The notes beneath the pieces were generated by a model. That model was given only the letters and a program-made list of their open reading frames with translations. It was not told the origin of the DNA and did not search any database. This document shows positions 1 through 64,000 of a DNA stretch of 64,000 nucleotides, in pieces. Source of the DNA: Micromonospora sp. NBC_01796 (GTDB lineage: Bacteria; Actinomycetota; Actinomycetes; Mycobacteriales; Micromonosporaceae); contig NZ_CP109078.1 of assembly GCF_035917455.1 (NCBI RefSeq), positions 434,001-498,000 on the forward strand. The letters run 5' to 3'. Numbering within the stretch: the stretch's first letter is position 1; each line of letters starts with the position of its first letter. The translations under genes and the position numbers were made by a program.

Positions 1-217
1 GCCGGTACTCACAGGTCGCCTGGGTGATCGCGGCGATGTGGTCGTCGTTGAACGCGGTGTTCAGGCTCGATCCCCGGTGCCCGGAGGTGCCGAACGCGAC
101 CTGCTGGCCGGGATCGGCCGGGTCGGGATGCTCGGCGTAGTACGCGGTGACGAGGTGCGCCACGTCGATCAGGTCGGCGGGGTCGGCGGGCTGGCCGGCA
201 CGGGCGTGGACCGACAT
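1..217 (-). CDS. pgm: Phosphoglucomutase, N-terminal part (truncated by window edge)
   Basis: This is the first 72 residues of an alpha-D-phosphohexomutase that interconverts glucose-1-phosphate and glucose-6-phosphate, linking glycolysis to ADP-glucose synthesis. The visible N-terminus includes VTAYYAEHPDPADPGQQVAF followed by GTSGHRGSS, typical of the bacterial Pgm family whose later residues include the catalytic phosphoserine (not visible here). The ATG is preceded by a good ribosome binding site (AGGAGGAGAAT read on the minus strand, 221-231). It lies 45 bp downstream of glgC on the same strand, so the two may be co-transcribed, which fits a supply of glucose-1-phosphate to GlgC. The 3' end is outside the window. 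Confidence 0.93.
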   Translation of the reverse strand, partial: MSVHARAGQPADPADLIDVAHLVTAYYAEHPDPADPGQQVAFGTSGHRGSSLNTAFNDDHIAAITQATCEYR

Positions 218-262
218 CGGCGATTCTCCTCCTGGGTGTGGCACGGGCTGTACAAGCTGACC

Positions 263-1495
263 TTACGGCTCGACCCGTTGGCCCTTGCCGATGACGACGA
301 TCCCGCCGTCGGAGACGGTGTAGCGGGTCCGGTCGAGTTCCAGGTCGACGCCGATCTCGGCCCCCTCGGGGACCACCACGTTCTTGTCCAGGATGGCGTT
401 GCGGACCACCGCGTGCCGACCGATGTCGACGCCCTCCATCAGCACCGACCCCTCGACGTGCGCCCAGGAGTTGATCCGGGCGTTCGGCGAGACCACGGAG
501 TTCTCCACCAGGGCGCCGGAGACGATCACACCGGGCGAGATCAGCGATCCGATCGCCCGACCCACCCGCTCCTGCCAGCCGTGCACGAACTTGGCCGGCG
601 GCCACGGCGGGTGGTCGGTGTAGATCGGCCAGGCCGAGTTGTAGAGGTTGAAGATCGGGTGGATGGCGATCAGGTCCATGTGCGCCTCGTAGAACGAGTC
701 CAGCGTCCCGACGTCGCGCCAGTAGCCCTGGTCCCGTTCGGTGCTGCCTGGGACCTCGTTGTCGCGGAAGTCGTAGACGTTCGCCTCGCCCCGCTCGACC
801 AGCATCGGGATGATGCTCCCGCCCATGTCGTGCCGGCTGGTCTTGTCGGCCGCGTCGCGCTCGACCGCCTCGCAGAGCACGTCGGTGGTGAAGACGTAGT
901 TGCCCATCGAGGCGTAGATCTCCCCCGGCGCGTCCGGCAGGCCGCGGGCGTCGGTGGGCTTCTCCCGGAACGCCTGGATCCGGCGCCCGTCGGCGGCCAC
1001 CTCGATCACCCCGAACTGGTCCGCCTGGCTCAGCGGCTGGCGGATCCCGGCCACGGTGACACCGGCACCGGAGGCGATGTGGTCCTCCACCATCTGCCGG
1101 GGGTCCATCCGGTAGATGTGGTCCGCCCCGAAGACGATCACGTAGTCGGGCTTCTCGTCGTTGATCAGGTTGAAGCTCTGGTAGATGGCGTCCGCCGAGC
1201 CGGCGAACCACCAGGGTCCACGGCGCTGCTGGGCGGGGACCGGGGCGACGTAGTTGCCGAGCAGGTTCGACATCCGCCAGGTCTTGGTCACGTGCCGGTC
1301 CAGCGAGTGCGACTTGTACTGGGTCAATACGACGATCTTGAGATAGCCGCCGTTGGCCAGGTTGGACAGCACAAAATCGATCATGCGGTACATACCGCCG
1401 AACGGCACGGCCGGTTTGGCACGGTCTGCGGTCAACGGCATCAGGCGCTTGCCCTCGCCGCCGGCCAGGACGATGGCGAGGACCTTGGGCGACAT
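263..1495 (-). CDS. glgC: Glucose-1-phosphate adenylyltransferase (ADP-glucose pyrophosphorylase)
   Basis: Makes ADP-glucose from ATP and glucose-1-phosphate, the committed step of bacterial glycogen synthesis. At 410 residues it has the normal family length. The N-terminal nucleotidyltransferase domain shows [11 protein letters not shown] (residues 12-22) and AKPAVPFGG, then [12 protein letters not shown] and DHIYRMD; the C-terminal third is a left-handed beta-helix with hexapeptide-type repeats ([19 protein letters not shown]). The gene is divergent from glgA with 72 bp between the start codons. On the minus strand TAGCGT (1507-1502) sits 6 nt before the ATG with no ribosome binding site, suggesting a leaderless transcript. 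It reads toward pgm. Confidence 0.97.
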
Positions 1496-1567
1496 GCACC
1501 GACGCTAACCACACCCGGCCGTTCGCACCAGTCGTACCGGGCAACATGCTGGACTAGTGTGCGGAAC
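1496..1567. promoter_or_regulatory. Divergent glgC/glgA promoter region with two leaderless-type -10 boxes
   Basis: The 72 bp between the two start codons hold TAGCGT on the minus strand (1507-1502), 6 nt before the glgC ATG, and TAGTGT on the plus strand (1555-1560), 7 nt before GTG 1568 of glgA. Neither gene has a Shine-Dalgarno sequence. The spacing is that expected when transcription starts at the first base of the start codon. No convincing -35 boxes are seen. Confidence 0.55.
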
Positions 1568-2800
1568 GTGGCCGAAACCGCTCCGTACGACGGACGACTC
1601 CGGATCGATCTGCTGACCCGCGAGTACCCACCCGAGGTCTACGGCGGGGCCGGGGTGCACGTCGAGTACCTCGCCCGGGAACTGCGCCGGCTGGCCGACC
1701 TGCGGGTGCACTGCTTCGGCGCGCCGCGTACCGGTCCGGACGACCCGCCGGGGGTGACCGCGTACCCGGAACCGGTGGAGCTGGCCGGCACCAACGCCGC
1801 GCTCCGGACCATGGGCGTCGACCTGGCCATGGCCGCCGGAACCGCCGGGACCGACCTGGTGCACAGCCACACCTGGTACGCCAACCTCGCCGGTCATGTG
1901 GCGAAGCTGCTGCACGGGGTGCCGCACGTCGTGACCGTGCACAGCCTGGAGCCGCTGCGGCCGTGGAAGGCCGAGCAGCTCGGCGGCGGTTACGCGCTCT
2001 CCTCCTGGTGTGAGCGGACCGCGCTGGGCGCCGCCGACGCGGTGATCGCGGTCTCCGCCGGGATGAAACGGGACCTGCTGGGCGCCTATCCGGAGGTGGC
2101 ACCGGAACGGGTCCGGGTGGTGCACAACGGCATCGACACCCGCCAGTACGCCCCGGACCCGGAAACCGACGTGCTGCGCCGGATCGGGGTGGACCCGGAC
2201 CGGCCGAGCGTCACCTACGTCGGCCGGGTGACCCGACAGAAGGGGCTGCCGTACCTGCTCCGGGCGGCCAGGTCGCTGCCGCCGGAGACGCAGCTCGTCC
2301 TGCTCGCCGGTGCCCCGGACACGGCCGAGATCGCGGCCGAGGTGGAATCCCTGGTGGCCGAGCTGCGGGCCAGCCGGTCCGGGGTGTTCTGGGTGGCCGA
2401 GATGCTGCCCAAGCACGAGGTGGTGCAGGTGCTCACCCACAGCACGGTTTTCGTCTGCCCGTCGATCTACGAGCCGATGGGCATCGTCAACCTGGAGGCG
2501 ATGGCCTGCGAGACGGCGGTGGTGGCCACCGCCACCGGCGGCATCCCGGAGGTGGTCTCCGACGGGGAGACCGGGCTGCTGGTCCCGATCGAGCAGGCCG
2601 CCGACGGCACCGGCACCCCGCTGGCGCCCGAGGTCTTCGTCGAGGACCTGGCCGGGGCGATCAACAAGCTGCTGGCCGACCCGGCCCGTACCGCCGAGTT
2701 CGGCCGAGCGGGACGCCGTCGCGCGGTCCAACACTTCTCCTGGGACGCGATCGCGGAGCGGACGATGGGGGTCTACCGCTCGGTCCTGCCCGCCCTCTGA
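1568..2800 (+). CDS. glgA: GT4 glycogen synthase / maltose-1-phosphate synthase (GlgA, actinobacterial GlgM type)
   Basis: A GT-B fold glycosyltransferase of family GT4 (410 residues from GTG 1568). It has the N-terminal signature LLTREYPPEVYGGAGVHVEY and the C-terminal donor-site region PSIYEPMGIVNLEAMAC. This short actinobacterial form was first named glycogen synthase. The mycobacterial homologue (Rv1212c) is now known to join ADP-glucose to glucose-1-phosphate to give maltose-1-phosphate (GlgM). The adjacent glgE, whose substrate is maltose-1-phosphate, favours that role. GTG 1568 is chosen because TAGTGT lies 7 nt upstream; GTG 1559 would add three residues but would lie inside that box. 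Confidence 0.9.
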   Translation: MAETAPYDGRLRIDLLTREYPPEVYGGAGVHVEYLARELRRLADLRVHCFGAPRTGPDDPPGVTAYPEPVELAGTNAALRTMGVDLAMAAGTAGTDLVHSHTWYANLAGHVAKLLHGVPHVVTVHSLEPLRPWKAEQLGGGYALSSWCERTALGAADAVIAVSAGMKRDLLGAYPEVAPERVRVVHNGIDTRQYAPDPETDVLRRIGVDPDRPSVTYVGRVTRQKGLPYLLRAARSLPPETQLVLLAGAPDTAEIAAEVESLVAELRASRSGVFWVAEMLPKHEVVQVLTHSTVFVCPSIYEPMGIVNLEAMACETAVVATATGGIPEVVSDGETGLLVPIEQAADGTGTPLAPEVFVEDLAGAINKLLADPARTAEFGRAGRRRAVQHFSWDAIAERTMGVYRSVLPAL

Positions 2801-2873
2801 CCGGAAACGGCCGTCCGACCTGCGGCGGCGGGGATGATCGGATTTCGACCGGGCGCCGGGACTGCCGGGGCAG

Positions 2874-2879
2874 TAGGTT
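2874..2879 (+). promoter_or_regulatory. -10 box of glgE (leaderless type)
   Basis: TAGGTT is followed by 6 nt and then GTG 2886. No ribosome binding site is present. The 85 bp gap after glgA therefore probably contains a separate glgE-glgB promoter. Confidence 0.45.
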
Positions 2880-2885
2880 GGCACC

Positions 2886-4901
2886 GTGACGGGACGGTTT
2901 CCGATCGAGAAGATCACGCCCTCGGTGGCCTGCGGTCGCTACCCGGCCAAGGCGGTGGTCGGTGAGCTGGTGCCGGTCTCCGCGCGGGCCTACCGGGAGG
3001 GGCACCGGGCGCTGGGCTGCAACGTGGTCTGGTCCGGCCCCGACGGCGAGACGCGCCCGTTCACCCGGATGCGCCCCGGCCGGGACGACCACTGGCACGC
3101 GACCATCTCCCCGGACGCGGTCGGCGACTGGACCTTTGCCGTGGAGGCGTTCGACGACCCGTACCTGACCTGGCGGGACGCGGTCACCAAGAAGTCCGCC
3201 GCCGGGCAGGACGCCACCGAGCTGGGCAACGACCTGGCCGAGGGCGCCGCGCTGATGGACTCGGCGTCCGCGCTGGTCCCGGCCGAGTTCCAACCCGGCG
3301 TACGGGCGGCAGCGGCGGCGCTGCGCGATCGGGAACTGCCGCTGGAGCAGCGCCTCGCCCCGGCCCTGGACCTGGCCGAGCTGCTGTGGTCGTACCCGGT
3401 GCGCCGGCTGGTCACCCGCAGCGACGACCATCCACTCTGGACCGATCGACCCCGCGCCCTCTTCTCCGCCTGGTACGAGTTCTTCCCCCGCTCCGAGGGG
3501 ACCGCCCCGCCGGGCGAGGGCAAACCGGCCGAGCACGGGACCTTCGCCACCGCCGCCGCCCGTCTCCCCGGTGTCGCCGCGATGGGTTTCGACGTGCTCT
3601 ACCTCCCGCCGATCCACCCGATCGGCCGGGTCAACCGCAAGGGCCCGAACAACTCCCTGGCCGCCGGCCCGGACGACCCCGGTTCGCCGTGGGCGATCGG
3701 CGCGGCCGAGGGCGGCCACGACGCCATCCACCCCGATCTCGGTACGGCCGACGACTTCCGCCGGTTCGTCGCCTCGGCCGCCGAGGTCGGCCTGGAGGTG
3801 GCGATGGACCTGGCGCTGCAGGCCGCACCCGACCACCCCTGGGTGACCGAGCACCCGGAGTGGTTCACCACCCTCGCCGACGGTTCGATCGCGTACGCCG
3901 AGAACCCGCCGAAGAAGTACCAGGACATCTACCCGCTGGACTTCGACCGCGACCCCGACGGGATCCGGGCCGAGGTGCTGCGGGTGGTGACGCACTGGAT
4001 CGACCACGGGGTACGGATCTTCCGGGTGGACAACCCGCACACCAAGCCGTTCGACTTCTGGCAGTGGCTGATCCACGAGGTCAAACAGCTCGACCCGGAG
4101 GTGATCTTCCTGGCCGAGGCGTTCACCCGACCGGCGGTCATGCACGGCCTGGGCAAGATCGGGTTCACCCAGTCGTACACCTACTTCAGTTGGCGGTACA
4201 GCGCCGACGAGCTGCGCGAATACTGCACCGAGCTGATCGACGCGGCCGACTACATGCGCCCCAACTTCTGGCCGAACACGCCCGACATCCTGCCCGAGCC
4301 GCTGAAGCTCGGCGTACCGTCGATCTTCAAGATCCGGGCGGTGCTGGCCTCCCTGCTCTCCCCCTCCTGGGGCATCTACGCCGGTTTCGAACTCCTCGAA
4401 CACGAGGCCCTGCCCGGCGCCGAGGAGTACGCCGACAGCGAGAAGTTCCAGCTCCGTCCCCGGGACTGGACCGCCGCCGAGGCGCAGGGACGGTCGCTGG
4501 CGCCGTACATCGCCCGGCTCAACGCCGTACGGCGGAAGAACCCGGCGCTGCACTGGCTGCGCAACCTGCGGTTCCACCACAGCGACAACCCGGCCCTGTT
4601 CTGCTGGTCGAAGCGGGACGAGCGGACCGGGAACACCGTCCTGGTGGTCTGCTCGCTCGACCCCTTCCAGGCCCAGTGGGGCAACCTCAGCCTCGACCTG
4701 CCGGCGCTGGGCCTGGACTGGGCCGACCGGTTCACCGTCTACGACGAGATGAGCGGCGCCCGGTACGACTGGGGGCAGCACAACGTCGTCGGGCTCGACC
4801 CGAACCAGCCGGCGCACGTGTTCACCGTGCACCACAACGGTCCGCCACCGCCGCCGGCCACCGCCCCGACCGTGCCCGCCACCACCGAGACCGCGAAGTG
4901 A
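2886..4901 (+). CDS. glgE: Alpha-1,4-glucan:maltose-1-phosphate maltosyltransferase
   Basis: GH13_3 enzyme that transfers maltosyl units from alpha-maltose-1-phosphate to the non-reducing end of alpha-1,4-glucan. At 671 residues the length is normal. The catalytic nucleophile is Asp382 in [14 protein letters not shown] and the acid/base is Glu411 in FLAEAFTRP; the 29-residue spacing matches characterised GlgE proteins. Upstream lie [19 protein letters not shown] and the [11 protein letters not shown] segment typical of the family. The gene starts at GTG 2886 and is followed after 8 bp by glgB. In many actinomycetes treS and pep2/mak lie beside glgE; neither is present here, so in this locus maltose-1-phosphate would come from GlgC plus GlgM. 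Confidence 0.97.
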
Positions 4902-4909
4902 GCCCGCCA

Positions 4910-7033
4910 ATGGACGTTGACCTGGACTCGCTCGTCGCCGGGGTGGCGTACGACCCGCACGCCCTGCTCGGGGCGCATCCGCGCGGCGGGCAGACGCTGG
5001 TCCGTACCTGGCGGCGCGGTGCCCGGGAGGTCTCGGTGCTGGTCGCCGGGGACCGGTACCCGATGCGCAGGGTGCACAACGAGGGGGTCTTCGAGGCGAC
5101 CGTGCCCGGCACGGTGCTGGACTACCGGATCGAGGTCGACGGGGAGCCGCGCGACGACCCGTACCGGTACCCGCCGAGCCTGGGCGAGGTGGACCTGCAC
5201 CTGATCGGCGAGGGCCGGCACGAACGGCTCTGGTCCGCCCTCGGCGCCCGTCCCCGCACGGGTGGCGGGGTCGCCTTCGCGGTCTGGGCGCCGAACGCCC
5301 GGGGCGTACGCGTGGTCGGCGACTTCACCGGTTGGGGCGCACACGAGGGCTGGCCGATGCGGTCGCTCGGCGGCAGTGGGGTGTGGGAGATCTTCGCCCC
5401 CGAGGCGGCGCCCGGCCAGCGGTACAAGTACCGGATCCTCGGCCAGGACGGGATCTGGCGGGACAAGGCCGACCCGATGGCCGCGCACACCGAGGTCCCG
5501 CCCCGGACCGGCTCGGTGATCTACCAGTCGTCGTACGAGTGGAACGACGCCGAGTGGCTCGCCGACCGCGCGCAGCGCCACCCCCACCGGGAGGCGATGA
5601 GCGTCTACGAGGTGCATCTCGGCTCGTGGCGCCCCGGTCTCGGCTACCGGGAGTTGGCCGACCAGCTCACCGCGTACGTGGTGGACCTGGGCTTCACCCA
5701 CGTGGAGTTCATGCCGGTGGCCGAGCACCCGTTCGGCGGTTCCTGGGGTTACCAGGTGACCGGCTACTACGCCCCGACCTCCCGGTTCGGCACCCCGGAC
5801 GACTTCCGCTACCTGGTGGACCGGCTGCACGCCGCCGGCATCGGGGTGCTGCTGGACTGGGTGCCGGCGCACTTCCCCCGCGACGAGTGGGCGCTGGCCC
5901 GGTTCGACGGAACCGCCCTGTACGAGCACGCCGACCCGCGTCGCGGCGAGCACCCCGACTGGGGCACGTACGTCTTCGACTTCGGCCGCCGCGAGGTACG
6001 CAACTTCCTGGTCGCCAACGCGCTCTACTGGTGCGCCGAGTTCCACGTCGACGGGCTGCGGGTGGACGCGGTCGCCTCGATGCTCTACCTGGACTACTCC
6101 CGCGAGGACGGCAAGTGGCTGCCGAACCAGCACGGTGGGCGGGAGAACCTGGAGGCGATCGGCTTCCTCCAGGAGACGAACGCGACCGTCTACCGGGAGT
6201 ATCCCGGCGTGGTGATGATCGCCGAGGAGTCCACCGCCTGGCCGGGGGTGACCCAGCCGACCCACGCCAACGGGCTCGGCTTCGGCTTCAAGTGGAACAT
6301 GGGCTGGATGCACGACACCCTGAGCTACCTGAGCAAGGAGCCGGTCCACCGCCAGTGGCACCACAACGAACTGACCTTCTCCCTGGTGTACGCCTGGAGC
6401 GAGAACTACCTGCTGCCGATCAGCCACGACGAGGTGGTCCACGGCAAGGGTTCGTTGGCCGGCAAGATGCCCGGCGACACCTGGCAGCGGCTGGCGAACG
6501 TCCGCGCGCTGCTGGCGTACATGTGGGCGCATCCGGGCAAGCAACTGCTCTTCATGGGCAGTGAACTCGCCGACGACCGGGAGTGGAGCGAGGACCGGGG
6601 ACTGGACTGGAACCTCGTCTACGACCCGGCACGGGCCGGGGTGCAGCGGCTGGTCCGGGACCTGAACCGGGCCTACCGGGCCGCCCCGGCGCTCTACTCG
6701 CAGGACACGTCCCCGGACGGGTTCCGGTGGATCGTCGGGAACGACTCGGGCAACAACACGGTGGCGTTCATCCGGATCGCCGCCGACGGGTCGCCGCTGG
6801 TCTGCGTGGCGAACTTCTCCGCCGTACCGCACGAGAACTACCGGCTGGGCATGCCGGTGGCCGGTGTCTGGCAGGAGACCCTGAACACGGACGCGGAGAG
6901 CTACGGCGGCTCCGGGGTGGGCAACCTCGGCACCGTACGGGCCGAGCCGATGCCGTGGCACGGGCAGCCGGCCTCGGCCACCCTCCGGATCCCCCCGCTC
7001 GGTGTCCTCTGGCTCCGCCCGGCGCCCCGCTGA
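4910..7033 (+). CDS. glgB: 1,4-alpha-glucan branching enzyme
   Basis: Introduces alpha-1,6 branches into the linear glucan made by GlgE. The 707-residue protein has an N-terminal CBM48-like region ([31 protein letters not shown]), then a GH13_9 catalytic barrel with [17 protein letters not shown], nucleophile Asp386 ([12 protein letters not shown]) and acid/base Glu439 ([10 protein letters not shown]), and a C-terminal beta domain ending [15 protein letters not shown] 4910 is chosen; GTG 4898 overlaps the glgE stop as GTGA and would add four residues (VSPP), and is a real alternative for translational coupling. Co-transcription with glgE is very likely. Its stop codon lies inside a terminator stem shared with the convergent SDR gene. 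Confidence 0.97.
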
Positions 7034-7050
7034 CGGTTCGCTCAGCGGGG
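7025..7050. terminator. Bidirectional terminator between glgB and the SDR gene, containing both stop codons
   Basis: A perfect 9-bp inverted repeat, CCCCGCTGA (7025-7033) and TCAGCGGGG (7042-7050), with an 8-nt loop. The TGA of glgB ends the left arm and the TGA of the SDR gene (TCA on plus) begins the right arm. There is no T tract, as is common in actinomycetes. Confidence 0.7.
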
Positions 7051-7920
7051 CAGCAGGCCGGCAAGGTACGACTGGCTGAGGTCGTACTGCCCGTCGAAGT
7101 CGGTGGACCGGCTGACCTCGGCCCACCGGGAGGTCTCCTGGGCCCGTGCCACCGACGCCTGTTCGGCCAGTTGGAGGGCGTCGGAGCCGAGCAGGAGGCG
7201 CAGCGGCGGGTCGGGCAGCGCGACGACGCCGACGATCACCTGGGCGGCCCGCCCCGGATCACCGGGCTGCTTGCCGTCCGCCTCCCGGCGGTAGGCGTGG
7301 ATCCGTCCCACCGTCTCCTCGTAGGCCGCCCCCACCTCGGCGATCCGCATGGACGAGCCACCCCAGTCCGTACGGAACGCGCCCGGCTCGACGATCGTCA
7401 CCTTGACCCCGAACGGCTTGACCTCGTTGTTCAGCACCTCGGAGAAGCCCTCCACGCCGAACTTCGCGGTCTGGTACGCGGCCAGCCCCGGGGTCCCGCC
7501 GACCCGGCCGCCGATCGAGGAGAACTGGAGGAAGTGACCGGAACGCTGGCGGCGCAGGATCGGCAGGGCCGCCTTGGTGACGTTGACGACGCCGAACAGG
7601 TTCGTCTCGATCTGCCGACGGAAGTCCTCGTCCGAGGTCTCCTCGATCGGCGCGCTGTCGGCGTAACCGGCGTTGTTCGCCACCACGTCGAGCCCGCCGA
7701 ACACGTCCACCGCGACCTGGACCGCGGTGTGCGCGGCGGCCGGGTCGGTCACGTCGAGGGCGACCGCGCGGACCCGGTCGCCGTACGTGTCGACGAGTTC
7801 GGCGAGTTGTTCCGGGCGGCGGGCGGTGGCGACGAGGTTGTCACCGCCGGCAAGGACGGCGCGGCTCAGTTCCCACCCCAGTCCACGGGAGCTTCCGGTG
7901 ACGAGCCAGGTCTTGGCCAT
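7042..7920 (-). CDS. SDR family NAD(P)-dependent oxidoreductase
   Basis: Classical short-chain dehydrogenase of 292 residues. It has the cofactor motif TGSSRGLG near the N-terminus, the NNAGY motif, the catalytic Ser in FSSIGG and the YQTAK active-site Tyr/Lys. The long C-terminal part (EPGAFRTDWGGSSM onward) matches SDRs that act on unknown small carbonyls; no substrate can be assigned. ATG 7920 has a good ribosome binding site (AGGAGAGG on the minus strand). It is divergent from a TetR regulator, with strong palindromes between them, so it is probably the main target of that regulator. Confidence 0.9.
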   Translation of the reverse strand: MAKTWLVTGSSRGLGWELSRAVLAGGDNLVATARRPEQLAELVDTYGDRVRAVALDVTDPAAAHTAVQVAVDVFGGLDVVANNAGYADSAPIEETSDEDFRRQIETNLFGVVNVTKAALPILRRQRSGHFLQFSSIGGRVGGTPGLAAYQTAKFGVEGFSEVLNNEVKPFGVKVTIVEPGAFRTDWGGSSMRIAEVGAAYEETVGRIHAYRREADGKQPGDPGRAAQVIVGVVALPDPPLRLLLGSDALQLAEQASVARAQETSRWAEVSRSTDFDGQYDLSQSYLAGLLPR

Positions 7921-8008
7921 GGTCGAGAATCCTCTCCTGATCCTGCCCGCTGCCTGTGGTTGTGTCAGACCGAGCTTCGCAGGAGGCTCGTCCGCTCGCG
8001 GGGCGCCT

Positions 8009-8053
8009 GTTAAAGTGGAGGCGCGCCTCCAGATTAACGGAGGGGTGCCTCCG
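8009..8053. promoter_or_regulatory. Two adjacent TetR-type operator palindromes
   Basis: The first site has a perfect 16-bp core, TGGAGGCGCGCCTCCA (8016-8031). It extends to GTTAA (8009-8013) and TTAAC (8034-8038), giving 30 bp with only two mismatched pairs. The second is CGGAGG-GGTG-CCTCCG (8038-8053). Their centres are 22 bp apart, about two helical turns, so two dimers could bind one face of the DNA. They lie between the SDR and TetR starts and probably control both. Confidence 0.7.
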
Positions 8054-8107
8054 GTACAAGTCGGGTCGATCACAGCCCGTCGGATCGGCCACAGCTCGGG
8101 AGGAACG

Positions 8108-8689
8108 GTGACGGAGCAGAGGTCCGGAACGCCCCGGGTCGCGGTGCGCCGCCCGCACCGGGCCGACGCCCGCCGCAACTTCGACGCCCTGCTCGGCGCC
8201 GCCCGCGAGGTCTTCGCCGAGAGCGGCACGTCGGCCTCCCTGGAGGAGATCGCCCGTCGGGCCGGAGTCGGCATCGGCACCCTCTACCGGAACTTCCCCA
8301 CCCGCCAGGACCTCTTCGACACCGTCTACCTCGGCGAGGTCGAGGAACTGTGCCAGGCCGCCGACGAGGTCGCCGACCTGCCGCCCTGGGACGGCTTCGT
8401 GGTCTGGCTGCGCCGGTTCGTCGACTACGTCGCCACGAAACGAGCCATCTACGAGTCGCTGAACCGGGACTCGGAGACGTTCCGCTCCTGCCGGGTCGCC
8501 ATGTACGGCGCCGGCGAGCCCCTGTTCGAACGCGCCCAGGCGGCCGGCGAGGCGCGTACGGACGTCAGTTTCGACGACGTACTGCGCATGATCACCGGGC
8601 TCACCGCGACCGGGTTCACCGACGAGCGGCAACGCGACCGGGTGCTCGGCATCGCCCTCGACGGCGTACGGAGACGACCGGCGGGGTAA
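8108..8689 (+). CDS. TetR family transcriptional regulator
   Basis: A 193-residue regulator with an N-terminal helix-turn-helix: RRNFDALLGAAREVFAESG, then ASLEEIARRAGVGIGTLYRN and FPTRQDLFDTVY. The C-terminal ligand domain is not specific enough to predict an effector. GTG 8108 is supported by GGGAGGAAC just upstream. It is divergent from the SDR gene, and the palindromes between them are likely its binding sites, implying autoregulation and repression of the SDR. A HAD hydrolase follows after 9 bp and may be co-transcribed. Confidence 0.92.
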   Translation: MTEQRSGTPRVAVRRPHRADARRNFDALLGAAREVFAESGTSASLEEIARRAGVGIGTLYRNFPTRQDLFDTVYLGEVEELCQAADEVADLPPWDGFVVWLRRFVDYVATKRAIYESLNRDSETFRSCRVAMYGAGEPLFERAQAAGEARTDVSFDDVLRMITGLTATGFTDERQRDRVLGIALDGVRRRPAG

Positions 8690-8698
8690 GCGGGTGGC

Positions 8699-9370
8699 AT
8701 GGAGAACCCGAGGGGTGTGCTCTTCGACATCGACGGCACCCTGGTCGACACCACGTACCTGCACACGGTCTGTTGGTGGGAGGCGCTGCGGCAGGCCGAC
8801 CACGACGTACCCATGGCCTCGATCCACCGCTCGGTCGGGATGGGCGCGGACAAGCTGCTGGAACACGTACTCGGGCCGGAGCACGACCGCGACGGCGACC
8901 AGCGGATCCGCGGCGCGCACGACAGTCTCTACGCCGAGTACTGGCCCCGGCTGCGCCCACTGCCCGGCGCCGTCGCCCTGCTGCGGGCCTGCGCCGGCCT
9001 GGGGCTGCGGGTGGTCCTGGCCAGCTCCGCTGCCGAACACGAGGCGTCCGCCCTGCGCGCGGTGCTGAACGCCGACGACGTCATCGCCGCCGTGACCACC
9101 TCGGCGGACGCCCGGGAGAGCAAACCCGCCCCGGACATCGTGGCCGCCGCGCTCGACCAGTCCGGCCTGGAAGCCTCGCGGGTGGTGTTCGTCGGCGACT
9201 CGGTCTGGGACGTCGCCGCCTCCGGCCAGCTCGACATCCCCTGCATCGGCCTGACCTGCGGCGGAACCAGCCGGGGTGAGTTGGCCGGTGCGGGCGCGGT
9301 GGCCGTCTACCACGACCCCGCCGACCTGCTCGCCGCGTTGTCCGAGTCCCCGATCGCCGCCCTGTCCTGA
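8699..9370 (+). CDS. HAD-IA family hydrolase (beta-phosphoglucomutase/phosphatase-like)
   Basis: Cytosolic HAD phosphatase of 223 residues. Motif I is FDIDGTLVDT with the nucleophile Asp10 and Asp12; motif II is VVLASSA; the motif III Lys is in ESKPAPDI; motif IV is VFVGDSVWDV. The cap region between motifs I and II places it in the HAD-IA (PGM-like) group acting on phosphorylated sugars or other small metabolites. It begins 9 bp after the TetR gene. The real substrate cannot be told from the sequence. Confidence 0.9.
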   Translation: MENPRGVLFDIDGTLVDTTYLHTVCWWEALRQADHDVPMASIHRSVGMGADKLLEHVLGPEHDRDGDQRIRGAHDSLYAEYWPRLRPLPGAVALLRACAGLGLRVVLASSAAEHEASALRAVLNADDVIAAVTTSADARESKPAPDIVAAALDQSGLEASRVVFVGDSVWDVAASGQLDIPCIGLTCGGTSRGELAGAGAVAVYHDPADLLAALSESPIAALS

Positions 9371-9451
9371 GTCCCCCGACAGTTTCCCGGCCTGAGTCAC
9401 CGGCCACTTCAGGAGTGGGCGGGGCCGCGCCGGGGAAAGGCTAGGCACCAC

Positions 9452-9466
9452 CTGCCCGTCGGGCAG
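9452..9466. promoter_or_regulatory. Palindrome upstream of antiporter gene
   Basis: CTGCCCG-T-CGGGCAG is a perfect 7+1+7 palindrome ending just before the ribosome binding site GGGAGGGG of the antiporter. It could be an operator or a leader hairpin. The rest of the 114-bp gap after the HAD gene shows nothing else clear. Confidence 0.4.
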
Positions 9467-9484
9467 ATCGGGAGGGGTGGTGGC

Positions 9485-10801
9485 GTGGAGCCGGTCGATG
9501 TGGCGTTCGCTCTGGTCGGGATCGGTGCACTACTGGCCGGGATCCTGCCCCGGATGGTGGAACACCGGCCGCTCTCCATGCCGATAGCGTTCCTCGGGCT
9601 CGGCATGCTGGTCTTCCTGCTGCCGACCGGGCTGCCCAGCCCCGATCCGCTCGCCCACCCCCAACTGACCACCCACCTCACCGAGATCGGCGTCATCGTC
9701 GCCCTGATGGGCGCCGGTCTGAAGATCGACCGCCGGGCCGGGTGGCGACGCTGGTCGTCGACCTGGCGACTGCTGGCCATCGGCATGCCGCTCTGCATCC
9801 TCGCCGTGGCCCTGCTCGGGTGGTGGTGGGCCGGGCTGGTGCCGGCCGCCGCGCTCCTGCTCGCCGCCGCGCTCGCACCCACCGACCCGGTGCTCGCCGC
9901 CGACGTACAGGTGGGTGAGCCGACCGACGTCGAGGACAACGAGGACGAGGTCCGGTTCGCGCTGACCTCGGAAGCCGGGCTCAACGACGGGCTCGCGTTC
10001 CCCTTCGTGTACGCCGCCATCGCGATCGCCGCCACCAGCCTCGCCCCGGCCGACTGGCTCGGCCACTGGCTCGCCGTCGACGTCCTCTACAAGATCGCCG
10101 TCGGGGTGGGTGGTGGGCTGCTCGTCGGCTGGCTGCTCGGCAAGCTCTTCTTCCGGGCCCCGTCGCAGTTGCGGCTGGCCCGCCACGCCGAGGGCTTCGT
10201 CGCCATCGCCGCCACCTTCCTCGCGTACGGGCTGATCGAGGTGGTCGGCGGCTACGGCTTCCTCGCCGTCTTCTTCGCCGCACGGGCGATCCGGGCATCG
10301 GAGCGTACGCACGAGTTCCACGGGGTGCTGCACGACTTCGCCGAGCAGATCGAGCGGCTGCTGACCGTACTCCTGCTGTTGTTCCTCGGCGGGGCCGTGG
10401 TCGACGGCCTGCTGGCACCGCTGACCTGGCCCGCCGCCCTGTCCGGGCTCGCCCTGCTGTTCGTGATCCGCCCCCTGTTCGCCTGGCTCTCGCTGCGCGG
10501 TGCACCGGGGCGGCCCGCCGAGCACTGGGTGATCGCGTTCTTCGGCATCCGTGGCGTCGGCTCGATCTACTACGTCGCGTACGCCGCCAGCCACGCCGAG
10601 ATCCCGCAGCTCGACCTGGTCTGGGCGACGGTGGGCCTGGTGGTGATCGTCTCGGTGGTCCTGCACGGGATCGCGGCCACGCCGGTCATGCGCCTGCTCG
10701 ACCGCACCGGCGAACGGACCGGGGAGGAAAACGAGCGCCGGTCCGCCCCCGGTAAGCCGCCCGCCGAGCGGACCCCGGTCGACGTCCCCCGTGCCGGCTA
10801 G
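9485..10801 (+). CDS. Cation:proton antiporter (CPA1/NhaP-like)
   Basis: Integral membrane protein of 438 residues with about eleven to twelve hydrophobic segments. It contains LAAALAPTDPVLAADVQVG and EAGLNDGLAFPFVYAAIAIA; the TDP and ND pairs are the ion-binding signatures of the Na+/H+ exchanger superfamily. A helix with FFGIRGVGSIYYVAYAA near the C-terminus matches the family's conserved Arg helix. The acidic VEDNEDEVRF loop is cytosolic and the last 40 residues are a polar tail. It starts at GTG 9485 after GGGAGGGG. Expected role is exchange of Na+ or K+ for protons in pH and salt homeostasis. Confidence 0.9.
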   Translation: MEPVDVAFALVGIGALLAGILPRMVEHRPLSMPIAFLGLGMLVFLLPTGLPSPDPLAHPQLTTHLTEIGVIVALMGAGLKIDRRAGWRRWSSTWRLLAIGMPLCILAVALLGWWWAGLVPAAALLLAAALAPTDPVLAADVQVGEPTDVEDNEDEVRFALTSEAGLNDGLAFPFVYAAIAIAATSLAPADWLGHWLAVDVLYKIAVGVGGGLLVGWLLGKLFFRAPSQLRLARHAEGFVAIAATFLAYGLIEVVGGYGFLAVFFAARAIRASERTHEFHGVLHDFAEQIERLLTVLLLLFLGGAVVDGLLAPLTWPAALSGLALLFVIRPLFAWLSLRGAPGRPAEHWVIAFFGIRGVGSIYYVAYAASHAEIPQLDLVWATVGLVVIVSVVLHGIAATPVMRLLDRTGERTGEENERRSAPGKPPAERTPVDVPRAG

Positions 10802-10842
10802 CCGGGGTGTGGCGTGCGAACGGCGGGACCGGACGGGAACGG

Positions 10843-10848
10843 TAGATT
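10843..10848 (+). promoter_or_regulatory. -10 box of rnhA (leaderless type)
   Basis: TAGATT is followed by 6 nt and the ATG of rnhA, with no Shine-Dalgarno sequence. This matches a leaderless mRNA starting at the ATG. Confidence 0.5.
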
Positions 10849-10854
10849 GCCGGC

Positions 10855-11328
10855 ATGACGGACCAGGCGGCCGAGAAGGTCGTGGAGATCTACACCGACG
10901 GCGCGTGCAGCGGAAACCCCGGACCGGGCGGCTGGGGTGCGGTGCTGCGCTACGGCGAGCACGAGCGCGAACTGTACGGGGGCGAGTCGGCACCGACCAC
11001 GAACAACCGGATGGAACTGATGGCCGCCATCCAGGCACTGGAAAGCCTGAACCGGCCGGTGACCGTACGCCTGCACACCGACAGCACGTACGTCCGCAAC
11101 GGCATCACGAGCTGGATGGCGAGCTGGAAGCGCAACGGCTGGCAGACCTCGGCGAAGCAGCCGGTCAAGAACGCCGACCTGTGGCAACGCCTGGAACTGG
11201 CGGTCAAGTCCCACAAGGTCGAGTGGCTCTGGGTGAAGGGACACAACGGCGACCCCGGCAACGAACGAGCCGACGCGCTGGCCAACCGGGGCGTGACGGA
11301 CGCCCGGAGCGCCCTGTCCGGACGTTGA
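10855..11328 (+). CDS. rnhA: Ribonuclease HI
   Basis: Degrades the RNA strand of RNA-DNA hybrids (R-loops, Okazaki primers). The 157-residue protein is of normal single-domain length. The catalytic acids are visible: Asp15 in [16 protein letters not shown], Glu54 in [10 protein letters not shown], Asp76 in [11 protein letters not shown], and the last Asp in ERADALA after KGHNGDPGN. It keeps the basic handle region [11 protein letters not shown], as in E. coli RNase HI. It appears to be transcribed alone from a leaderless promoter. Confidence 0.96.
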
Positions 11329-11344
11329 GTCGGCACCTCGGAGC

Positions 11345-11363
11345 GGGGGACTCATAATCCCCC
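11345..11363 (+). terminator. Hairpin after rnhA (tRNA-anticodon-like)
   Basis: GGGGGA-CTCATAA-TCCCCC forms a 6-bp stem with a 7-nt loop, 17 nt after the rnhA stop. It is best read as a terminator. The loop copies a Met anticodon loop (CAT), but the other parts of a tRNA are absent. Confidence 0.45.
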
Positions 11364-11399
11364 CTCGCCGTGGATGATCCGGCGTTCAGTGTTCGTACA

Positions 11400-11469
11400 T
11401 TGCGTCTCCAGTGCTCCGCTCTAACTTGACTGGTGCCAGGACTCTGGCCAGTCCATCCACGAGCGGAGC
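11400..11469 (+). promoter_or_regulatory. Promoter and large nested inverted repeat covering the ribosome binding site
   Basis: TTGCGT (11400-11405), 16 bp, then TAACTT (11422-11427) is a possible promoter. Around it lies an outer perfect repeat GCTCCGCTC (11413-11421) and GAGCGGAGC (11461-11469). Inside are GACTGG (11428-11433)/CCAGTC (11448-11453) and CCAG (11436-11439)/CTGG (11444-11447). The right outer arm contains the GGAG Shine-Dalgarno of the next gene. It could act as an operator over the promoter or, if transcription starts upstream, as an RNA hairpin hiding the ribosome binding site. Confidence 0.5.
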
Positions 11470-11474
11470 CAGCC

Positions 11475-12020
11475 GTGAAGACCAGCCACATCACGCCGCT
11501 GCGGGTACCGAGGAACGAAGTCGACCTCGAGGAATGGATCTTCTCCCTCAGCGACGAGGACTACCGGGCCGCGTCACCGCAACACCGTGCCGCCGGCTTC
11601 ACGCGCTCGGGCGGCGTACGCGGGAGCATCAACGTCGAGTCGATCGGCGGGACCCTCATCATCCAGCACTACCGGGAGGTCGCCGCCGACGCAGGTGGGT
11701 TCGAGCTGCTGTCCGAACGCAGCCGGGCATACCTGTTCCACGTCGTCCCGGTTCGCGCCGAGGTGCGGTGGACGATGACCGTCGAGTCGGGCGGGAACGG
11801 CGCCTCGCAGCTTCGCTGCACGGTCGAACTCAACCTGTCGCCTCTGCTGAGTCTGCTGTCGGCGACGATCGCGACGCCGTTCTTCATCCGCCGTCACGTA
11901 CGGAACGAAACAGTCGGTTTCGCCCGCGACATCGAGCGCAAGCACGCCGCCCGGCAGGCGGAACAGGGCGGGGCCGTTCCTCGGGGCGCTGCGGCGCAAT
12001 CCATCCAGTTCCCGGCCTGA
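11475..12020 (+). CDS. Hypothetical protein, possible START/SRPBCC-like fold
   Basis: A 181-residue soluble protein from GTG 11475 (GGAG six nt upstream); the open frame extends 14 codons further up without support. The N-terminus reads VDLEEWIFSLSDEDYRAA; the middle alternates short strands (RGSINVESIGGTLIIQHYRE, VRAEVRWTMTVES) and the end has a long helix (VGFARDIERKHAARQ). This strand-rich core with a C-terminal helix resembles lipid- or polyketide-binding SRPBCC proteins, but I could not identify a firm family signature. It is the first gene of a probable operon with an NAD-dependent reductase 11 bp downstream, and may bind the substrate or product of the redox enzymes that follow. Confidence 0.6.
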   Translation: MKTSHITPLRVPRNEVDLEEWIFSLSDEDYRAASPQHRAAGFTRSGGVRGSINVESIGGTLIIQHYREVAADAGGFELLSERSRAYLFHVVPVRAEVRWTMTVESGGNGASQLRCTVELNLSPLLSLLSATIATPFFIRRHVRNETVGFARDIERKHAARQAEQGGAVPRGAAAQSIQFPA

Positions 12021-12031
12021 GGAGGTCAACC

Positions 12032-13060
12032 ATGTTGGTTCTCGTGACCGGCGGTTCCGGGTTCGTCGGCGCGCACTGCATCCGGCAGTTGCTGCGCCAG
12101 GGTCACCGGGTCCGCACGACCGTGCGTACGCCCTCGCGGGAGCAGGCGGTGCGGGCGATGGTGGAGCCCGATGCGGACGTGTCGTTCGCGGTGGTCGACC
12201 TGAACTCCGACGTCGGCTGGGCGAAGGCTGCCGAGGGCTGTGACGCCGTGCTGCACGTGGCCTCGCCGTTCCCGGGGAGCGCCCCGAAGCACCCCGACGA
12301 GCTGATCGTGCCGGCCCGGGAGGGGACCCTGCGGGCGCTGCGCGCGGCCCGTGACGCGGGCGTCCGGCGTACGGTGCTGACGTCGTCGTTCGCCGCCATC
12401 GGGTACGGCCACCGCGACTACGACCGGGTCTTCTCCGAAGCGGACTGGAGCGATCCGGACGGGTCCGAACTGATCACCTATTCGCGGTCGAAACTGGTCG
12501 CCGAACGGGCCGCGTGGGACTTCGTCGACCGGGAGGGCGGCGGGATGGAACTGGCGGTGATCAACCCGGTCGGCATTCTCGGCCCGGCGCTCGGCCCGGA
12601 TCTGTCGGTCTACGTCGAGGTGATCGAACAGCTCCTGAACGGGAAACTGCCGCTGCTCCCCCGCTTGAACTGGGGCGTGGTCGATGTTCGCGACGTCGCG
12701 GACCTGCACGTACGCGCGATGGTCGAGCCGGCCGCCGCGGGCCAGCGTTTCGTCGCCACCGCGGGCACGACGTCGCTGCCGCGGATCGCGAGCCTTCTGC
12801 GCGCCCGGCTCGGCCCGGCAGCAGGCCGGGTGCCGGCCCGGACAGTGCCGGACTGGGCGGTCCGCCTCAGCGCGCGGATGAGCCCTCGGTTCGCGACGGT
12901 CGTCCCGGACCTCGGTGTGGTGCGCGAGGCGTCGAGCGCGAAGGCGCGCGAGGCTCTGGGCTGGCAGCCGCGGCCGATCGACGACACGATCCTGGACACC
13001 GTGAGCAGCCTGGCGGGCCTGGGACTGCTCAGCGACACGACACGAAGGGCCGCCGCGTAG
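12032..13060 (+). CDS. NAD-dependent epimerase/dehydratase family reductase (dihydroflavonol reductase-like)
   Basis: Extended SDR of 342 residues. The Rossmann motif is TGGSGFVGAHC at the N-terminus, then NAD-ribose contacts in AVLHVASPFP, the catalytic Thr/Ser in RTVLTSSFAAIG and YSRSK for the active-site Tyr/Lys. The INPVGILGPALGPD segment is typical of the dihydroflavonol-4-reductase-like branch, which reduces carbonyls rather than epimerising nucleotide sugars. The ribosome binding site GGAGG directly follows the upstream stop codon, so the two genes are coupled. A 204-bp gap then separates it from the FAD fusion protein. Confidence 0.88.
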   Translation: MLVLVTGGSGFVGAHCIRQLLRQGHRVRTTVRTPSREQAVRAMVEPDADVSFAVVDLNSDVGWAKAAEGCDAVLHVASPFPGSAPKHPDELIVPAREGTLRALRAARDAGVRRTVLTSSFAAIGYGHRDYDRVFSEADWSDPDGSELITYSRSKLVAERAAWDFVDREGGGMELAVINPVGILGPALGPDLSVYVEVIEQLLNGKLPLLPRLNWGVVDVRDVADLHVRAMVEPAAAGQRFVATAGTTSLPRIASLLRARLGPAAGRVPARTVPDWAVRLSARMSPRFATVVPDLGVVREASSAKAREALGWQPRPIDDTILDTVSSLAGLGLLSDTTRRAAA

Positions 13061-13264
13061 ACCAACCCAAGTCGAACGTGAGCGACCCGTACCCGATCAC
13101 CGTTCGGCAGCGTTCGTTGTCATGGTGGTGGCGTTCTCCGGCGACCCGGTGGCGGCACGATTCAGAAGTCGTCCAGTACCTGTCAACTGGGTCTCCCTAT
13201 CGTCGGAAGCAACGGGATCCCGGCTTCCCTGCCGGGGACCGGATCGTCCACCGAGAAGCTGAGG

Positions 13265-15889
13265 GTGATCTTGACCGCGCAGGAGGAAGCCGATGTTGTC
13301 GTGGTCGGATCGGGCATGGGCGGTCTGGCGGCGGCCCGCATGCTCGCGCAGTTCGGCCGGAAACGGGTTCTCGTCCTGGAACAGCACTACACCCTCGGTG
13401 GGATGACGCACGAGTTCTCCCGCGAAGGGCGGTACAAGTTCGGGACCGGACTGCACTACATGAGCGCGAACGCCGGTCCCTTCCTCGACTTCATGACCGA
13501 CGGGCGGGTGCAGCTCTGGCCGCTGCCGGACGACTACGACGTCCTGCACTTTCCGGGATTCGATTTCACCGTACCCGCCGGCCGGGAACAGTTCCGGGCC
13601 CGACTCAAGGACCGGTTCCCGGGCGAGGCCGAGGCCATCGACCGCTATTTCCGGACGGTACGGCAGGCGATGGCCGGGCTCGCCACGCGCAATATTCTCT
13701 CGTCGATGCCCGCGCCGGTGCGCAGACTCGGGTTCCCGATCGTCGAGCGACTCTTCCCGGCCACGTACCGGTCGTCGCGGGACCAGATGGCCCGCAGCTT
13801 CCGGGACCCGAAGCTCCGGGCGATCCTGGCCGCGCGGTGGGGGCTCTACGGGACGCCGCCCGGGTCGAACGCCTTCGGCTACCACGCCGCGGTGCCGACC
13901 ACGTTCTTCATGGCGGGCACCGCGCATCCCGTGGGCGGCCCGAGGGCGCTCAACCAGATCGTTCTAGAGATCCTCGAACGGTACGGTGTCGAGCTGCGGA
14001 CCCGTCAGCAGGTTCAGCGGATCGTCCTCGAGCGGGGCCGGGTGGCCGCTGTCGAGGTGGAGGACCGCGCCACCGGACGCACCTATCGGGTACGGACCCC
14101 GGCCGTCGTCTCGGCGGCGGGCGTCCGCAACACGTACGCCTTACTGGAATCTGCGGCCGAGCCACAGTGGAAGCGCGAGGTCGCGAACCTGCCGGCGGAA
14201 CCGTCCGCGATCATGCTGTTCCTGGGCCTGGACCGGTCACCGGCCGCGTTCGGCCTGCACGGGGAGAACCACTGGTTCATGCCCGACCTCGACGGTCATG
14301 ACGGTTTTCACCGGCAGCTCGGTGACGGCACGCTCTACGTCTCGTTCGCCTCCCTCAACAACCCGGCCGCTCGCCACCACACGGTCGAGGTGGTGGAACT
14401 CGTCGACCCGGCGGCGTTCGACCAGTGGCAGGGGACGCCCGACGACGAGCGGCCGGACGACTACCACAGACTCAAGGACGCACTGACCCGGCGACTGATC
14501 GACCGCCTCGACGAACGGTGGCCCGGCATCCGGGAGTCCATCGCCTTCGCCGAGCTCGCCACACCGCTGTCGTTCGAGACCTACCAGCGCAGCGTCCGGG
14601 GTTCCTTCTACGGCCTCGCGGCGACCCCGGAACGGCTGCGCTCGCCGCTGGCGGGGGCGCGTACGCCGGTGCGGGGCCTGGTCGTGGCCGGACAGGACGC
14701 CTGGGGTTCCGGCGTGGTCGGGGCGCTGGCCGGAGGGCTCGTCGCGGCCGGCGCCGTGCTGCGGCCGAGGCAGACCGGAGCGATGTGGAGATCCATCTTC
14801 GCCCGCAACCCGGTACGCGAACCGACCACCACCTGGCAGGGCTACCTGCGCGTCACCGAGATCGAGGCGCTCACACCGACGATCCGGAAAATCCGGCTGG
14901 AAGCGATGGACGGCGGCACGGTGCCGTTCTCCTTTGCCGCGGGCCAGTACCTCAAGATCGACCTGCCCGTGGCGGTCGAGCCGATCGAGCGCTCCTACTC
15001 GATCTCGAGTGGCCCGGGTGCGAAGCATCATGTCGAGATCGGGGTGAAGCGGGATCCGATCGGCCTCGGCTCCACCTTCCTGCACGACGACCTGGAGATC
15101 GGGCAGGCACTGCGGGTGAGCGGCCCGTTCGGTGAGTTCACCTGGGACCCACAGCGCGACATCGGTGGCGGCACGCTGCTGCTGATCGCCGGCGGTGTCG
15201 GGATCACCCCCCTGGTCAGCGTCCTGGCCGCAGCGGCGGACGCCGGTCATCACGGCCGCATCGTCCTGCTGGCCGGCTGCCGGACCGAGGACGAAATCCC
15301 GTACCGGCAGGAACTGGAGCAGCTTCAGGCCCGGCTGCCCGGGCTCGAGGTGGCCGTCTTTCTCACCCAGCCGGGTGCCGGGTGGCAGGGCCGGCGTGGC
15401 CGGATCGACCTCGAAGCGCTCCGCCCCTACGTCGCCGGCGTCACGCGCGTCCACCTCTGCGGCCCGGCGCCGATGATGCAGGACGTGCTCGGTCTGCTGA
15501 CCGCACTCGAGGTGCCCCGCGACACCCTCCACACCGAAGCCTTCGTGTCGGGCCGCAGCACACAGACCCGCCGGGAAAGGGCGCACGCCATCGCCGTCGC
15601 CGCCGAGCAGGCCGGCGTCACGGGCTACACGATCGCCGAGCGGGACCGGAGCACGACGTTCGCCTGCCCGCCCGGGCAGACGGTCCTCGACGCCGCCAAC
15701 GCCGCCCGCATCCCGTTCCCGCAATCGTGCGGCGAGGGCGCCTGCGGCACCTGCAGGGTCCGGATCCTGTCCGGCAGCTACGAGACGGACACCCGGGGGA
15801 TGTTCTCCACCGAGGAGATCGACCAGGGCTGGCGGCTCGCCTGCCAGACGCTGCCCACCGAAGACCTGGTGATCACCCGCGGTACGTGA
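13265..15889 (+). CDS. Three-domain fusion: RetSat/CrtI-like FAD oxidoreductase + ferredoxin reductase + 2Fe-2S ferredoxin
   Basis: An 874-residue fusion. Residues 1-500 form a CrtI/CrtISO/retinol-saturase-like flavoprotein: GSGMGGLAAARML binds FAD (G15, G17, G20), followed by LEQHYTLGGMTHEF and GTGLHYM; VVAGQDAWGSGVVGALAGG closes the FAD site. After a linker (500-523) a ferredoxin-NADP reductase module runs to about 760, with ERSYSISSG for FAD, GGVGITPLVSVLA and LCGPAPMMQDV for NAD(P). The C-terminus is a plant-type 2Fe-2S ferredoxin with Cys822, Cys827, Cys830 and Cys860. The enzyme thus appears to carry its own electron chain from NAD(P)H. The substrate is unknown; family relatives act on polyenes. 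GTG 13265 has only a weak ribosome binding site. Confidence 0.88.
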   Translation: MILTAQEEADVVVVGSGMGGLAAARMLAQFGRKRVLVLEQHYTLGGMTHEFSREGRYKFGTGLHYMSANAGPFLDFMTDGRVQLWPLPDDYDVLHFPGFDFTVPAGREQFRARLKDRFPGEAEAIDRYFRTVRQAMAGLATRNILSSMPAPVRRLGFPIVERLFPATYRSSRDQMARSFRDPKLRAILAARWGLYGTPPGSNAFGYHAAVPTTFFMAGTAHPVGGPRALNQIVLEILERYGVELRTRQQVQRIVLERGRVAAVEVEDRATGRTYRVRTPAVVSAAGVRNTYALLESAAEPQWKREVANLPAEPSAIMLFLGLDRSPAAFGLHGENHWFMPDLDGHDGFHRQLGDGTLYVSFASLNNPAARHHTVEVVELVDPAAFDQWQGTPDDERPDDYHRLKDALTRRLIDRLDERWPGIRESIAFAELATPLSFETYQRSVRGSFYGLAATPERLRSPLAGARTPVRGLVVAGQDAWGSGVVGALAGGLVAAGAVLRPRQTGAMWRSIFARNPVREPTTTWQGYLRVTEIEALTPTIRKIRLEAMDGGTVPFSFAAGQYLKIDLPVAVEPIERSYSISSGPGAKHHVEIGVKRDPIGLGSTFLHDDLEIGQALRVSGPFGEFTWDPQRDIGGGTLLLIAGGVGITPLVSVLAAAADAGHHGRIVLLAGCRTEDEIPYRQELEQLQARLPGLEVAVFLTQPGAGWQGRRGRIDLEALRPYVAGVTRVHLCGPAPMMQDVLGLLTALEVPRDTLHTEAFVSGRSTQTRRERAHAIAVAAEQAGVTGYTIAERDRSTTFACPPGQTVLDAANAARIPFPQSCGEGACGTCRVRILSGSYETDTRGMFSTEEIDQGWRLACQTLPTEDLVITRGT

Positions 15890-15938
15890 TCGCAGGAACC
15901 AACGTCCGCCGAACAATTCGAGATGCGAGGACACCGAG

Positions 15939-16247
15939 ATGAAGACAAACCATTCCGCGAGCCCTGCCGATTCTGACCCGGTGCGCGCACGCGCCATCCG
16001 CCGGCTGCGCCAGAAGATGGGCGTGCAGGCCCACGTGCTGGTTTACCTGTTGGCCAACATCACCCAGGTCATCGTGTGGTGGGCCTACACTCCGGACCAG
16101 TTCTTCTGGCCGCTGTGGTCGATCCTCGGCTGGGGCGTCGGGTTGATCTTCCACGTCTGGGCGGTGAATTCGTGGTCGGGCCTGGACGAGGGTCGTATCG
16201 CCCAGGAGATGAACCGGATCGAGCCCACCGGACCGGCTCAGAACTGA
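15939..16247 (+). CDS. 2TM domain-containing membrane protein
   Basis: A 102-residue protein with a basic cytosolic N-terminus (VRARAIRRLRQKMG), two membrane helices (about residues 30-48 and 58-76) and a short acidic-polar tail. The pattern RxxxxRLRQK, AHVLVYLLANI, FFWPLWSILGWGVGLIFHVW fits the small 2TM family, often fused to or found beside regulators and redox proteins. It begins 49 bp after the fusion enzyme and is probably the last gene of that operon. A membrane anchor for the complex is possible but unproven. Confidence 0.85.
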   Translation: MKTNHSASPADSDPVRARAIRRLRQKMGVQAHVLVYLLANITQVIVWWAYTPDQFFWPLWSILGWGVGLIFHVWAVNSWSGLDEGRIAQEMNRIEPTGPAQN

Positions 16248-16267
16248 GCGTTTAGTCCACCCTCCTC

Positions 16268-16319
16268 CACCGTCCTCGTCGTCCGGCAGCGATCTGCGGG
16301 AGGTCATCCGAGGACGGTG
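16268..16319 (+). terminator. Inverted repeat after the 2TM gene
   Basis: CACCGTCCTCG (16268-16278) and CGAGGACGGTG (16309-16319) form a perfect 11-bp stem with a 30-nt loop, 20 nt after the stop codon. It probably ends the redox operon. The rest of the gap to 16431 shows no gene. Confidence 0.5.
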
Positions 16320-16430
16320 CAGGTTGGTCCGGAGACCCGCCCGTACCCGGATCCGTCGCCGACCCGGACGCCCTCCGCGGTCGAAACGCCCACTCGATCC
16401 ATATCTACAAGGCCGAGATCGCCACCGTCT

Positions 16431-16802
16431 CTACTCCGCCGGACGCTCGGCGGCGCTGCGGAGCATGCAGAACTCGTTGCCCTCCGGGTCGGCCAGCACC
16501 GCCCACCCCGTTCCGTCCGGCCGTCGGCGGTCGTCGACCATCGTCGCGCCCAGACCGAGCACCCGTTCCACCTCCCCGTCCCGGAGCTGGTCCGGTTCGA
16601 GGCAGACGTGCAGCCGGTTCTTGACCGTCTTGGGCTCGGGCACCTCGGCGAAGTACAGCGTCGGCCCCTCCGACATCTCGACGACAACCTCCTCGTCGCC
16701 CGGCTTGTCGTCGGCGCCGAGCGGTCGACCGACCACGGCGCTCCAGAACGAGGCCAGCTCGTACGCGTTACGGCAGTCGAAAACGATGTTCTGCAGTCGC
16801 AT
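16431..16802 (-). CDS. VOC (glyoxalase/bleomycin-resistance-like) family protein
   Basis: A 123-residue single VOC module. It starts MRLQNIVFDCRNAYELASFW, a common form in actinobacterial VOC proteins of the glyoxalase-like group, and ends with VLADPEGNEFCMLRS, the usual metal-site Glu segment of the second beta-alpha-beta-beta unit; HVCLEP gives a likely metal His. Function is not predictable: related proteins bind drugs or small carbonyls. ATG 16802 is chosen because the longer frame begins in non-coding DNA and because TAACGT on the minus strand lies 7 nt upstream of this ATG. Confidence 0.85.
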   Translation of the reverse strand: MRLQNIVFDCRNAYELASFWSAVVGRPLGADDKPGDEEVVVEMSEGPTLYFAEVPEPKTVKNRLHVCLEPDQLRDGEVERVLGLGATMVDDRRRPDGTGWAVLADPEGNEFCMLRSAAERPAE

Positions 16803-16809
16803 GGCCGGA

Positions 16810-16815
16810 ACGTTA
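16810..16815 (-). promoter_or_regulatory. -10 box of VOC gene (leaderless type)
   Basis: TAACGT on the minus strand, 7 nt before ATG 16802, with no Shine-Dalgarno between. Confidence 0.4.
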
Positions 16816-16944
16816 TCGCCCGGCTGCCATCGCTCGTTGAACCGGTAGGTGCCCCGGTAATCCGCAACCGCGCGGACCGTGGCGGCATGTATGCGACCGT
16901 TACGGGAACGAGGCATCTTCCGGCCCGGAGGGAGTGGAGCGCTG

Positions 16945-17169
16945 ATGACGCTGGTCGACATGCGGTTCGTCGGCGGTCCCGCCGACGGCGAGATCCACCA
17001 ACTCCCGGTCGACCCGGACGGGATGCCACCGGCGCGTTGGGTTCTGAGCCATCGTGGCGAAGGCGACCGCCTCCCCGAAATCGATCATCTTTATCAGCGT
17101 CAGCCCGTCGGCAACGGCGGCTGGGAGATGAGCTTCGTCCGGTCCGACCCCATGGGCATGACCGAATAG
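16945..17169 (+). CDS. Small hypothetical protein (74 aa)
   Basis: Starts at ATG 16945 with GGAG upstream. The sequence begins MTLVDMRFVGGPADGEIHQL, a short strand pattern seen in several small actinobacterial and phage proteins of unknown role, and has no Cys, membrane segment or signal peptide. It is divergent from the VOC gene (142 bp apart) and followed by a strong terminator. I do not recognise a function. Confidence 0.6.
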   Translation: MTLVDMRFVGGPADGEIHQLPVDPDGMPPARWVLSHRGEGDRLPEIDHLYQRQPVGNGGWEMSFVRSDPMGMTE

Positions 17170-17179
17170 CGGGTACGAC

Positions 17180-17218
17180 CCGGTGGGGGTGGGCCCTGTT
17201 CGGGCGCACCCCCACCGG
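17180..17218. terminator. Bidirectional terminator
   Basis: CCGGTGGGGGTG (17180-17191) and CACCCCCACCGG (17207-17218) are a perfect 12-bp stem with a 15-nt loop. They lie between the convergent 74-aa gene and the hydrolase operon. Confidence 0.75.
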
Positions 17219-17238
17219 TATCTCCCCGTGAGTGAAGA

Positions 17239-18048
17239 TCAGTCGGACGTACGGGCGTGGCGTACCGCCCAGTCCAGGGCGTAGTCGGCGACCTCTTCCC
17301 AGCCGGGCTGGGCCGGGAGCAGGTGGCAGCGGCCGGCGTACTCCTTGACCTCGGTGACGGTGTTCGAGGTGTAGTGCTTGGCGTTGGAGTGCTGGACGGC
17401 CGGCGGCATGAGGTGGTCCTCGCCACCGGCGACGAACAGCAGCGGCGCCCGGTTGTCGTTGGCGTAGTCCACCCACGCGGCCTGGTGGCCGGGCTGGAAG
17501 TTCGCCAGTACGCCCGCCCACACGATCTGTCCGGGGCCCGGGATCGCGTACCGGGCGTAGAGCTGCCGGGACTCCTCCTCACTGAAGGTGTTGGTGAAGG
17601 CGTAGTGCCACTGGTCGTGGGTGAAGGCGACGGCCCGGTGCCGGTTCGCCGGGTTCTTCAGCACCGGGAACGTCGACTTCACCTGCGAGGCCGGCAGCAC
17701 GGTGACGCCCTCGGTCGGGGCCGAGTTGATCGCCACACCGACGGCTCCCACCCCGTGGTCGAGCAGGATCTGAGTGAAGACCCCACCGGCGGAGTGGCCC
17801 ATCAGGATCGGCGGGCGGTCCAGCTCGGCGATCACCGACTTCAGGTGGCTGACGATGCCCGGGATGGTCACCGCCTCGATCGGTGACGGGTCGGCGTTCA
17901 GCGCCTCGACCTCGACCTCGAATCCGGGGTACGCCGGAGCGATGACCCGGTAGCCCCGCTTCTCGTAGTGCTCGATCCAGTGTTCCCAGCTTCTCGGCGT
18001 CACCCAGAGGCCGTGGATCAGCACGATGGTGTCGGGTGCGGTACTCAT
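17239..18048 (-). CDS. Alpha/beta hydrolase
   Basis: Cytosolic alpha/beta hydrolase of 269 residues. The oxyanion region is VLIHGLWVTPRSWEHW, the nucleophile elbow GHSAGG, the acid is likely Asp in GGEDHLMPP and the His is in GRCHLLPAQPG. No signal peptide. It is the last gene of a three-gene minus-strand run of hydrolases, 9 bp after the preceding one, so co-transcription is nearly certain. Relatives are annotated as esterases or lipases; the substrate is unknown. Confidence 0.88.
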   Translation of the reverse strand: MSTAPDTIVLIHGLWVTPRSWEHWIEHYEKRGYRVIAPAYPGFEVEVEALNADPSPIEAVTIPGIVSHLKSVIAELDRPPILMGHSAGGVFTQILLDHGVGAVGVAINSAPTEGVTVLPASQVKSTFPVLKNPANRHRAVAFTHDQWHYAFTNTFSEEESRQLYARYAIPGPGQIVWAGVLANFQPGHQAAWVDYANDNRAPLLFVAGGEDHLMPPAVQHSNAKHYTSNTVTEVKEYAGRCHLLPAQPGWEEVADYALDWAVRHARTSD

Positions 18049-18057
18049 CGGTCGTCC

Positions 18058-18882
18058 TTAGCTGTTGAGGAAGGCGAGCAGGTCGGCACCGAGCTGCTCC
18101 TTGTGCGTGTCGGTGATGCCGTGCGGGGCCCCCGGGTAGACCTTCAGGACCGCACCCTTGACCCGCTCCGCCGATGCCTTGCCGCCGACCTCGAACGGGA
18201 CCACCTGGTCGTCGTCCCCGTGGATGACAAGCGTCGGTACGTCGAACGCGTCGAGGTCCGCGCGGAAGTCCGTGGCGGAGAACGCGGCGATGCACTCCAG
18301 GGCGTTGCGGTGTCCGGCCTGCATGCTCTGGAGCCAGAACGCGTCCCGGATGCCCTGGGAGACGTTCGCGCCGGGCCGGTTGTTGCCGAAGAACGGGCCG
18401 TCGGCGAGGTCCTTGTAGAGCTGGGACCGGTCGGCCAGCGAACCGGCGCGGATCCCGTCGAAGACCTCGATCGGCACCCCGCCGGGGTTGTCGTCGGTCT
18501 TGAGCATGAACGGCGGCACCGCCGAGACCAGGACGATCTTCTCCACCCGGCCGGTGCCGTACCGGCCGATGTAGCGGGCGACCTCGCCGCCACCGGTGGA
18601 GAACCCGACCAGGGTCGCCTCGCGCAGGTCGAGGGTGTCGATCAGGGTGGCGAGGTCGTCGGCGTACGTGTCCATCTCGTTGCCGTGCCAGGTCTGGGTG
18701 GAACGGCCGTGTCCGCGCCGGTCGTGGGCGATCACCCGGTAACCGTTCGCGGCCAGGAACAGCGCCTGCGCCTCCCAACTGTCCGAGTTCAGCGGCCAGC
18801 CGTGGGAGAGGACAACCGGCTTACCGGTCCCCCAGTCCTTGTAGAAGATCTGCGTACCGTCCGAAGCGGTGACGAACCCCAT
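18058..18882 (-). CDS. Alpha/beta hydrolase, non-heme chloroperoxidase-like
   Basis: A 274-residue hydrolase of the cofactor-free haloperoxidase/arylesterase group: [20 protein letters not shown], the DRRGHGRS segment, elbow GFSTGG, acid in HGDDDQVVP and His in PHGITDTH. In this family the hydrolase fold can also perform perhydrolysis, giving weak haloperoxidase activity; the physiological role is usually ester or lactone cleavage. ATG 18882 follows AGGGAGATCC. It is the middle gene of the hydrolase operon. Confidence 0.92.
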
Positions 18883-18899
18883 CGTGGATCTCCCTGTGC

Positions 18900-19754
18900 T
18901 CAGCGGACGGTGGTCCGGGCGGCGTCGGTGACGAGGTCGACCACGGCGGTCGGCTTCGACATCATCGCCACGTGCGAGGCGTTGACCTCGACCTTGTGGG
19001 CGTTCGCCCGACCGGCCATGAAGCGCTGCGCGGCGGCCGGGATCAGGTTGTCGTTGCGGGCGACCAGGTACCAGGACGGGATGGTCTTCCACGCCGGTGC
19101 CCCGGCCGGTTCCTGGAGCGTGTGCCCGTCGCCGGGACGCTGGGTGGCGGCCATGACGGCGGTGGTGGCGGCCGGCAGGTCACCGGCGAAGATGTCGCGG
19201 AACAGGGCCGGCTTGACGTAGCCGTCGACGCTCGGGCTGCCGTCCGGCAGCAGGTACGGGCGGAAGTCGAGTGCCGCCGGGCTGAGCTTGCTGCCCGGGA
19301 ACTTCGTCTGCAGCCCCTCGACGGTGTCACCGGCGTCGGGTGCGAACGCGGCCACGTACACCAGGGCCTTGACGTTGGGGTTGCCGTTCGCGGCGGCGGT
19401 GATCACCATGCCGCCGTACGAGTGTCCGACCAGGACGATCGGGCCGGTCAGCGTCGCCAGGATGCTGGCCACGTAAGCCGAGTCGGAGGCGACCCCGCGC
19501 AGCGGGTTGGCCGGTGCGATCACCGGGTAGCCCTGCCGCTGGAGCTGGCGTACCACGTCGTTCCAGCCGGAGGCGTCGGCGAAGGCGCCGTGCACCAGAA
19601 CCACGGTCGGCTTGGTCCGGTTTGCGGTTGCGGCGGACGCGACCGGGGTCGCGGCGAGCCCTCCGGCACCGAGCAGCAGCACGAGGGCGACGAGCATGCT
19701 GATCAGGAGCGGACGACGCCGGCGGGCGGAATCGGTAATCGGAACTGTGGTCAT
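18900..19754 (-). CDS. Secreted alpha/beta hydrolase
   Basis: A 284-residue protein with a signal peptide: basic SARRRRP, a hydrophobic core ([20 protein letters not shown]) and a likely AXA cleavage near VASAAT. The mature part begins [17 protein letters not shown], has the elbow GHSYGG and a C-terminal His in NASHVAMMS, placing it in the group of plant MeSA-esterase-like hydrolases common in actinomycetes. It is the first gene of the operon and is divergent from the AfsR-like regulators, with a 21-bp palindrome between. It is the only one of the three that is exported. Confidence 0.9.
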
Positions 19755-19906
19755 GCGCTCTCCCTAGATGGCCGGTCCGTGTCCACGCCTGGGCGTGGCA
19801 CGACCGGTCGGGACTGACGGGACGATGCAGGGGTGCGGTCGTCGGACCCACTGCCCGGCACATTCCAGAGCGGGCCGGTAGGGTATTGCGCCCGACCGCC
19901 GCGATA

Positions 19907-19927
19907 ATGGGCAGGTGACCTGCCCAT
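19907..19927. promoter_or_regulatory. 21-bp perfect palindrome between hydrolase operon and regulators
   Basis: ATGGGCAGGT (19907-19916), central G (19917), ACCTGCCCAT (19918-19927). It lies within the 277-bp divergent gap, 105 bp before the first AfsR-like gene and 152 bp before the hydrolase operon. It is probably an operator for a dimeric regulator, not a terminator, since no gene ends here. Confidence 0.6.
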
Positions 19928-20031
19928 CGGTGTGTGCCGGGGTCGACCGTAGGCCGGGCTGCACAGGGAAAAACTGAAGAAGAAGTGAGGGCCCGCCAGC
20001 CGGGCCGTCCGTAACGGGGACGCAGGAGTCA

Positions 20032-22905
20032 GTGACAGAGGAAAAGACCGATCCGGTACGCCTCACCGTGCTCGGCCCGGTGCGTCTGTGGCGGGACGGG
20101 ACCGAGGTACAACTCGGCGCCCCCCAGGTACGCGCACTGCTTGCCGTACTGCTCGCGCAGGTCGGGACACCGGTCAGCCTCGCCGAGATCGTGGACGTGC
20201 TGTGGGGGCAGGACCCGCCGGCCACCGCGACGAACGCCGTACACGGGCACGTCGGTGCCCTGCGTCGACTCCTGGAACCCTCCCTCGGCGCCCGGGAACA
20301 CGGCCGGTGGCTGAGTCGCTCCGCCGGGGGCTACCAGCTCGCCGGGGACGCGGAGAGCGTCGACCTGCTCGACTTCCGCCGCCTGCTCGGGCAGGCCAGG
20401 GCGGCCGTCGCCGCCGGTCGGGACGGTGCGGCGGTGGCCCATTTCGTCGCCGCCCTGCGGCTCCCGCAGGGTCCCTGCGCCGCCAACGTCAGCGCCACCG
20501 TCCGGTCGCATCCGATCTTCGGCGGGCTCGAACGGGAGTGCCTCGCCGGTGTCCGGGAGGCGGCCGACTGTGCGCTGCGGGCGGGGCGGGCGGCCGAACT
20601 CGTCGCCGGCATCCAGCGGATAGCGGAACGTTTTCCGCTGGACGAACCGTTGCAGGCCCGGTTGATCCTGCTGCTCGCGGCGAGCGGACAGCAGGCGCAG
20701 GCGCTGGCCCTGTTCGGGCGGGTGCGTACCGCCCTCGTCGACGACCTGGGCATCGACCCGGGGGCGGAACTGCGGGCGGCGTACGAGGCGGTGCTCCGCC
20801 AGCAGCACGGCACCGGCACGGCTGCCGTCGGCGACCGGCGACCGGACACCACCCGTCCGGATGCCGCCGGGCCGACCGGATCGCCACATCCGGTACGCCC
20901 GGCCCAGCTCCCACCCGACCTGTCGACCTTCGTCGGCCGCCGGGGCGAACTCGCCCGAGCCCTGTCGCTCATACCCGAGGAGGGCGCCGAGCCGGGAACA
21001 GTCGTGATCAGCGCGATCAGTGGAATGGCCGGTGCGGGGAAGACGACGCTCGCGGTCCGCTGGGCGCACCGGGTCATCGGGCGGTACCCCGACGGCCAGC
21101 TCTACCTGAACCTGCACGGCTTCGGTCCGAGCGACGCGGTGGTGAGCCCGGACGACGCGCTCCGGGAGATCTTCGAGACGCTGGGGGTGGCACCGGACCG
21201 GATCCCGGAGAGCCTGGACGGGCGGACCGCCCTCTACCGCAGCCTGCTCGCCGGCAGGAAAATGCTGGTGGTGCTCGACAACGCCCGCGACGCCGACCAG
21301 GTACGCCCGCTGCTGCCCGCCAGCCCCGGTTGCCTGGCGATCGTGACCAGCCGCAACCAGCTCGCCGGACTGGTCGCCGTGGACGGGGCGTACCCCCTGG
21401 TCCTCGACACCCTGCCGGTGCGGGACGCGCACAAGCTGCTGTCGCTGCGGATCGGCGGGGACCGGCTCGACAACGAACCCGAGGCCACTGCCGCCATCCT
21501 GCGCCGGTGCGGTGGGCTGCCGTTGGCACTCGCCATCGTCGCCGCGCGGGCGGCGACCTATCCGGCCCTCTCCCTGGCGAGCATCAACGCCGAACTGGAC
21601 GACGAGGAGGGTCCGCTGGACGTCTTCGCCGACGCGGACAGCGCCGTCGACCCGCGTGCCGTCTTCTCCTGGTCGTACCACGCCCTCAGCCCCGGTGCGG
21701 CGCGGCTGTTCCGGCTGCTCGGCGGGGTTCGCAACGGCCACGACATCGGCCAGCCGGCCGCGGCCAGTCTGGCCGGCGTACCGGTCCGGGAGGTCCGCCC
21801 GCTCCTCACCGAGCTGACCAGGGCGAGTCTGGTGCTCCAGGGCGACGGCTCCCGGTACACCATGCACGACCTGCTCGGCGCGTACGCCGACGAGCTGGCC
21901 CGGCAGCACGACAGCGAAGCCGAACGCCGGGAGGCCTGGCACCGGTTGCTGGACCACTACCTGCACACGGCACACGCCGCCGAACGGCTGTTCTCCCCGC
22001 TGCGGCCCACGGTCCCCCTCGGGCCGGCACCGTCCACGATCACCGTGGCGCCGATGTGCTCGGCGGACGAGGCGCTGTCCTGGTTCGTCGCGGAACGTCA
22101 CACCCTGGTGGCGTCGATCGCCCGGGCCGCCGCCGACGGGCTCGCCGGACACGCCTGGCAGTTGGCCAGGGCGCTGGAACCGTTCCTCTTCCTGCGCGGG
22201 CACTGGGAGGGCTGGCTGCCGACGATGGTGAGCGTGCTGGCGGCGACCGAACGGGACGACGACCGGACCGGGCAGGCGTACCTGACCCGGGTGGTCGGGT
22301 CGATCCTGGTCAGGTACGGCCGGTACGACGAGGCGAGCGTCCACCTCGCCCGTTCGCTGCGACTCTTCGGCGACCTGGGTGACCGGGTGGGGCAAGCGGT
22401 GGGCCACCGCTGTCTCAACGACATCCGGGACCGGCAGAACCGGACGGAGGAGGCGCTCGAACACGCCCGGCAGGCGCTCGCGCTCTACGCCTCGGTCGAC
22501 GACCGCAACGGGCAGGCGCTCGCGCTGAACGCGATCGGTTGGACCCATGCCCGGATCGGCGAGTACGAACCGGCGGTCGAGCACTGCAACCGGGCGCTCG
22601 TGATCTTCGAGGAGGTCGGCAACCCGCGCGGTCTGGCGGCCACCTGGGACAGTCTGGGCTTCGTCCACCACTGCCTGGCCGAGTACGCGCAGGCCACGCA
22701 GTGTTATGACGAGGCGATCCGGATTCGGGGCGAGATCGGCGACCTGACGTACGAGGCGGCCAGTCTCGACCGGCTCGGCGACACCCTGCTCGCCGGGGGT
22801 GAGCTGGACGCGGCCCTCTCCACCTGGCACCGAGCGCTGGTGATCATGGCCGAGGTCGGCCATCCCCGGATCGACCAGGTGCTGGCCAAGCTGGCCGGCC
22901 ACTGA
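20032..22905 (+). CDS. AfsR/SARP-family regulator with NB-ARC and TPR domains (copy 1)
   Basis: Large 957-residue regulator. Residues 1-95 are an OmpR-type winged helix (RLTVLGPVRLWRDGTEVQLG, WGQDPPATATNAVHGHVGAL). Residues 100-260 form the bacterial transcriptional activation domain, an NB-ARC ATPase has its Walker A in GMAGAGKTTLAV (about 331-341), and the C-terminal 250 residues are TPR-like repeats (RNGQALALNAIGWTHARIGE). AfsR relatives activate secondary metabolism, with ATP and TPR ligands controlling DNA binding. GTG 20032 follows GCAGGAG. A paralogue starts 3 bp after its stop, so both are in one operon; targets may include the divergent hydrolase operon. Confidence 0.94.
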   Translation: MTEEKTDPVRLTVLGPVRLWRDGTEVQLGAPQVRALLAVLLAQVGTPVSLAEIVDVLWGQDPPATATNAVHGHVGALRRLLEPSLGAREHGRWLSRSAGGYQLAGDAESVDLLDFRRLLGQARAAVAAGRDGAAVAHFVAALRLPQGPCAANVSATVRSHPIFGGLERECLAGVREAADCALRAGRAAELVAGIQRIAERFPLDEPLQARLILLLAASGQQAQALALFGRVRTALVDDLGIDPGAELRAAYEAVLRQQHGTGTAAVGDRRPDTTRPDAAGPTGSPHPVRPAQLPPDLSTFVGRRGELARALSLIPEEGAEPGTVVISAISGMAGAGKTTLAVRWAHRVIGRYPDGQLYLNLHGFGPSDAVVSPDDALREIFETLGVAPDRIPESLDGRTALYRSLLAGRKMLVVLDNARDADQVRPLLPASPGCLAIVTSRNQLAGLVAVDGAYPLVLDTLPVRDAHKLLSLRIGGDRLDNEPEATAAILRRCGGLPLALAIVAARAATYPALSLASINAELDDEEGPLDVFADADSAVDPRAVFSWSYHALSPGAARLFRLLGGVRNGHDIGQPAAASLAGVPVREVRPLLTELTRASLVLQGDGSRYTMHDLLGAYADELARQHDSEAERREAWHRLLDHYLHTAHAAERLFSPLRPTVPLGPAPSTITVAPMCSADEALSWFVAERHTLVASIARAAADGLAGHAWQLARALEPFLFLRGHWEGWLPTMVSVLAATERDDDRTGQAYLTRVVGSILVRYGRYDEASVHLARSLRLFGDLGDRVGQAVGHRCLNDIRDRQNRTEEALEHARQALALYASVDDRNGQALALNAIGWTHARIGEYEPAVEHCNRALVIFEEVGNPRGLAATWDSLGFVHHCLAEYAQATQCYDEAIRIRGEIGDLTYEAASLDRLGDTLLAGGELDAALSTWHRALVIMAEVGHPRIDQVLAKLAGH

Positions 22906-22908
22906 ACG

Positions 22909-25794
22909 ATGACCACAATGGACAATCTTCGAAGCGGGGCACCGGTACGCCTGACCGTGCTCGGGCCGGTGCGACTCTGGCGGGGCGGCGAAGAGGTCCA
23001 ACTCGGCGCACCCCAGGTACGGGCCCTGCTCGCCGTACTGCTCGCCCGGGTCGGCACGCCGGTCAGCCTGGCCGAGATCGTCGACGTGCTCTGGGGGCAG
23101 GATCCACCGCCCACCGCGGTCAACGCCGTACACGGGCACATCGGCACCCTGCGCCGGTTGCTGGAACCCGCGCTCGGTCCACGGGAACCCGGCCGGTGGC
23201 TGGGCCGCTCCGCCGGGGGTTACCAGCTCACCGGGGACGCCGACAGCGTCGACCTGCTCGACTTCCGGCGTCTGCTCGGGCAGGCCAGGGCCGCCGTCGC
23301 CGCCGGTCGGGAAGGCGCGGCGGTGCCACATTTCGCCGCCGCGGTGCGGCTGTGGCAGGGGCCGGGTGCCGGCAACGTCAACCCCGCCATCCGTACGCAT
23401 CCGGTCTTCGGCGAACTCGACCGGGAGTACTTCGACGCCGTCCGGGAGGCGGCCGACTGCGCGCTCGGGTGCGGGCAGGCGGACGAACTCGTCACCGACA
23501 TCCGGCGCGCGGCCGAACGGGCGGTGCTGGACGAGCCGCTACAGGCCAGGCTGATCCTGCTGCTGGTGGCATCCGGTCAGCAGGCGCAGGCGCTGGCGGT
23601 CTTCGCCCGGGTCCGGGCCGCCCTCGCCGAGGAACTCGGCATCGACCCCGGTGCGGAGCTGCGGGCCGCGTACGAGACGGTGCTCGACCGGCAGCGGGGC
23701 AACTCCGTACCGGAGGCTGACCGGCCGACCCCGACCGGCCCGGTGGTACGCCCGGCGCAACTCCCGCCCGACCTGTCGAGTTTCGTCGGACGGCGGGGAG
23801 AGCTGCGGCGGGCCCTGGCCCTCGTCCCCGAGCAGGGCACCCCGTCGACGGCCATGGTGGTCAGCGCGATCAGCGGCATGGCCGGTACGGGTAAGACGAC
23901 GATCGCGGTCCACTGGGCCCACCGGGTCGCACCGAGCTATCCCGACGGGCAGCTCTACGTGAACCTGCGCGGCTTCGATCCGACCGGTTCGGTGATGAGC
24001 CCGGCCGAGGCGCTGCGCGGGATGCTCGACGCGCTCGGGGTCGCCCCCGAGCGGTCGCCGCGCACCGTCGAGGGGCAGACCGCGCTCTACCGCAGCCTGC
24101 TCGCCGGGCGCCGGATCCTGGTGCTGCTCGACAACGCCCGCGACGCCGAGCAGGTACGTCCCCTCCTGCCCGGCGGTCCCGGGTGCCTGGCGATCGTGAC
24201 CAGCCGCAACCAGCTCTCCGGTCTGGTCGCCGCCGACGGTGCGCATCCGCTGGTGCTCGACATCCTGCCGCCGACCGACGCGCGGGAACTGCTGGCCCGC
24301 CGGGTCGGCGCCGCCCGACTGAACGCCGAACCCGAGGCGACCGGGGCCATCCTGGGCCGGTGCGGCGGTCTGCCGCTGGCGTTGGCGATCGTCGCCGCCC
24401 GGGTGGCCACCTCGCCGGCCCGGTCGCTGGCGGGAATCGCGGCCGAGTTGCACGACGAGGAGGGCGGGCTGGACGGGTTCGCCGATCCGGACGACGTGGT
24501 CGACGCGCGGGCGGTCTTCTCCTGGTCGTACCGCGCGCTGAGTGCCGACTCGGCCCGGCTGTTCCGGCTGCTCGGCGGGACCAGGACCGGGCCGGAGATC
24601 AGCCTCCCGGCCGCCGCCAGCCTGGCCGGTGTGCCGATCCGGCGGGCCCGTGCCCTGCTCGCCGAACTCGTCCGGGCCAACCTGGCCGTCCAGCCCGTGC
24701 CCGGCCGCCACACGATGCACGACCTGCTGGCCGCGTACGCCGGGGAACTCGCCGCGACCAGCGACGATGCGGGGCAGCGGCGGGCGGCCCGGCACCGGTT
24801 GCTCGACCACTACCTGCACAGCGCCCTGGCGGCGGACCGGCTGCTGTCCCACCACCGGCCCTCGCCGGGACCCCCGGCGGGTGCACCGGGGTCGTCCGCT
24901 GTCCCGCAGGCGCAGCCCGGCAGCGCCGCCGAGGTGCCGTCCGACGTGGACGCCGCCTGGGCCTGGTTCACCACCGAACGTTCGACCCTCCTGGCGGCGG
25001 TCGACCGGGCCGCCGTGGACGGTTTCCCCCACCACGCCTGGCAGCTCACCTGGGCGATGGTGCCGTTCCTGCACCGGCGCGGCTACTTCGACGACTGGGT
25101 CAGTGCGCAGGAGACCGCGCGGGCGGCGCTCGACCCGCGTACGGACCGTCTCGGGTTGGCCCACACCGGCAGCCAGTTGGGCCTGGCCTACACCGAACTC
25201 GGCCGGTACGACGACGCCAGGGCGCTGCTCACCCGGTCGGTGGCCCTCTTCGCCGAACTCGGCGACCACACCGGCCAGGGCGACACCTACCGTCGCCTCG
25301 GCGGGATCGCCTACAAGGAGGAGCGGTACGACGACGCCCTCGCACACACCCTGGCTGCGCTCGACCACTACGCGGCGGCCGGTGACCGTCCCGGCCAGGC
25401 ACATGCCCTCAACGGCGTCGGGTGGGTGCACGTGCTGCGCGGCGATCACCACCTTGCGATCGACTACTGCGGCCGGGCGCTGGTCATCCTCCGGGAGGTC
25501 GGCAACCGGCAGGGTGAGGCGGCCACCCGGGACAGTCTCGGTTACGCCCACCACCACCTGGGCGAGTACGCGCACGCGGCCGAGTGCTACCGGGAGGCGA
25601 TCCGGATCCGTCGGGAGACCGGTGACCGGGTGTACGAGGCGAACAGCCTGCACCGCCTGGGTGACAACCACCTGGCCGCCGGTGAGCCCGACGAGGCGTA
25701 CGCGGTGTGGCGGCAGGCGCTCGACATCATGACCGAGATCAGCCACCCGGACACCGAGAAGGTACGGGCCAAGCTGGCCACCCGGCCCGAATAG
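22909..25794 (+). CDS. AfsR/SARP-family regulator with NB-ARC and TPR domains (copy 2)
   Basis: A 961-residue paralogue of the upstream gene with the same domain order: winged helix, activation domain, NB-ARC (GMAGTGKTTIAVHWAHRV near residue 322) and C-terminal TPR-like repeats. Large blocks such as RLTVLGPVRLW and VGTPVSLAEIVDVLWGQDPP are identical in both copies, while the region after the NB-ARC (about residues 640-690) and the repeats differ more. The start could be ATG 22909 or ATG 22918. The pair looks like a tandem gene duplication that has begun to diverge in its sensory half. Confidence 0.94.
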   Translation: MTTMDNLRSGAPVRLTVLGPVRLWRGGEEVQLGAPQVRALLAVLLARVGTPVSLAEIVDVLWGQDPPPTAVNAVHGHIGTLRRLLEPALGPREPGRWLGRSAGGYQLTGDADSVDLLDFRRLLGQARAAVAAGREGAAVPHFAAAVRLWQGPGAGNVNPAIRTHPVFGELDREYFDAVREAADCALGCGQADELVTDIRRAAERAVLDEPLQARLILLLVASGQQAQALAVFARVRAALAEELGIDPGAELRAAYETVLDRQRGNSVPEADRPTPTGPVVRPAQLPPDLSSFVGRRGELRRALALVPEQGTPSTAMVVSAISGMAGTGKTTIAVHWAHRVAPSYPDGQLYVNLRGFDPTGSVMSPAEALRGMLDALGVAPERSPRTVEGQTALYRSLLAGRRILVLLDNARDAEQVRPLLPGGPGCLAIVTSRNQLSGLVAADGAHPLVLDILPPTDARELLARRVGAARLNAEPEATGAILGRCGGLPLALAIVAARVATSPARSLAGIAAELHDEEGGLDGFADPDDVVDARAVFSWSYRALSADSARLFRLLGGTRTGPEISLPAAASLAGVPIRRARALLAELVRANLAVQPVPGRHTMHDLLAAYAGELAATSDDAGQRRAARHRLLDHYLHSALAADRLLSHHRPSPGPPAGAPGSSAVPQAQPGSAAEVPSDVDAAWAWFTTERSTLLAAVDRAAVDGFPHHAWQLTWAMVPFLHRRGYFDDWVSAQETARAALDPRTDRLGLAHTGSQLGLAYTELGRYDDARALLTRSVALFAELGDHTGQGDTYRRLGGIAYKEERYDDALAHTLAALDHYAAAGDRPGQAHALNGVGWVHVLRGDHHLAIDYCGRALVILREVGNRQGEAATRDSLGYAHHHLGEYAHAAECYREAIRIRRETGDRVYEANSLHRLGDNHLAAGEPDEAYAVWRQALDIMTEISHPDTEKVRAKLATRPE

Positions 25795-25816
25795 CGCCCG
25801 TATCGAAGTCGACGGG

Positions 25817-26191
25817 TCATCCGGAGGTTGACCGCACGTCAACGACGGGAGCGGTGGTGGTGGCGAGGATCCCGGCGAGTGCGGACCGCGCATCCTGGAG
25901 CGTGGAGATCTTGTTGTCGAGGCCACGAAGTTGTTTCCACAGTGTCGGCGCCGCGCAGTGCTCCAGTTCCGGGCCCGGACCCTCGACGCAGGGCAGCACC
26001 TCGCGGATGACGCTGGTGGTCAGGCCAGCAGCGAGAAAGGCCCTGATATGGCCGACCACAACCGGCGCGTCATCGGCATACCGCCGGTGGCCACCTCCGA
26101 CGCGGTGCGAGGTGAGCAGTCCCTGCTCCTCGTAGTAGCGCAGTAGGCGCGGGCTGACGCCGGTCTCGCGCGACAGGTCCCCGATCTTCAT
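25817..26191 (-). CDS. MerR family transcriptional regulator
   Basis: A 124-residue MerR protein: MKIGDLSRETGVSPRLLRYY and GGGHRRYADDAPVVVGHIRA form the winged helix-turn-helix and the rest is a dimer coiled coil with a short C-terminus. Cys residues occur in LPCVEG and EHCAAP, but the metal-binding arrangements of classic MerR or SoxR are not evident, so the effector is unclear. ATG 26191 follows GGAG. It is divergent from the aminotransferase-like gene, whose promoter has the long spacer typical of MerR control. Confidence 0.9.
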   Translation of the reverse strand: MKIGDLSRETGVSPRLLRYYEEQGLLTSHRVGGGHRRYADDAPVVVGHIRAFLAAGLTTSVIREVLPCVEGPGPELEHCAAPTLWKQLRGLDNKISTLQDARSALAGILATTTAPVVDVRSTSG

Positions 26192-26217
26192 CTCCGTGTG
26201 ATCTCCCTCATCCGCGC

Positions 26218-26249
26218 TTGAAACTCACACCGGTGTCAGATCGTACGTT
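26218..26249 (+). promoter_or_regulatory. MerR-type promoter (20-bp spacer with palindrome), leaderless
   Basis: TTGAAA (26218-26223), a 20-bp spacer, TACGTT (26244-26249), then 6 nt and ATG 26256. The spacer holds the palindrome ACACCGGTGT (26227-26236). MerR activators act on promoters whose spacer is too long (19-20 bp) by twisting DNA bound at such a palindrome. Confidence 0.65.
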
Positions 26250-26255
26250 GCCGAT

Positions 26256-27059
26256 ATGACCTCTTTCGTTGTTCAACGTAACGGCCGTCCGGCGACCGCC
26301 GAGGAGTTGGCGCCGCTCGCCTTCGCAGGCTATGCCCACTTCACCGCCGTGCAGGTGCGTGGAGGCCGGGTCCGGGGTCTCGACCTCCATCTGGAGCGGC
26401 TGCGGTCCGCCTCGGTGGAGTTGTTCGGTCAGGCACTGCCCGACGATCGGGTCCGGTCCTGTCTGCGGGCGGCGCTCGATGCCGGTCCGGCCGACCTCTC
26501 GCTGATGGCCACGGTGTACTCGCCATCAGGCGAGTTCACCGTGGCCGGGCCCGAGGTGGAGCCTGAGGTGCTGGTCCGTACCGGGCCGGCCGCGTCCGGC
26601 CCGCAGGGCCCACTGACACTGGCGACGGTCGAGCACGAACGGGTCCTCCCGGCCGTGAAGCACGTCGGCGAGATGGCCAAGACGTATTTCCTCCGTCAGG
26701 CCGTTGGACAAGGCTTCGACGATGCCGCTTTCGTCGACCGTCGGGGTCGGCTCAGCGAAGGGTCGATCTGGAATCTGGCCTTCTGGGACGGCACGGCAGT
26801 GGTGTGGCCCGTGGCCGAGATGCTGGGTGGGACCACAATGGGCATTGTCCGTCGGCAGCTGGATCGAATGGGTGTCCCCCAGCGCGTCCAGGAGGTCACC
26901 CTCGCCGACCTGCCGGCGATGGCCGGGGGTGTGGTCATGAACTCATGGACGCCGGGTGTGGCGGTGCACCGGATCGGCTCTGCGCCCTTGCCCGAGGCGC
27001 CGTCCTTCTACGCGTTGCTCCACCGGGCCTACCAGGCCGAACCACTCACCTCGCCATGA
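26256..27059 (+). CDS. Aminotransferase class IV family protein
   Basis: A 267-residue fold-type IV PLP protein related to D-amino-acid transaminase, branched-chain transaminase and 4-amino-4-deoxychorismate lyase. The N-terminal region FTAVQVRGGRVRGLDLHLER and the C-terminal LSEGSIWNLAFWDG are family signatures; Lys135 in PAVKHVGEMAK is the expected PLP lysine. The SEGSIWN motif replaces the usual TEG..SN. The conserved end VMNSWTPGVAVHRIG is also typical. The true amino donor is not predictable. It appears to be a leaderless transcript controlled by the divergent MerR protein. Confidence 0.88.
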   Translation: MTSFVVQRNGRPATAEELAPLAFAGYAHFTAVQVRGGRVRGLDLHLERLRSASVELFGQALPDDRVRSCLRAALDAGPADLSLMATVYSPSGEFTVAGPEVEPEVLVRTGPAASGPQGPLTLATVEHERVLPAVKHVGEMAKTYFLRQAVGQGFDDAAFVDRRGRLSEGSIWNLAFWDGTAVVWPVAEMLGGTTMGIVRRQLDRMGVPQRVQEVTLADLPAMAGGVVMNSWTPGVAVHRIGSAPLPEAPSFYALLHRAYQAEPLTSP

Positions 27060-27098
27060 GACCGGACAACGTATCGAGGGGAGTATTCGCGTACGCGC

Positions 27099-28157
27099 CT
27101 AGGTGATCTCGGTGTCGCGGAGCAGGCGCCACAGACCGGCGCCGTCCGGGGCGTACAGCCACGGCTGACCGGCCAGGCCGGAGGCGCGCGGGTCGCCGTT
27201 GTGGTGGCCGGGCAGGCCACCGGCGAGCACCGACTGGGTCGGGGAGAGCCGGCGGATCGCGACCGCGGCCACGTTCTCCGGGTGGGCGGCGGCGAACTCG
27301 GCGTAGATCTCCTGGTCGTGCTGGCCGTCGTCGCCGACGAGCAGCCAGCGGACCTTCGGGAACTCGCGGGCCAACTGGGCCAGGGTGGCCCGCTTGTGTT
27401 CCCGCCCGCTGCGGAACCACCGGTCGACCGTCGGCCCCCACTGGGTGAGCAGCAGCGGACCGGCCGGGTAGAGGTGCCGGGAGAGGAACCGGGTCAGCGT
27501 CGGGGCCACGTTCCAGGCGCCGGTGGAGAGGTAGAAGACCGGGGCGCCGGGGTGGGCGGTGACGAGGCGCTCGTAGAGCACCCCCATGCCGGGTACGGCC
27601 ATCCGGGCGTGTTCGTCGAGCACGAACGTGTTCCAGGCGGCGAGCAGGGGCCGGGGCAGCGCGGTGACCATCACCGTGTCGTCGATGTCGGAGAGGATGC
27701 CGAACCGGGCCTCCGGGTCGACCACGCGTACCGGGGCGTCGACGGGTTCGGCGCCGGGGCTGGTCAGTCGCGCCGTACCCCAGCCGGGGGGCAGGTCGGC
27801 CTTGATCACGGCGTCGATGAACCCGCTGCGGTCCGTACGCGCCTCGTGCCGGCTCCCGCCCGCCTCGATCAGCACCGGGGCGTCCTTCACCGGCAGGGTG
27901 ACGAAGCTGCGCCAGCCGCGTACCTTCTCGGCGGGTCGGGGTGCACGGGGGTCGATCCGGGTGAGCAGCATCCGGCCCATCACGCGCAGCCAGCCCTGGC
28001 CGCCGTAACCGGCGTACGCGACGATCGTGGGCGGCCATCCCCGTTGCCGCAACCGGCGTGCGAACAGCTCGTGCACCGCGTCCTCGACCCGGGCCGCCCG
28101 GTGTGGGCGCCGGGTCACTTCCGACGATCGGGCGGGTACGAGCGACACCCCTGACAC
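27099..28157 (-). CDS. App1 family (DUF2183) phosphatase-domain protein
   Basis: A 352-residue protein with the App1/DUF2183 signature: ILSDIDDTVMVTALP carries the DxDxT motif of HAD-type phosphatases, followed by FYLSTGAWNVAP, and HKRATLAQLAREFP and LLVGDDGQHDQEIYAEFA. The yeast member App1 is an actin-patch phosphatidate phosphatase; bacterial relatives are not well studied. The N-terminal 130 residues hold a beta-rich domain (RIDPRAPRPAEKVRGW). GTG 28157 is my choice; GTG 28148 and TTG 28202 are in frame and none has a strong ribosome binding site. Confidence 0.85.
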   Translation of the reverse strand: MSGVSLVPARSSEVTRRPHRAARVEDAVHELFARRLRQRGWPPTIVAYAGYGGQGWLRVMGRMLLTRIDPRAPRPAEKVRGWRSFVTLPVKDAPVLIEAGGSRHEARTDRSGFIDAVIKADLPPGWGTARLTSPGAEPVDAPVRVVDPEARFGILSDIDDTVMVTALPRPLLAAWNTFVLDEHARMAVPGMGVLYERLVTAHPGAPVFYLSTGAWNVAPTLTRFLSRHLYPAGPLLLTQWGPTVDRWFRSGREHKRATLAQLAREFPKVRWLLVGDDGQHDQEIYAEFAAAHPENVAAVAIRRLSPTQSVLAGGLPGHHNGDPRASGLAGQPWLYAPDGAGLWRLLRDTEIT

Positions 28158-28304
28158 CCTGCCATAAGCGGTCCCCGCCGGCCATGCGAGCACCGGGCAC
28201 AATGATCAAAAATTCCCCGGACCTGCCCGTTTTGCCGAGATGAACGGTTTTCACCCTATTCAACGTGCGACACTGCCTGCGGGACGACGACGGGGGCGTT
28301 GGTC

Positions 28305-29963
28305 GTGTCAGTGGCCGTGGAGCAGACCGAACGGCAGCGCCGGTGGCTCGATGCGCCGGGGCTGGTGGCCCTCCTACTCGGGCTGGTCGGTATCGGTTAC
28401 CGGCTGGTCCTGATGCTGCTCACCGTGCCGGGCGGGAACAGCGACGAGGCGACCTTCGGGCTCGCCGCGGCACACATCGCCACCGGCAGGGAATGGCCGA
28501 TCTTCCTCTACGGGCAGCACTACATGGGGGTCGTCGAGTCGTACCTCGCGGCGCCGCTGTTCGCCGCCTTCGAACCGAGCTGGGTACTGCTCCGGCTGCC
28601 GCTGATCTTCCTGTACGCCGCCTTCGTCTACCTGATGTACCGGCTCACCCGGCGGCTCTACTCCCCCTGGCTCGCCACCCTCACCGTCGGGCTGTTCGCG
28701 CTCGGCTCGGAACGGATCATCCGGGACCAGCTCACCGCGGTCGGCGGACGGCCGGAGGTCAAACCCGCCGTCGCCCTGCTGCTGCTGATCGCCCTGGCCC
28801 TCGGCGAGCGCCGGATCGTCCGCCGCCGCTGGCTCGCCTTCGGCGCCTTCGGCCTGGTCACCGGGCTCTGCGTGTGGGACGACTGGTTGATCCTGCCGTA
28901 CCTGGCGGTGGCCGCGCTCGTGCTGCTGATCGGCAACTTCCGGGAACTGCTCGGCTGGGCGGGGCTGCTGCTCGTCGCCGGGTTTCTCCTCGGCGTACTG
29001 CCGCTGATCCTGGACAACGTGTGGGCCCCGCCGGGGCAGGACTCACTGTCCGTACTGTCCCAGGTCAGCGCCGGGGAGGGCGGGGACACCTCGACCGTCG
29101 ACCAGTTGCACGGCAGCGTACTGGTCGGCATCCCGCTCGCCACCGGGATCTGCCTGCCGACCGCCTGCACCGGGTGGCAGATGGCCTGGGGTGCGCTCTA
29201 CCCACTGCTGTTGCTGGTCGCGGCGGTGCTCGCCGTACTCTGCCTGCGCCGGCCGGGACCGGTCGAGTCCGCCGCCGATCACCGTGGCGGGCCCGCCGCC
29301 GGGGACACGCCGCTCGTCCGCCGGCTGCGGTACGTCACCCAGCTCGCCCTGCTCGCCGGTGCCGCCCTGACCCTGGCCGGGTACGCCCGCAGCTCGCTCG
29401 CCGCCACCGCACCGCTGGCCAGCGCCCGGTACCTGTCGATCCTGCAACTGTCCCTGCCGGCCGTACTCTGGCCGCTCTGGCTCGCGGCCGGCTGGGTGCG
29501 GCGGGGCAGACAGGGGGCGAGGGTGGCCGGGGTCCTGGCGAGCGGGGTGCTGGTGGTGTTGGCGGGCACGATGGTCTACACCACGGTCGACCTGATCAGG
29601 GAGGTGCCGACGATCAGGGCCGAGGAGGGTCGGTCACGGGAACTGGCGACCGTACTGCGCCGGGCCGGGATCACCCGGGTCTACGGCGACTACTGGACCT
29701 GCAACCGGCTGATCTTCAACAGTCGGGAACGGGTGCTCTGCGCCGTACTCGGGGACACCCTGCGGCCCGGTCAGGACCGCTACCCCGCGTACCCGCGCCA
29801 GGTGCACGCGGCCGACCGGCCGGCGTTCGTGTTCGGCCGGCTCGAACCGGCCGACCAGGCCTTCCGCGACCTGCTCCGGGAGCGCGGCATCGGGGCGCGG
29901 ACGATCGAGTTCGCCGAGTACCGGATCTACCAGCCCGAGGTCACCGTCCGGCCCGGCCGGTGA
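28305..29963 (+). CDS. Polytopic membrane protein, GT-C glycosyltransferase-like
   Basis: A 552-residue integral membrane protein with about ten to twelve hydrophobic helices and a C-terminal extracytoplasmic domain (about residues 425-552). An acidic pair in the first outer loop, NSDEATFGLAAAHI, followed by YGQHYMGVVESYLAAPLF, is the layout of GT-C enzymes (ArnT/PMT-like) in which the loop-1 Asp is catalytic and sugar comes from a lipid carrier. I do not recognise the acceptor. The C-terminal part has a redox-capable pair (YWTCNRL, VLCAVLG). GTG 28305 is preceded by GGGGG; TTG 28299 is possible. Confidence 0.75.
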   Translation: MSVAVEQTERQRRWLDAPGLVALLLGLVGIGYRLVLMLLTVPGGNSDEATFGLAAAHIATGREWPIFLYGQHYMGVVESYLAAPLFAAFEPSWVLLRLPLIFLYAAFVYLMYRLTRRLYSPWLATLTVGLFALGSERIIRDQLTAVGGRPEVKPAVALLLLIALALGERRIVRRRWLAFGAFGLVTGLCVWDDWLILPYLAVAALVLLIGNFRELLGWAGLLLVAGFLLGVLPLILDNVWAPPGQDSLSVLSQVSAGEGGDTSTVDQLHGSVLVGIPLATGICLPTACTGWQMAWGALYPLLLLVAAVLAVLCLRRPGPVESAADHRGGPAAGDTPLVRRLRYVTQLALLAGAALTLAGYARSSLAATAPLASARYLSILQLSLPAVLWPLWLAAGWVRRGRQGARVAGVLASGVLVVLAGTMVYTTVDLIREVPTIRAEEGRSRELATVLRRAGITRVYGDYWTCNRLIFNSRERVLCAVLGDTLRPGQDRYPAYPRQVHAADRPAFVFGRLEPADQAFRDLLRERGIGARTIEFAEYRIYQPEVTVRPGR

Positions 29964-29972
29964 CGCTCCGGC

Positions 29973-30605
29973 TCAGCCGTAGAGGCGTTCGGCGTACGCC
30001 GGGCCGTAGTAGCGCTCCAGCTCCTCGAGGGACTGGTCGGGGGACTCGAGCGCCTTGGCGATGCACGCCCGCGACGGCACCACGTCCGGCTGCCAGCTCT
30101 CCGGCCGCCACAGGTCGGAGCGGAGGAACGCCTTCGAGCAGTGGTAGAAGATCTCCTCGACCTCCACCACCATGGCCAGGGTGGGCACCCGGCCCTTGAC
30201 CGCGAGTCGGGGGAAGAACGGGGCGTCGCGGACCAGCCGGGCCCGACCGTTGATCCGCAGCGTGTCGCCCCGGCCGGGGATCAGGAAGACCAGCCCGACG
30301 TGCGGGTTGTCGAGCACGTTGTGGAAACCGTCGGCCCGCCGGTTGCCCAGCCGGTCCGGGATGACGATCGTGGTCTCGTCAAGGACCAGGGTGAAGCCGG
30401 CCGGGTCACCCTTGGGCGAGACGTCGCAGGTGCCGTCCGCGCCGGCGGTGGACATCAGGCAGAACGGCGACGCGGCCAGCCACTGCCGGTCGTAGTCGTG
30501 CAGGGACTTGCGCGCCTTTTCCGCCACCCGTCGCAGCGGTGCGCCGAGCAGCTCGCGCAGCTCGTCGTGCGAGGTCACCTCGACCAGTTCATCCGTGTCC
30601 GTCAT
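29973..30605 (-). CDS. Pyridoxamine 5'-phosphate oxidase family flavoprotein (MSMEG_1061-like)
   Basis: A 210-residue split-barrel FMN protein. ASPFCLMSTAGADGTCDVSPKG is close to the mycobacterial MSMEG_1061 group, with IPDRLGNRRADGFHNVLDNP and HVGLVFLIPGRGDTLRINGRA lining the flavin site. The C-terminal helix region (EEIFYHCSKAFLRSDLW) is also typical. These proteins bind FMN or F420 and probably reduce small molecules; true PNPOx activity is not expected. ATG 30605 has GGGGGAGT upstream. It is convergent with the GT-C gene (9 bp apart) and 101 bp downstream of the aldehyde dehydrogenase on the same strand. Confidence 0.9.
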   Translation of the reverse strand: MTDTDELVEVTSHDELRELLGAPLRRVAEKARKSLHDYDRQWLAASPFCLMSTAGADGTCDVSPKGDPAGFTLVLDETTIVIPDRLGNRRADGFHNVLDNPHVGLVFLIPGRGDTLRINGRARLVRDAPFFPRLAVKGRVPTLAMVVEVEEIFYHCSKAFLRSDLWRPESWQPDVVPSRACIAKALESPDQSLEELERYYGPAYAERLYG

Positions 30606-30638
30606 CGCGCCACTCCCCCGTGCCGTCGGCTCCACCGG

Positions 30639-30656
30639 GTCCGAACCGTCCGAACC
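30639..30656. repeat. Tandem 9-bp repeat upstream of the PPOX gene
   Basis: GTCCGAACC occurs twice without a gap (30639-30647, 30648-30656) within the promoter region of the minus-strand flavoprotein gene. TAGGCT on the minus strand lies just upstream and may be its -10. It may be an operator or chance. Confidence 0.35.
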
Positions 30657-30706
30657 AAGCCTAACCAGGCACGCAAGGCGTTACCGTCCCGGAAGTCCGG
30701 GTGGCG

Positions 30707-32272
30707 TCACCCGGCGGTCGTGTCGAGACCGAGTACGCCGTCGGTGCGCCGGACGATGCCCAGCGGATTGCCGTCGCGCAGCGCCACCGGCAACAGCTCC
30801 TGCGGAAGTCCCTGGTACGCGACCGGGCGCAGGAACCGTCGGGCGGCGGTCTGACCCACCGACGTGTGGATCGAGGCGGTGGTCGCCGGCCACGGACCGC
30901 CGTGCTGCATCGCCCAGGTGACCGCCACCCCGGTCGGCCAGCCGTTCCAGATGATCCGGCCGGCACGGGCGGTGAACACCTCGACCAGGTGCCGGGCGAG
31001 TACGTCGTCGTCGGGCAGTTCCGCGTGCAGGCTCGCGGTCAGGCTGCCGGGCAGGACCGCCAGCGCCGCGAGCAGTTCGGCGTGGTCGGCGTACTCGACC
31101 AGCAGTGCGGCCGGGCCGAAGCACTCGGCCAGCAGGTCGTCGGGGCGGGCCAGCAGGTCGGTCACGGAAACCGCGAGCAGCCGGGCCGGCACCCGGTAGC
31201 CGGCTCGCTCCGCGTCGTCGACCGGGGCGAGGTCCCGTACGCCGGGCACACCGGCCAGCGTGGCGGCGACGGCGGTGTAACCGTCCCGGATCCGGTTGTT
31301 GAGCAGCGGTCCGATCGTGGCGGCGCGCAGCGCGTCCAGCAGCGCCGGCTCCAGCCCGTGGCCCGCCGGCAGGAACAGCAGGCCGGGCTTGGTGCAGAAC
31401 TGCCCGGCGCCCATGGTGAACGAGGCCACGAACCCGGCCGCCAGTTCGGCGGACCGGGCGGCGATCGCGGCCGGGGTCAGCACGGTCGGGTTCAGCGAGC
31501 CCAGCTCGCCGTAGAAGGGGATCGGGTCGGGGCGAGCGTTCGCCAGGTCGAACAGGGCCCGGCCGCCGGCCTCCGAGCCGGTGAAGCCGACCGCCCGGAT
31601 CGCCGGGTGGGTGACCAGTGCCCGCCCGGCCTCGATGCCGTGCACGACGGCGAACGACCCCGGTGGTGCACCGGCGGCGGTCAGCGCGTCGGCCACGATC
31701 CGTCCACTGAGTACGGACAGGCCGGGGTGGCCGGGGTGGGCCTTGACCACGACCGGACAACCGGCGGCGAGGGCGCTGGCCGTGTCACCACCGGCGACCG
31801 AGAACGCGAACGGGAAGTTGCTGGCGGCGAAGACCGCGACCGGTCCCAGTGGCACCAGGATCCGGCGCAGGTCCGGCCGGGGTGCCGGCAGAGCCGCCGG
31901 GTCGGCGGGGTCGACCACCGCCTCCAGCAGTGACCCCTCCTCCAGTGCGGCGGCGAAGAACTCCAACTGGACCGTGGTACGGGTCAGTTCGCCGCCGAGG
32001 CGGACCGGGCCGAGTCCGGTCTCCCGGTCGGCGAGTTCGACCAGTTCGTCGCGCGCCCCTTCGAGCGCCGCCCCGACCGCACGCAGCAACCCTGCCCGCT
32101 CGCCCGGCAGCAACCCCGCCAGTACGGGAGCCGCGGCGGCGGCCGCGCGGGCCACCCGGTCCACCCGCTGGGCGGAGGTGTGCGCCACCGGGGCGCCGAC
32201 CGCCGTCCCGGTCTGCGGGTCCATGCCCTGGTCGAAACCGGTCGTCTCCACCGCGATCCCTCTCCAACTCAT
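30707..32272 (-). CDS. NADP-dependent aldehyde dehydrogenase, alpha-ketoglutarate semialdehyde dehydrogenase type
   Basis: A 521-residue aldehyde dehydrogenase of the NADP+ branch that includes alpha-ketoglutarate semialdehyde dehydrogenases. The catalytic Cys is in GAGQFCTKPG, the general-base Glu is in FYGELGSLNP, and the cofactor site includes FAASNFPFAFSVAGGDT and FTGSEAGG. It would oxidise 2,5-dioxopentanoate to alpha-ketoglutarate. That is the last step of trans-4-hydroxyproline catabolism, whose other genes lie at 43.2-48.1 kb; the same activity serves some sugar-acid pathways, so the link is inferred. ATG 32272 is used; an upstream frame adds 12 residues. Confidence 0.85.
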   Translation of the reverse strand: MSWRGIAVETTGFDQGMDPQTGTAVGAPVAHTSAQRVDRVARAAAAAAPVLAGLLPGERAGLLRAVGAALEGARDELVELADRETGLGPVRLGGELTRTTVQLEFFAAALEEGSLLEAVVDPADPAALPAPRPDLRRILVPLGPVAVFAASNFPFAFSVAGGDTASALAAGCPVVVKAHPGHPGLSVLSGRIVADALTAAGAPPGSFAVVHGIEAGRALVTHPAIRAVGFTGSEAGGRALFDLANARPDPIPFYGELGSLNPTVLTPAAIAARSAELAAGFVASFTMGAGQFCTKPGLLFLPAGHGLEPALLDALRAATIGPLLNNRIRDGYTAVAATLAGVPGVRDLAPVDDAERAGYRVPARLLAVSVTDLLARPDDLLAECFGPAALLVEYADHAELLAALAVLPGSLTASLHAELPDDDVLARHLVEVFTARAGRIIWNGWPTGVAVTWAMQHGGPWPATTASIHTSVGQTAARRFLRPVAYQGLPQELLPVALRDGNPLGIVRRTDGVLGLDTTAG

Positions 32273-32313
32273 CGTCACACCGTCGGCCGGTCGATCACTG
32301 CGCCGCACGACAC

Positions 32314-32925
32314 TCAGCCGGCGATGACCAGCTCGCGCAGTTGGGCGTCGAGCGCCGACGCGTCGAGACCGCCGGGCCAGCCGCGCAGCAGCGCACCGCC
32401 CTTGGCCACGACCGCCACCGCGCCCGGCTCGCGGACCGCGTACGACTGCCAGGTCGTCTGGGCCGGGTCGAAGACCACCGGGAACTCGACCTTGTGTTCG
32501 CGCAGGTAGGGCTCCAGGTCGGCGGGTTCGTCCTCACTCACGACGCCAACGAAGACCACCCGGTCGCGGTAACTGCGGGCGAGGTCGCTCAGCGCGGTCT
32601 GGCGCTCGGCGCAGACGGTGCACCAGGAGCTGAAGAAGACCAGTACCACCGGGCGCTCGGCCCAGAAGTTCGCGATGGTCAGCGGGCTGCCGTCGGTGAG
32701 GGTGCCGGTGAAGGCCGGGGCGGCGGGGGCTCCGGACGGGGCCGGACGCAGCGCCAGCCCGGCGGGGACCGGGCCGGGCAGGGTGTCCGCGCCGCCGGCC
32801 GCCGCCGGGGCGGAGGATTCCCCGGCGGCGGACTCCGAGGCGGGGCCGGAGCAGGCGCCGAGCGCGAGCGCGGCCACGACCAGCATCGCGGGCAGCAGCG
32901 CCGTACGGTTGCGCAATCGCCTCAC
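32314..32925 (-). CDS. Lipoprotein with thioredoxin-like (TlpA/AhpC-TSA) domain
   Basis: A 203-residue exported lipoprotein: lipobox LGAC with Cys25, then a Ser/Ala/Gly-rich linker (26-70) and a thioredoxin fold. The active site is FFSSWCTVCAERQ (CxxC), followed by VVFVGVVSEDEPADLEPYL and VVFDPAQTTWQSYAVREPG with the cis-Pro region altered (EPGAVAVV). It is probably anchored outside the membrane and acts in thiol-disulfide exchange. The ATG overlaps the upstream lipoprotein stop as ATGA, so the two are translationally coupled. Confidence 0.9.
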   Translation of the reverse strand: MRRLRNRTALLPAMLVVAALALGACSGPASESAAGESSAPAAAGGADTLPGPVPAGLALRPAPSGAPAAPAFTGTLTDGSPLTIANFWAERPVVLVFFSSWCTVCAERQTALSDLARSYRDRVVFVGVVSEDEPADLEPYLREHKVEFPVVFDPAQTTWQSYAVREPGAVAVVAKGGALLRGWPGGLDASALDAQLRELVIAG

Positions 32926-33383
32926 GACGGCACCACGGCGACCAGCGCCGGTCCCTCGTCGTTGTTGGCGGTGAGGTCGATCGGGGCGCGATCGTCGACC
33001 ACCAGCCGGTAGCGGTCCCGTTCGGGCACCGTCACGGGGATGGCGAACTCGCAGTAGGTGGGGATGCGCGCCACTTCGAGATCCTCCTGGAAGGTACGCA
33101 CCGAGGTGCCGGACGGCAGCTTGCCCTCGGTCAGGGTCTTGCCGTCGCCGTCCACGACCCGGTACGGCGCCTTGTTGTGGATGAAGAGGTAGGGACCGGT
33201 TCCGGCACAGTCCACCCCCTCCTCACGGATGTTGATGTCCCGCACCAGCACCCGCACGGTAGTGGCGGAGGCCGCCTCGGGCTCGTCCGAGCAGGCGGTC
33301 AGCCCGGTTCCGGCCAGGAGCGCGCCGAGCAGTAGCGGCGCGAGGGCCGCCGGTCGGGCGTACCCGATGGTCCGTCGCCGCAT
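32922..33383 (-). CDS. Lipoprotein of unknown function
   Basis: A 153-residue lipoprotein with lipobox LTAC (Cys31) after a short hydrophobic stretch. The mature part has two further cysteines (GVDCAGTGPY and PTYCEFAIPV), which could form a disulfide and be a client of the coupled thioredoxin-like lipoprotein. The strand pattern (TVRVLVRDINIREE, YRVVDGDGKTLTEGKLPSG) suggests a small beta-sandwich. I do not recognise the family. It is the first gene of the two-gene unit. Confidence 0.75.
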   Translation of the reverse strand: MRRRTIGYARPAALAPLLLGALLAGTGLTACSDEPEAASATTVRVLVRDINIREEGVDCAGTGPYLFIHNKAPYRVVDGDGKTLTEGKLPSGTSVRTFQEDLEVARIPTYCEFAIPVTVPERDRYRLVVDDRAPIDLTANNDEGPALVAVVPS

Positions 33384-33413
33384 CGTGTCTCCTCGCTCCG
33401 TTGGTGCCCGGCG

Positions 33414-33457
33414 CAGGTCGTCGGGTCGGGATCGGCGAACCCCGACCCGACGACCTG
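33414..33457. terminator. Strong 17-bp terminator hairpin
   Basis: CAGGTCGTCGGGTCGGG (33414-33430) and CCCGACCCGACGACCTG (33441-33457), perfect, with a 10-nt loop. It lies 38 bp beyond the minus-strand metalloprotease stop and insulates the following lipoprotein genes. Confidence 0.85.
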
Positions 33458-33495
33458 TCCGGTGGTCAGTTCCGGTGATCAGTCTTGACGATCGG

Positions 33496-35541
33496 TCAGG
33501 ACTTCTCGACCCGGCACTGCTTGGTGACGGTCTTGCTCGGGTCGCTGACCGAGGTGGCGGTCAGCTTGACGAACCCGGTCGCGGCGGCGTCGCTGTTGGC
33601 GGCAACCGAGACCTTGACCGTGGTGGACTTGCCGAACTGGGCGGTGGCGAGTGCGTTCGGCAGCTCGGACCGCCAGCCCTTACCGGCAACCTCGGTGGAG
33701 AGCCGGTAGACGTCGGACTTGAGGTACGCGCTCACGTCCTCCGGGTGCTGCTGACCGCCGGCCGAGTACGTCCCGGTGTTGGTCAGGTCGAACGAGCAGG
33801 TGACGCCCTTCTTGGTGGGCGCACCGGCGCTGGTCACCTCGCCCTTGCCGAGGTTGACACCGCGGGCGCTCGGCCCGCCGTTGCCGTCCAGCGACTGGAC
33901 CGCGACGGTGTACGACAGGATGCCGTCAGCGTTGCGCTTGATGTCCAGGACGTAGAAGTGCAGACGGTTCGGACCGTCGACGTACTCGTACTCGCTGCCG
34001 GAGTTGGTGCCCGCGTGGAACAGGGCGTCCGAGAGCTGCCGGTAGTCACCCATGGTGATCTTCTGCGGGGTGCCGTTCGGCTGGTAGAAATCGATCATGT
34101 CGATGTCCTGCGGGTTGGCATCGATGACCCACTGGAACGGCGCGCTGTCCGCGTTCTTGGTCTTGCTGACCATGACACCGGCGTCCGGGGTGAACGAGTC
34201 CGCACCCATGCGGTCCACGACCTCGACCGTGTAGTTGTTGAAGTTTCCACCGTCGCAGAGCGGGTCGGTGGAGGTGTTGCAGGCGGGCTGGAGATCCTTG
34301 TTCAGCGCGATGTTGATGCCGGTCAGACCCTTCGGGCCGGCGTCGACAGCACGCGCCTTGATCTCGGCGACCACGAGGCCGGACGAGGCCAGGGCCTCAC
34401 GGGACAGCCGCAGCGCGTGCTCCTCGCCGAGGAGACCGATCTTCAGCTTGTCCCGCAGGGTGTGCAGGGAACCCATCGAACCGCCGTTGAGCGGCGGAAT
34501 CTGCCAACGGGTGTGCGGACCACCCGGGCCGTTGAACGACCCGCGCGACATCATGCTCCACACACCGGTGTACGCCCGACGCAGCGGAACGCCGTACGGG
34601 TTGTTGTAGTTGTCACCGATGCTGAGCAGGTGACTCAGCTCGTGGGCGTACGTGCCCATGCCGGAGCTCTCCGCCTGGGTGGAGGAGCCGCCACCGGCGT
34701 TCGGCCAGATCGTCGCCGCCGACTTCCACGAGGTCCAGTCGACGTACCGGGTCTTGGCGTAGTTCGGCATCGCCGGGTCCGGCGGGCCCCACGCGTCCGG
34801 GACGTCTTCCTTGGTCTGGAACATCATCTGGCCGAATTCCTGCCAGGTCGACGACTCGTCCTGACCGGCACCGAGGATGAAGACCAGCTCGAACGAGTCC
34901 GCGACCTCGTCGCCGACGGCCGCGCGCCAGGCGCCCAGACCATCGGTACGGATGTTGCGGTTGCAGGTCTCACCACCGGGGCACATGCCCGGGTTCATGT
35001 CGTTGGTGATGCCGTACTGGTACGACTTCGCCGGCATCGTGTACGGGCCGAACCCGTTCAGGTCGACGCCGTACCGGCCGTTGGAGTCCTGCATCCAGTA
35101 CTCGTGCAGGGTGTGACCCTTGTTCAGGTCGTTCGGCTTGTTCAGGAAGTCCTGGTAGAACTGCGGGACCTGGTCGCGCGGGACGTTCTGCGCGGTTGCC
35201 TGGGGGTTGCCGAAGACCGACGACCGGGCCCGCTGGGTGATCACGAACGGCTGGTCGACGTAGTCGAGGGTGACCAGCGCGATCTTGAAGTTACGGATCG
35301 AACCGCGCACCGTCGGGTCGTTCCAGTTGGTGCCCGGGGCGGCCTTGAAGTCGTCCCAGGTCATCGTGTCCGGGAATTCCCAGTTCTGCGGGTCGAGGAC
35401 CTGGAACGGGCCCGTACCGCCGGCGGGATTCGCCGGAGCCGCCGACGCGCCACTGGTTGCCACGGAGACGACCAGGGCGGACGTGACCGCGGCGACCAGA
35501 ATGGAACGCCGTACGTTTCTCTTGTTGAACGGAAGGTGCAT
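33496..35541 (-). CDS. Secreted M6-type (immune inhibitor A-like) metalloprotease
   Basis: A 681-residue secreted protease. It has a signal peptide with a basic start (NKRNVRRS), a hydrophobic core (ILVAAVTSALVVSVA) and likely cleavage after SGASA. The zinc site is YAHELSHLLSIGDNY with His300, Glu301 and His304; the downstream SIGDN and SMMSRGSFNGPGGPH resemble M6 peptidases. Paired Cys (MCPGGETCN, PACNTSTDPLCDG) suggest disulfides. The C-terminal 180 residues (after SYTVAVQSLDG) form beta domains, perhaps a substrate-binding module. A strong terminator follows. TACATT on the minus strand (35629-35624) is a possible -10 with an 80-nt leader. Confidence 0.88.
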   Translation of the reverse strand: MHLPFNKRNVRRSILVAAVTSALVVSVATSGASAAPANPAGGTGPFQVLDPQNWEFPDTMTWDDFKAAPGTNWNDPTVRGSIRNFKIALVTLDYVDQPFVITQRARSSVFGNPQATAQNVPRDQVPQFYQDFLNKPNDLNKGHTLHEYWMQDSNGRYGVDLNGFGPYTMPAKSYQYGITNDMNPGMCPGGETCNRNIRTDGLGAWRAAVGDEVADSFELVFILGAGQDESSTWQEFGQMMFQTKEDVPDAWGPPDPAMPNYAKTRYVDWTSWKSAATIWPNAGGGSSTQAESSGMGTYAHELSHLLSIGDNYNNPYGVPLRRAYTGVWSMMSRGSFNGPGGPHTRWQIPPLNGGSMGSLHTLRDKLKIGLLGEEHALRLSREALASSGLVVAEIKARAVDAGPKGLTGINIALNKDLQPACNTSTDPLCDGGNFNNYTVEVVDRMGADSFTPDAGVMVSKTKNADSAPFQWVIDANPQDIDMIDFYQPNGTPQKITMGDYRQLSDALFHAGTNSGSEYEYVDGPNRLHFYVLDIKRNADGILSYTVAVQSLDGNGGPSARGVNLGKGEVTSAGAPTKKGVTCSFDLTNTGTYSAGGQQHPEDVSAYLKSDVYRLSTEVAGKGWRSELPNALATAQFGKSTTVKVSVAANSDAAATGFVKLTATSVSDPSKTVTKQCRVEKS

Positions 35542-35847
35542 GTAGTCGCCCTTCGTCGCGGGGGTTCGACGCGGGAGGCGCCGAGGATGCCGGGCGCCCC
35601 CGAAGGGTCCGCGCCGCGCAACGAATGTAGAAGCATCGCTACTTCCCGGTCACCGTGCAGATGTCGGCAGGTCAACCAGCGTCTTTCGACACCTGAAGGA
35701 GCAACCGGGCCGTTACGTTCGACGCTGCGTCGGGGCGGGTCGGCGGAGGTCGATGGCTTGATCAACGGGCCATCGGCGTAGCGCTATTTCGAGTAGTGTC
35801 GGTGCGTTGTCGGGCGCCGTCCCGGCCTCGACGGAGGGAAGACACCC
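35542..35847. other. Divergent promoter region between the M6 protease and the PGA hydrolase
   Basis: This 306-bp gap has no gene. It contains a possible protease -10 (TACATT on minus, 35629-35624) and a possible -10 for the hydrolase (TAGTGT, 35794-35799), then the ribosome binding site GGAGGG near 35833. I see no strong palindrome. Confidence 0.4.
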
Positions 35848-36669
35848 GTGGTCGCCGCGAGCAGACGAAACCTCCTCGCCATGGTCGCCCTGGCCGTACC
35901 CGCCGTGCAGGTTCTCGGCTCCGGGGCGGCTGGCGCGGCGGACGCGTACCCTTCGAACACCGCCCTCTACGCGGAGACCGACCTGGTCGAGGGGGTCGAC
36001 TACGCCCGCCGCTACCAGCGTCACCGCTACTTCGACGACAGCCTGTCGCAGCGGTATCCGTACGCGAAGACCACGATCCTCGCCCCGCACGGCGGCGGAA
36101 TCGAGGTCGGCACCTCGGAGCTGTGCCTGGCCGTGGCCGGATACCACCCGGCGAGCCTGGCGGTAACCCCGGCCGGCGGCACCACCCACGACTACTGGAT
36201 GTTCGAGGGGCTGCGCGCCTCCAACAACGGCGAACTGCACGTCACCTCGTCGCACTGCGACGACGGTGTGGCGCGCGCGCTGTGCGCGGGTGCCCTCAAC
36301 GCCCTGGGCCTGCACGGCTGCACAGCCGCCCAGGCCGGCGAGGGCGAAGACGCCGCCGCGATCCTGGTCGGCGGCCGCAACAACACGTTCAAGCAGTACC
36401 TGCTGGAGGAACTGTTCTCGGCCGGGTTCCGGGCCATCGACGCGATCAACCACGAATCGCTCAACGGCAACGATCCCGACAACATCGCCAATCGCACCCT
36501 GCTCGGTGCCGGCGGCCAACTGGAGATCACCACCCCGTTGCGGCTGGCGATGTTCGAGGTCAACACCCGGGCGCAGCGCAAGAACACCACCACGCCGCTG
36601 TTCTGGAGCTTCGTCGCAGCCGTACGGACCGCGATATCCCGGACCGAGGCGGGCCAGGTCATCGCCTGA
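35848..36669 (+). CDS. Secreted poly-gamma-glutamate hydrolase family protein (DUF867)
   Basis: A 273-residue protein with a twin-Arg-like but weak N-terminal signal (SRRNLLAMVALAVPAVQVLG, cleavage near AGAADA). The mature domain carries YAKTTILAPHGGGIEVGTSE, with the PHGGGIE zinc ligands of the PghP family of phage-type gamma-polyglutamate hydrolases, plus HVTSSHCDDGVARAL and NNTFKQYLLEEL. It would cut gamma-linked polyglutamate capsules or slime made by other bacteria. GTG 35848 follows GGAGGG. It is divergent from the M6 protease; together they look like secreted foraging enzymes. Confidence 0.88.
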   Translation: MVAASRRNLLAMVALAVPAVQVLGSGAAGAADAYPSNTALYAETDLVEGVDYARRYQRHRYFDDSLSQRYPYAKTTILAPHGGGIEVGTSELCLAVAGYHPASLAVTPAGGTTHDYWMFEGLRASNNGELHVTSSHCDDGVARALCAGALNALGLHGCTAAQAGEGEDAAAILVGGRNNTFKQYLLEELFSAGFRAIDAINHESLNGNDPDNIANRTLLGAGGQLEITTPLRLAMFEVNTRAQRKNTTTPLFWSFVAAVRTAISRTEAGQVIA

Positions 36670-36745
36670 CCCCGCCGTCCGCCGACACAAGAACTCAGGA
36701 GGTACGGGCCAAGCCCGCCGAAAAGAGACCTATCCCTGGTTCGGC

Positions 36746-37234
36746 TCAGTCCGTCGGTGGTGTGGCGTAGTAGCGGCCGAGCATCGCGGTTGACCAGGGC
36801 GCCTGGTTGACCTCGCCTCGTGGCCCGAACTCGCCGAACCATGGCTTGATGTCGAGCACCGGAGTGCCGTCTACGGCGTCTAGCTCCTCCACGTGCAGGT
36901 CAAGCCCGTCGACCTTGAGCAGCCGGCAGCGCGAGACGCCCAGCCAGTTCAGCCGACGCATGTTGCGGTGGCCGAAGATGCCGACCGGAGGCCACTCGGG
37001 GTTGTCCCTGGGCCGTCGTGCGCCGAGGTTGAGATCGGTCGGGTCGGTGAGGTGGAACCGGAAGACGATCTCCAGGTGAGAGAACTCGTCAAGCCCGGCC
37101 GTCGCATCCGCGTCGAACCGCGATCCGTCGATCCTGATGATGGCGCGGGTCCCGCCCCAGTAGTCGTCGGTCGGCTCCACCCGCCCACCGACCACGTACG
37201 CAACAGGCTCGACCTGAAACGACTGACCTGTCAT
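36746..37234 (-). CDS. TrmO/TsaA-like SAM-dependent methyltransferase domain protein
   Basis: A 162-residue protein of the TrmO (YaeB/VirR) fold: AYVVGGRVEPTDDYWGGTRA, FDADATAGLDEFSHLEIVFR and NPEWPPVGIFGHRNMRRLNW, then LDVE-type ending (LDIKPWFGEFGP). E. coli TrmO methylates N6-threonylcarbamoyladenosine in tRNA. The actinobacterial single-domain versions are shorter, and a different substrate is possible. It lies 93 bp downstream of the TPR regulator on the same strand. The ribosome binding site GGGAAGAGGG precedes the ATG. Confidence 0.8.
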   Translation of the reverse strand: MTGQSFQVEPVAYVVGGRVEPTDDYWGGTRAIIRIDGSRFDADATAGLDEFSHLEIVFRFHLTDPTDLNLGARRPRDNPEWPPVGIFGHRNMRRLNWLGVSRCRLLKVDGLDLHVEELDAVDGTPVLDIKPWFGEFGPRGEVNQAPWSTAMLGRYYATPPTD

Positions 37235-37327
37235 GGCTACCCTCTTCCCGTCCTAGAAGCTGCCCAGAAATACTTGGTGCATATCTTCGTCGCCCTCGTG
37301 ATTACAACGGCCATCACCTCGCCCACC

Positions 37328-38722
37328 TCAGGCCATGTCGGCCAAGTGGAGCGCCACGCGGGCATCCAGCTCGACAACGGTCCGGATACCGCGCTGACGG
37401 AACGGCGAGAGAACCGAACGCATGTTGGAGGCGACCTGACGAGTACGACCTGAGCGAATCCCATCCATGGCGTCCAGTGCACTCGACCAGGTGGAGCACG
37501 CCTCCTCAATCGCACCCTGCCGTGCCTGCACATCACCGAGGTATCCGAGCGTCACAGCATGAGTACGGGTGAACGTCGCCGCCTTGCGAGTACGGACACT
37601 TCGGCGGAACTCATGGGCAGCACCGACCAAATCTCCAGTGTCACGCAAGGCGCAGGCCGTCTCGTGCGCAAGGCTGGCTTCGCCAAAGAAAAACACCCTG
37701 TTGGGCTCGTCGTCGCCCTGCTGAGCAGCGGCCAGATCATTCTCGGCACGTATGAGCGCCTCGGCCGCAGCGCTCTTCTGCCCGTTCATACCGAGCGCAC
37801 GTGCGTACACAACACCGAACAGCGCACGTTCGCGCGGGCAAGCCCGCGTGTATCGCTGTCCGTCCATTGAAGCGGCGGCGAGGTCGAGGGCCTTTCGGTG
37901 ATGCCCCAGGTCGAGGGCCTGGTGCGCCATCGCTCGAAGAACATGCCCGGCCATCGGAGAATCGTCAGCCTCAGCAGCTAGCTTCACAGCCACCCCGAAG
38001 TAGCGCTGCGCGATGGAATGCTCCGCATTATCGAACGCCATCCAACCCGCAAGATAGGCCAGTTCGCTAGCGACAGAGAACATTCCATGACGCACCTCGT
38101 CGTCGGGAAATCTGCCCTGGAGGTGACTCGCAACATCCGATGTCAGGTACTGGACGACCGCCGTACGAGCATGGCCACCGCCGCGCCGCTGGTCAACACG
38201 AGAGAAGAGCGACGCCATGTCACGAACAGCATCCAGGTCACCGCGCCCGATGCTACGTACGCCAGCAGCGCCACGAGTACCACCGCGTTCGGCCATCTGG
38301 GTCCACCAGGTGCCACCGGGCAGGGCAAGCGCGGCCACCGAGTAGGCAGCACCCTCAAGAACGCGCCTGCGGTCCACGTCCACGTCGACTCTCCCGAGGT
38401 TCGTCAGCTCCACCAGCGTATCGATACGCCAGTCCAGCGCGCTCCCCGAGGAGGCGCCCTCCGCCACGAACCCGACCTCATCAGGGGTGATGGTCCGGCC
38501 AACACGCCGGCTAAGCACCTCACACAAGATCACGACTCCTCGGCCTGACGGCTTGGAGCCACCGACCCAGTGCGAGACGTGTGACCTGCCCACTCCGGCG
38601 AACTCGCGAGCATCGTTCTCCAGAGCCACACGGACAAACGCCTTGGCAACCTGGGCATGCGACAGACCCGTCTCCGCGATTACTGCTGCGAGCTTGGCAT
38701 TTGCTTGGCGTGCTTGCACCAT
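37328..38722 (-). CDS. HTH regulator with C-terminal TPR-like repeats
   Basis: A 464-residue regulator. The N-terminus (residues 1-80) has a helix-turn-helix: AKLAAVIAETGLSHAQVAKA and GRSHVSHWVGGSKPSGRGVV, as in many streptomycete XRE-like regulators. The remaining 350 residues are alpha-helical repeats (GHVLRAMAHQALDLGHHRKA, FGVVYARALGMNGQKSAAAE), probably sensing a peptide or small molecule. The ATG is chosen over an upstream frame because AGGGGCC precedes it. It is divergent from the dNK-MDR-DegT-NUDIX operon with 248 bp between, and is its likely regulator. Confidence 0.82.
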   Translation of the reverse strand: MVQARQANAKLAAVIAETGLSHAQVAKAFVRVALENDAREFAGVGRSHVSHWVGGSKPSGRGVVILCEVLSRRVGRTITPDEVGFVAEGASSGSALDWRIDTLVELTNLGRVDVDVDRRRVLEGAAYSVAALALPGGTWWTQMAERGGTRGAAGVRSIGRGDLDAVRDMASLFSRVDQRRGGGHARTAVVQYLTSDVASHLQGRFPDDEVRHGMFSVASELAYLAGWMAFDNAEHSIAQRYFGVAVKLAAEADDSPMAGHVLRAMAHQALDLGHHRKALDLAAASMDGQRYTRACPRERALFGVVYARALGMNGQKSAAAEALIRAENDLAAAQQGDDEPNRVFFFGEASLAHETACALRDTGDLVGAAHEFRRSVRTRKAATFTRTHAVTLGYLGDVQARQGAIEEACSTWSSALDAMDGIRSGRTRQVASNMRSVLSPFRQRGIRTVVELDARVALHLADMA

Positions 38723-38970
38723 CGTGCGGCCCCTATCCGCTAAACGATCTTTCACCACTCTCACCACCACAGCACCCTGAGAGAGTACCGACGCGCGACG
38801 ATCCAGGGTTCGCTGTAGGTGTCCACAGAGACCCTGTCCTTCGGCAAAAGGAGAGGCGGCTCTGAGACATACGGTGACGCCCACCCGCAGGGCATTTCCG
38901 ATTGGGGCCGCACCGGCTTCCCACGCTACAGGTCGGGGCGGCCCCTCACCATACCTGGGAGGAAAGAGCA
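38723..38970. other. Divergent control region of the dNK-MDR-DegT-NUDIX operon
   Basis: A 248-bp non-coding gap between the TPR regulator and the operon. It is lower in GC than the flanks. I see no long palindrome. The last bases hold a strong ribosome binding site GGGAGGA (38957-38963) for TTG 38971. A TANNNT sequence (TACAGG-rich area near 38930) is too weak to call. Confidence 0.3.
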
Positions 38971-39240
38971 TTGATCTTCAGTGGAGATTACGAGCCTACG
39001 ATGTCCGACCCGAGATCGCTGATCAAGGAGATCGAATCGAGGCGGGAAGTGCTGCGCGGAACTGAACCCCCGCCGTCAGAAACGGCACCAAGGGAAATGA
39101 CTCCGGACTTGCCCCCAGCTACCCCCAGACGCGTCGCCAACAAGGGGCCGGGGTACGACAGCCCACCCGCCGCTGCCCAGGAGAGGTTCGCGGCCGGGGT
39201 GTCCGGTCGGGTACAGCGGAACGCGGCCGATCCGGCGTGA
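38971..39240 (+). CDS. Small hypothetical protein, first gene of the operon (89 aa)
   Basis: TTG 38971 is chosen because GGGAGGA lies 7 nt upstream; ATG 39001 is the alternative. The protein begins MIFSGDYEPTMSDPRSLIKE and continues with a charged helix (SLIKEIESRREVLRGTE) and a Pro-rich tail (PDLPPATPRRVANKG, GYDSPPAAAQ). No cysteines or membrane segments. Its stop overlaps the next start as GTGA, which supports it being real. Function unknown; it could be a regulator partner or a leader protein. Confidence 0.6.
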   Translation: MIFSGDYEPTMSDPRSLIKEIESRREVLRGTEPPPSETAPREMTPDLPPATPRRVANKGPGYDSPPAAAQERFAAGVSGRVQRNAADPA

Positions 39241-39503
39241 CCGCTCGCCTCCGTACGCTGAGACGGCCGCATCTACCGATGCGGCCGGCGTGGCGATGCA
39301 GAGTCTGTGCGGCGGCCTGGCCGTGCAGTCCGGCTCGGCTCGCGCTGCTGACAGAATTCGTTAACAACCGGGTCGGACTCTGCCAGTACCTCGCCACCCA
39401 GTACGTCCAGGCGCTCGACGACCTCTCCCGGCACGCCCCGAACGTGCCTCGCCGTGGCCTCTACACGCGGTTCCTCGGCTGGCCGTCGGGCTCCCGCCGA
39501 TGA
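39237..39503 (+). CDS. Small CxxC protein (88 aa), zinc-ribbon-like
   Basis: GTG start overlapping the previous stop by 4 bp. PAWRCRVCAAAWPCSPARLA carries a CxxC pair plus a third Cys; the remainder (NRVGLCQYLATQYVQALDDL, RRGLYTRFLGW) is helical. This type of small protein is frequent in streptomycetes and relatives beside TPR or HTH regulators and is usually annotated as hypothetical. Its place between the 89-aa protein and the RHH-like protein, all with 4-bp overlaps, shows one transcription unit. Confidence 0.7.
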   Translation: MTARLRTLRRPHLPMRPAWRCRVCAAAWPCSPARLALLTEFVNNRVGLCQYLATQYVQALDDLSRHAPNVPRRGLYTRFLGWPSGSRR

Positions 39504-39721
39504 CGAAATCCGATCGGCCCCGACTCGTCAAGATCACGCTCAATCTGACGAACGCCGCCGACACTGCGCTGACCAAGTTCGCCAACGACCAGGACACCAA
39601 CCGCACCGACGCGGTGAACCGCGCGATCCGGCTGGCGGCGCTGCTGCACGACCTCGCCCCGGGCGGGCAACTCACGATCGCCGCTCCGGACGGTGCCCTG
39701 ACCCGGATCTATCTGCTGTGA
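39500..39721 (+). CDS. Small ribbon-helix-helix-like protein (73 aa)
   Basis: ATG overlaps the previous stop as ATGA. The start RPRLVKITLNLTNAADTALT followed by FANDQDTNRTDAVNRAIRLA has the strand-helix-helix shape of CopG/Arc-type DNA-binding proteins: a basic beta strand, a helix, a TNRTDAVNRAI turn and helix. It lacks a clear toxin partner, so a local repressor is more likely than a toxin-antitoxin unit. The kinase gene starts 9 bp later. Confidence 0.7.
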   Translation: MTKSDRPRLVKITLNLTNAADTALTKFANDQDTNRTDAVNRAIRLAALLHDLAPGGQLTIAAPDGALTRIYLL

Positions 39722-39730
39722 GGGAGGGCG

Positions 39731-40525
39731 ATGGCTGCCTTGGACAGAGACAATGAGCCTCCTGGCCCGCTGACACGGAGCATGCACCTTTCAGGGCCAA
39801 TCTTTGTAGCCATCGAAGGGCCCACCGGGGTCGGGAAGACCACCCTCGCCCAACGACTGGCAACCCGTCTCGGTTTCCAACTCATGCTCGACCCGTTCGA
39901 GCACAATCCTTATCTATCGGATCTATACAACGAAGGCGCAATCGCCCGTAGCAGCCTCGCCGTCAAGGTAGAACTCACCTTCCTGGCCCTACGCGTTGCC
40001 CAGCTTCACGACATCGCCGATCTGCTCGCAGCAAACACACCAGTCGTAGCGGACTGGGGGCTGATCAAACAGCCTCTCTTCGCCGCCGACACCCTGCCTC
40101 CCGCTGTCGCCGACCGGGTCGCCAGCACGTGCGCGATGTGGGCACCCATACTGCCGGCTCCGGATTGGCTTGTTGCCATGTCCGCGCCAGTGCCGATCCT
40201 CAGACAGAGGATCCGTGGACGAGAACGCGACATGGAGCAGGGCATCCCCGACAACGACCTGCTCGCCCTCGCCGACCGCTTCGAAAAGGCGTTCAGCGTC
40301 TACCCCTACCCCCTGATCCGCCGCAGCGCCGCCACCTTCGACTCACTGCGCGACATCGATCTTGACGCGCTCGCCGACGAACTTCGAGGAGGAATCCGTG
40401 CCGCAACCCGCGACCACGGCGGTGACGCCCGCCGAGACGGGCCGACTATGCCGGCGTCTACTGATCACCGGCCCCAACAAAATCGAGGTGGTCGAGGAGC
40501 ACCTTCCGCCCGTCGGCCCGGGTGA
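39731..40525 (+). CDS. Deoxynucleoside kinase-like protein
   Basis: A 264-residue kinase with Walker A GPTGVGKT (30-37) and FEHNPYLSDLYNEG, matching the EP..NPYL substrate loop of deoxynucleoside kinases (dNK/dGK group), plus the LID IRGRERDMEQGIP and FEKAFSVYPYPL. It would phosphorylate a nucleoside or related sugar alcohol. The kinase domain is complete by about residue 222. The last 45 residues are Arg/Gly-rich and overlap the next gene by 128 bp in another frame, so the original stop may have been lost or a frameshift is present. ATG 39731 follows GGGAGGG. Confidence 0.85.
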   Translation: MAALDRDNEPPGPLTRSMHLSGPIFVAIEGPTGVGKTTLAQRLATRLGFQLMLDPFEHNPYLSDLYNEGAIARSSLAVKVELTFLALRVAQLHDIADLLAANTPVVADWGLIKQPLFAADTLPPAVADRVASTCAMWAPILPAPDWLVAMSAPVPILRQRIRGRERDMEQGIPDNDLLALADRFEKAFSVYPYPLIRRSAATFDSLRDIDLDALADELRGGIRAATRDHGGDARRDGPTMPASTDHRPQQNRGGRGAPSARRPG

Positions 40526-41489
40526 TGTCCTCGCTCGAAGCATCGTGTCGGGTATCAGCCACGGCACCGAGATGGCCTGGGTGAAGGGCACCGCAGCCGC
40601 CCTGCACCGTTCCTGGAACGGGGAACATCGCACGTACGTCACCGGCGCCGGGCGGGACTATCCGGTGGCACCAGGCTACGAGACCATTGCCCGAGTGGTG
40701 GAGGTCGGCGACGAGGTCACCGGAATCCGTGTCGATGACCTCGTCATGCTCGACCGACCGCACGCTGAATATCACCTCGTCAATGCCGCCACCGCGCCCG
40801 TTGTGCCACTGCCGGCCGGCACCGACCCCGAGCGGGCCGTATTCGGGATCCTCGCCCGGGTCGCCCTCGGCGGTGTCCATGACGCGGCCATCAAGGTCGG
40901 GGAGACGGTCGTCGTCAGCGGCCTCGGTACCGTCGGCCTGCTCGCCGCCCAGCAGGCCCGGCTGGCGGGCGCCGCCCACGTCATCGGCGTCGACCGGTAC
41001 CCGCTGCGTATCGCGGCCGCCCGCAGCCTCGGTGTCAACGGGCTGCACGCCGCATCTGGGGTGGACATCGCTGCCGAAGTCCGTCGACTGGTGGGCAGCA
41101 CCGAGGGTGCCGACGCGGCAATCGAGGCATCCGGCTCCTACGCCGGTCTACACGAGGCCATCCGCACCCTGCGGGTGGGTGGCCGGGTCGCCACAGTCGC
41201 CTCGTACCACGGCGACCAGCCGGGACTACGGCTCGGCGAGGAGTACCACCGCAACCGGATCACCATGATTTCGTCCATGACGGTCAACGGGTGCCCGCAA
41301 CGTGACCACCCAGCGTGGACACTCGACCGGCTCAGCACCACCGCCCGGCGACTCCTCGCCGACGGGCAGATCCGCGTCGACAACCTGATCACCCATCGGA
41401 TCCGGTTCCGGGACGCCGCCGCCGCGTACCGACTCATCGCTGACAACGCGCAGACAACGATCAAGGTGGTGTTGACTTATGACGACTAG
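40398..41489 (+). CDS. MDR-family dehydrogenase lacking the usual zinc ligands
   Basis: A 363-residue medium-chain dehydrogenase/reductase. The Rossmann motif is VVSGLGTVGLLAAQQARLAG and the GYETIARVVEVGDEV turn is typical of the catalytic domain. At the catalytic zinc position it has SGISHGTEMAW instead of GxCGTD and GYET instead of GHE, so the catalytic zinc is probably absent, as in BchC-like and bi-domain oxidoreductases that carry SGTE-type motifs. It would oxidise a hydroxyl to a ketone using NAD(P). GTG 40398 has the strong site GAGGAGG and overlaps the kinase tail; the next gene overlaps by 11 bp. Confidence 0.86.
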   Translation: MPQPATTAVTPAETGRLCRRLLITGPNKIEVVEEHLPPVGPGDVLARSIVSGISHGTEMAWVKGTAAALHRSWNGEHRTYVTGAGRDYPVAPGYETIARVVEVGDEVTGIRVDDLVMLDRPHAEYHLVNAATAPVVPLPAGTDPERAVFGILARVALGGVHDAAIKVGETVVVSGLGTVGLLAAQQARLAGAAHVIGVDRYPLRIAAARSLGVNGLHAASGVDIAAEVRRLVGSTEGADAAIEASGSYAGLHEAIRTLRVGGRVATVASYHGDQPGLRLGEEYHRNRITMISSMTVNGCPQRDHPAWTLDRLSTTARRLLADGQIRVDNLITHRIRFRDAAAAYRLIADNAQTTIKVVLTYDD

Positions 41490-42597
41490 CGTCAGCTACG
41501 ACGCGAGCCGGCCAATTGACGACCGATACCTACCGCCGGACTGCGACGAGCTCCAGGCAGTCCGTGACGTGCTTGACGACGGCCGTCTGTCAGGAGGAGC
41601 GGCCGTCCTGCCCCTGTACGAACGCGCCCTCGCCCGGTGGTTCGGGGTTCCGCACGCCGTCGCCGTCAACTCCGGATCCTCCGCCCTCCACGCCGCGCTC
41701 GTCGCGTTCAAGACGGGGCCGGGTACGGAGGTGATCGTGCCGGCGACCGCACCGTTGCCGACCGTCATGCCGGTCCTCACCTGCGGTGCGACCCCGGTCG
41801 TCGTCGACACTCTGCCGGGATCCCTCGCGCTCGATCCGACGGACGTCGAGCGGAAGCTGACCGTACGCACGCGGGCGGTGATCACCCTTCCGCTCTGGGG
41901 TTACCCTGCCAACGACCATCGGTTGGCCGCCCTGCTGGCCCCTACTGGTGTGCCGATCGTCGAAGACGCCTGCCAGGCCCACGGCACCGAGATCGCAGGC
42001 CGGTACGCGGGCACCCTTGGTCGGGTTGGCTGCTTCTCGACCCACGACCGTAAGTTGCTATCTACCGGCGAAGGCGGATTTCTCCTCACCGGGGACCGGG
42101 AACTCGCTGCCCGGCTCGACGACTACACCCACCTCGGCCACCTGCGGGGCGCCACCCACGGCGTCAACTACAAGCTGGCCGGACCGCTCGCCGCTATCGG
42201 CCTGCGTCGGCTGGAACAGCTCGACGCCCAGATCACCCAGCGGCGCGCCAACGCGCGGGCGATCCTTGACGCCCTCCCGGTCGACGGGCGTCTTCGCGAA
42301 CTACACAGCGCCAATGGCGACCAGCCGAACTACTACAATCTCGTCCTCGTGGCGGAGAGCAGCCCAGCGCTGATCGCGGCGGAACTCGCCGCGTCTGGCC
42401 TCCCCCCGGACTCGGTCCGGTACGGCTACCGTCCCCTCCATAAGCAGCCACTTTTTCGGGCATACGCGACGGAGTGCCCGAATGCCGAGATGCTCGCGGC
42501 GACGACCCTGCAACTTCCGTGCCACCCCGGCATGTCGCCGGAGACGATTGAGTGGGTGGCTCGGCGGACGGCCGCTATCGCACGAAGGGGAACCTGA
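41479..42597 (+). CDS. DegT/DnrJ/EryC1/StrS family aminotransferase
   Basis: A 372-residue PLP enzyme of the sugar aminotransferase family. VNSGSSALHAALVAFK binds PLP phosphate, IVEDACQAHG holds the Asp that contacts the pyridine N, and Lys192 in STHDRKLLSTGEGG is the internal aldimine lysine. The C-terminal YGYRPLHKQPLF matches the sugar-binding end of the family. It would convert the ketone made by the overlapping dehydrogenase into an amine, with glutamate or glutamine as donor. The NUDIX gene starts 1 bp after its stop. Confidence 0.93.
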   Translation: MTTSVSYDASRPIDDRYLPPDCDELQAVRDVLDDGRLSGGAAVLPLYERALARWFGVPHAVAVNSGSSALHAALVAFKTGPGTEVIVPATAPLPTVMPVLTCGATPVVVDTLPGSLALDPTDVERKLTVRTRAVITLPLWGYPANDHRLAALLAPTGVPIVEDACQAHGTEIAGRYAGTLGRVGCFSTHDRKLLSTGEGGFLLTGDRELAARLDDYTHLGHLRGATHGVNYKLAGPLAAIGLRRLEQLDAQITQRRANARAILDALPVDGRLRELHSANGDQPNYYNLVLVAESSPALIAAELAASGLPPDSVRYGYRPLHKQPLFRAYATECPNAEMLAATTLQLPCHPGMSPETIEWVARRTAAIARRGT

Positions 42598-42598
42598 C

Positions 42599-43075
42599 AT
42601 GACCGTTCGGCACAACACCGCCTCCGCCATAGTGCTCGACAGTAGGGATCGAGTGCTCCTCGTCCATCATCGGAAGTCCGGGTTGTGGCTGTACCCGGGT
42701 GGGCACGTCGACCCGAACGAGGATCCGGCAGAGGCCGCTGTCCGGGAGGCTCGCGAGGAAACCGGCATCGACGTCGACATCGTCGGCAAGCCCTCGTTCG
42801 AGCATTCGGCGGTGCGGAGCATCGTTCCGCCGTTCGCGATCATCGAGATGGAGGTCATCGACTCGCGGGATGGACAGCACCGACACATCGACTTCGTTTA
42901 TGTGTGTCGCGCCCAGCCTGGGGCACTGACCCCTCAGGTTGAGGAGGTGGCCGGCGTGGAGTGGGTGGCCGTTGACGCGGTCGCCGACTTGAATGTTCCT
43001 CTGGAGTTGCCCGCGCTCGTCGCGGCTGGCGCTCGGTGGGCGGCAACATTCGGAGCCTTGGCCAACGCCAACTGA
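42599..43075 (+). CDS. NUDIX hydrolase
   Basis: A 158-residue protein with a complete Nudix box from Gly35 to Ile57 (GHVDPNEDPAEAAVREA then REETGI). The rest has the usual alpha-beta-alpha shape (EVIDSRDGQHRHIDFVYVCR). It hydrolyses a nucleoside diphosphate linked to another group. Following a dehydrogenase and an aminotransferase in one operon, it could remove diphosphate from an aminated nucleotide. A clear terminator follows. Confidence 0.92.
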   Translation: MTVRHNTASAIVLDSRDRVLLVHHRKSGLWLYPGGHVDPNEDPAEAAVREAREETGIDVDIVGKPSFEHSAVRSIVPPFAIIEMEVIDSRDGQHRHIDFVYVCRAQPGALTPQVEEVAGVEWVAVDAVADLNVPLELPALVAAGARWAATFGALANAN

Positions 43076-43085
43076 AGACGAAACA

Positions 43086-43122
43086 CCGCAGGGGCACAGC
43101 CTGGTTGGCCGTGCCCCTGCGG
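43086..43122 (+). terminator. Operon terminator after the NUDIX gene
   Basis: CCGCAGGGGCAC (43086-43097) and GTGCCCCTGCGG (43111-43122): a perfect 12-bp stem with a 13-nt loop, 10 nt after the stop. The remaining gap to 43256 shows nothing. Confidence 0.8.
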
Positions 43123-43255
43123 CTTCCGCGACAAGCCCTGCGGAGCCAACGGGCTGTTCAATCTAAAAACGGCCTCTCAACCCTTGCCCCTCCGCTGTGT
43201 CTCCACCTGGCTGCCTAAGTGGCGCAGAGCGTGGCAATGATGAAGCGCCTCACAC

Positions 43256-44260
43256 TCAGATCAAGAAGCCCTCGGGGAACGGGTCCTCGGGGTCGAGCAG
43301 GTACTGCGCGGTGGCGGTGATCCAGGCTCGCCCGGTCACCGTCGGAAGGACGGCGGGGAGGTCGCCGACGGTGGTGGTGCCGGTCAGGCGGCCGGTGAAC
43401 CGGGTGCCGATCGGCGACTCGTTGACGAAGTCGGTGTCCAGTTCGAGCAGGCCACGGGCGTGCCGCTGGGCCATCCGGGCCGACGTACCGGTGCCGCACG
43501 GGGATCGGTCCACCCAGCCGGGGTGGATGACGACGGCGTTGCGCGCGTCGGCGCCATCGCGTCCCGGTTGGACGATTTGGATGTGCCGGCAGTCGTTGAT
43601 GCCCGGATTGGTCGGATGCACCGGCGGTGCCTGCTCGTCGATCGCCGCCATGATCTTCAAGCCCCGGCGGATCAGTTCCGGCACCGTGGCCGGCTCGACC
43701 GACAGGCCGAGCGACTCGGCTTCCACGATGGCGTAGAAGTTGCCGCCGAAGGCCATGTCGTAGCGGACTGACCCGATCCCGTCCCCCACCTTGACCTCCT
43801 GGTCAGCGGCGAGCAGGAACGACGGTACGTTGCGGATGGTGACCGCGGCGGCCCGGCCGTCGCGTACCTCGACGTCGACGGTGACCAGGCCGGCCGGGGT
43901 GTCCAGCCGGATAGTGGTCACCGGTTCCACCACCGGGACCATCCCGGTCTCCACCAGCACGGTCGCCACCCCGATGGTCCCGTGCCCGCACATCGGCAGC
44001 AGGCCGGAGACCTCGATGAACAACACCCCGAAGTCGGCGTCCGGACGGGTCGGCGGTTGCAGGATCGCACCGGACATCGCGGAGTGGCCGCGCGGCTCCA
44101 GCATCAGCAGCCGGCGCAGCCCGTCGCGGTCCCGCTCGAAGAGCTGCTTGCGCTCGAACATGGTCGCACCGGGCAGCACTCCGACCCCACCGGTGATGAC
44201 CCGGGTCGGCATCCCCTCGGTGTGCGAGTCGACCGCGTGCAGGACCATCCGGCTACGCAT
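43256..44260 (-). CDS. Proline racemase family protein, 4-hydroxyproline 2-epimerase
   Basis: A 334-residue proline racemase-fold enzyme. Both catalytic Cys are present: Cys91 in PMCGHGTIG and Cys255 in SPCGTGTSA, which separates it from the single-Cys dehydratases. It would convert trans-4-hydroxy-L-proline to cis-4-hydroxy-D-proline, the first step of the catabolic route encoded by this operon. It is the last gene of the operon and its start overlaps the previous gene by 8 bp. Met5 is an alternative start. Confidence 0.92.
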   Translation of the reverse strand: MRSRMVLHAVDSHTEGMPTRVITGGVGVLPGATMFERKQLFERDRDGLRRLLMLEPRGHSAMSGAILQPPTRPDADFGVLFIEVSGLLPMCGHGTIGVATVLVETGMVPVVEPVTTIRLDTPAGLVTVDVEVRDGRAAAVTIRNVPSFLLAADQEVKVGDGIGSVRYDMAFGGNFYAIVEAESLGLSVEPATVPELIRRGLKIMAAIDEQAPPVHPTNPGINDCRHIQIVQPGRDGADARNAVVIHPGWVDRSPCGTGTSARMAQRHARGLLELDTDFVNESPIGTRFTGRLTGTTTVGDLPAVLPTVTGRAWITATAQYLLDPEDPFPEGFLI

Positions 44261-45158
44261 CCGTACCCACCGGGGTCACGGCGAGGGCGCGGGCCATGTC
44301 CTTGCGGACCTGCGCCTCGGTCTCGGTGGAGAGCGGGCCGCGCGGCGGGCGGCAGGGTCCGCCGTACCGGCCGGCGAGTTCCATCCCGAGCTTGATCGCC
44401 TGTACGAACACCGGCCGGCTGTCCCAACCGAAGATCGGGTGCAGGGCGGCGTACAGCGGCAGCGCCTCGGCCAGGTTTCCGGCGCGGGCGAGTTCGTAGA
44501 GCTGCACCGAGAGCCTCGGCAGCGCGTTCGGGAAGCCGGCGATCCAGCCCTTCGCCCCGCACACCACCAGTTCCAGCAGGACGTCGTCGGCGCCGGCCAG
44601 CACGTCGAGATGCGGGCTCAGGTCGAGGATCCGGTGCAGCCGGCGTACGTCGCCGCTGAACTCCTTCACCGCCACGATCCCGTCGGTCTCGGCGATGGTG
44701 GCGAGCAACTCCGGGGTGAGGTCCACCTTGGTGTCGAACGGGTTGTTGTACGCCACCACCGGCAGCCCGACCGAGGCCACCTCACGGAAGTGCGCGACCA
44801 CCTCGGGGTCCCGCGCCGCGTACGTGTTCGGCGGCAACGCCAGTACGGCGTGCGCCCCGACCGACGCGGCGTGCTCGGCCCAGCGGCGTGACTGGCGGCT
44901 GCCGTACCCGCCGACACCGGGGACCACGGCGAACCCGGCGGGGGCCGCCTCGACGGTGGCGCGTACGACGTCGGCGCGTTCCTCGTCGCTGAGGTTCTGG
45001 TACTCCCCCAGCGACCCGCACGGGGTGACACCGTGACAGCCCTCGTCCGCCAACCAACGCACGTGTTCCTGCAGCCGGTCGAAGTCGACGGAGAGGTCCT
45101 CGCGGAACGGCGTCGGTATGGCGACCACGACGCCCTGCCACGGCTTTCGAGCTGTCAC
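44253..45158 (-). CDS. DHDPS-family lyase, probable 1-pyrroline-4-hydroxy-2-carboxylate deaminase
   Basis: A 301-residue DapA-like TIM barrel: GCHGVTPCGSLGEYQNLSDE, the Tyr in VVAYNNPF and the Schiff-base Lys in VAVKEFSGD. In hydroxyproline operons this family member converts 1-pyrroline-4-hydroxy-2-carboxylate to alpha-ketoglutarate semialdehyde with loss of ammonia and water. The operon context decides this call over a true DapA. GTG 45158 overlaps the upstream stop as GTGA. Confidence 0.86.
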   Translation of the reverse strand: MTARKPWQGVVVAIPTPFREDLSVDFDRLQEHVRWLADEGCHGVTPCGSLGEYQNLSDEERADVVRATVEAAPAGFAVVPGVGGYGSRQSRRWAEHAASVGAHAVLALPPNTYAARDPEVVAHFREVASVGLPVVAYNNPFDTKVDLTPELLATIAETDGIVAVKEFSGDVRRLHRILDLSPHLDVLAGADDVLLELVVCGAKGWIAGFPNALPRLSVQLYELARAGNLAEALPLYAALHPIFGWDSRPVFVQAIKLGMELAGRYGGPCRPPRGPLSTETEAQVRKDMARALAVTPVGTDA

Positions 45159-46579
45159 GGGGTTGTTCCTTCCTCGGCGACGGTGCCCAGTGGCACCGGC
45201 ATGGCTATGTGACGGTTGGCGAAGGTGTCGAGCGGCTGCGGTCGCCCGCTGACCTTGCCCAGCAGGCAGGCTGCGGCCCGCCCGCACATCCGACCCTGGC
45301 AGCGGCCCATCCCGATCCGGGTGACCAGCTTGAGTGCCCGCAGGTCGTCGATGCCGTACGCGGTGATGTCGGACCGGGTACGGCCGACGGTCACCTCCTC
45401 GCAGCGGCAGAGCACGGTGTCCGCCCGCAGCCAGTGGGTCCAGCCGTCCGGCACCGGGTAGACCTTGTGCAGTGCGGTGGCGAACCGGCGTTGGCGGGTG
45501 ATCCGGCGGCGCAACGGACCGGCGGCACGTCCGAACGCGGTGGTGTCGAGCCGGCCGATCCGGTGCAGGACGGCCAGACCGGCCAGCGTGCCCTCGTACC
45601 GGGCCAGGTCGGCGCCGCCCACTCCGGTCGCCTCACCGGCGACGAAGACCCCCGGTACGGTGCTCGCCTGACTGTGGTCGACGCTGACGACGAGGCTGCC
45701 GTCGGCCGGGTCGTGGTGGGTGGCGCAGCCGAGCGCGACGGCCAGTTCCACCGACGGGGTGAAGCCGTGGCCCACGCAGACCGCGTCGACCGCGACCGCA
45801 CGGGTCACCGCTCCGGGGCGCCAACCGGCGTCCACCCGGCGCAGGGTGGCCCGGAGCCGGTCGCCGTACGGTTCGACCATGGTCACGGCCTCGCCGGACC
45901 AGATCGGGATCCGGCGACGGCGCAGCGAACCCAGGTAGCGAACCGCTTCGCCAACCTTGCCGGGAGTGCCGGCGATGGCGCCGAGGTGCCGCCCCCACCG
46001 GCTGGTCCGGGACGCCTCGACCACACCGGCCACCTCGGCTCCGGCGGCGGCGAGCCCGTCCGCGACGGTGAGCAGGAACGGCCCGGTCCCGGCGACCAGG
46101 ACCCGCTGGCCGACCAGCACACCCTGCCCCTTCGCCAGGGACTGGGCGGCACCGGCGGTGACCACACCGGGCAGGTCCCAGCCGGGGAACGGCACCACCC
46201 GGTCGTGTCCGCCGGTGGCGAGGACCAGCACGGACGGGTGCAGCGTGACCGGGCCGACCGGCCCGAGCAGTCGCAGGGTGAAGCCGGGGCCGCCCCGGTT
46301 GTCGAGGTGCGGGATCGCGTCGGCGGCGGCCTGCCAGACCTGGTGGCCGGTCAGGAAGGTGATCCGGGGATGGTCGCGGGTGTGGTCCAGCAGCCGGTCA
46401 GCGGCGGCGCCGTGCCGTACGGGCGGCAGACCGGCGACGGCGGGCTGCCGGAGGTACTGCCCGCCGGGCAGGGCCCCGAGGTCCACCACGGTCACCTCGG
46501 CACCTCCGTCGGCGGCGGCGAGCGCGGCGGCCAGTCCGGCCGGTCCGGCACCGACGACCACGATCTGCGGGTCAGCCAC
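45155..46579 (-). CDS. D-hydroxyproline dehydrogenase, FAD/BFD subunit (HcnB-like)
   Basis: A 474-residue FAD protein: VVVGAGPAGLAAALAAADGG binds FAD, VLATGGHDRVVPFPG and VAGTGPFLLTVADGL bind a second dinucleotide, and VFVAGEATGVGGADLA closes the FAD site. The C-terminus has a BFD-like 2Fe-2S motif: LCRCEEVTVG and MGRCQGRMCG. It corresponds to the alpha subunit of three-part D-hydroxyproline or opine/HCN-type dehydrogenases. GTG 46579 is chosen because GGGGAG lies 6 nt upstream; it overlaps the upstream gene by 8 bp. Confidence 0.9.
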   Translation of the reverse strand: MADPQIVVVGAGPAGLAAALAAADGGAEVTVVDLGALPGGQYLRQPAVAGLPPVRHGAAADRLLDHTRDHPRITFLTGHQVWQAAADAIPHLDNRGGPGFTLRLLGPVGPVTLHPSVLVLATGGHDRVVPFPGWDLPGVVTAGAAQSLAKGQGVLVGQRVLVAGTGPFLLTVADGLAAAGAEVAGVVEASRTSRWGRHLGAIAGTPGKVGEAVRYLGSLRRRRIPIWSGEAVTMVEPYGDRLRATLRRVDAGWRPGAVTRAVAVDAVCVGHGFTPSVELAVALGCATHHDPADGSLVVSVDHSQASTVPGVFVAGEATGVGGADLARYEGTLAGLAVLHRIGRLDTTAFGRAAGPLRRRITRQRRFATALHKVYPVPDGWTHWLRADTVLCRCEEVTVGRTRSDITAYGIDDLRALKLVTRIGMGRCQGRMCGRAAACLLGKVSGRPQPLDTFANRHIAMPVPLGTVAEEGTTP

Positions 46580-46892
46580 GGTCGCTCCCCGTTCCGTACG
46601 CACCGACACCGGTCTCGATGACGGTGCCGGTCTCGATCACGTCGCCGGGGGCGACGGGGCGCAGGCAGGAGCGGACGCCGGGTTCGCCGTTGCAGACGAC
46701 CAGGCAGTCGAAGCACGTCCCGATGCCGCAGAACACTCCGCGCGGGCGGCCCTCGATCCGGGTCCGGCGGGTGGCCAGCCGGCCGCCGCCGAGCAGGACC
46801 GCCGCGACGGTCTGCCCCGGACGAACCGGGACCCGTACGCCGTCCACGGTGATGTCGAATCCGGTGGCGGGCGAATGGTCAGGCTGCGGCAT
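46572..46892 (-). CDS. D-hydroxyproline dehydrogenase, 2Fe-2S subunit (HcnA-like)
   Basis: A 106-residue small subunit. It begins with VPVRPGQTVAAVLLGGGR and carries the cluster Cys in GVFCGIGTCFDCLV and RSCLRPV, the pattern of the HcnA/SoxX-like 2Fe-2S proteins that pass electrons between two flavin subunits. Its ATG overlaps the upstream gene by 14 bp, and its own stop overlaps the next start, so stoichiometric production of the complex is expected. Confidence 0.9.
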   Translation of the reverse strand: MPQPDHSPATGFDITVDGVRVPVRPGQTVAAVLLGGGRLATRRTRIEGRPRGVFCGIGTCFDCLVVCNGEPGVRSCLRPVAPGDVIETGTVIETGVGAYGTGSDRG

Positions 46893-48063
46893 CCTCGACC
46901 ACCTCGTCTCCGGACGCGAACCGGGTCGGGCTGAACGGGCTCAGGTCCAGCTCCGGTTGTTCGCCGACGACAACCTGGGCGACCAGCTCACCGGTTGCCG
47001 GGGCCAGGCCGATGCCGGCGCCCTCGTGACCGTGCGCGTGCACCAGGCCGGGGGCCCGCGGATCGGCTCCGATCACCGGCAGGTGGTCCGGCGAGAACGG
47101 GCGGAAACCGTGGTAGAGCCGCATGATCCGGATCCGGGCCAGCACCGGGAAGAGCGACACCGCGCCGTACGCGAGCCGGCGGATCGCCTCCGGGTTCGGG
47201 GTCGGGTCGAAGCCGACCAGTTCACGGGTGGCGCCGATCAGGATCGTGCCGCTCGGGGTGCCCTCGACCACGGCAGACGACTGGAGGTCGGAGTCGCCGC
47301 TGGCCACGTTGTCGAGGTAGTCGGCGGCGTAGACCTTGTGCCGTACCAGGGGTGGGGCCGGTTCGGTGACCAGGATGAAGCCGCGTCGGGGGGTCACCGG
47401 GACGGCCGCACCGGCAAGACCGGCGACCCGACCGGCCCAGGCTCCGGCCGCGTTGACCACCTGCCCGGCGCCGACCACACCAGCGGCCGTCACCACCCCG
47501 GTCACCCGGCCGGTGCTGTCCCGCCGCAACGCGGTGACCTCGGTACGCAGCCGTACGCGGGCGCCGGCGTCCCGGGCCGCGGCGAGCAGGACAACCGCCG
47601 CCCGTGCCGGCATGAGCTGCATGTCCTGCGGATAGAAGACCCCACCGGCGAGCCCTTCGGTGATCTCGGGCTCCAGTTCGCGCAGCCGGTCGGCGCCGAC
47701 CGGTTCGACGGTGACGCCGTCGGCCGCCTGCCCGGCCGCGAAGTCGGTCAACGCGGCCAGCCCGGTGTCCGTACGGGTGACCATCAGGCCGCCCTTGCGT
47801 TCGAGTTCGAAGTCGCCGTACCGGTCGGACAGTTCGGCGTCGAGGGTCTGCCAGAGCCGGTTGCTGAGCAGGGCCAACGCCAGTTCGGGGCCGGGTGCCT
47901 TGTCGGAGATGAGCAGGTTGCCCTCGCCCGAGCCGGTGGCTCCGCTGACCAGGCCACCGCGTTCGAGCACCGCCACCGACAGGCCCCGCCGGGCGCAGGC
48001 GTACGCGCAGGCGGCACCGACGATCCCGGCGCCGATCACCACCACGTCGTACCCGTCGGTCAT
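46879..48063 (-). CDS. D-hydroxyproline dehydrogenase, DadA-like FAD catalytic subunit (HcnC-like)
   Basis: A 394-residue DAO-family flavoprotein: VVVIGAGIVGAACAYACAR for FAD, GSGEGNLLISDKAPGPELAL near the substrate, and HAHGHEGAGIGLAPATGELV at the end. It would oxidise cis-4-hydroxy-D-proline to 1-pyrroline-4-hydroxy-2-carboxylate and send electrons through the two following subunits. It is the first gene of the five-gene operon; the promoter lies in the 279-bp divergent gap with the PucR gene. Confidence 0.9.
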   Translation of the reverse strand: MTDGYDVVVIGAGIVGAACAYACARRGLSVAVLERGGLVSGATGSGEGNLLISDKAPGPELALALLSNRLWQTLDAELSDRYGDFELERKGGLMVTRTDTGLAALTDFAAGQAADGVTVEPVGADRLRELEPEITEGLAGGVFYPQDMQLMPARAAVVLLAAARDAGARVRLRTEVTALRRDSTGRVTGVVTAAGVVGAGQVVNAAGAWAGRVAGLAGAAVPVTPRRGFILVTEPAPPLVRHKVYAADYLDNVASGDSDLQSSAVVEGTPSGTILIGATRELVGFDPTPNPEAIRRLAYGAVSLFPVLARIRIMRLYHGFRPFSPDHLPVIGADPRAPGLVHAHGHEGAGIGLAPATGELVAQVVVGEQPELDLSPFSPTRFASGDEVVEDAAA

Positions 48064-48156
48064 CTCGTCTCCTCCCCCGCGCTTCGGGGCAACCGTAAGG
48101 ACGGCGGTTACGGCCAGTCTTCGGACAGTTGCCGAAACAGCGGGGGGCCCGGCAGT

Positions 48157-48194
48157 GACTTCTGTCGGTAGTTCGCCCCGACTTCTGCCGGTAG
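48157..48194. promoter_or_regulatory. Direct repeats in the hydroxyproline operon/PucR control region
   Basis: GACTTCTGTCGGTAG (48157-48171) and GACTTCTGCCGGTAG (48180-48194) differ in one base and are spaced 23 bp start to start. A small inverted repeat TTCGG (48120-48124)/CCGAA (48132-48136) lies nearby on the operon side. They are likely binding sites of the divergent PucR regulator. Confidence 0.5.
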
Positions 48195-48342
48195 GTGGGT
48201 CCGCCCTTCGGTCTTGACTTGGTAACGACCACTTGCGCTCGGACCAATATCAACGCGAAGGTAGGGCCTGGCGGTCCAACGGCTCCGGTCGGATTCCCGG
48301 GGCACCTGCCCCATTGGCAACCAGGGACGACCAGGGGATGAC

Positions 48343-49575
48343 ATGCAGGCTGAGCTGCAACGCATCGTCGATGCCGTCGCCGCCCGCGTCGGTCGGCCGG
48401 CGCTCATCGAAGACCGACGACAACGCGTCGTCGTCTACAGCGAACACACCGGTGTGCTGGACAACGTCCGGCGGGCCTCGATCCTGCGCAGGCACACCAC
48501 GCCCGAGGTGATCGCCTGGTTCCGCAACGTCGGCATCATGAAGGCCCGTGAACCGGTACGCACCGAGGCGTGCGAGGAACTCGACCTGCTGCCCCGGGTC
48601 TGCGTACCGATCCGGCACGACGACCTGCTGCTCGGTTTCGTCTGGTTCATCGACGACGACGGTGGCATGACCGACGCCGACATCGAGACCGCGAACAGTG
48701 TGATGGCCGACCTGGCGCTCGCCCTGTACCGGGAGAACCTGCTCGGCGAACTGGCCTCGCAGCGGGAGACCGAAGCGGCCCGGACCCTGCTGGTGGAGAG
48801 TGTGGAGGCCCGCCGGCACGCGGTCCGTACGCTGCTCGAAGAGGGTGTGATCGCCGGTGACGGCGCGGCCACCGGGCTCGTCGCGCAACTCGTCGTGCCG
48901 CGCGGTCAGGTGCCGGACGAGGTGGCCCGGATCGCCCTGGAACAGGCACTGGTCACCACCCGCCGCTGGCTCGGCACCCGGGAGGCGTTGCACCTGGTCC
49001 GGCACGACCACGGGGTGCTGCTGCTCTGCGGCGGCAGGGTCGCCGGTCGACCCGCCCCGGAGGCGGTGGCCCGGCACCTGGACGAGGCACTCCAGCACGC
49101 CACCCGGGGCCTCGGCTCGGTCGTCCGTACGGTGATCGGCATCGGTGGGTCCCGAGCCGGGCTGGTCGACGCCGTCGGCTCGTACGAGGAGGCGGCGCAG
49201 GCGGCCCGGGTCGGCGTCCAGTTGCCTGCGCTGGGCCGGGTGGTCTCCTGGGCGAGCCTGGGCATCTACCGGGTGCTGTCCCGCCTGGACGACCAGCACC
49301 TGGACGTGGCCGGGGTGCATCCCGGCCTGGAACGGCTGCTGCGCGACGACGCCAACCACGTCCTGCTGGAGACGCTGGAGGCGTACCTGGACCTGGCCGG
49401 CAACGCGCACGCCACCGCCGAACAGCTCCGGCTGCACCGGACCACGCTCTACTACCGGCTGCAACGGGTGGAACAGCTCGCCGAGACCGACCTCAAGGAC
49501 GGCAACGAGCGGCTCTGTCTGCACCTGGCGCTGAAGCTGGGCCGGCTCACCGGCAACTACCGCCCGCAACAGTAG
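48343..49575 (+). CDS. PucR/CdaR family transcriptional regulator
   Basis: A 410-residue regulator. The N-terminal half (1-150) is GAF-like (RPALIEDRRQRVVVYSEHTG, RVCVPIRHDDLLLGFVWFID) and should bind the effector. The middle GGDEF-like region is typical of the family. The C-terminus has the PucR helix-turn-helix: LLETLEAYLDLAGNAHATAE and RLHRTTLYYRLQRVEQL. It is divergent from the hydroxyproline operon and followed after 11 bp by a Xaa-Pro peptidase, so it very probably controls use of proline or hydroxyproline peptides. Confidence 0.92.
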   Translation: MQAELQRIVDAVAARVGRPALIEDRRQRVVVYSEHTGVLDNVRRASILRRHTTPEVIAWFRNVGIMKAREPVRTEACEELDLLPRVCVPIRHDDLLLGFVWFIDDDGGMTDADIETANSVMADLALALYRENLLGELASQRETEAARTLLVESVEARRHAVRTLLEEGVIAGDGAATGLVAQLVVPRGQVPDEVARIALEQALVTTRRWLGTREALHLVRHDHGVLLLCGGRVAGRPAPEAVARHLDEALQHATRGLGSVVRTVIGIGGSRAGLVDAVGSYEEAAQAARVGVQLPALGRVVSWASLGIYRVLSRLDDQHLDVAGVHPGLERLLRDDANHVLLETLEAYLDLAGNAHATAEQLRLHRTTLYYRLQRVEQLAETDLKDGNERLCLHLALKLGRLTGNYRPQQ

Positions 49576-49586
49576 GGAGTTCCCCC

Positions 49587-50999
49587 ATGTCCGAGCCGCT
49601 CGACACCGGCAGCCACGATCTCGCCATTCCGGCCGCCCTGGCCGAGTTCATGGGGACCGGGTGGAGCGAGCCGGACGCGCCGACCGAGGTCCACCCGGAG
49701 GTGGCGGCCTGGGCCGCGAAGCGCCGGGCCCGGCTGGCCGGGATGTTCCCGGGCGAGCACCTGGTGGTGCCGGCCGGAGCCGCCCCGGTACGCAGCAACG
49801 ACCAGTTCTACCGGTTCCGTCCCGGTGCCGACTACACCTGGTTGACCGGGGACGGGAACCGGGGCGGAACGCTGGTGCTGGCCCCGGACGGGGAGGCGAC
49901 CCTCTACACCGACGAGCCGCCGAAGCTGGGCAGCACCGCGTACTGGGCGGACCGGACGACCGGGGTGGTGTGGAACGGCGCCCGAACCGATCTGGTCACC
50001 CTGGGCCGGGCCCTGGACCTGCGCTGCCGCCCGCTGGCGGAGCTGCCGGCCGCGCTGCGTACGAGCCGGCGGGCGCGGCTGCTGCGGGGCATCGACCCGC
50101 ACCTGGACGCGCTGGTTCCGGTGACCGATCCGGCAGGGGACGCGGACCTGGCGGTGGCCCTGGCCGACCTGCGGCTGATCAAGGACGAGTGGGAGGTCAC
50201 CCAGCTTCAGCACGCCGTGGACGTCACCGCCCGTGGGTTCGAGGACGTCGTACGGGCGTTGCCGCAGGCCACCGGCCCCGGTGGCGAACGGTGGCTGGAG
50301 GGGACGTTCTGGCGGCGGGCCCGTACCGAGGGCGAGGAGGTCGGGTACCACTCGATCGTCGCCGCCGGTTCGCACGCGGCAACCCTGCACTGGAAGGACA
50401 ACACCGGCCCGGTGCAGCCCGGCCAGTTGCTCCTGCTCGACGCGGGGGTGGAGGTCGGCACCCGGTACACCGCCGACATCACCCGGGTCCTGCCGGTCAG
50501 CGGCCGGTTCACCCCGGTCCAGCACGACGTCTACGAACTCGTACGCGCCGCGAACGACGCGGCCATCGACGCCCTGCGTCCCGGTGCCGCGTTCCGTGAC
50601 TACCACTGGGCGGCGATGGCGGTGCTCGCCACCGGGCTGGTCGACCTGGGCCTGCTCCGCTGCTCGCTGGACGAGGCGCTGGACCCGCAGCGGCAGCTCT
50701 ACCGCCGGTGGACGCTCTGCGGTTCCGGGCACATGCTCGGCCTGGACGTCCACGACTGCGCCCGAGCCACCCCCGGCCGGTACGCCGACGGCGAGTTGCA
50801 GGCGGGCATGACCCTGACCGTCGAGCCGGGGTTGTACTTCCAGCCGAACGACGAGCTGGTTCCGGCGGAGCTGCGCGGCCTGGGCATGCGGATCGAGGAG
50901 GATCTGCTGATCACGGCGACCGGCAGCCGGAACCTGTCGGCGGCGCTGCCGCGCAGTGCCGCCGACGTCGAGTCCTGGATGGCCGCCCTGGCGGGGTAG
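49587..50999 (+). CDS. M24 family Xaa-Pro aminopeptidase/prolidase (PepP-like)
   Basis: A 470-residue creatinase-fold metallopeptidase. The five metal ligands are visible: Asp in LLDAGVEVG, Asp in TADITRVLP, His in CGSGHMLGLDVHD, Glu in TVEPGLYFQP and Glu in RIEEDLLIT. The N-terminal 180 residues form the AMP_N-like domain (FYRFRPGADYTWLTGDGNRG). It releases N-terminal residues before proline, so it can feed (hydroxy)proline to the divergent operon. It is probably co-transcribed with the PucR gene. Confidence 0.93.
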   Translation: MSEPLDTGSHDLAIPAALAEFMGTGWSEPDAPTEVHPEVAAWAAKRRARLAGMFPGEHLVVPAGAAPVRSNDQFYRFRPGADYTWLTGDGNRGGTLVLAPDGEATLYTDEPPKLGSTAYWADRTTGVVWNGARTDLVTLGRALDLRCRPLAELPAALRTSRRARLLRGIDPHLDALVPVTDPAGDADLAVALADLRLIKDEWEVTQLQHAVDVTARGFEDVVRALPQATGPGGERWLEGTFWRRARTEGEEVGYHSIVAAGSHAATLHWKDNTGPVQPGQLLLLDAGVEVGTRYTADITRVLPVSGRFTPVQHDVYELVRAANDAAIDALRPGAAFRDYHWAAMAVLATGLVDLGLLRCSLDEALDPQRQLYRRWTLCGSGHMLGLDVHDCARATPGRYADGELQAGMTLTVEPGLYFQPNDELVPAELRGLGMRIEEDLLITATGSRNLSAALPRSAADVESWMAALAG

Positions 51000-51001
51000 C
51001 C

Positions 51002-51016
51002 GCTGACGCGGTCAGC
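51002..51016. terminator. Small hairpin between convergent M24 and AhpD-like genes
   Basis: GCTGAC-GCG-GTCAGC, a perfect 6-bp stem with a 3-nt loop directly after the M24 stop. Confidence 0.45.
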
Positions 51017-51044
51017 CCTCACCGGGGTAGCCGTGGCCCTCGGG

Positions 51045-51599
51045 TCAGGCCTGCCGGCGCGCTTCCTCCAGTACGGCCAGGTAGCCGCCGGCCACGATCT
51101 TCTTCGCCCGGTCGGTGTAGAAGTCGGGGTCGTCCGGCAGCGCGGTGGCGAGTCCGTCGACGTAGCGGTTGAACATGCAGAACGCGGCCGCGATCAGGAC
51201 CGTGTCGTGGATCTCCTGGTCGGTGGCGTCCTCGGCACGGGCCGCCTTGACCAGGTCGTCGGTGACGGCCCGTCCGGTGTTCTGCACGGCGGCGGCGATC
51301 CGGAGCAGTGCCCGCAGCTTGGCCGAGACGGGTGCCCCGTCGATGTCGGCGCGTACCTGCTCGACCAGTTCCATGCCCTCGTCGAGCTGCGCGGCGGCGT
51401 ACGCGGCGTGCGCGGAGTAGCAGTAGGTGCACTCGTTGAGCGCCGACACGTACGCCGCGATCAGCTCACGCTCGCCCCGACTCAGCGTGCCGGGTCCGCA
51501 GAGCAGTACCTCGACCAGCCCGTTGAGCGGAAGGGCCGTCTCGGGGCGGAACCGGAACAGTCCCCGGATCCCCGGCTCGTGCAAGGTCAGGTGCGGCAT
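51045..51599 (-). CDS. Carboxymuconolactone decarboxylase/AhpD-like peroxidase family protein
   Basis: A 184-residue all-helical protein. The signature SALNECTYCYSAHAAYAAAQ carries the CxxC and the downstream His of AhpD-like alkylhydroperoxidases. VLIAAAFCMFNRYVDGLATA is also typical of the family. The likely role is peroxide reduction through the CxxC thiols. ATG 51599 follows AAAAGGAGCGC. A perfect 18-bp palindrome lies upstream, probably an operator. Confidence 0.9.
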   Translation of the reverse strand: MPHLTLHEPGIRGLFRFRPETALPLNGLVEVLLCGPGTLSRGERELIAAYVSALNECTYCYSAHAAYAAAQLDEGMELVEQVRADIDGAPVSAKLRALLRIAAAVQNTGRAVTDDLVKAARAEDATDQEIHDTVLIAAAFCMFNRYVDGLATALPDDPDFYTDRAKKIVAGGYLAVLEEARRQA

Positions 51600-51614
51600 C
51601 TGCGCTCCTTTTCC

Positions 51615-51632
51615 GATCCCGGCACCGGGATC
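51615..51632. promoter_or_regulatory. 18-bp palindrome upstream of the AhpD-like gene
   Basis: GATCCCGG-CA-CCGGGATC is perfect and lies 16 bp before the minus-strand ATG, where a repressor would block transcription or where the mRNA leader would fold. Confidence 0.5.
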
Positions 51633-51821
51633 ACGGCTCGGCTCGCCGACCAGGCTCGGCGATGGGCGTCCGGCCGTCAACAGAGCCGAAACCCGGCGGA
51701 ATAGCCCGATAGGCGACTTCGATTTCGGGCAGTCGGCGCATCGGGGGCCGAATCGGCGGGTCGCCACCGCACGAATGAAGATGCCCGAAGCCGCGCCGTC
51801 GGTGCGTCCGGTCGACCTCCG

Positions 51822-51827
51822 TAGCCT
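51822..51827 (+). promoter_or_regulatory. -10 box of the DUF2786 gene (leaderless type)
   Basis: TAGCCT, then 7 nt, then GTG 51835. No Shine-Dalgarno is present. Confidence 0.4.
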
Positions 51828-51834
51828 TGTACAG

Positions 51835-53049
51835 GTGACAACATCGGTGCGGGAGCGGATCAGGTCGGTAGTCGTCGGCTCGGTGGACTATGAAACCGGG
51901 CTGGACGCGCTGACCGTCACGCCCCCGGCCGAGGTTGATCCGGCGCTGGTCGCCGTACTGAACGAGGCGTGCGCGGGGCTGTGGCGGCGGGGGTGGCAGC
52001 CGGTCGAGCTGCACCGGGTGGTGGGCCGGCGGGGGCAGCCGACGCACACCCAACTGGTGACCGATGCGATCGCCGCGCACCTGCGCCACGTCTCCCGCAA
52101 GCGGGTGGACGAGCGGTGGCTGGCGCAGGCGAACGCGCTCGAGGCGCGGGTCTGGTGGCGCAGCGACGCCACGTACCTGGACGAGGTCGCCGTCCGGTGG
52201 CGGTCGGACCGGGTGGCCGTACTCGATGCGGTGTTGACCCTGCTCACCATCCTGGCCGAGCTGCCGCCGATCGAGGTGCTCGTGCCGCCACCCGGAACCG
52301 CGCCGCAGCCCGGTCGCCGGTCCGGCAGCGCCGGCGGCGGGCGGATCGACGAGCGCCTGCTGGATCGGGTACGGGCACTGCTGGCCAAGGCCGAGTCGAG
52401 CACGTATCCGGCGGAGGCGGAGGCGTACACCGCCAAGGCCCAGGAGTTGATCACCCGGCACAGTCTGGACGAGGCGCTGCTCCTGGCCCGGTCCGGCGAC
52501 ACCGCCGTGGTCCCGTACGCCCGCCGGATCGGCGTCGACCACCCGTACGAGGGCGAGAAGGCGTCCCTGCTCGACGCCGTCGCCCGGGCCAACCGCTGCC
52601 ACACGGTCTGGTCCCCGGAACTCGGATTCAGCACCGTCTTCGGGTTCGACGCCGACATCGACGCCGTCGACCTGCTCTACACCTCCCTGCTGGTGCAGGC
52701 GCACCGGTCGATGGCGCGAGCCGAGCCGCCGGGCGGCAAGGCCGGCCGGGCCAGGCTGAAGGCGTTCCGCCAGTCGTTCCTGGTGGCGTTCGCGATCCGG
52801 ATCGGTGAGCGGCTGGCCGGCGCCGCCAAGGCCGCCCTGACCGAGGCGACCCGCGACACGGACGAGATCGGTACCGCCGAACCGGTCAACCTGCTGCCGG
52901 TGCTCGCCGCCCGTGACGAGCAGGTACGCGAAACCATGCGGAAGGTGTTCCCGCAGACGGTCCGGGCGCGCGGCAGCCGGGTCGACAGCCGGGAGGGTTG
53001 GGAGTCCGGCCGGGAGGCCGCCGACCGCGCGACCCTGCCCACCCCGTAA
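51835..53049 (+). CDS. DUF2786 domain-containing protein
   Basis: A 404-residue soluble protein of unknown function. The DUF2786 motif is seen mid-protein: LLDRVRALLAKAESSTYPAE and AEAYTAKAQELITRHSLDEA. The N-terminal part is helical (VDPALVAVLNEACAGLWRRG) and the C-terminal region (RARLKAFRQSFLVAFAIRIG) is the second conserved block of long actinobacterial members. Several shorter family members occur in phages. GTG 51835 is chosen because TAGCCT is 7 nt upstream; the frame stays open further up but through the AhpD promoter region. Confidence 0.82.
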   Translation: MTTSVRERIRSVVVGSVDYETGLDALTVTPPAEVDPALVAVLNEACAGLWRRGWQPVELHRVVGRRGQPTHTQLVTDAIAAHLRHVSRKRVDERWLAQANALEARVWWRSDATYLDEVAVRWRSDRVAVLDAVLTLLTILAELPPIEVLVPPPGTAPQPGRRSGSAGGGRIDERLLDRVRALLAKAESSTYPAEAEAYTAKAQELITRHSLDEALLLARSGDTAVVPYARRIGVDHPYEGEKASLLDAVARANRCHTVWSPELGFSTVFGFDADIDAVDLLYTSLLVQAHRSMARAEPPGGKAGRARLKAFRQSFLVAFAIRIGERLAGAAKAALTEATRDTDEIGTAEPVNLLPVLAARDEQVRETMRKVFPQTVRARGSRVDSREGWESGREAADRATLPTP

Positions 53050-53072
53050 CCCGGCGGCGCGCTTCGACCCGG

Positions 53073-53855
53073 TCAGCCTCCGGCGGGGGTACGGGCGGGG
53101 CCGACGTCGACGAACCGGAACGTGCTCAGCAGCGGGGCGTCCCCCAGCTCCTCCATGATCAGACCCTTGGTGGGTGAGAACTGGAGGAACGCGCCCTGGT
53201 TGCTGATCGCGTACGCGCCCTTGCCCTGGGCGGTGATGGTGAACCGCTGGGCCGGGTTGTCGGGGTCGCAGAGGGCCCCCTCGACGGTCAGCGACCGGCC
53301 GGAGTTCGGGTTGTACACCTGCCAGCAGGACGGCTCGTCGGCCGCGGGGTGGTTGTTCGCCCGGGTGTACGACAGGACCTGGAAGAGGTCCCCGCCGAGC
53401 GGCTTGGTGACGAACCGCTGCCGGCCGCTGTCGTCGTCCACCTCGGCCAGCCGACCGTCGAGCGACAGCCCGCCCTCGGACGCCTGCACCCGCACCATCG
53501 TGACCTCCCGCGTCCCCGAGAGCAGGGGGTCGGACGTACCGGCCGGGGTGGTCGGTGGCGCGGGGGAAGGTGTGGGGGTCGTCGTCGCGGAGGGGGGCGT
53601 GGAGGGGCCGGCGGATGCGGGCGGGGCGGCGGGCGGACCGGTCTGTGGACCTCGGGCCGGCTGGGTCACCGCGATCCCTGCCGTGAGCAGGCCCACCAGT
53701 GCGACACCGAGTGCCGCGGAGCCTGCGTACCTGCGCTTGCGGCGTTTGTCGCCCCGTTGGCGGACGTCGGCGGGGACGTTGGGGAGCCGGCCCGTACGCC
53801 CGGCGTGTGCGGCAAGCGAACGCAGAGCATCGTCGAGGTGGTCGTCGGGCATCAT
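53073..53855 (-). CDS. Single-pass membrane protein, putative anti-sigma partner
   Basis: A 260-residue protein: an N-terminal cytosolic segment (1-40, MPDDHLDDALRSLAAHAG), one membrane helix (about 42-64, SAALGVALVGLLTAGIAV), a long Pro/Thr/Ser/Ala linker (65-110) and an outer domain of about 150 residues. The outer domain (SCWQVYNPNSG, LCDPDNPAQRFTITAQGKGA) has a ricin-B-like or carbohydrate-type look. Its ATG overlaps the sigma-factor stop, so it is probably a membrane anti-sigma factor or co-sensor. No zinc anti-sigma HxxxCxxC motif is present. The outer domain is duplicated in the lipoprotein at 54570-55235. Confidence 0.78.
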   Translation of the reverse strand: MMPDDHLDDALRSLAAHAGRTGRLPNVPADVRQRGDKRRKRRYAGSAALGVALVGLLTAGIAVTQPARGPQTGPPAAPPASAGPSTPPSATTTPTPSPAPPTTPAGTSDPLLSGTREVTMVRVQASEGGLSLDGRLAEVDDDSGRQRFVTKPLGGDLFQVLSYTRANNHPAADEPSCWQVYNPNSGRSLTVEGALCDPDNPAQRFTITAQGKGAYAISNQGAFLQFSPTKGLIMEELGDAPLLSTFRFVDVGPARTPAGG

Positions 53856-54355
53856 GGCCGTTCCCCATCCATGACGTACTGCTCGCTGCCGAGGTGTTCG
53901 GCCAGGGCCCGGCGGCCCCGGGCGAGCCAGGTCTTGACCGTGTTGGCGGACGTGCCGGTCTCGACGGCGATCTCGGCGACGCTGAGACCGACAAGATGGT
54001 GCAGGACGACGACCCTACGCTGATCTTTGGAGATCTTGCGCAGGGCCTGCACCAGCGCCACATGGTCGGGGCTGATCGCGTCGACGTGATCATCGGTCGC
54101 GTCCCGGTGATGCGCCCGGAGCCGGTTCGTCGCCTTGCGCCAGGCGGAGACCGCGATCCGGTACGCGACCCGGCGCACCCATGCCTCCGGGCTGTCGCAC
54201 TCGCGTACTCTGCTCCACCGGTCCCACGCCCTTAGGTACGCCTCGGCGACGGCGTCCTCGGTCTCGGCGTAGTTGCCGACCATCACGTACACCTGGCCCA
54301 GCACCCGCCGGGAGGATGCGGCGTAGAAGTCGTCGAACTCCTCGGCGTTACGCAT
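53852..54355 (-). CDS. SigE-family (ECF) RNA polymerase sigma factor
   Basis: A 167-residue sigma-70 group IV protein. Region 2 is FDDFYAASSRRVLGQVYVMV then AETEDAVAEAYLRAWDRWSR; region 4 is SKDQRRVVVLHHLVGLSVAE followed by IAVETGTSANTVKTWLARGR. It lacks the C-terminal SnoaL extension of ECF41 members. The next gene starts within its stop (ATGA overlap) and encodes a membrane protein with an outer sensory-like domain, so the sigma factor is probably held at the membrane until a signal arrives. Confidence 0.94.
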   Translation of the reverse strand: MRNAEEFDDFYAASSRRVLGQVYVMVGNYAETEDAVAEAYLRAWDRWSRVRECDSPEAWVRRVAYRIAVSAWRKATNRLRAHHRDATDDHVDAISPDHVALVQALRKISKDQRRVVVLHHLVGLSVAEIAVETGTSANTVKTWLARGRRALAEHLGSEQYVMDGERP

Positions 54356-54569
54356 GTGCCATGTACTCCCGCCCCGACCGGACAACCGCGTCCGGGACCC
54401 ATCTACCCAGGGCGCGGCCTCGGTATTCGCCAGCCTGACATCGACTCCCGCCGAAGAGGGTAGGCGCCGGCCGGCACGCTGCCGGCACGGGGGTGGAGCG
54501 GGCGCGGCCGTCGGTCGGGGAGGTGGTTCGTCCACCGCCTCCCACGACCGTCGGCGTGCGCGGACCTGC

Positions 54570-55235
54570 TCAGCCACCGGCCGGAGTACGGGCGGGGCCC
54601 ACGTCGACGAACCGGAACGTGCTCAGCAGCGGCGCGTCACCCAACTCCTCCAGGATCAGGCCCCTGGACGGGGAGAGCTGCAGGAACGCCGACTCGTGGC
54701 TGATCGCGTACGCGCCCTTGCCCTGGGCGGTGATCGTGAATCCCTGGGCCTTGTTGTTCGGGTCACACGCCGCACCCTCGACGGTCAGCGGCTCCGAGGA
54801 CCTCGGGTTGTAGACCTGCCAGCAGGTGGGCTCGTCGGCGGCGGGGTGGTTGTTGGCCCTGGTGTACGACTTGACCAGGTACTTGTCCCCGCCGAGCGGG
54901 GTGGCGACGAACCGCTGGCGACCGCTGTCGTCGTCCACCTCGGCCAGCCGACCGTCGAGCGACAGCCCGCCCTCGGTCGCCTGCACCCGCACGATCGTCA
55001 TCTCCCGCTTGCCGGACAGCAGGGGGTCGCTCGTGTTCGCCGGGGGCGGCGCGGCGGACGACGGTGCCGAGGACGGTGTCACGGCGGCGGTCGGCGCAAG
55101 CGTCGGCGTCGCGGACGAGGAGACGGAGGGTCCGGCGGATGCGGTCGGATCCGCGGGCGATCCGGTCCCGCACGCCACCAGCGCACCGGTGCACGCCAGC
55201 ATCGTCGCGCCGGTAACCCATCTCACCTTGGGCAT
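54570..55235 (-). CDS. Lipoprotein sharing the outer domain of the anti-sigma-like protein
   Basis: A 221-residue lipoprotein: lipobox LVAC with Cys22, a Ser/Thr/Ala/Pro linker (25-70) and the same outer domain as the membrane protein at 53073-53855. From TSDPLLSG to the C-terminal ARTPAGG the two are about four-fifths identical by eye, with the last 40 residues almost unchanged. It has no membrane helix beyond the anchor. It lies upstream of the sigma gene on the same strand, with a candidate ECF promoter in front, and may compete for or pre-bind the same signal. Confidence 0.82.
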   Translation of the reverse strand: MPKVRWVTGATMLACTGALVACGTGSPADPTASAGPSVSSSATPTLAPTAAVTPSSAPSSAAPPPANTSDPLLSGKREMTIVRVQATEGGLSLDGRLAEVDDDSGRQRFVATPLGGDKYLVKSYTRANNHPAADEPTCWQVYNPRSSEPLTVEGAACDPNNKAQGFTITAQGKGAYAISHESAFLQLSPSRGLILEELGDAPLLSTFRFVDVGPARTPAGG

Positions 55236-55576
55236 GGCCTACTCCTCACACACCGCCCGCACCTGGCTGCCGGGCAATCGACATGGACGCCGTGCCGGCT
55301 CACTGCGCCAACACCCCCCAAACACGCCTGCCGCCGTCCGCCGGTTTCAAAACGTCGCGGAATTTTCCGGTGCGCCGGCGCCGGCCGTTGCTCCGAGGGA
55401 ACGGGTTCGGGACGACCCGGTTATTCGGTTGGCCCGGACCGACGGGCTGGTTACCGTGGCCACATCGTTCCGACCTCCGAAGTGGGTGCTTTTGATGCCG
55501 GCGAACAGCGTGCTGATCCGGACCGACCAGCCTCAGCGCCAGTTCACCCGTACCTCGGACGTCAGGAGCCTCAGAA
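55236..55576. other. Divergent intergenic region, lipoprotein/methyltransferase
   Basis: A 341-bp gap with no supported gene. The left half holds a candidate ECF promoter for the lipoprotein. The right end has a ribosome binding site (CAGGAGCC) for the methyltransferase. A short GCGCCGGCGC palindrome near 55374 is the only other notable element. Confidence 0.4.
55321..55348 (-). promoter_or_regulatory. Candidate ECF sigma promoter of the lipoprotein gene
   Basis: On the minus strand, GAAACC (55348-55343), a 16-bp spacer and CGTGTT (55326-55321). The GAAC-like/CGT layout is that of many ECF promoters. The start codon is 85 nt further. The sigma factor encoded downstream may act here. Confidence 0.4.
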
Positions 55577-56323
55577 ATGGATCTTCCACGTAGCGTCACC
55601 ATCCGCGAGGGCGACCTTCGCATCCTCAACCCGTTCACCTCGGAGAAGCTGGCCACCCTCGGGCAGGCCGTGCACCTGCGCGCCGGGATGTCGCTGCTCG
55701 ACCTGGCCAGCGGCCGGGGCGAACTGCTCTGCACCTGGGCCCGGGACCACGGCGTCTCCGGCACCGGCGTCGACATCAGTACGGTCTCCACCGACGCCGC
55801 ACGGGCCCGCGCCCTCAGCCTCGGCGTGGCCGACCGGGTCACCTTCGTGCACGGTGACGCCGCCGGGTACGTCGCCGAGAAGCCCGTCGACGTGGCCTGC
55901 TGCATCGGTGCCACCTGGATCGGCAACGGTGTCCCCGGCACCCTGGAACTCCTCGAACGCAGCCTCCGGCCCGGTGGGATGCTGCTCGTCGGGGAGCCGT
56001 ACTGGCGGATCGACCCGCCCGACGAGGAAACCGTCCGCGCCTGCTACGCCAGGACGAAGGACGAGTTCCGGAGTCTGCCGGGTCTGGTCGGCCTGTTCCG
56101 GGACAGCGGTTGGGACCTGGTCGAGATGGTGCTCGCCAGCCAGGACAGTTGGGACCGGTACGCCGCCGCACACTGGCTCAACCTGCGTACCTGGCTGGAC
56201 GCGAACCCCGACGACGAACTCGTCGGGGAACTGCGCCAGGAGTTGACCGACGATCCACTCCGCTACGTCCGCTACGTACGCGAACACCTCGGCTGGGGAG
56301 TGTTCGCGCTGATGCGGCGATAG
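55577..56323 (+). CDS. SAM-dependent methyltransferase (class I)
   Basis: A 248-residue Rossmann methyltransferase. Motif I is SLLDLASGRGELLCTWARDH, motif II GTGVDISTVS, then VTFVHGDAAGYV and CCIGATWIGNGVPGTLELL; LRPGGMLLVGEPYWR is motif IV/post-I. This pattern resembles the small-molecule C/N/O-methyltransferases of the UbiE/CFA group, but the substrate is unknown. ATG 55577 follows CAGGAGCC. Confidence 0.9.
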   Translation: MDLPRSVTIREGDLRILNPFTSEKLATLGQAVHLRAGMSLLDLASGRGELLCTWARDHGVSGTGVDISTVSTDAARARALSLGVADRVTFVHGDAAGYVAEKPVDVACCIGATWIGNGVPGTLELLERSLRPGGMLLVGEPYWRIDPPDEETVRACYARTKDEFRSLPGLVGLFRDSGWDLVEMVLASQDSWDRYAAAHWLNLRTWLDANPDDELVGELRQELTDDPLRYVRYVREHLGWGVFALMRR

Positions 56324-56471
56324 CGGTTTCGGACGAGTCGGCCGGTCCACCCGGCCGGGCGCGGGCGCACCCACCTGCTCATTCAAGATCTACCGAAGGT
56401 CCGCTCAAGACGGGGCCACCAGGCTGCCTCCCATACTCGGCCACGTGCATCCAGGTAAGGAAGGCCACGGG

Positions 56472-56837
56472 ATGAAACTCCTGAAGACGCTGGCGATAGC
56501 CGCCGCGACGACCGCCATGCTGGTGCTGGGGGTTGCGGGACCGGCGCATGCCGACGCTACCGCCTACAACGACTACGGCACCGCCACCTTCACCAGCAAC
56601 GGGGACTACTTCGTGGTCACCCAGTTCGAGCAGGGCCAGTTCCCGGAACCATGGGCGACGTACGCCGAGTGGTACACCAGCTACGGCAGGACCGGGGAGT
56701 GCGGCGACACGATCGGCGGTCGGATCGGCTGCAACGAGGACGTTGCGGAGAACCGTTACATCACCATCCGTGTCTGCACCCGGTACGGCTTCTACGACCA
56801 GTCCATCTGCGGTGGTTGGAGAACGTCGGCCACCTGA
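56472..56837 (+). CDS. Small secreted protein with two Cys pairs (121 aa)
   Basis: Starts at ATG 56472 (AAGGAAGG upstream) with a clean signal peptide: KLLKTLAIAAATTAMLVLGV and cleavage near AHADA. The mature part of about 94 residues has four Cys (ECGDTIGGRIGCNED, RVCTRYG, SICGGW), probably two disulfides, and aromatic residues, as in small extracellular proteins of streptomycetes. I do not recognise a family. A strong terminator follows, so it is monocistronic. Confidence 0.78.
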   Translation: MKLLKTLAIAAATTAMLVLGVAGPAHADATAYNDYGTATFTSNGDYFVVTQFEQGQFPEPWATYAEWYTSYGRTGECGDTIGGRIGCNEDVAENRYITIRVCTRYGFYDQSICGGWRTSAT

Positions 56838-56849
56838 GCCGGACGGGGA

Positions 56850-56888
56850 CCGGTGCCGCCCTCCGGATCGCACGGGGGGCGGCACCGG
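56850..56888 (+). terminator. Terminator after the small secreted protein gene
   Basis: CCGGTGCCGCCC (56850-56861) and GGGCGGCACCGG (56877-56888), perfect 12-bp stem with a 15-nt loop, 12 nt after the stop. Confidence 0.8.
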
Positions 56889-57055
56889 GGGTGATCGCCC
56901 GTCCGCTCCCGGTCCTGCGGACGCCGACGAGCGCTCGGGCCGGTCGGACGATCGACCCGTGTTGCCGGGGTGTCCCACAATGATCATGCGAGCCGTCGCA
57001 CCACTCGGGCCCACACCGGCCTTCGGGTGTCCATCGGTCACCGAGGCAGGCAGAC

Positions 57056-58165
57056 GTGTCGGAAAATGAATCCCGATCGGGGCGTCGACCGGCCCGGTAC
57101 CTCGTCGTCTCGGTGCTCGTCGGTGTGGCGGCCCTCCTGACGGTCGGCTTCGTCGCCGTACGCGACCGGCCCGAGGACGCCGCGCCGGCCGACGTCATCA
57201 CCGGGGTCGACTGGGCACGAACGGTCATCGACCTGCCGACGGATTCCGGGATCGGCTGTCCGACCGGCCGGCAGCACCTCCAGCCGGTCGTCGAGCTTAT
57301 GGTGCCGTCGGGCTTCGCCTGGGCGCCTGCGGACGAGGATCGGGGGAAGCTGCTCGTCAGCCGAAGTGAGATCAGCTATGGCGACCTCACCGGCGACGGC
57401 GTCCCGGAGGCGGTGCTGAACGTCCGGTGCGGCCCGCTGTCGGCGCACGATCTCCGCAACGACCTCCCGGGCGGTCGGCTGCTCGTGGTCACCATGCGTG
57501 CCGACCACTCGCTGGCGGGGCTCGGGTTCGCGGGTCAGCCCGGCGCCCGACACCTGTCCTTCGAGGTGGCGGACGGGGCCCTCGTCGCCGAGGTCTGGTA
57601 CGCGCAGACCGAACGCGGCATCTCCGGCCCCTCGCTGTACGCACCTCCCCACTCCCGTAGCTACCGGTGGGACGGCGCCCGGTTCGTACAGGCGGCCGGT
57701 CGTACGGCACCACTTTCCCTGATCTCGTCGGCGGAATCGGAACAGGGAATGACGGGGTCGGCGGTGCAACTCGCCACGATCATGCGCGACGGCAAGGTGG
57801 TCTGCCCGGGGCGGACGGTGCAACCCCTGACCCGGACCGGGGACCAGTTCGAGGCAACCACCGACATCAGGCCGGTCGACCTCGATCACGACGGCAACGG
57901 CGAACTCCTCGCCCGGGTACGGTGCACGTTCGACGGTGCGACGTACGAGTCCCTCTACCTGTTCGGCCAGGGCGAGCAGGGATTCGTCACCCGCGACGTG
58001 CCCGTGGCGAACGGCGGGCAGTACGTCATCCAGGACGGCTGGCAGGTGGAGTACGACGTCCTGACCGTCGCGGTACGGCACACCGCGACCGGGGAGACCA
58101 CCACCCACACGATGCGCTGGAACGGCAGCACCTTCGTCGACACGCTCGGCACCTACCGGAACTGA
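57056..58165 (+). CDS. Membrane-anchored protein with FG-GAP/VCBS-like calcium motifs
   Basis: A 369-residue protein: a basic N-terminus (SGRRPARY), one hydrophobic helix (LVVSVLVGVAALLTVGFVAV, about 16-35) and a long outer part. The outer part contains YGDLTGDGVPEAVLNV and DLDHDGNGELLARVRC, each with a DxDxDG-like loop typical of Ca2+-binding repeats found in beta-propellers. Disulfide-capable Cys pairs (VRCGPLS, KVVCPGR) are present. No catalytic signature is visible. GTG 57056 has no strong ribosome binding site. Confidence 0.75.
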   Translation: MSENESRSGRRPARYLVVSVLVGVAALLTVGFVAVRDRPEDAAPADVITGVDWARTVIDLPTDSGIGCPTGRQHLQPVVELMVPSGFAWAPADEDRGKLLVSRSEISYGDLTGDGVPEAVLNVRCGPLSAHDLRNDLPGGRLLVVTMRADHSLAGLGFAGQPGARHLSFEVADGALVAEVWYAQTERGISGPSLYAPPHSRSYRWDGARFVQAAGRTAPLSLISSAESEQGMTGSAVQLATIMRDGKVVCPGRTVQPLTRTGDQFEATTDIRPVDLDHDGNGELLARVRCTFDGATYESLYLFGQGEQGFVTRDVPVANGGQYVIQDGWQVEYDVLTVAVRHTATGETTTHTMRWNGSTFVDTLGTYRN

Positions 58166-58181
58166 CCCGGCCGCCGACTCC

Positions 58182-59147
58182 TCACCGGTCGTCGGTACGG
58201 AACACGTGCCGGTACGTCTGCGGCGAGACGCTGGTGACCCGGCGGAAGTGCCGGCGCAGGCTGACCGGGTTGCCGAACCCGGCCACCCGGGCGATCCGCT
58301 CCACCGGTTCGTCGGTCGTCTCCAGCAACTCCTGGGCCACCCGTACCCGCTGCTCGACCAGCCACTGCAACGGGCTGGTGCCCACCGTGTCACGGAACCG
58401 CCGGGCGAACGTACGCGGGCTCAGGTGCGCCCGGTGCGCCAGTTCCGCCACGGTCAGCGGCCGGTCCAGGTGCCCTCGCGCCCAGTCCAGCAACGGGGAC
58501 AGGTCCGGGTGCGGTTCGCCCCGGGTGACCGGTCGGGCGTACTGGGCCTGGCCACCGTCGCGGTGCGGGGGCACCACCATCCGGCGGGCCACCTCGTTGG
58601 CGACGGCGGTGCCGTGGTCGAGGCGGACCAGGTGCAGGCACAGGTCGATGCCGGCGCCGGTGCCGGCGGAGGTGAACAGGTCGCCCTCGTCGGTGTAGAG
58701 CACGTCCGGTTCGACCCGTACCCGAGGGAAGCGGTGGGCGAAGTCGACCGCGTTCATCCAGTGGGTGGTGGCCCGGCGCCCGTCGAGCAGGCCGGCGGCG
58801 GCCAGGACGTACGCGCCACTACAGATGGAGACGATCCGGGCGCCCCGGTCGTGTGCCTGGCGCAGGGCGTCGAGCAGCGGCGCGGGCGGGTGCAACTGCA
58901 CCGACCGGTTGCAGGCGGCCACGACCACGGTGTCCGCGTCGGTCAGTGCGTCCAGCCCGTACGGAGCCTCGACCCGCAGGCCGAGGGAGGTTCGCAGCGG
59001 GCCGGGAACGGCCGCGCAGAGGCGCAGGTCGTACCAGGGGTCGACCAGGTCGGACCGGTCGATCCCGAAGACCTCGCACGGTACGGCGAACTCGAACACC
59101 GGGATCGCGTCGGTGACCACGAGGGCGACCGTGTGGGGCGACTTCAT
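58182..59147 (-). CDS. GlxA-type AraC family regulator (DJ-1/PfpI domain + HTH)
   Basis: A 321-residue regulator. Residues 1-185 form a DJ-1/PfpI-like domain (VALVVTDAIPVFEFAVPCEV, SICSGAYVLAAAGLLDG), probably binding a ligand without protease activity. Residues 215-321 contain two AraC helix-turn-helix units: LAHRAHLSPRTFARRFRDTV and IARVAGFGNPVSLRRHFRRV. Family members regulate amino-acid or glycine-betaine/choline metabolism. It is divergent from an amino-acid permease and has a -10 (TACGTT) 6 nt from the ATG. Confidence 0.93.
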   Translation of the reverse strand: MKSPHTVALVVTDAIPVFEFAVPCEVFGIDRSDLVDPWYDLRLCAAVPGPLRTSLGLRVEAPYGLDALTDADTVVVAACNRSVQLHPPAPLLDALRQAHDRGARIVSICSGAYVLAAAGLLDGRRATTHWMNAVDFAHRFPRVRVEPDVLYTDEGDLFTSAGTGAGIDLCLHLVRLDHGTAVANEVARRMVVPPHRDGGQAQYARPVTRGEPHPDLSPLLDWARGHLDRPLTVAELAHRAHLSPRTFARRFRDTVGTSPLQWLVEQRVRVAQELLETTDEPVERIARVAGFGNPVSLRRHFRRVTSVSPQTYRHVFRTDDR

Positions 59148-59181
59148 GGCAGGAACGTACCGCAGATCGTCATTCCTGCCA
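59147..59181. promoter_or_regulatory. Inverted repeat over the GlxA-type regulator promoter
   Basis: TGGCAGGAA (59147-59155) and TTCCTGCCA (59173-59181) are a perfect 9-bp inverted repeat 26 bp apart centre to centre. The left arm includes part of the leaderless -10 (TACGTT on minus, 59159-59154) and reaches the ATG. It lies between the regulator and the permease, so it can serve autoregulation and permease control. Confidence 0.55.
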
Positions 59182-59217
59182 CTGGCCGGCGATCGCCGGG
59201 TGCAGCAGGTTGGACCC

Positions 59218-60507
59218 GTGACCGACTCGTTGATCGAAAACAGCAGCACCGTACGAACCGGCGGTCGGCTGACCGTCGCCCAGGGCACCGCGCTCTACGT
59301 CGGGGCGGTGCTCGGAACCGGCGTGATCGCCCTGCCCGCGCTGGCGGCCGAGGCGGCCGGACCGGCGTCGCTGCTGGCCTGGCTGGCCCTGGTCGTCCTG
59401 TCGATGCCGCTCGCGGCGACCTTCGCCGCGCTGGGCGCGCGCTACCCGGACGCGGGCGGTGTCTCGACGTACGTCCGGAACGCCTTCGGTCCGCGGGCGG
59501 CGGCCATCGTGGGTTGGTGTTTCTACTTCGCGGTCCCGGCCGGCGCGCCCGCCGCGGCGCTGTTCGCCGGCGGTTACGTGGCGGCGGCGCTGGGCGGCGG
59601 TGCGACCACCATGGCGGTCACCGGGGCGATCCTGATCGTCGTCGTGACCGTGACGAACGCGCTCGGGCTCCGGGTCTCCGGGCGGGTGCAGCTCGTGCTC
59701 GCCGCGCTGCTGGTGGCGCTCCTGCTGACCGCCGTGCTGGCCGCGTTGCCGCACCTGCGGTGGGACAACCTGCGCCCGTTCGCGCCGCACGGGTGGCTGG
59801 CGGTCGGTCCGGCGGCGGCCCTGCTGGTGTGGAGCTTCGCCGGCTGGGAGGCGATCACCCATCTGGCGGCGGACTTCCGGCGGCCCGGGCGCGACCTGCC
59901 CCGGGCGGCCACCGTCGCGGTGGTGGTGGTCGGGGTGCTCTACCTCGGCGTCGCCGGTGCCACCGTACTCGTCCTCGGTCCGGCCGCCGGTCAGAGCGAG
60001 GCACCGCTGGCGGAGTTGCTCGCCCTCGGGATCGGCGGCGAGGTGCACCTGCTCGCCGCCGTCGCCGCGCTCCTGCTCACCCTCGGCACGATGAACGCGT
60101 ACTTCGCCGGGGCGGCGAAGCTCGGCGCCGCGCTCGGCCGGGACGGCGCACTGCCGGCGTGGCTTCACCGGGGCAGCAGCGCGGGCGAGGTGCCCCGGCG
60201 CAGCCTGCTGGTGGTGTCGGTGCTGGCCGCGGCCGCGATGGCGGTCGCGGTCGCCGCCGGGATCGGCCCGAAGCCGCTGGTCCTGCTCACCACCGGCTGT
60301 TTCGTCCTGGTGTACGCCCTCGGTACGGCCGCCGCGCTCCGGTTGCTGCCGCGCGGCACCCGGGCGCACCGTTCGGCGCTGTTCGCCCTGGTGGCGGTCA
60401 CCGCGCTGCTGGTGATGACCGGTTGGTACCTGCTCTGGCCGCTGCTCCTGGCCGCCGGTGCCCTGCTCTACCTCCGGCTGCGACCGTCCACGTCGGAAGG
60501 GCGGTGA
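59218..60507 (+). CDS. APC family amino-acid permease
   Basis: A 429-residue membrane transporter with about twelve hydrophobic segments. ALYVGAVLGTGVIALPALAA contains the G(S/T)G motif of helix 1 in the amino acid-polyamine-organocation superfamily, and ALLVWSFAGWEAITHLAADF is the family's helix 6 region. Conserved glycine-rich helices continue to the end. The N-terminus is short and cytosolic. GTG 59218 has no Shine-Dalgarno; CAGGTT lies 6 nt upstream and may be a -10. The substrate is not predictable. Confidence 0.9.
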   Translation: MTDSLIENSSTVRTGGRLTVAQGTALYVGAVLGTGVIALPALAAEAAGPASLLAWLALVVLSMPLAATFAALGARYPDAGGVSTYVRNAFGPRAAAIVGWCFYFAVPAGAPAAALFAGGYVAAALGGGATTMAVTGAILIVVVTVTNALGLRVSGRVQLVLAALLVALLLTAVLAALPHLRWDNLRPFAPHGWLAVGPAAALLVWSFAGWEAITHLAADFRRPGRDLPRAATVAVVVVGVLYLGVAGATVLVLGPAAGQSEAPLAELLALGIGGEVHLLAAVAALLLTLGTMNAYFAGAAKLGAALGRDGALPAWLHRGSSAGEVPRRSLLVVSVLAAAAMAVAVAAGIGPKPLVLLTTGCFVLVYALGTAAALRLLPRGTRAHRSALFALVAVTALLVMTGWYLLWPLLLAAGALLYLRLRPSTSEGR

Positions 60508-60608
60508 ACCTCGGGGTGCTCGCATCCGACGGGGTAGCTTGGGCGCCGTCCCGCGCCTAGGATCCCGGTCCGGGACGGTCGCACACGATCACCACGGGGG
60601 GCACGGAG

Positions 60609-61463
60609 ATGACCGACACGAACTGGATGAACGCGGATCCCGAGCGGCCCGACGCGCCCTCGGTCGACCTGCGTACGGACCGACCGCACCCGGCCCGCGT
60701 CTACGACTACCTGCTCGGCGGCAAGGACAACTTCGCCGCCGACCGGGCCGCCGCCGAGCAGGGGCTGAAGGCGAACGGCAACAGCCGGATCCCGCCCCGG
60801 GAGAACCGGGCCTTCCTGTCCCGGGTGGTGCGTCACCTGACCGAGGAGGCCGGGATCCGGCAGTTCCTCGACATCGGGACCGGCATCCCGACCGCGCCCA
60901 ACGTGCACCAGGTCGCCCAGGCCATCGCCCCGGAATCGCGGATCGTCTACGTCGACAACGATCCGATCGTGCTCGCGCACGCCCGCGCCCTGCTCACCGG
61001 GACCCCGGAGGGAAGGACCGAGTACCTCGCCGCCGACCTGCGCGACGTGGACCAGATCCTGGACTCGCCACAGTTGCGCCGGACGCTGGACCTGGACCAG
61101 CCGGTCGGGCTGCTGCTGATCGCCATCATGCACTTCGTGCCCGACTCCGACGACCCGTACGCGCTGGCGAACCGGCTGCTGGACGCGCTGCCCTCCGGAA
61201 GTTACCTGGCGCTTTCCCACCTGACCGGCGACTTCGCCCCGGAGGCGTGGGAGGCGGTCGCGGCGATCTACCGCAGAACCGGGGTGACCATGCAGGTACG
61301 CCCCAAGCCGCAGATCGAACGCTTCTTCGACGGTCTGGACCTGGTCGAGCCGGGGGTGCGGGTGCTGCCGGACTGGCGGCCCGACCTCGGCCCGACCAGG
61401 ACCGGGGAGCGCCCCAGCGACGTGGCGGTCTCGGTCTACGGCGGCGTGGCCCGCAAGGGCTGA
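60609..61463 (+). CDS. SAM-dependent methyltransferase, PF04672 family
   Basis: A 284-residue actinobacterial methyltransferase family member: ARVYDYLLGGKDNFAADRAA is its hallmark N-terminus, FLDIGTGIPTAPNVHQVAQA is SAM motif I, VYVDNDPIVLAHARALL motif II, and AIMHFVPDSDDPYALANRLL follows. Streptomycetes carry many copies and their substrates are mostly unknown. ATG 60609 follows GGCACGGAG. It is convergent with the ABC transporter genes (15 bp apart). Confidence 0.93.
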   Translation: MTDTNWMNADPERPDAPSVDLRTDRPHPARVYDYLLGGKDNFAADRAAAEQGLKANGNSRIPPRENRAFLSRVVRHLTEEAGIRQFLDIGTGIPTAPNVHQVAQAIAPESRIVYVDNDPIVLAHARALLTGTPEGRTEYLAADLRDVDQILDSPQLRRTLDLDQPVGLLLIAIMHFVPDSDDPYALANRLLDALPSGSYLALSHLTGDFAPEAWEAVAAIYRRTGVTMQVRPKPQIERFFDGLDLVEPGVRVLPDWRPDLGPTRTGERPSDVAVSVYGGVARKG

Positions 61464-61478
61464 CCTCCCCCGGACCCG

Positions 61479-62261
61479 CTAGCTCCCGGTCGGTACGTGG
61501 GCGCCGATCTCGGCCTCGCTGACCCGGGTCGGTTCCAGCACCCGGTGCAGGAACTCCCGGGTACGGGGCTCGCGCGGGGACCCGAAGACCTCCTCCGGCG
61601 GACCCGACTCGACAACCGTGCCGCCGTCCATGAAGACCACCCGCGACGCGACCTCACGGGCGAAGCTCATCTCGTGCGTGACGACCAGCATCGTCATGCC
61701 CTCGGCAGCCAGTCCCCGCATCACCGCGAGCACCTCACCGACGAGTTCCGGGTCGAGTGCGCTGGTCGGCTCGTCGAAGAGCATGAGCTGCGGGTCCATC
61801 GCCAGCGCTCGGGCGATGGCGACCCGCTGCTGCTGCCCACCGGAGAGCTGTGCGGGATAGGCGTCGGCCTTGTCGGCCAGGCCGACCCGGTCGAGGTTCA
61901 CCGCCGCGATCCGGTCGGCCTCGGCGCGCGTACGGCCGAGCACCCGGCGCTGGGCGATGGTCAGGTTCTCCCGTACGCGCAGGTGGCCGAAGAGGTTGAA
62001 CTGCTGGAAGACCATGCCGATCCGGCGGCGTACGTCGTCGATGTCGCAGTCCGGGTCGGTGACCTCGACGCCGGCCACGTGCACCGACCCGCTGGTCGGC
62101 TGTTCCAGCAGGTTGACGCAGCGCAGCAGGGTCGACTTGCCCGAACCGGAGGGTCCGATCACGCAGACGACCTCGCCGGTCTCCACCGACAGGTCGATGC
62201 CGCGCAGCACCTCGAGCTTGCCGAACGCCTTGTGCAGGTTGCGAATCTCGATCGCCGGCAC
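61479..62261 (-). CDS. Polar amino-acid ABC transporter, ATP-binding protein
   Basis: A 260-residue ATPase of the PAAT/GlnQ type: Walker [11 protein letters not shown]-loop in [11 protein letters not shown], signature [19 protein letters not shown], Walker [14 protein letters not shown], and the switch His in [13 protein letters not shown]. It drives import of a polar amino acid together with the permease and binding protein upstream. It begins 7 bp after the permease stop. Which amino acid is transported is not clear. Confidence 0.96.
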
Positions 62262-62268
62262 CGCCGGG

Positions 62269-63135
62269 TCACCTCTCCTTCGCGGCCCGGCGTTCCAGCC
62301 ACCGGACCAGTTGCGACAGCGGCAGCGTGATCGCCAGGTACAGCAGACCGGCCACCACCAGCGGGGTCGGGTTGACCCTGGTGTTGAGGGCGTCGCCGGC
62401 GAACTTGGTCAGCTCGATCGTGGTCGCGGTGACGCCCAGGACGTACGCCAGCGAGGTGTCCTTGGTGAGCAGGATGATCTCGTTGGTCAACGGCGGGATC
62501 ACGATCCGGAACGCCTGCGGCAGCACGATCGAGACCATCGCCCGCCCGTGCGACATGCCCAGGGTCCGGGCCGCCTCCAACTGTCCCTTCGGAACGGCCT
62601 GGATCCCGGCCCGGATCGTCTCGGCCATGTACGCCGCGGCGGTCACCCCGAGTCCGATGGTGACCGCCCCGTACACCCCGCCGGGGATCTCCCGGTTGGG
62701 GAAGGCGAGCGGCACGCCGTACCCGACCATGAACAGGACCAGCAGCGACGGCAGGCCGCGGAACAGCTCGATGTAACCGGTGGCGAACCAGCGGTACGGT
62801 CCGACCGACGACAGGCGCATCAGCGCCAGCACCAGGCCGAGCACCAACCCGAAGGCGAACGCCAGCAGGGTGTAGACGATGGTGTTGCGCAGCGCGACGG
62901 TTATCGCCTCGGGGAACATCTCCCCGGCGACGTCGAGCCGGAAGAAGGCGTCGGCCAGGGTCCCCCAGTCGGCCGCCGCCACCACGGCGAGCAGCAGCGC
63001 GACGAAGACCAGGTATCCGGCCGTACGTCCGAGCCGTTGCCGTTGGCGGCGGCCGAGCCGGCGGCGTCGGACCGGCGGCGGGACCGGGGCGGGTGGTGCC
63101 CCGCTCCCGGCCGCGAGCGTCTCTGGTTCTGCCAT
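62269..63135 (-). CDS. Polar amino-acid ABC transporter, permease
   Basis: A 288-residue membrane permease with a Pro/Arg-rich cytosolic N-terminus (1-50) and about five helices. [20 protein letters not shown] and [20 protein letters not shown] then [20 protein letters not shown] carry the EAA loop typical of the HisM/GlnP family. ATG 63135 has GGGGGAGGC upstream. Only one permease gene is present, so it probably forms a homodimer. Confidence 0.95.
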
Positions 63136-63146
63136 GCCTCCCCCAG

Positions 63147-63176
63147 ATCGCCCGGCGGCGGGTGCCACCGGGCGAT
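63147..63176 (-). terminator. Attenuator-like hairpin between binding-protein and permease genes
   Basis: ATCGCCCGG (63147-63155) and CCGGGCGAT (63168-63176), a perfect 9-bp stem with a 12-nt loop. Partial termination or mRNA stabilisation here would give more binding protein than permease, as is usual in such operons. Confidence 0.5.
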
Positions 63177-63194
63177 GTTGTTTCCCGGACCCGG

Positions 63195-64000
63195 TCAGCT
63201 CGCCGGCTTCGCGCCGATCCACTTCTCGTAGATCGTGTCATAGCTGCCGTCCGCCCGTGCCGCGGCGAGCGCGTCGTTGATCGCCGCCAGCAGCCTCGGG
63301 TCGCCGCCCTTCTTGACCGCGAAACCGTACTGCTCGCCGGTGTCGAAGCCGCCCGCGACGACAACCTTGCCGGGGTTGGCCTTGACGTACTCGTTCCACA
63401 CCGGCAGGTCACCGACGGCGGCCTCGATCTGGCCGGTCGCCAGGGCCTGCTGCTCGGCGCCGAGGTCCTTGTACGAGACCACCTCGATCTTCAGGTTCTG
63501 CTGCGCGACCTGGGCCTTGACGTAGTCCTCGCCGGTGGTGGCGCCCTGCACCCCGAGCCGCTTGCCGACCAGGTCCACCAGCGTCTTGTACGGCTTGCCG
63601 ACCGGCACCACGAGGGCCTGGGTGGCGTCGAAGTACGGGGCGCTGAAGTCCAGCACCTCCTTGCGGGCGTCGGTGATGGTCATGCCCGCCGCCGCCACGT
63701 CGCACTTGCCGGAGTTGAGGTCGGCTCCGGACTTGATCCCCTCGAACGGGGTGTCGATGATCTCCTGCGTGACGCCGAGCTTCTTGGCGGCGAGGTCGAC
63801 CAGGTCGACGTCGAAGCCGACCACCTTGCCGCTGCCGTCCTTGGACTGGAACGGCGAGTACGGCAGGTGGGTGCAGGTGGTGAGCTTGCCTGCCGAGACC
63901 AGCTTGACGCCGTCGGCCGTGGTGGCGCCGGTGTCGTCCTTGGCGCACCCGGCCAGGCCGCTGATCGCCAGTGCCGCGCCCATGACCAGTGCCGCACCCC
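63195..64000 (-). CDS. Polar amino-acid ABC transporter, substrate-binding lipoprotein (truncated at window edge)
   Basis: A periplasmic-type binding protein of SBP family 3 whose start lies beyond the right edge; about 268 residues are visible. The lipobox LAGC with its Cys is near the left end of the protein, followed by LTTCTHLPYSPFQSKDGSGK, VGFDVDLVDLAAKKLGV and CDVAAAGMTITDARKEVLDF, the usual ligand-domain blocks, and TGEDYVKAQ. Cys in LTTCTH and GKCDVA could form a disulfide. It is the first visible gene of the transporter operon. Confidence 0.95.
   Translation of the reverse strand, partial: GAALVMGAALAISGLAGCAKDDTGATTADGVKLVSAGKLTTCTHLPYSPFQSKDGSGKVVGFDVDLVDLAAKKLGVTQEIIDTPFEGIKSGADLNSGKCDVAAAGMTITDARKEVLDFSAPYFDATQALVVPVGKPYKTLVDLVGKRLGVQGATTGEDYVKAQVAQQNLKIEVVSYKDLGAEQQALATGQIEAAVGDLPVWNEYVKANPGKVVVAGGFDTGEQYGFAVKKGGDPRLLAAINDALAAARADGSYDTIYEKWIGAKPAS

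Follow-up and report, generated by a model that had tools for sequence, protein, structure and literature searches.

A compact operon in the 64,000-nucleotide stretch of Micromonospora sp. NBC_01796 DNA analyzed here (the window) has a conserved core of four genes, which encode a deoxynucleoside kinase (dNK)-type kinase, a zinc-less MDR dehydrogenase, a DegT aminotransferase and a NUDIX hydrolase. This cassette probably adds an amino group to a phosphorylated nucleoside or sugar. Our tentative preference, to which we give close to an even chance, is that it constitutes a mobile four-gene set making an aminodeoxy-nucleoside or -nucleotide. A literature search returned no description of a kinase-MDR-DegT-NUDIX cassette among its best matches.

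The operon is real. Its ORF boundaries confirmed the layout proposed in a first-pass annotation, with seven closely packed plus-strand genes beginning with a TTG-started small protein and a TPR-type regulator gene opposite (Table 1), and the Pfam families bore out the proposed set of nucleoside-type kinase, MDR, DegT and NUDIX enzymes. A terminator had also been placed at the operon end, where a strong hairpin is indeed present; however, since its T-run was reported on the minus strand only, it does not qualify as a simple terminator of the plus strand and may serve both directions. A sigma-70 promoter scan of positions 37000-44500 found none, and Rfam searches at gathering scores gave no match in 33000-48000. 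The divergent regulator had no Pfam match and was assigned to the NCBIfam family NsdA_fam_reg (NF053720) with 390 bits against a cut-off of 75, while it stays far under the cut-offs of the equivalog models for NsdA (141 bits, cut-off 830) and NsdB (115 bits, cut-off 700). Genes outside annotated records were called by our own codon scoring, with approximate starts and some genes possibly missed.

Table 1. Features of the operon and its surroundings (positions in the window).
Feature	Position	Strand	Remarks
Accessory island	35801..43250	.	Missing in its entirety from both congeners compared (G010, G048)
NsdA-family TPR-type regulator, divergent	37328..38722 (ORF open from 38971)	-	NCBIfam; start by codon scoring
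Putative small TTG-started ORF	38971..39240	+	RBS-like sequence (aggaaagag) just upstream
Small Cys-containing protein	39237..39503	+	Member of a large genome-wide family
Small RHH-like protein	39500..39721	+	Label by eye, no Pfam match
dNK-type P-loop kinase	39782..40525 (ATG also at 39731)	+	Pfam dNK
Zinc-less MDR (zinc-family) dehydrogenase	40398..41489	+	Pfam ADH_zinc_N; GTG start behind gaggagg
DegT/DnrJ/EryC1/StrS aminotransferase	41479..42597	+	Pfam DegT_DnrJ_EryC1
NUDIX hydrolase, complete Nudix box	42599..43075	+	Pfam NUDIX
17-pair terminator-like hairpin	43085..43123	.	T-run reported for the minus strand

The four enzymes occur together in other genomes, too, which bears out the co-occurrence that the first-pass annotation had named as a check. 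DegT genes with 58-69% identity were found in 12 further genomes, which with the window's own represent 10 genera in three families. An MDR gene upstream and a NUDIX gene downstream of DegT are present in all 13, and the kinase gene in 11 of the 13 cassettes (absent from L024 and L033, split across two frames in L025), an order far beyond chance, while the flanks are mostly different. One of the loci (L019) is a 3.3-kb contig whose host family is less sure because the source genome has 6% contamination. Searching 200 genomes of the family, the window's own included, for the kinase gave ten matches at E <= 1e-15, all of them directly beside MDR-DegT by coordinates. Of the seven genes of the operon, the three small 5' genes are outside the conserved core. 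A Pfam search of these three ORFs gave nothing; a longer form of the first had no match in Pfam or NCBIfam and its only match among the loci searched was weak (L045, E = 0.011), and the family of the second has 34 matches at E <= 0.01 within its own genome, itself included. No recurrent transporter family was found near the 13 cassettes, an APC-type permease (identified by eye) being near two of them. HTH regulators are located near several cassette loci, and in one (L033) a radical SAM gene lies upstream.

The accessory nature of the segment was supported by empty sites in both congeners compared, in which the window flanks 30000-35800 and 43255-47316 adjoin each other. One of these sites is clean, whereas G048 keeps remnants including a decayed NUDIX gene, which suggests that the cassette was gained and later lost. 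The four-gene set is apparently transferable. The GC content, previously described as visibly below that of the flanks, is indeed lower in the island (66.4 vs. 71.1% for the rest of the window), with GC3 values of 0.69 for the kinase and 0.68 for the regulator, where the median gene has 0.90. However, the difference is modest, the island being 13th lowest among 227 sliding windows, and a gene next to its border, on the outer side (33367-35781), matches it in GC (66.3%) and has a still lower GC3 (0.60). An exact-peptide scan of genome contigs found a single relative, and a plasmid search with a limit of E <= 1e-40 gave 21 records, none of which reached 60% identity. Phage records matching DegT at E <= 1e-20 were few (6 of 50,697, all below 60% identity) and at least 80 viral loci in IMG/VR carry generic DegTs at up to 37%, so that a viral or phage origin was rejected. 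The patchy accessory presence, like the fixed order, the enzyme families and the conserved catalytic residues described below, is observed directly.

We infer in which order the reactions take place, what the substrate and product of the cassette are, and its bioactivity. A nucleoside-like alcohol would receive a phosphate from the dNK-type kinase, after which the zinc-less MDR dehydrogenase would oxidize a secondary sugar hydroxyl and the PLP aminotransferase would turn the ketone into an amine. The NUDIX hydrolase would cleave a di- or triphosphate form to free the product, and it may protect the producer as well. Completion of the pathway would fall to a host phosphatase; the operon itself shows neither a dedicated phosphatase nor a ligase, which, like the lack of a recurrent transporter family, counts against the nucleoside reading.

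The nucleoside reading is argued for by the fixed order within mostly different flanks, by a kinase gene located solely beside MDR-DegT in 200 genomes and by the dNK-like character of the kinase. Judged by sequence and predicted fold, this enzyme is closest to dNKs: it matches Pfam dNK with 52.8 bits (cut-off 27; 5.6e-14), its profile matches PDB dNKs at 8e-18, and with an AF2 model (pLDDT 85) Foldseek ranks 1-8 are dNKs. Rank 9, however, is a complex I subunit of the dNK fold that is not a kinase, and the inclusion of such a protein in the fold counts against a nucleoside substrate, as do the absence of the kinase from two of 13 cassettes and its split form in L025. In the alignment, the LID residues R147, R149 and E152 as well as Q74 are invariant, and we take them to have roles in substrate binding. 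Other positions, whose roles we presume to be those known from dNKs, have changed: the arginine of the (D/E)RS motif is not kept (Trp92 in 9/9 kinase rows), all nine have Asp where the EP motif has its Glu, and Q, H or T stands at a base-contact Asp position. These changes likewise count against a nucleoside substrate.

The retained catalytic lysine of DegT and the complete Nudix box also argue for the nucleoside reading. The aminotransferase (Pfam DegT_DnrJ_EryC1, 243.9 bits) has the PLP lysine K192 and D163 invariant in 17/17 rows; in the NUDIX protein (80.8 bits) the box GX5EX7REUXEEXGU is complete, with G35, E41, R49, E50, E53, E54 and G56 invariant in 16/16 rows. In the dehydrogenase (ADH_zinc_N, 64.7 bits) the catalytic zinc ligands, Cys and the His of GHE, are replaced in all 13 MDR rows by SGISHGTE or similar and by GY. 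Its relatives with 36-41% identity lie largely beside sugar genes in the loci viewed, which counts against a nucleoside. Of the 19 places with the next nearest MDRs (37-41%), ten were viewed; at seven of them Pfam confirms a neighboring gene for ThuA, Gfo/Idh, a xylose-isomerase-like TIM barrel, a glycoside hydrolase, a sugar-type binding protein or, in L152, a myo-inositol-1-phosphate synthase, and the remaining three were read by eye.

These neighborhoods favor an amino sugar or aminocyclitol cassette, in which the kinase would phosphorylate a sugar or cyclitol, the MDR enzyme would oxidize a ring hydroxyl for DegT to aminate, and NUDIX would cleave an activated or diphosphate form. Ring hydroxyls are oxidized and then aminated in the kanosamine and scyllo-inosamine pathways, DegT enzymes as a family are sugar aminotransferases, and among the PDB matches of the window DegT are perosamine synthetase, scyllo-inosose aminotransferases and NtdA. 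Two APH genes and a GT8 gene in L031, with relatives in L030, also point to sugars. Yet dNKs head the PDB matches of the kinase, the kinase was found solely in the cassette in 200 genomes, and a NUDIX stands where a sugar phosphatase would be expected. We consider a sugar or cyclitol substrate possible but less likely than a nucleoside. Loci of related DegTs, which adjoin P-loop kinase-like or nucleotide enzymes, were counted for the nucleoside reading: L044 and L045 carry a P-loop kinase-like gene (Thymidylate_kin above cut-off in L044, below in L045), radical SAM and DegT, in L045 next to PTPS and GTP cyclohydrolase genes; two plasmids combine Gfo/Idh, DegT and NUDIX genes with mtnP; and L043 has a deaminase-family gene.

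Patchy accessory distribution, a divergent regulator and the small number of genes would also suit salvage, detoxification or self-protection, with kinase and NUDIX inactivating or recycling an incoming nucleoside-like toxin that MDR-DegT modify. A precedent is the kinase TubH, proposed as self-resistance in tubercidin biosynthesis (PMC6112128). We consider this role unlikely, since oxidation followed by amination would be typical of biosynthesis and two of the 13 cassettes lack the kinase while having MDR-DegT-NUDIX. Even less probable is an anti-phage defense or nucleotide signal system. Nucleotide-type enzymes, accessory presence and the nearby HTH regulators would fit it, but no effector gene was recognized, the DegT matches among phage and viral records are few or generic, and PADLOC gave weak matches only (PDC-S07, 39.2 bits for NUDIX; at most 25.5 bits for the kinase). 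With no strong PADLOC match, a known anti-phage system was rejected.

The first-pass annotation had likened the operon to puromycin biosynthesis, and the enzyme logic of this analogy stood. The nucleoside core of puromycin, A201A and cystocin consists of Pur10-Pur4-Pur7-Pur3 (roles as given in PMC11641026) and shares with the cassette a dehydrogenase, a DegT aminotransferase and a NUDIX. Common descent, in contrast, was rejected by comparison with an authentic pur cluster (L133; PAC 100% identical over 178 aa); L136 showed no pur cluster. Pur10 of L133 is a Gfo/Idh/MocA protein (Pfam GFO_IDH_MocA) unrelated to the MDR dehydrogenase (pairwise E = 4.8). Pur4 is 34% identical to the window DegT over 218 residues (97.8 bits), similar to the 108 and 92 bits of the genome's own other two DegTs, and a tree calculated without L018 and L028 (duplicates of L033 and L004), L032 (cut off) and six viral rows placed three Pur4-type rows, on a long branch, apart from the 23 rows that form the clade of the window DegT (100/99). 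Pur7 and the window NUDIX, both Pfam NUDIX, compare at E = 0.29, short of significance, and Pur7 and the best cassette NUDIX (L029) at E = 0.004. The operon has a kinase that the puromycin core lacks, and no Pur3-type phosphatase (best Pur3 score 18 bits among the window proteins compared), Pur5 or Pur6 was found in it.

More speculatively, and with a good deal of doubt, the cassette could represent a minimal pathway that is new, has spread horizontally and yields an antibiotic or signal of the aminodeoxy-nucleoside type, having evolved apart from puromycin, with a committed kinase, a zinc-less MDR enzyme in place of Pur10 and a NUDIX both releasing the product and protecting the producer. It would then be part of a wider DegT clade pairing kinases with interchangeable oxidoreductases (MDR, Gfo/Idh, radical SAM) for different aminated nucleosides. 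If an aminonucleoside is made, sugar amination has arisen two or more times with dehydrogenases that are unrelated to each other, and the larger DegT clade offers a way to find more. Because at least ten actinomycete genera carry the cassette, which is conserved and compact and can be expressed as a single operon, its product is directly testable.

Presumably, a handful of ordinary-looking enzymes easily escapes notice, and two nucleoside-prodrug mini-clusters are recent (ADG in 2022, 4'-thiothymidine in 2025). Of these, adgB-E and thmA-C serve as precedents for the nucleoside reading. A search for literature on a 2'-amino-deoxyadenosine cluster found nothing on the cluster itself. The kinase model matched AbmG of albomycin at Foldseek rank 41 with 18% identity. 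According to PMC9239236, adgA-E of Photorhabdus luminescens make 3'-amino-3'-deoxyguanosine with pur10/4/7/3 homologues plus an MFS gene; set against this description, the cassette is likewise a compact few-gene operon with a GC content below that of its flanks. In thmA-C of Photorhabdus asymbiotica, as described in PMC12691670, a kinase, a radical SAM enzyme and an NTPase that confers resistance suffice for 4'-thiothymidine in E. coli. The window cassette resembles this mini-cluster in its dNK-like kinase, nucleotide hydrolase and variable flanks, and differs in that MDR and DegT stand in place of the radical SAM enzyme: by Pfam no radical SAM enzyme is encoded among the window operon genes, and in that account no aminotransferase belongs to thmA-C.

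The source genome is a single contig of 8.56 Mb, and the window covers its bases 434001-498000. The compact operon with four named enzymes and an opposing TPR regulator, as described in the first-pass annotation, was confirmed, since we found a near-gapless run of plus-strand ORFs ahead of a hairpin, the enzyme families and the divergent regulator. According to Pfam, the final four ORFs encode a dNK-type kinase, an MDR dehydrogenase, a DegT aminotransferase and a NUDIX hydrolase (the cassette), while the divergent gene encodes an NsdA-family TPR-type regulator (NCBIfam, 390 bits) that has no match in Pfam. The enzyme families are known and their arrangement is conserved; no description of this arrangement appeared among the papers listed.

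Features of the operon and its surroundings in the window
Feature	Position	Remark
Poly-gamma-glutamate hydrolase gene	35848-36669	same island as cassette
TrmO-like gene	36746-37234	same island as cassette
Operon ORFs	38971-43075	plus strand
88-aa protein and small RHH-like gene pair	39237-39721	labels by eye
MDR dehydrogenase gene	40398-41489	
DegT aminotransferase gene	41479-42597	
NUDIX hydrolase gene	42599-43075	
17-pair hairpin	43085-43123	3' of operon
Hydroxyproline-type genes	43256-48063	labels in part by eye

Searching 200 genomes of the same family with DegT gave 14 matches at E <= 1e-60, 11 with at least 63% identity (own included) and three at 47-49%. Among 394 genomes of the class, three matches at E <= 1e-80 were obtained, namely our own, G370 (67%) and G206 (58%), the last on a contig of 3.3 kb from a genome showing 6% contamination; 392 genomes of a genus inferred to be Streptomyces gave three at E <= 1e-55, none above 44%. 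By genus and family codes, the 13 close copies are spread over 10 genera and three families. The four genes, which the first-pass annotation had proposed to act together, do co-occur: MDR lies immediately 5' and NUDIX immediately 3' of DegT in 13/13 copies, and the kinase is found upstream in 11. It is absent from loci L024 and L033, L025 has it split between two reading frames, and in L019 the end of the contig truncates it. Conversely, the kinase was detected in 10 of the 200 family genomes (E <= 1e-15), by coordinates always adjoining MDR-DegT; two of these matches (G158, G020) extend beyond the TGA ending the called gene. Within 9.5 kb outside the cassette, no further gene family is common to most of these loci. 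The next commonest neighbours are HTH-type regulators, one family at 7 and another at 5 of 21 clustered loci, and a few further families are each common to two or three loci. At L033, a radical SAM gene (7035-8396) lies directly 5' of MDR. At L026, a xanthine/uracil-type permease gene (Pfam Xan_ur_permease, 7156-8634) has the same orientation as NUDIX and starts about 100 bp 3' of it.

In the order we infer, the kinase would first phosphorylate the substrate, a secondary hydroxyl would then be oxidised, transamination would follow and a phosphoanhydride would finally be cleaved. K192 and D163 of DegT are invariant (17/17 rows), and the NUDIX box is complete (16/16). A nucleoside is tentatively favoured as the substrate, at somewhat under even probability, because the kinase family and NUDIX point to nucleotides and two minimal nucleoside-prodrug operons are known. 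The nearest relatives of the kinase are deoxynucleoside kinases by Pfam, by profile search against PDB sequences (8puu, 8e-18; Mycoplasma 2jas, 8e-16) and by fold: with the AF2 model (pLDDT 85), Foldseek ranks 1-8 are all dNKs, rank 9 is a complex I subunit, thymidylate kinases appear from rank 24 and AbmG of albomycin at rank 41. Q74, R147, R149 and E152 are invariant in nine rows. Judged from these rows, the match to dNKs is not plain, because the (D/E)RS arginine is replaced by Trp92 and the EP-motif Glu by Asp37 (both 9/9), and the base-contact Asp further on by Q, H or T; the catalytic or binding roles of these residues are presumed from work on dCK and Drosophila dNK. This altered motif, together with the relatives of the MDR, makes a sugar or cyclitol the main rival substrate, and a less likely one. 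The catalytic Cys and the His of GHE are both missing from 13/13 MDR rows (SGISHGTE or similar, and GY, instead), and the enzyme is therefore a zinc-less member. MDRs at 37-41% identity occur at 19 places in the family besides the cassettes and G072. Of the 10 viewed, seven (L147, L148, L150, L152-L155) have neighbours that Pfam confirms, ten in all: four xylose-isomerase-like TIM barrels, two Gfo/Idh and one each of ThuA, solute-binding protein, glycoside hydrolase and, in L152, myo-inositol-1-phosphate synthase. For L146, L149 and L151, the neighbours were labelled by eye alone.

The 88-aa Cys-containing protein encoded 5' of the kinase is matched 34 times in its own genome at E <= 0.01, counting itself. 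Among 12 other genomic copies viewed (L160-L171), an RHH-like gene is called just 3' in six, and an HTH-type regulator often lies opposite (both by eye). Neither the window pair nor the RHH-like gene of L166 has a Pfam match. When other cassette loci were searched with the 88-aa protein, only L025 gave a hit (39%). The 88-aa gene seems to form a regulator-linked module, separate from the pathway, and its family within this one genome is large and regulator-linked.

The flanks (left to 35800, right from 43255) adjoin each other in the congeners G010 and G048, at 84-90% identity. No trace of the island was found at the joined site in G010. In G048, the 3' half of NUDIX survives as a decayed remnant (residues 70-158, spread over two frames, 62-68%), and the hairpin region is still there (window 42809-43128). 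The last part of the poly-gamma-glutamate hydrolase gene (36628-36708) is also matched there, weakly and over a short stretch (73% over 82 positions). The remnants suggest that G048 formerly carried the island (35.8-43.25 kb) and later lost most of it by deletion. A broken solitary MDR piece in G072 (58-59% over about 219 residues) looks, on sequence, like another relic; tblastn detected neither DegT nor NUDIX within its 17 kb. In genus g4, the cassette is present in G158 and G190 and absent from G003. The lower GC content noted earlier holds for the island (66.4% against 71.1% in the rest of the window), but is not unique within the window. Right of the island lie a proline racemase/4-hydroxyproline epimerase-like gene, under equivalog cut-offs, and dihydrodipicolinate-synthase-like and FAD oxidoreductase genes (by eye), which together look like a hydroxyproline catabolic cluster and occur in both congeners, examined to about 47.2 kb.

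DegT clade members at 38-49% occupy different gene sets. In L031, Gfo/Idh-DegT-NUDIX is accompanied by GT8, APH genes and a P-loop kinase-like gene that passes the cut-off for AAA_28 but not that for Thymidylate_kin; L030 is similar, with a transposase-like gene (by eye) between DegT and NUDIX. Both are from Micromonosporaceae genomes, and the cluster also holds a GT-like gene, its Gfo/Idh genes being two in number. A Mycetohabitans megaplasmid (L036) and a Pantoea ananatis plasmid (L046) carry NUDIX, Gfo/Idh, two DegTs in one gene run, a fatty acid desaturase and mtnP, as well as an FAD enzyme, HAD and MFS; we label this run a nucleoside-like cluster common to two distant proteobacteria. MDR-DegT is accompanied in L043 by luciferase-like and deaminase-family genes, and on a Rhodococcus plasmid by an LLM-class oxidoreductase. 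In L045, a kinase-like gene, radical SAM and DegT adjoin PTPS, a QueE-like radical SAM (by eye) and GTP cyclohydrolase; L044 has a similar set (P-loop kinase-like gene, radical SAM, DegT), and we take both to resemble an uncharacterised 7-deazapurine nucleoside cluster. The recurring theme is a kinase, some oxidoreductase, DegT and often NUDIX. It is not universal: L036 and L037 showed no dNK-type kinase.

The reference pur cluster was located via PAC (G822, 100% over 178 aa). Its surroundings (L133) comprise NUDIX, Gfo/Idh, a 742-aa protein, DegT, a methyltransferase-like gene and an inositol-monophosphatase-type gene, which by their order we take to be Pur7, Pur10, Pur6, Pur4, Pur5 and Pur3, respectively; families were verified at the Pur7, Pur10, Pur4 and Pur3 positions. 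Pur4 matches the window DegT at 34% over 218 aa (97.8 bits), against 108 and 92 bits for the genome's two further DegT matches. Pur7 gave E 0.29 with the window NUDIX and 0.004 with the best cassette NUDIX (L029), and Pur10 and Pur3 showed no significant similarity to the window proteins compared. In the DegT tree, the window cassette falls within a 13-row clade (99/97) inside a 23-row clade (100/99); the Pur4 rows, on a long branch, fall outside the latter, in agreement with BLAST. On these scores and this placement, we reject descent from a pur cassette; the cassette may yet work in an analogous way, as the first-pass annotation suggested. Pur10 of L133 is a Gfo/Idh protein, whereas the window dehydrogenase is an MDR. 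Of the two known minimal nucleoside-prodrug operons, adgB-E, homologues of pur10/4/7/3, lead to 3'-amino-3'-deoxyguanosine (PMC9239236), and thmA-C lead to 4'-thiothymidine by means of a kinase, a radical SAM enzyme and also an NTPase, which by itself confers resistance (PMC12691670). AbmG, from the albomycin pathway, is described as homologous to deoxycytidine kinase (PMC9032320), and the final step to tubercidin is reportedly carried out by a NUDIX enzyme (PMC6112128).
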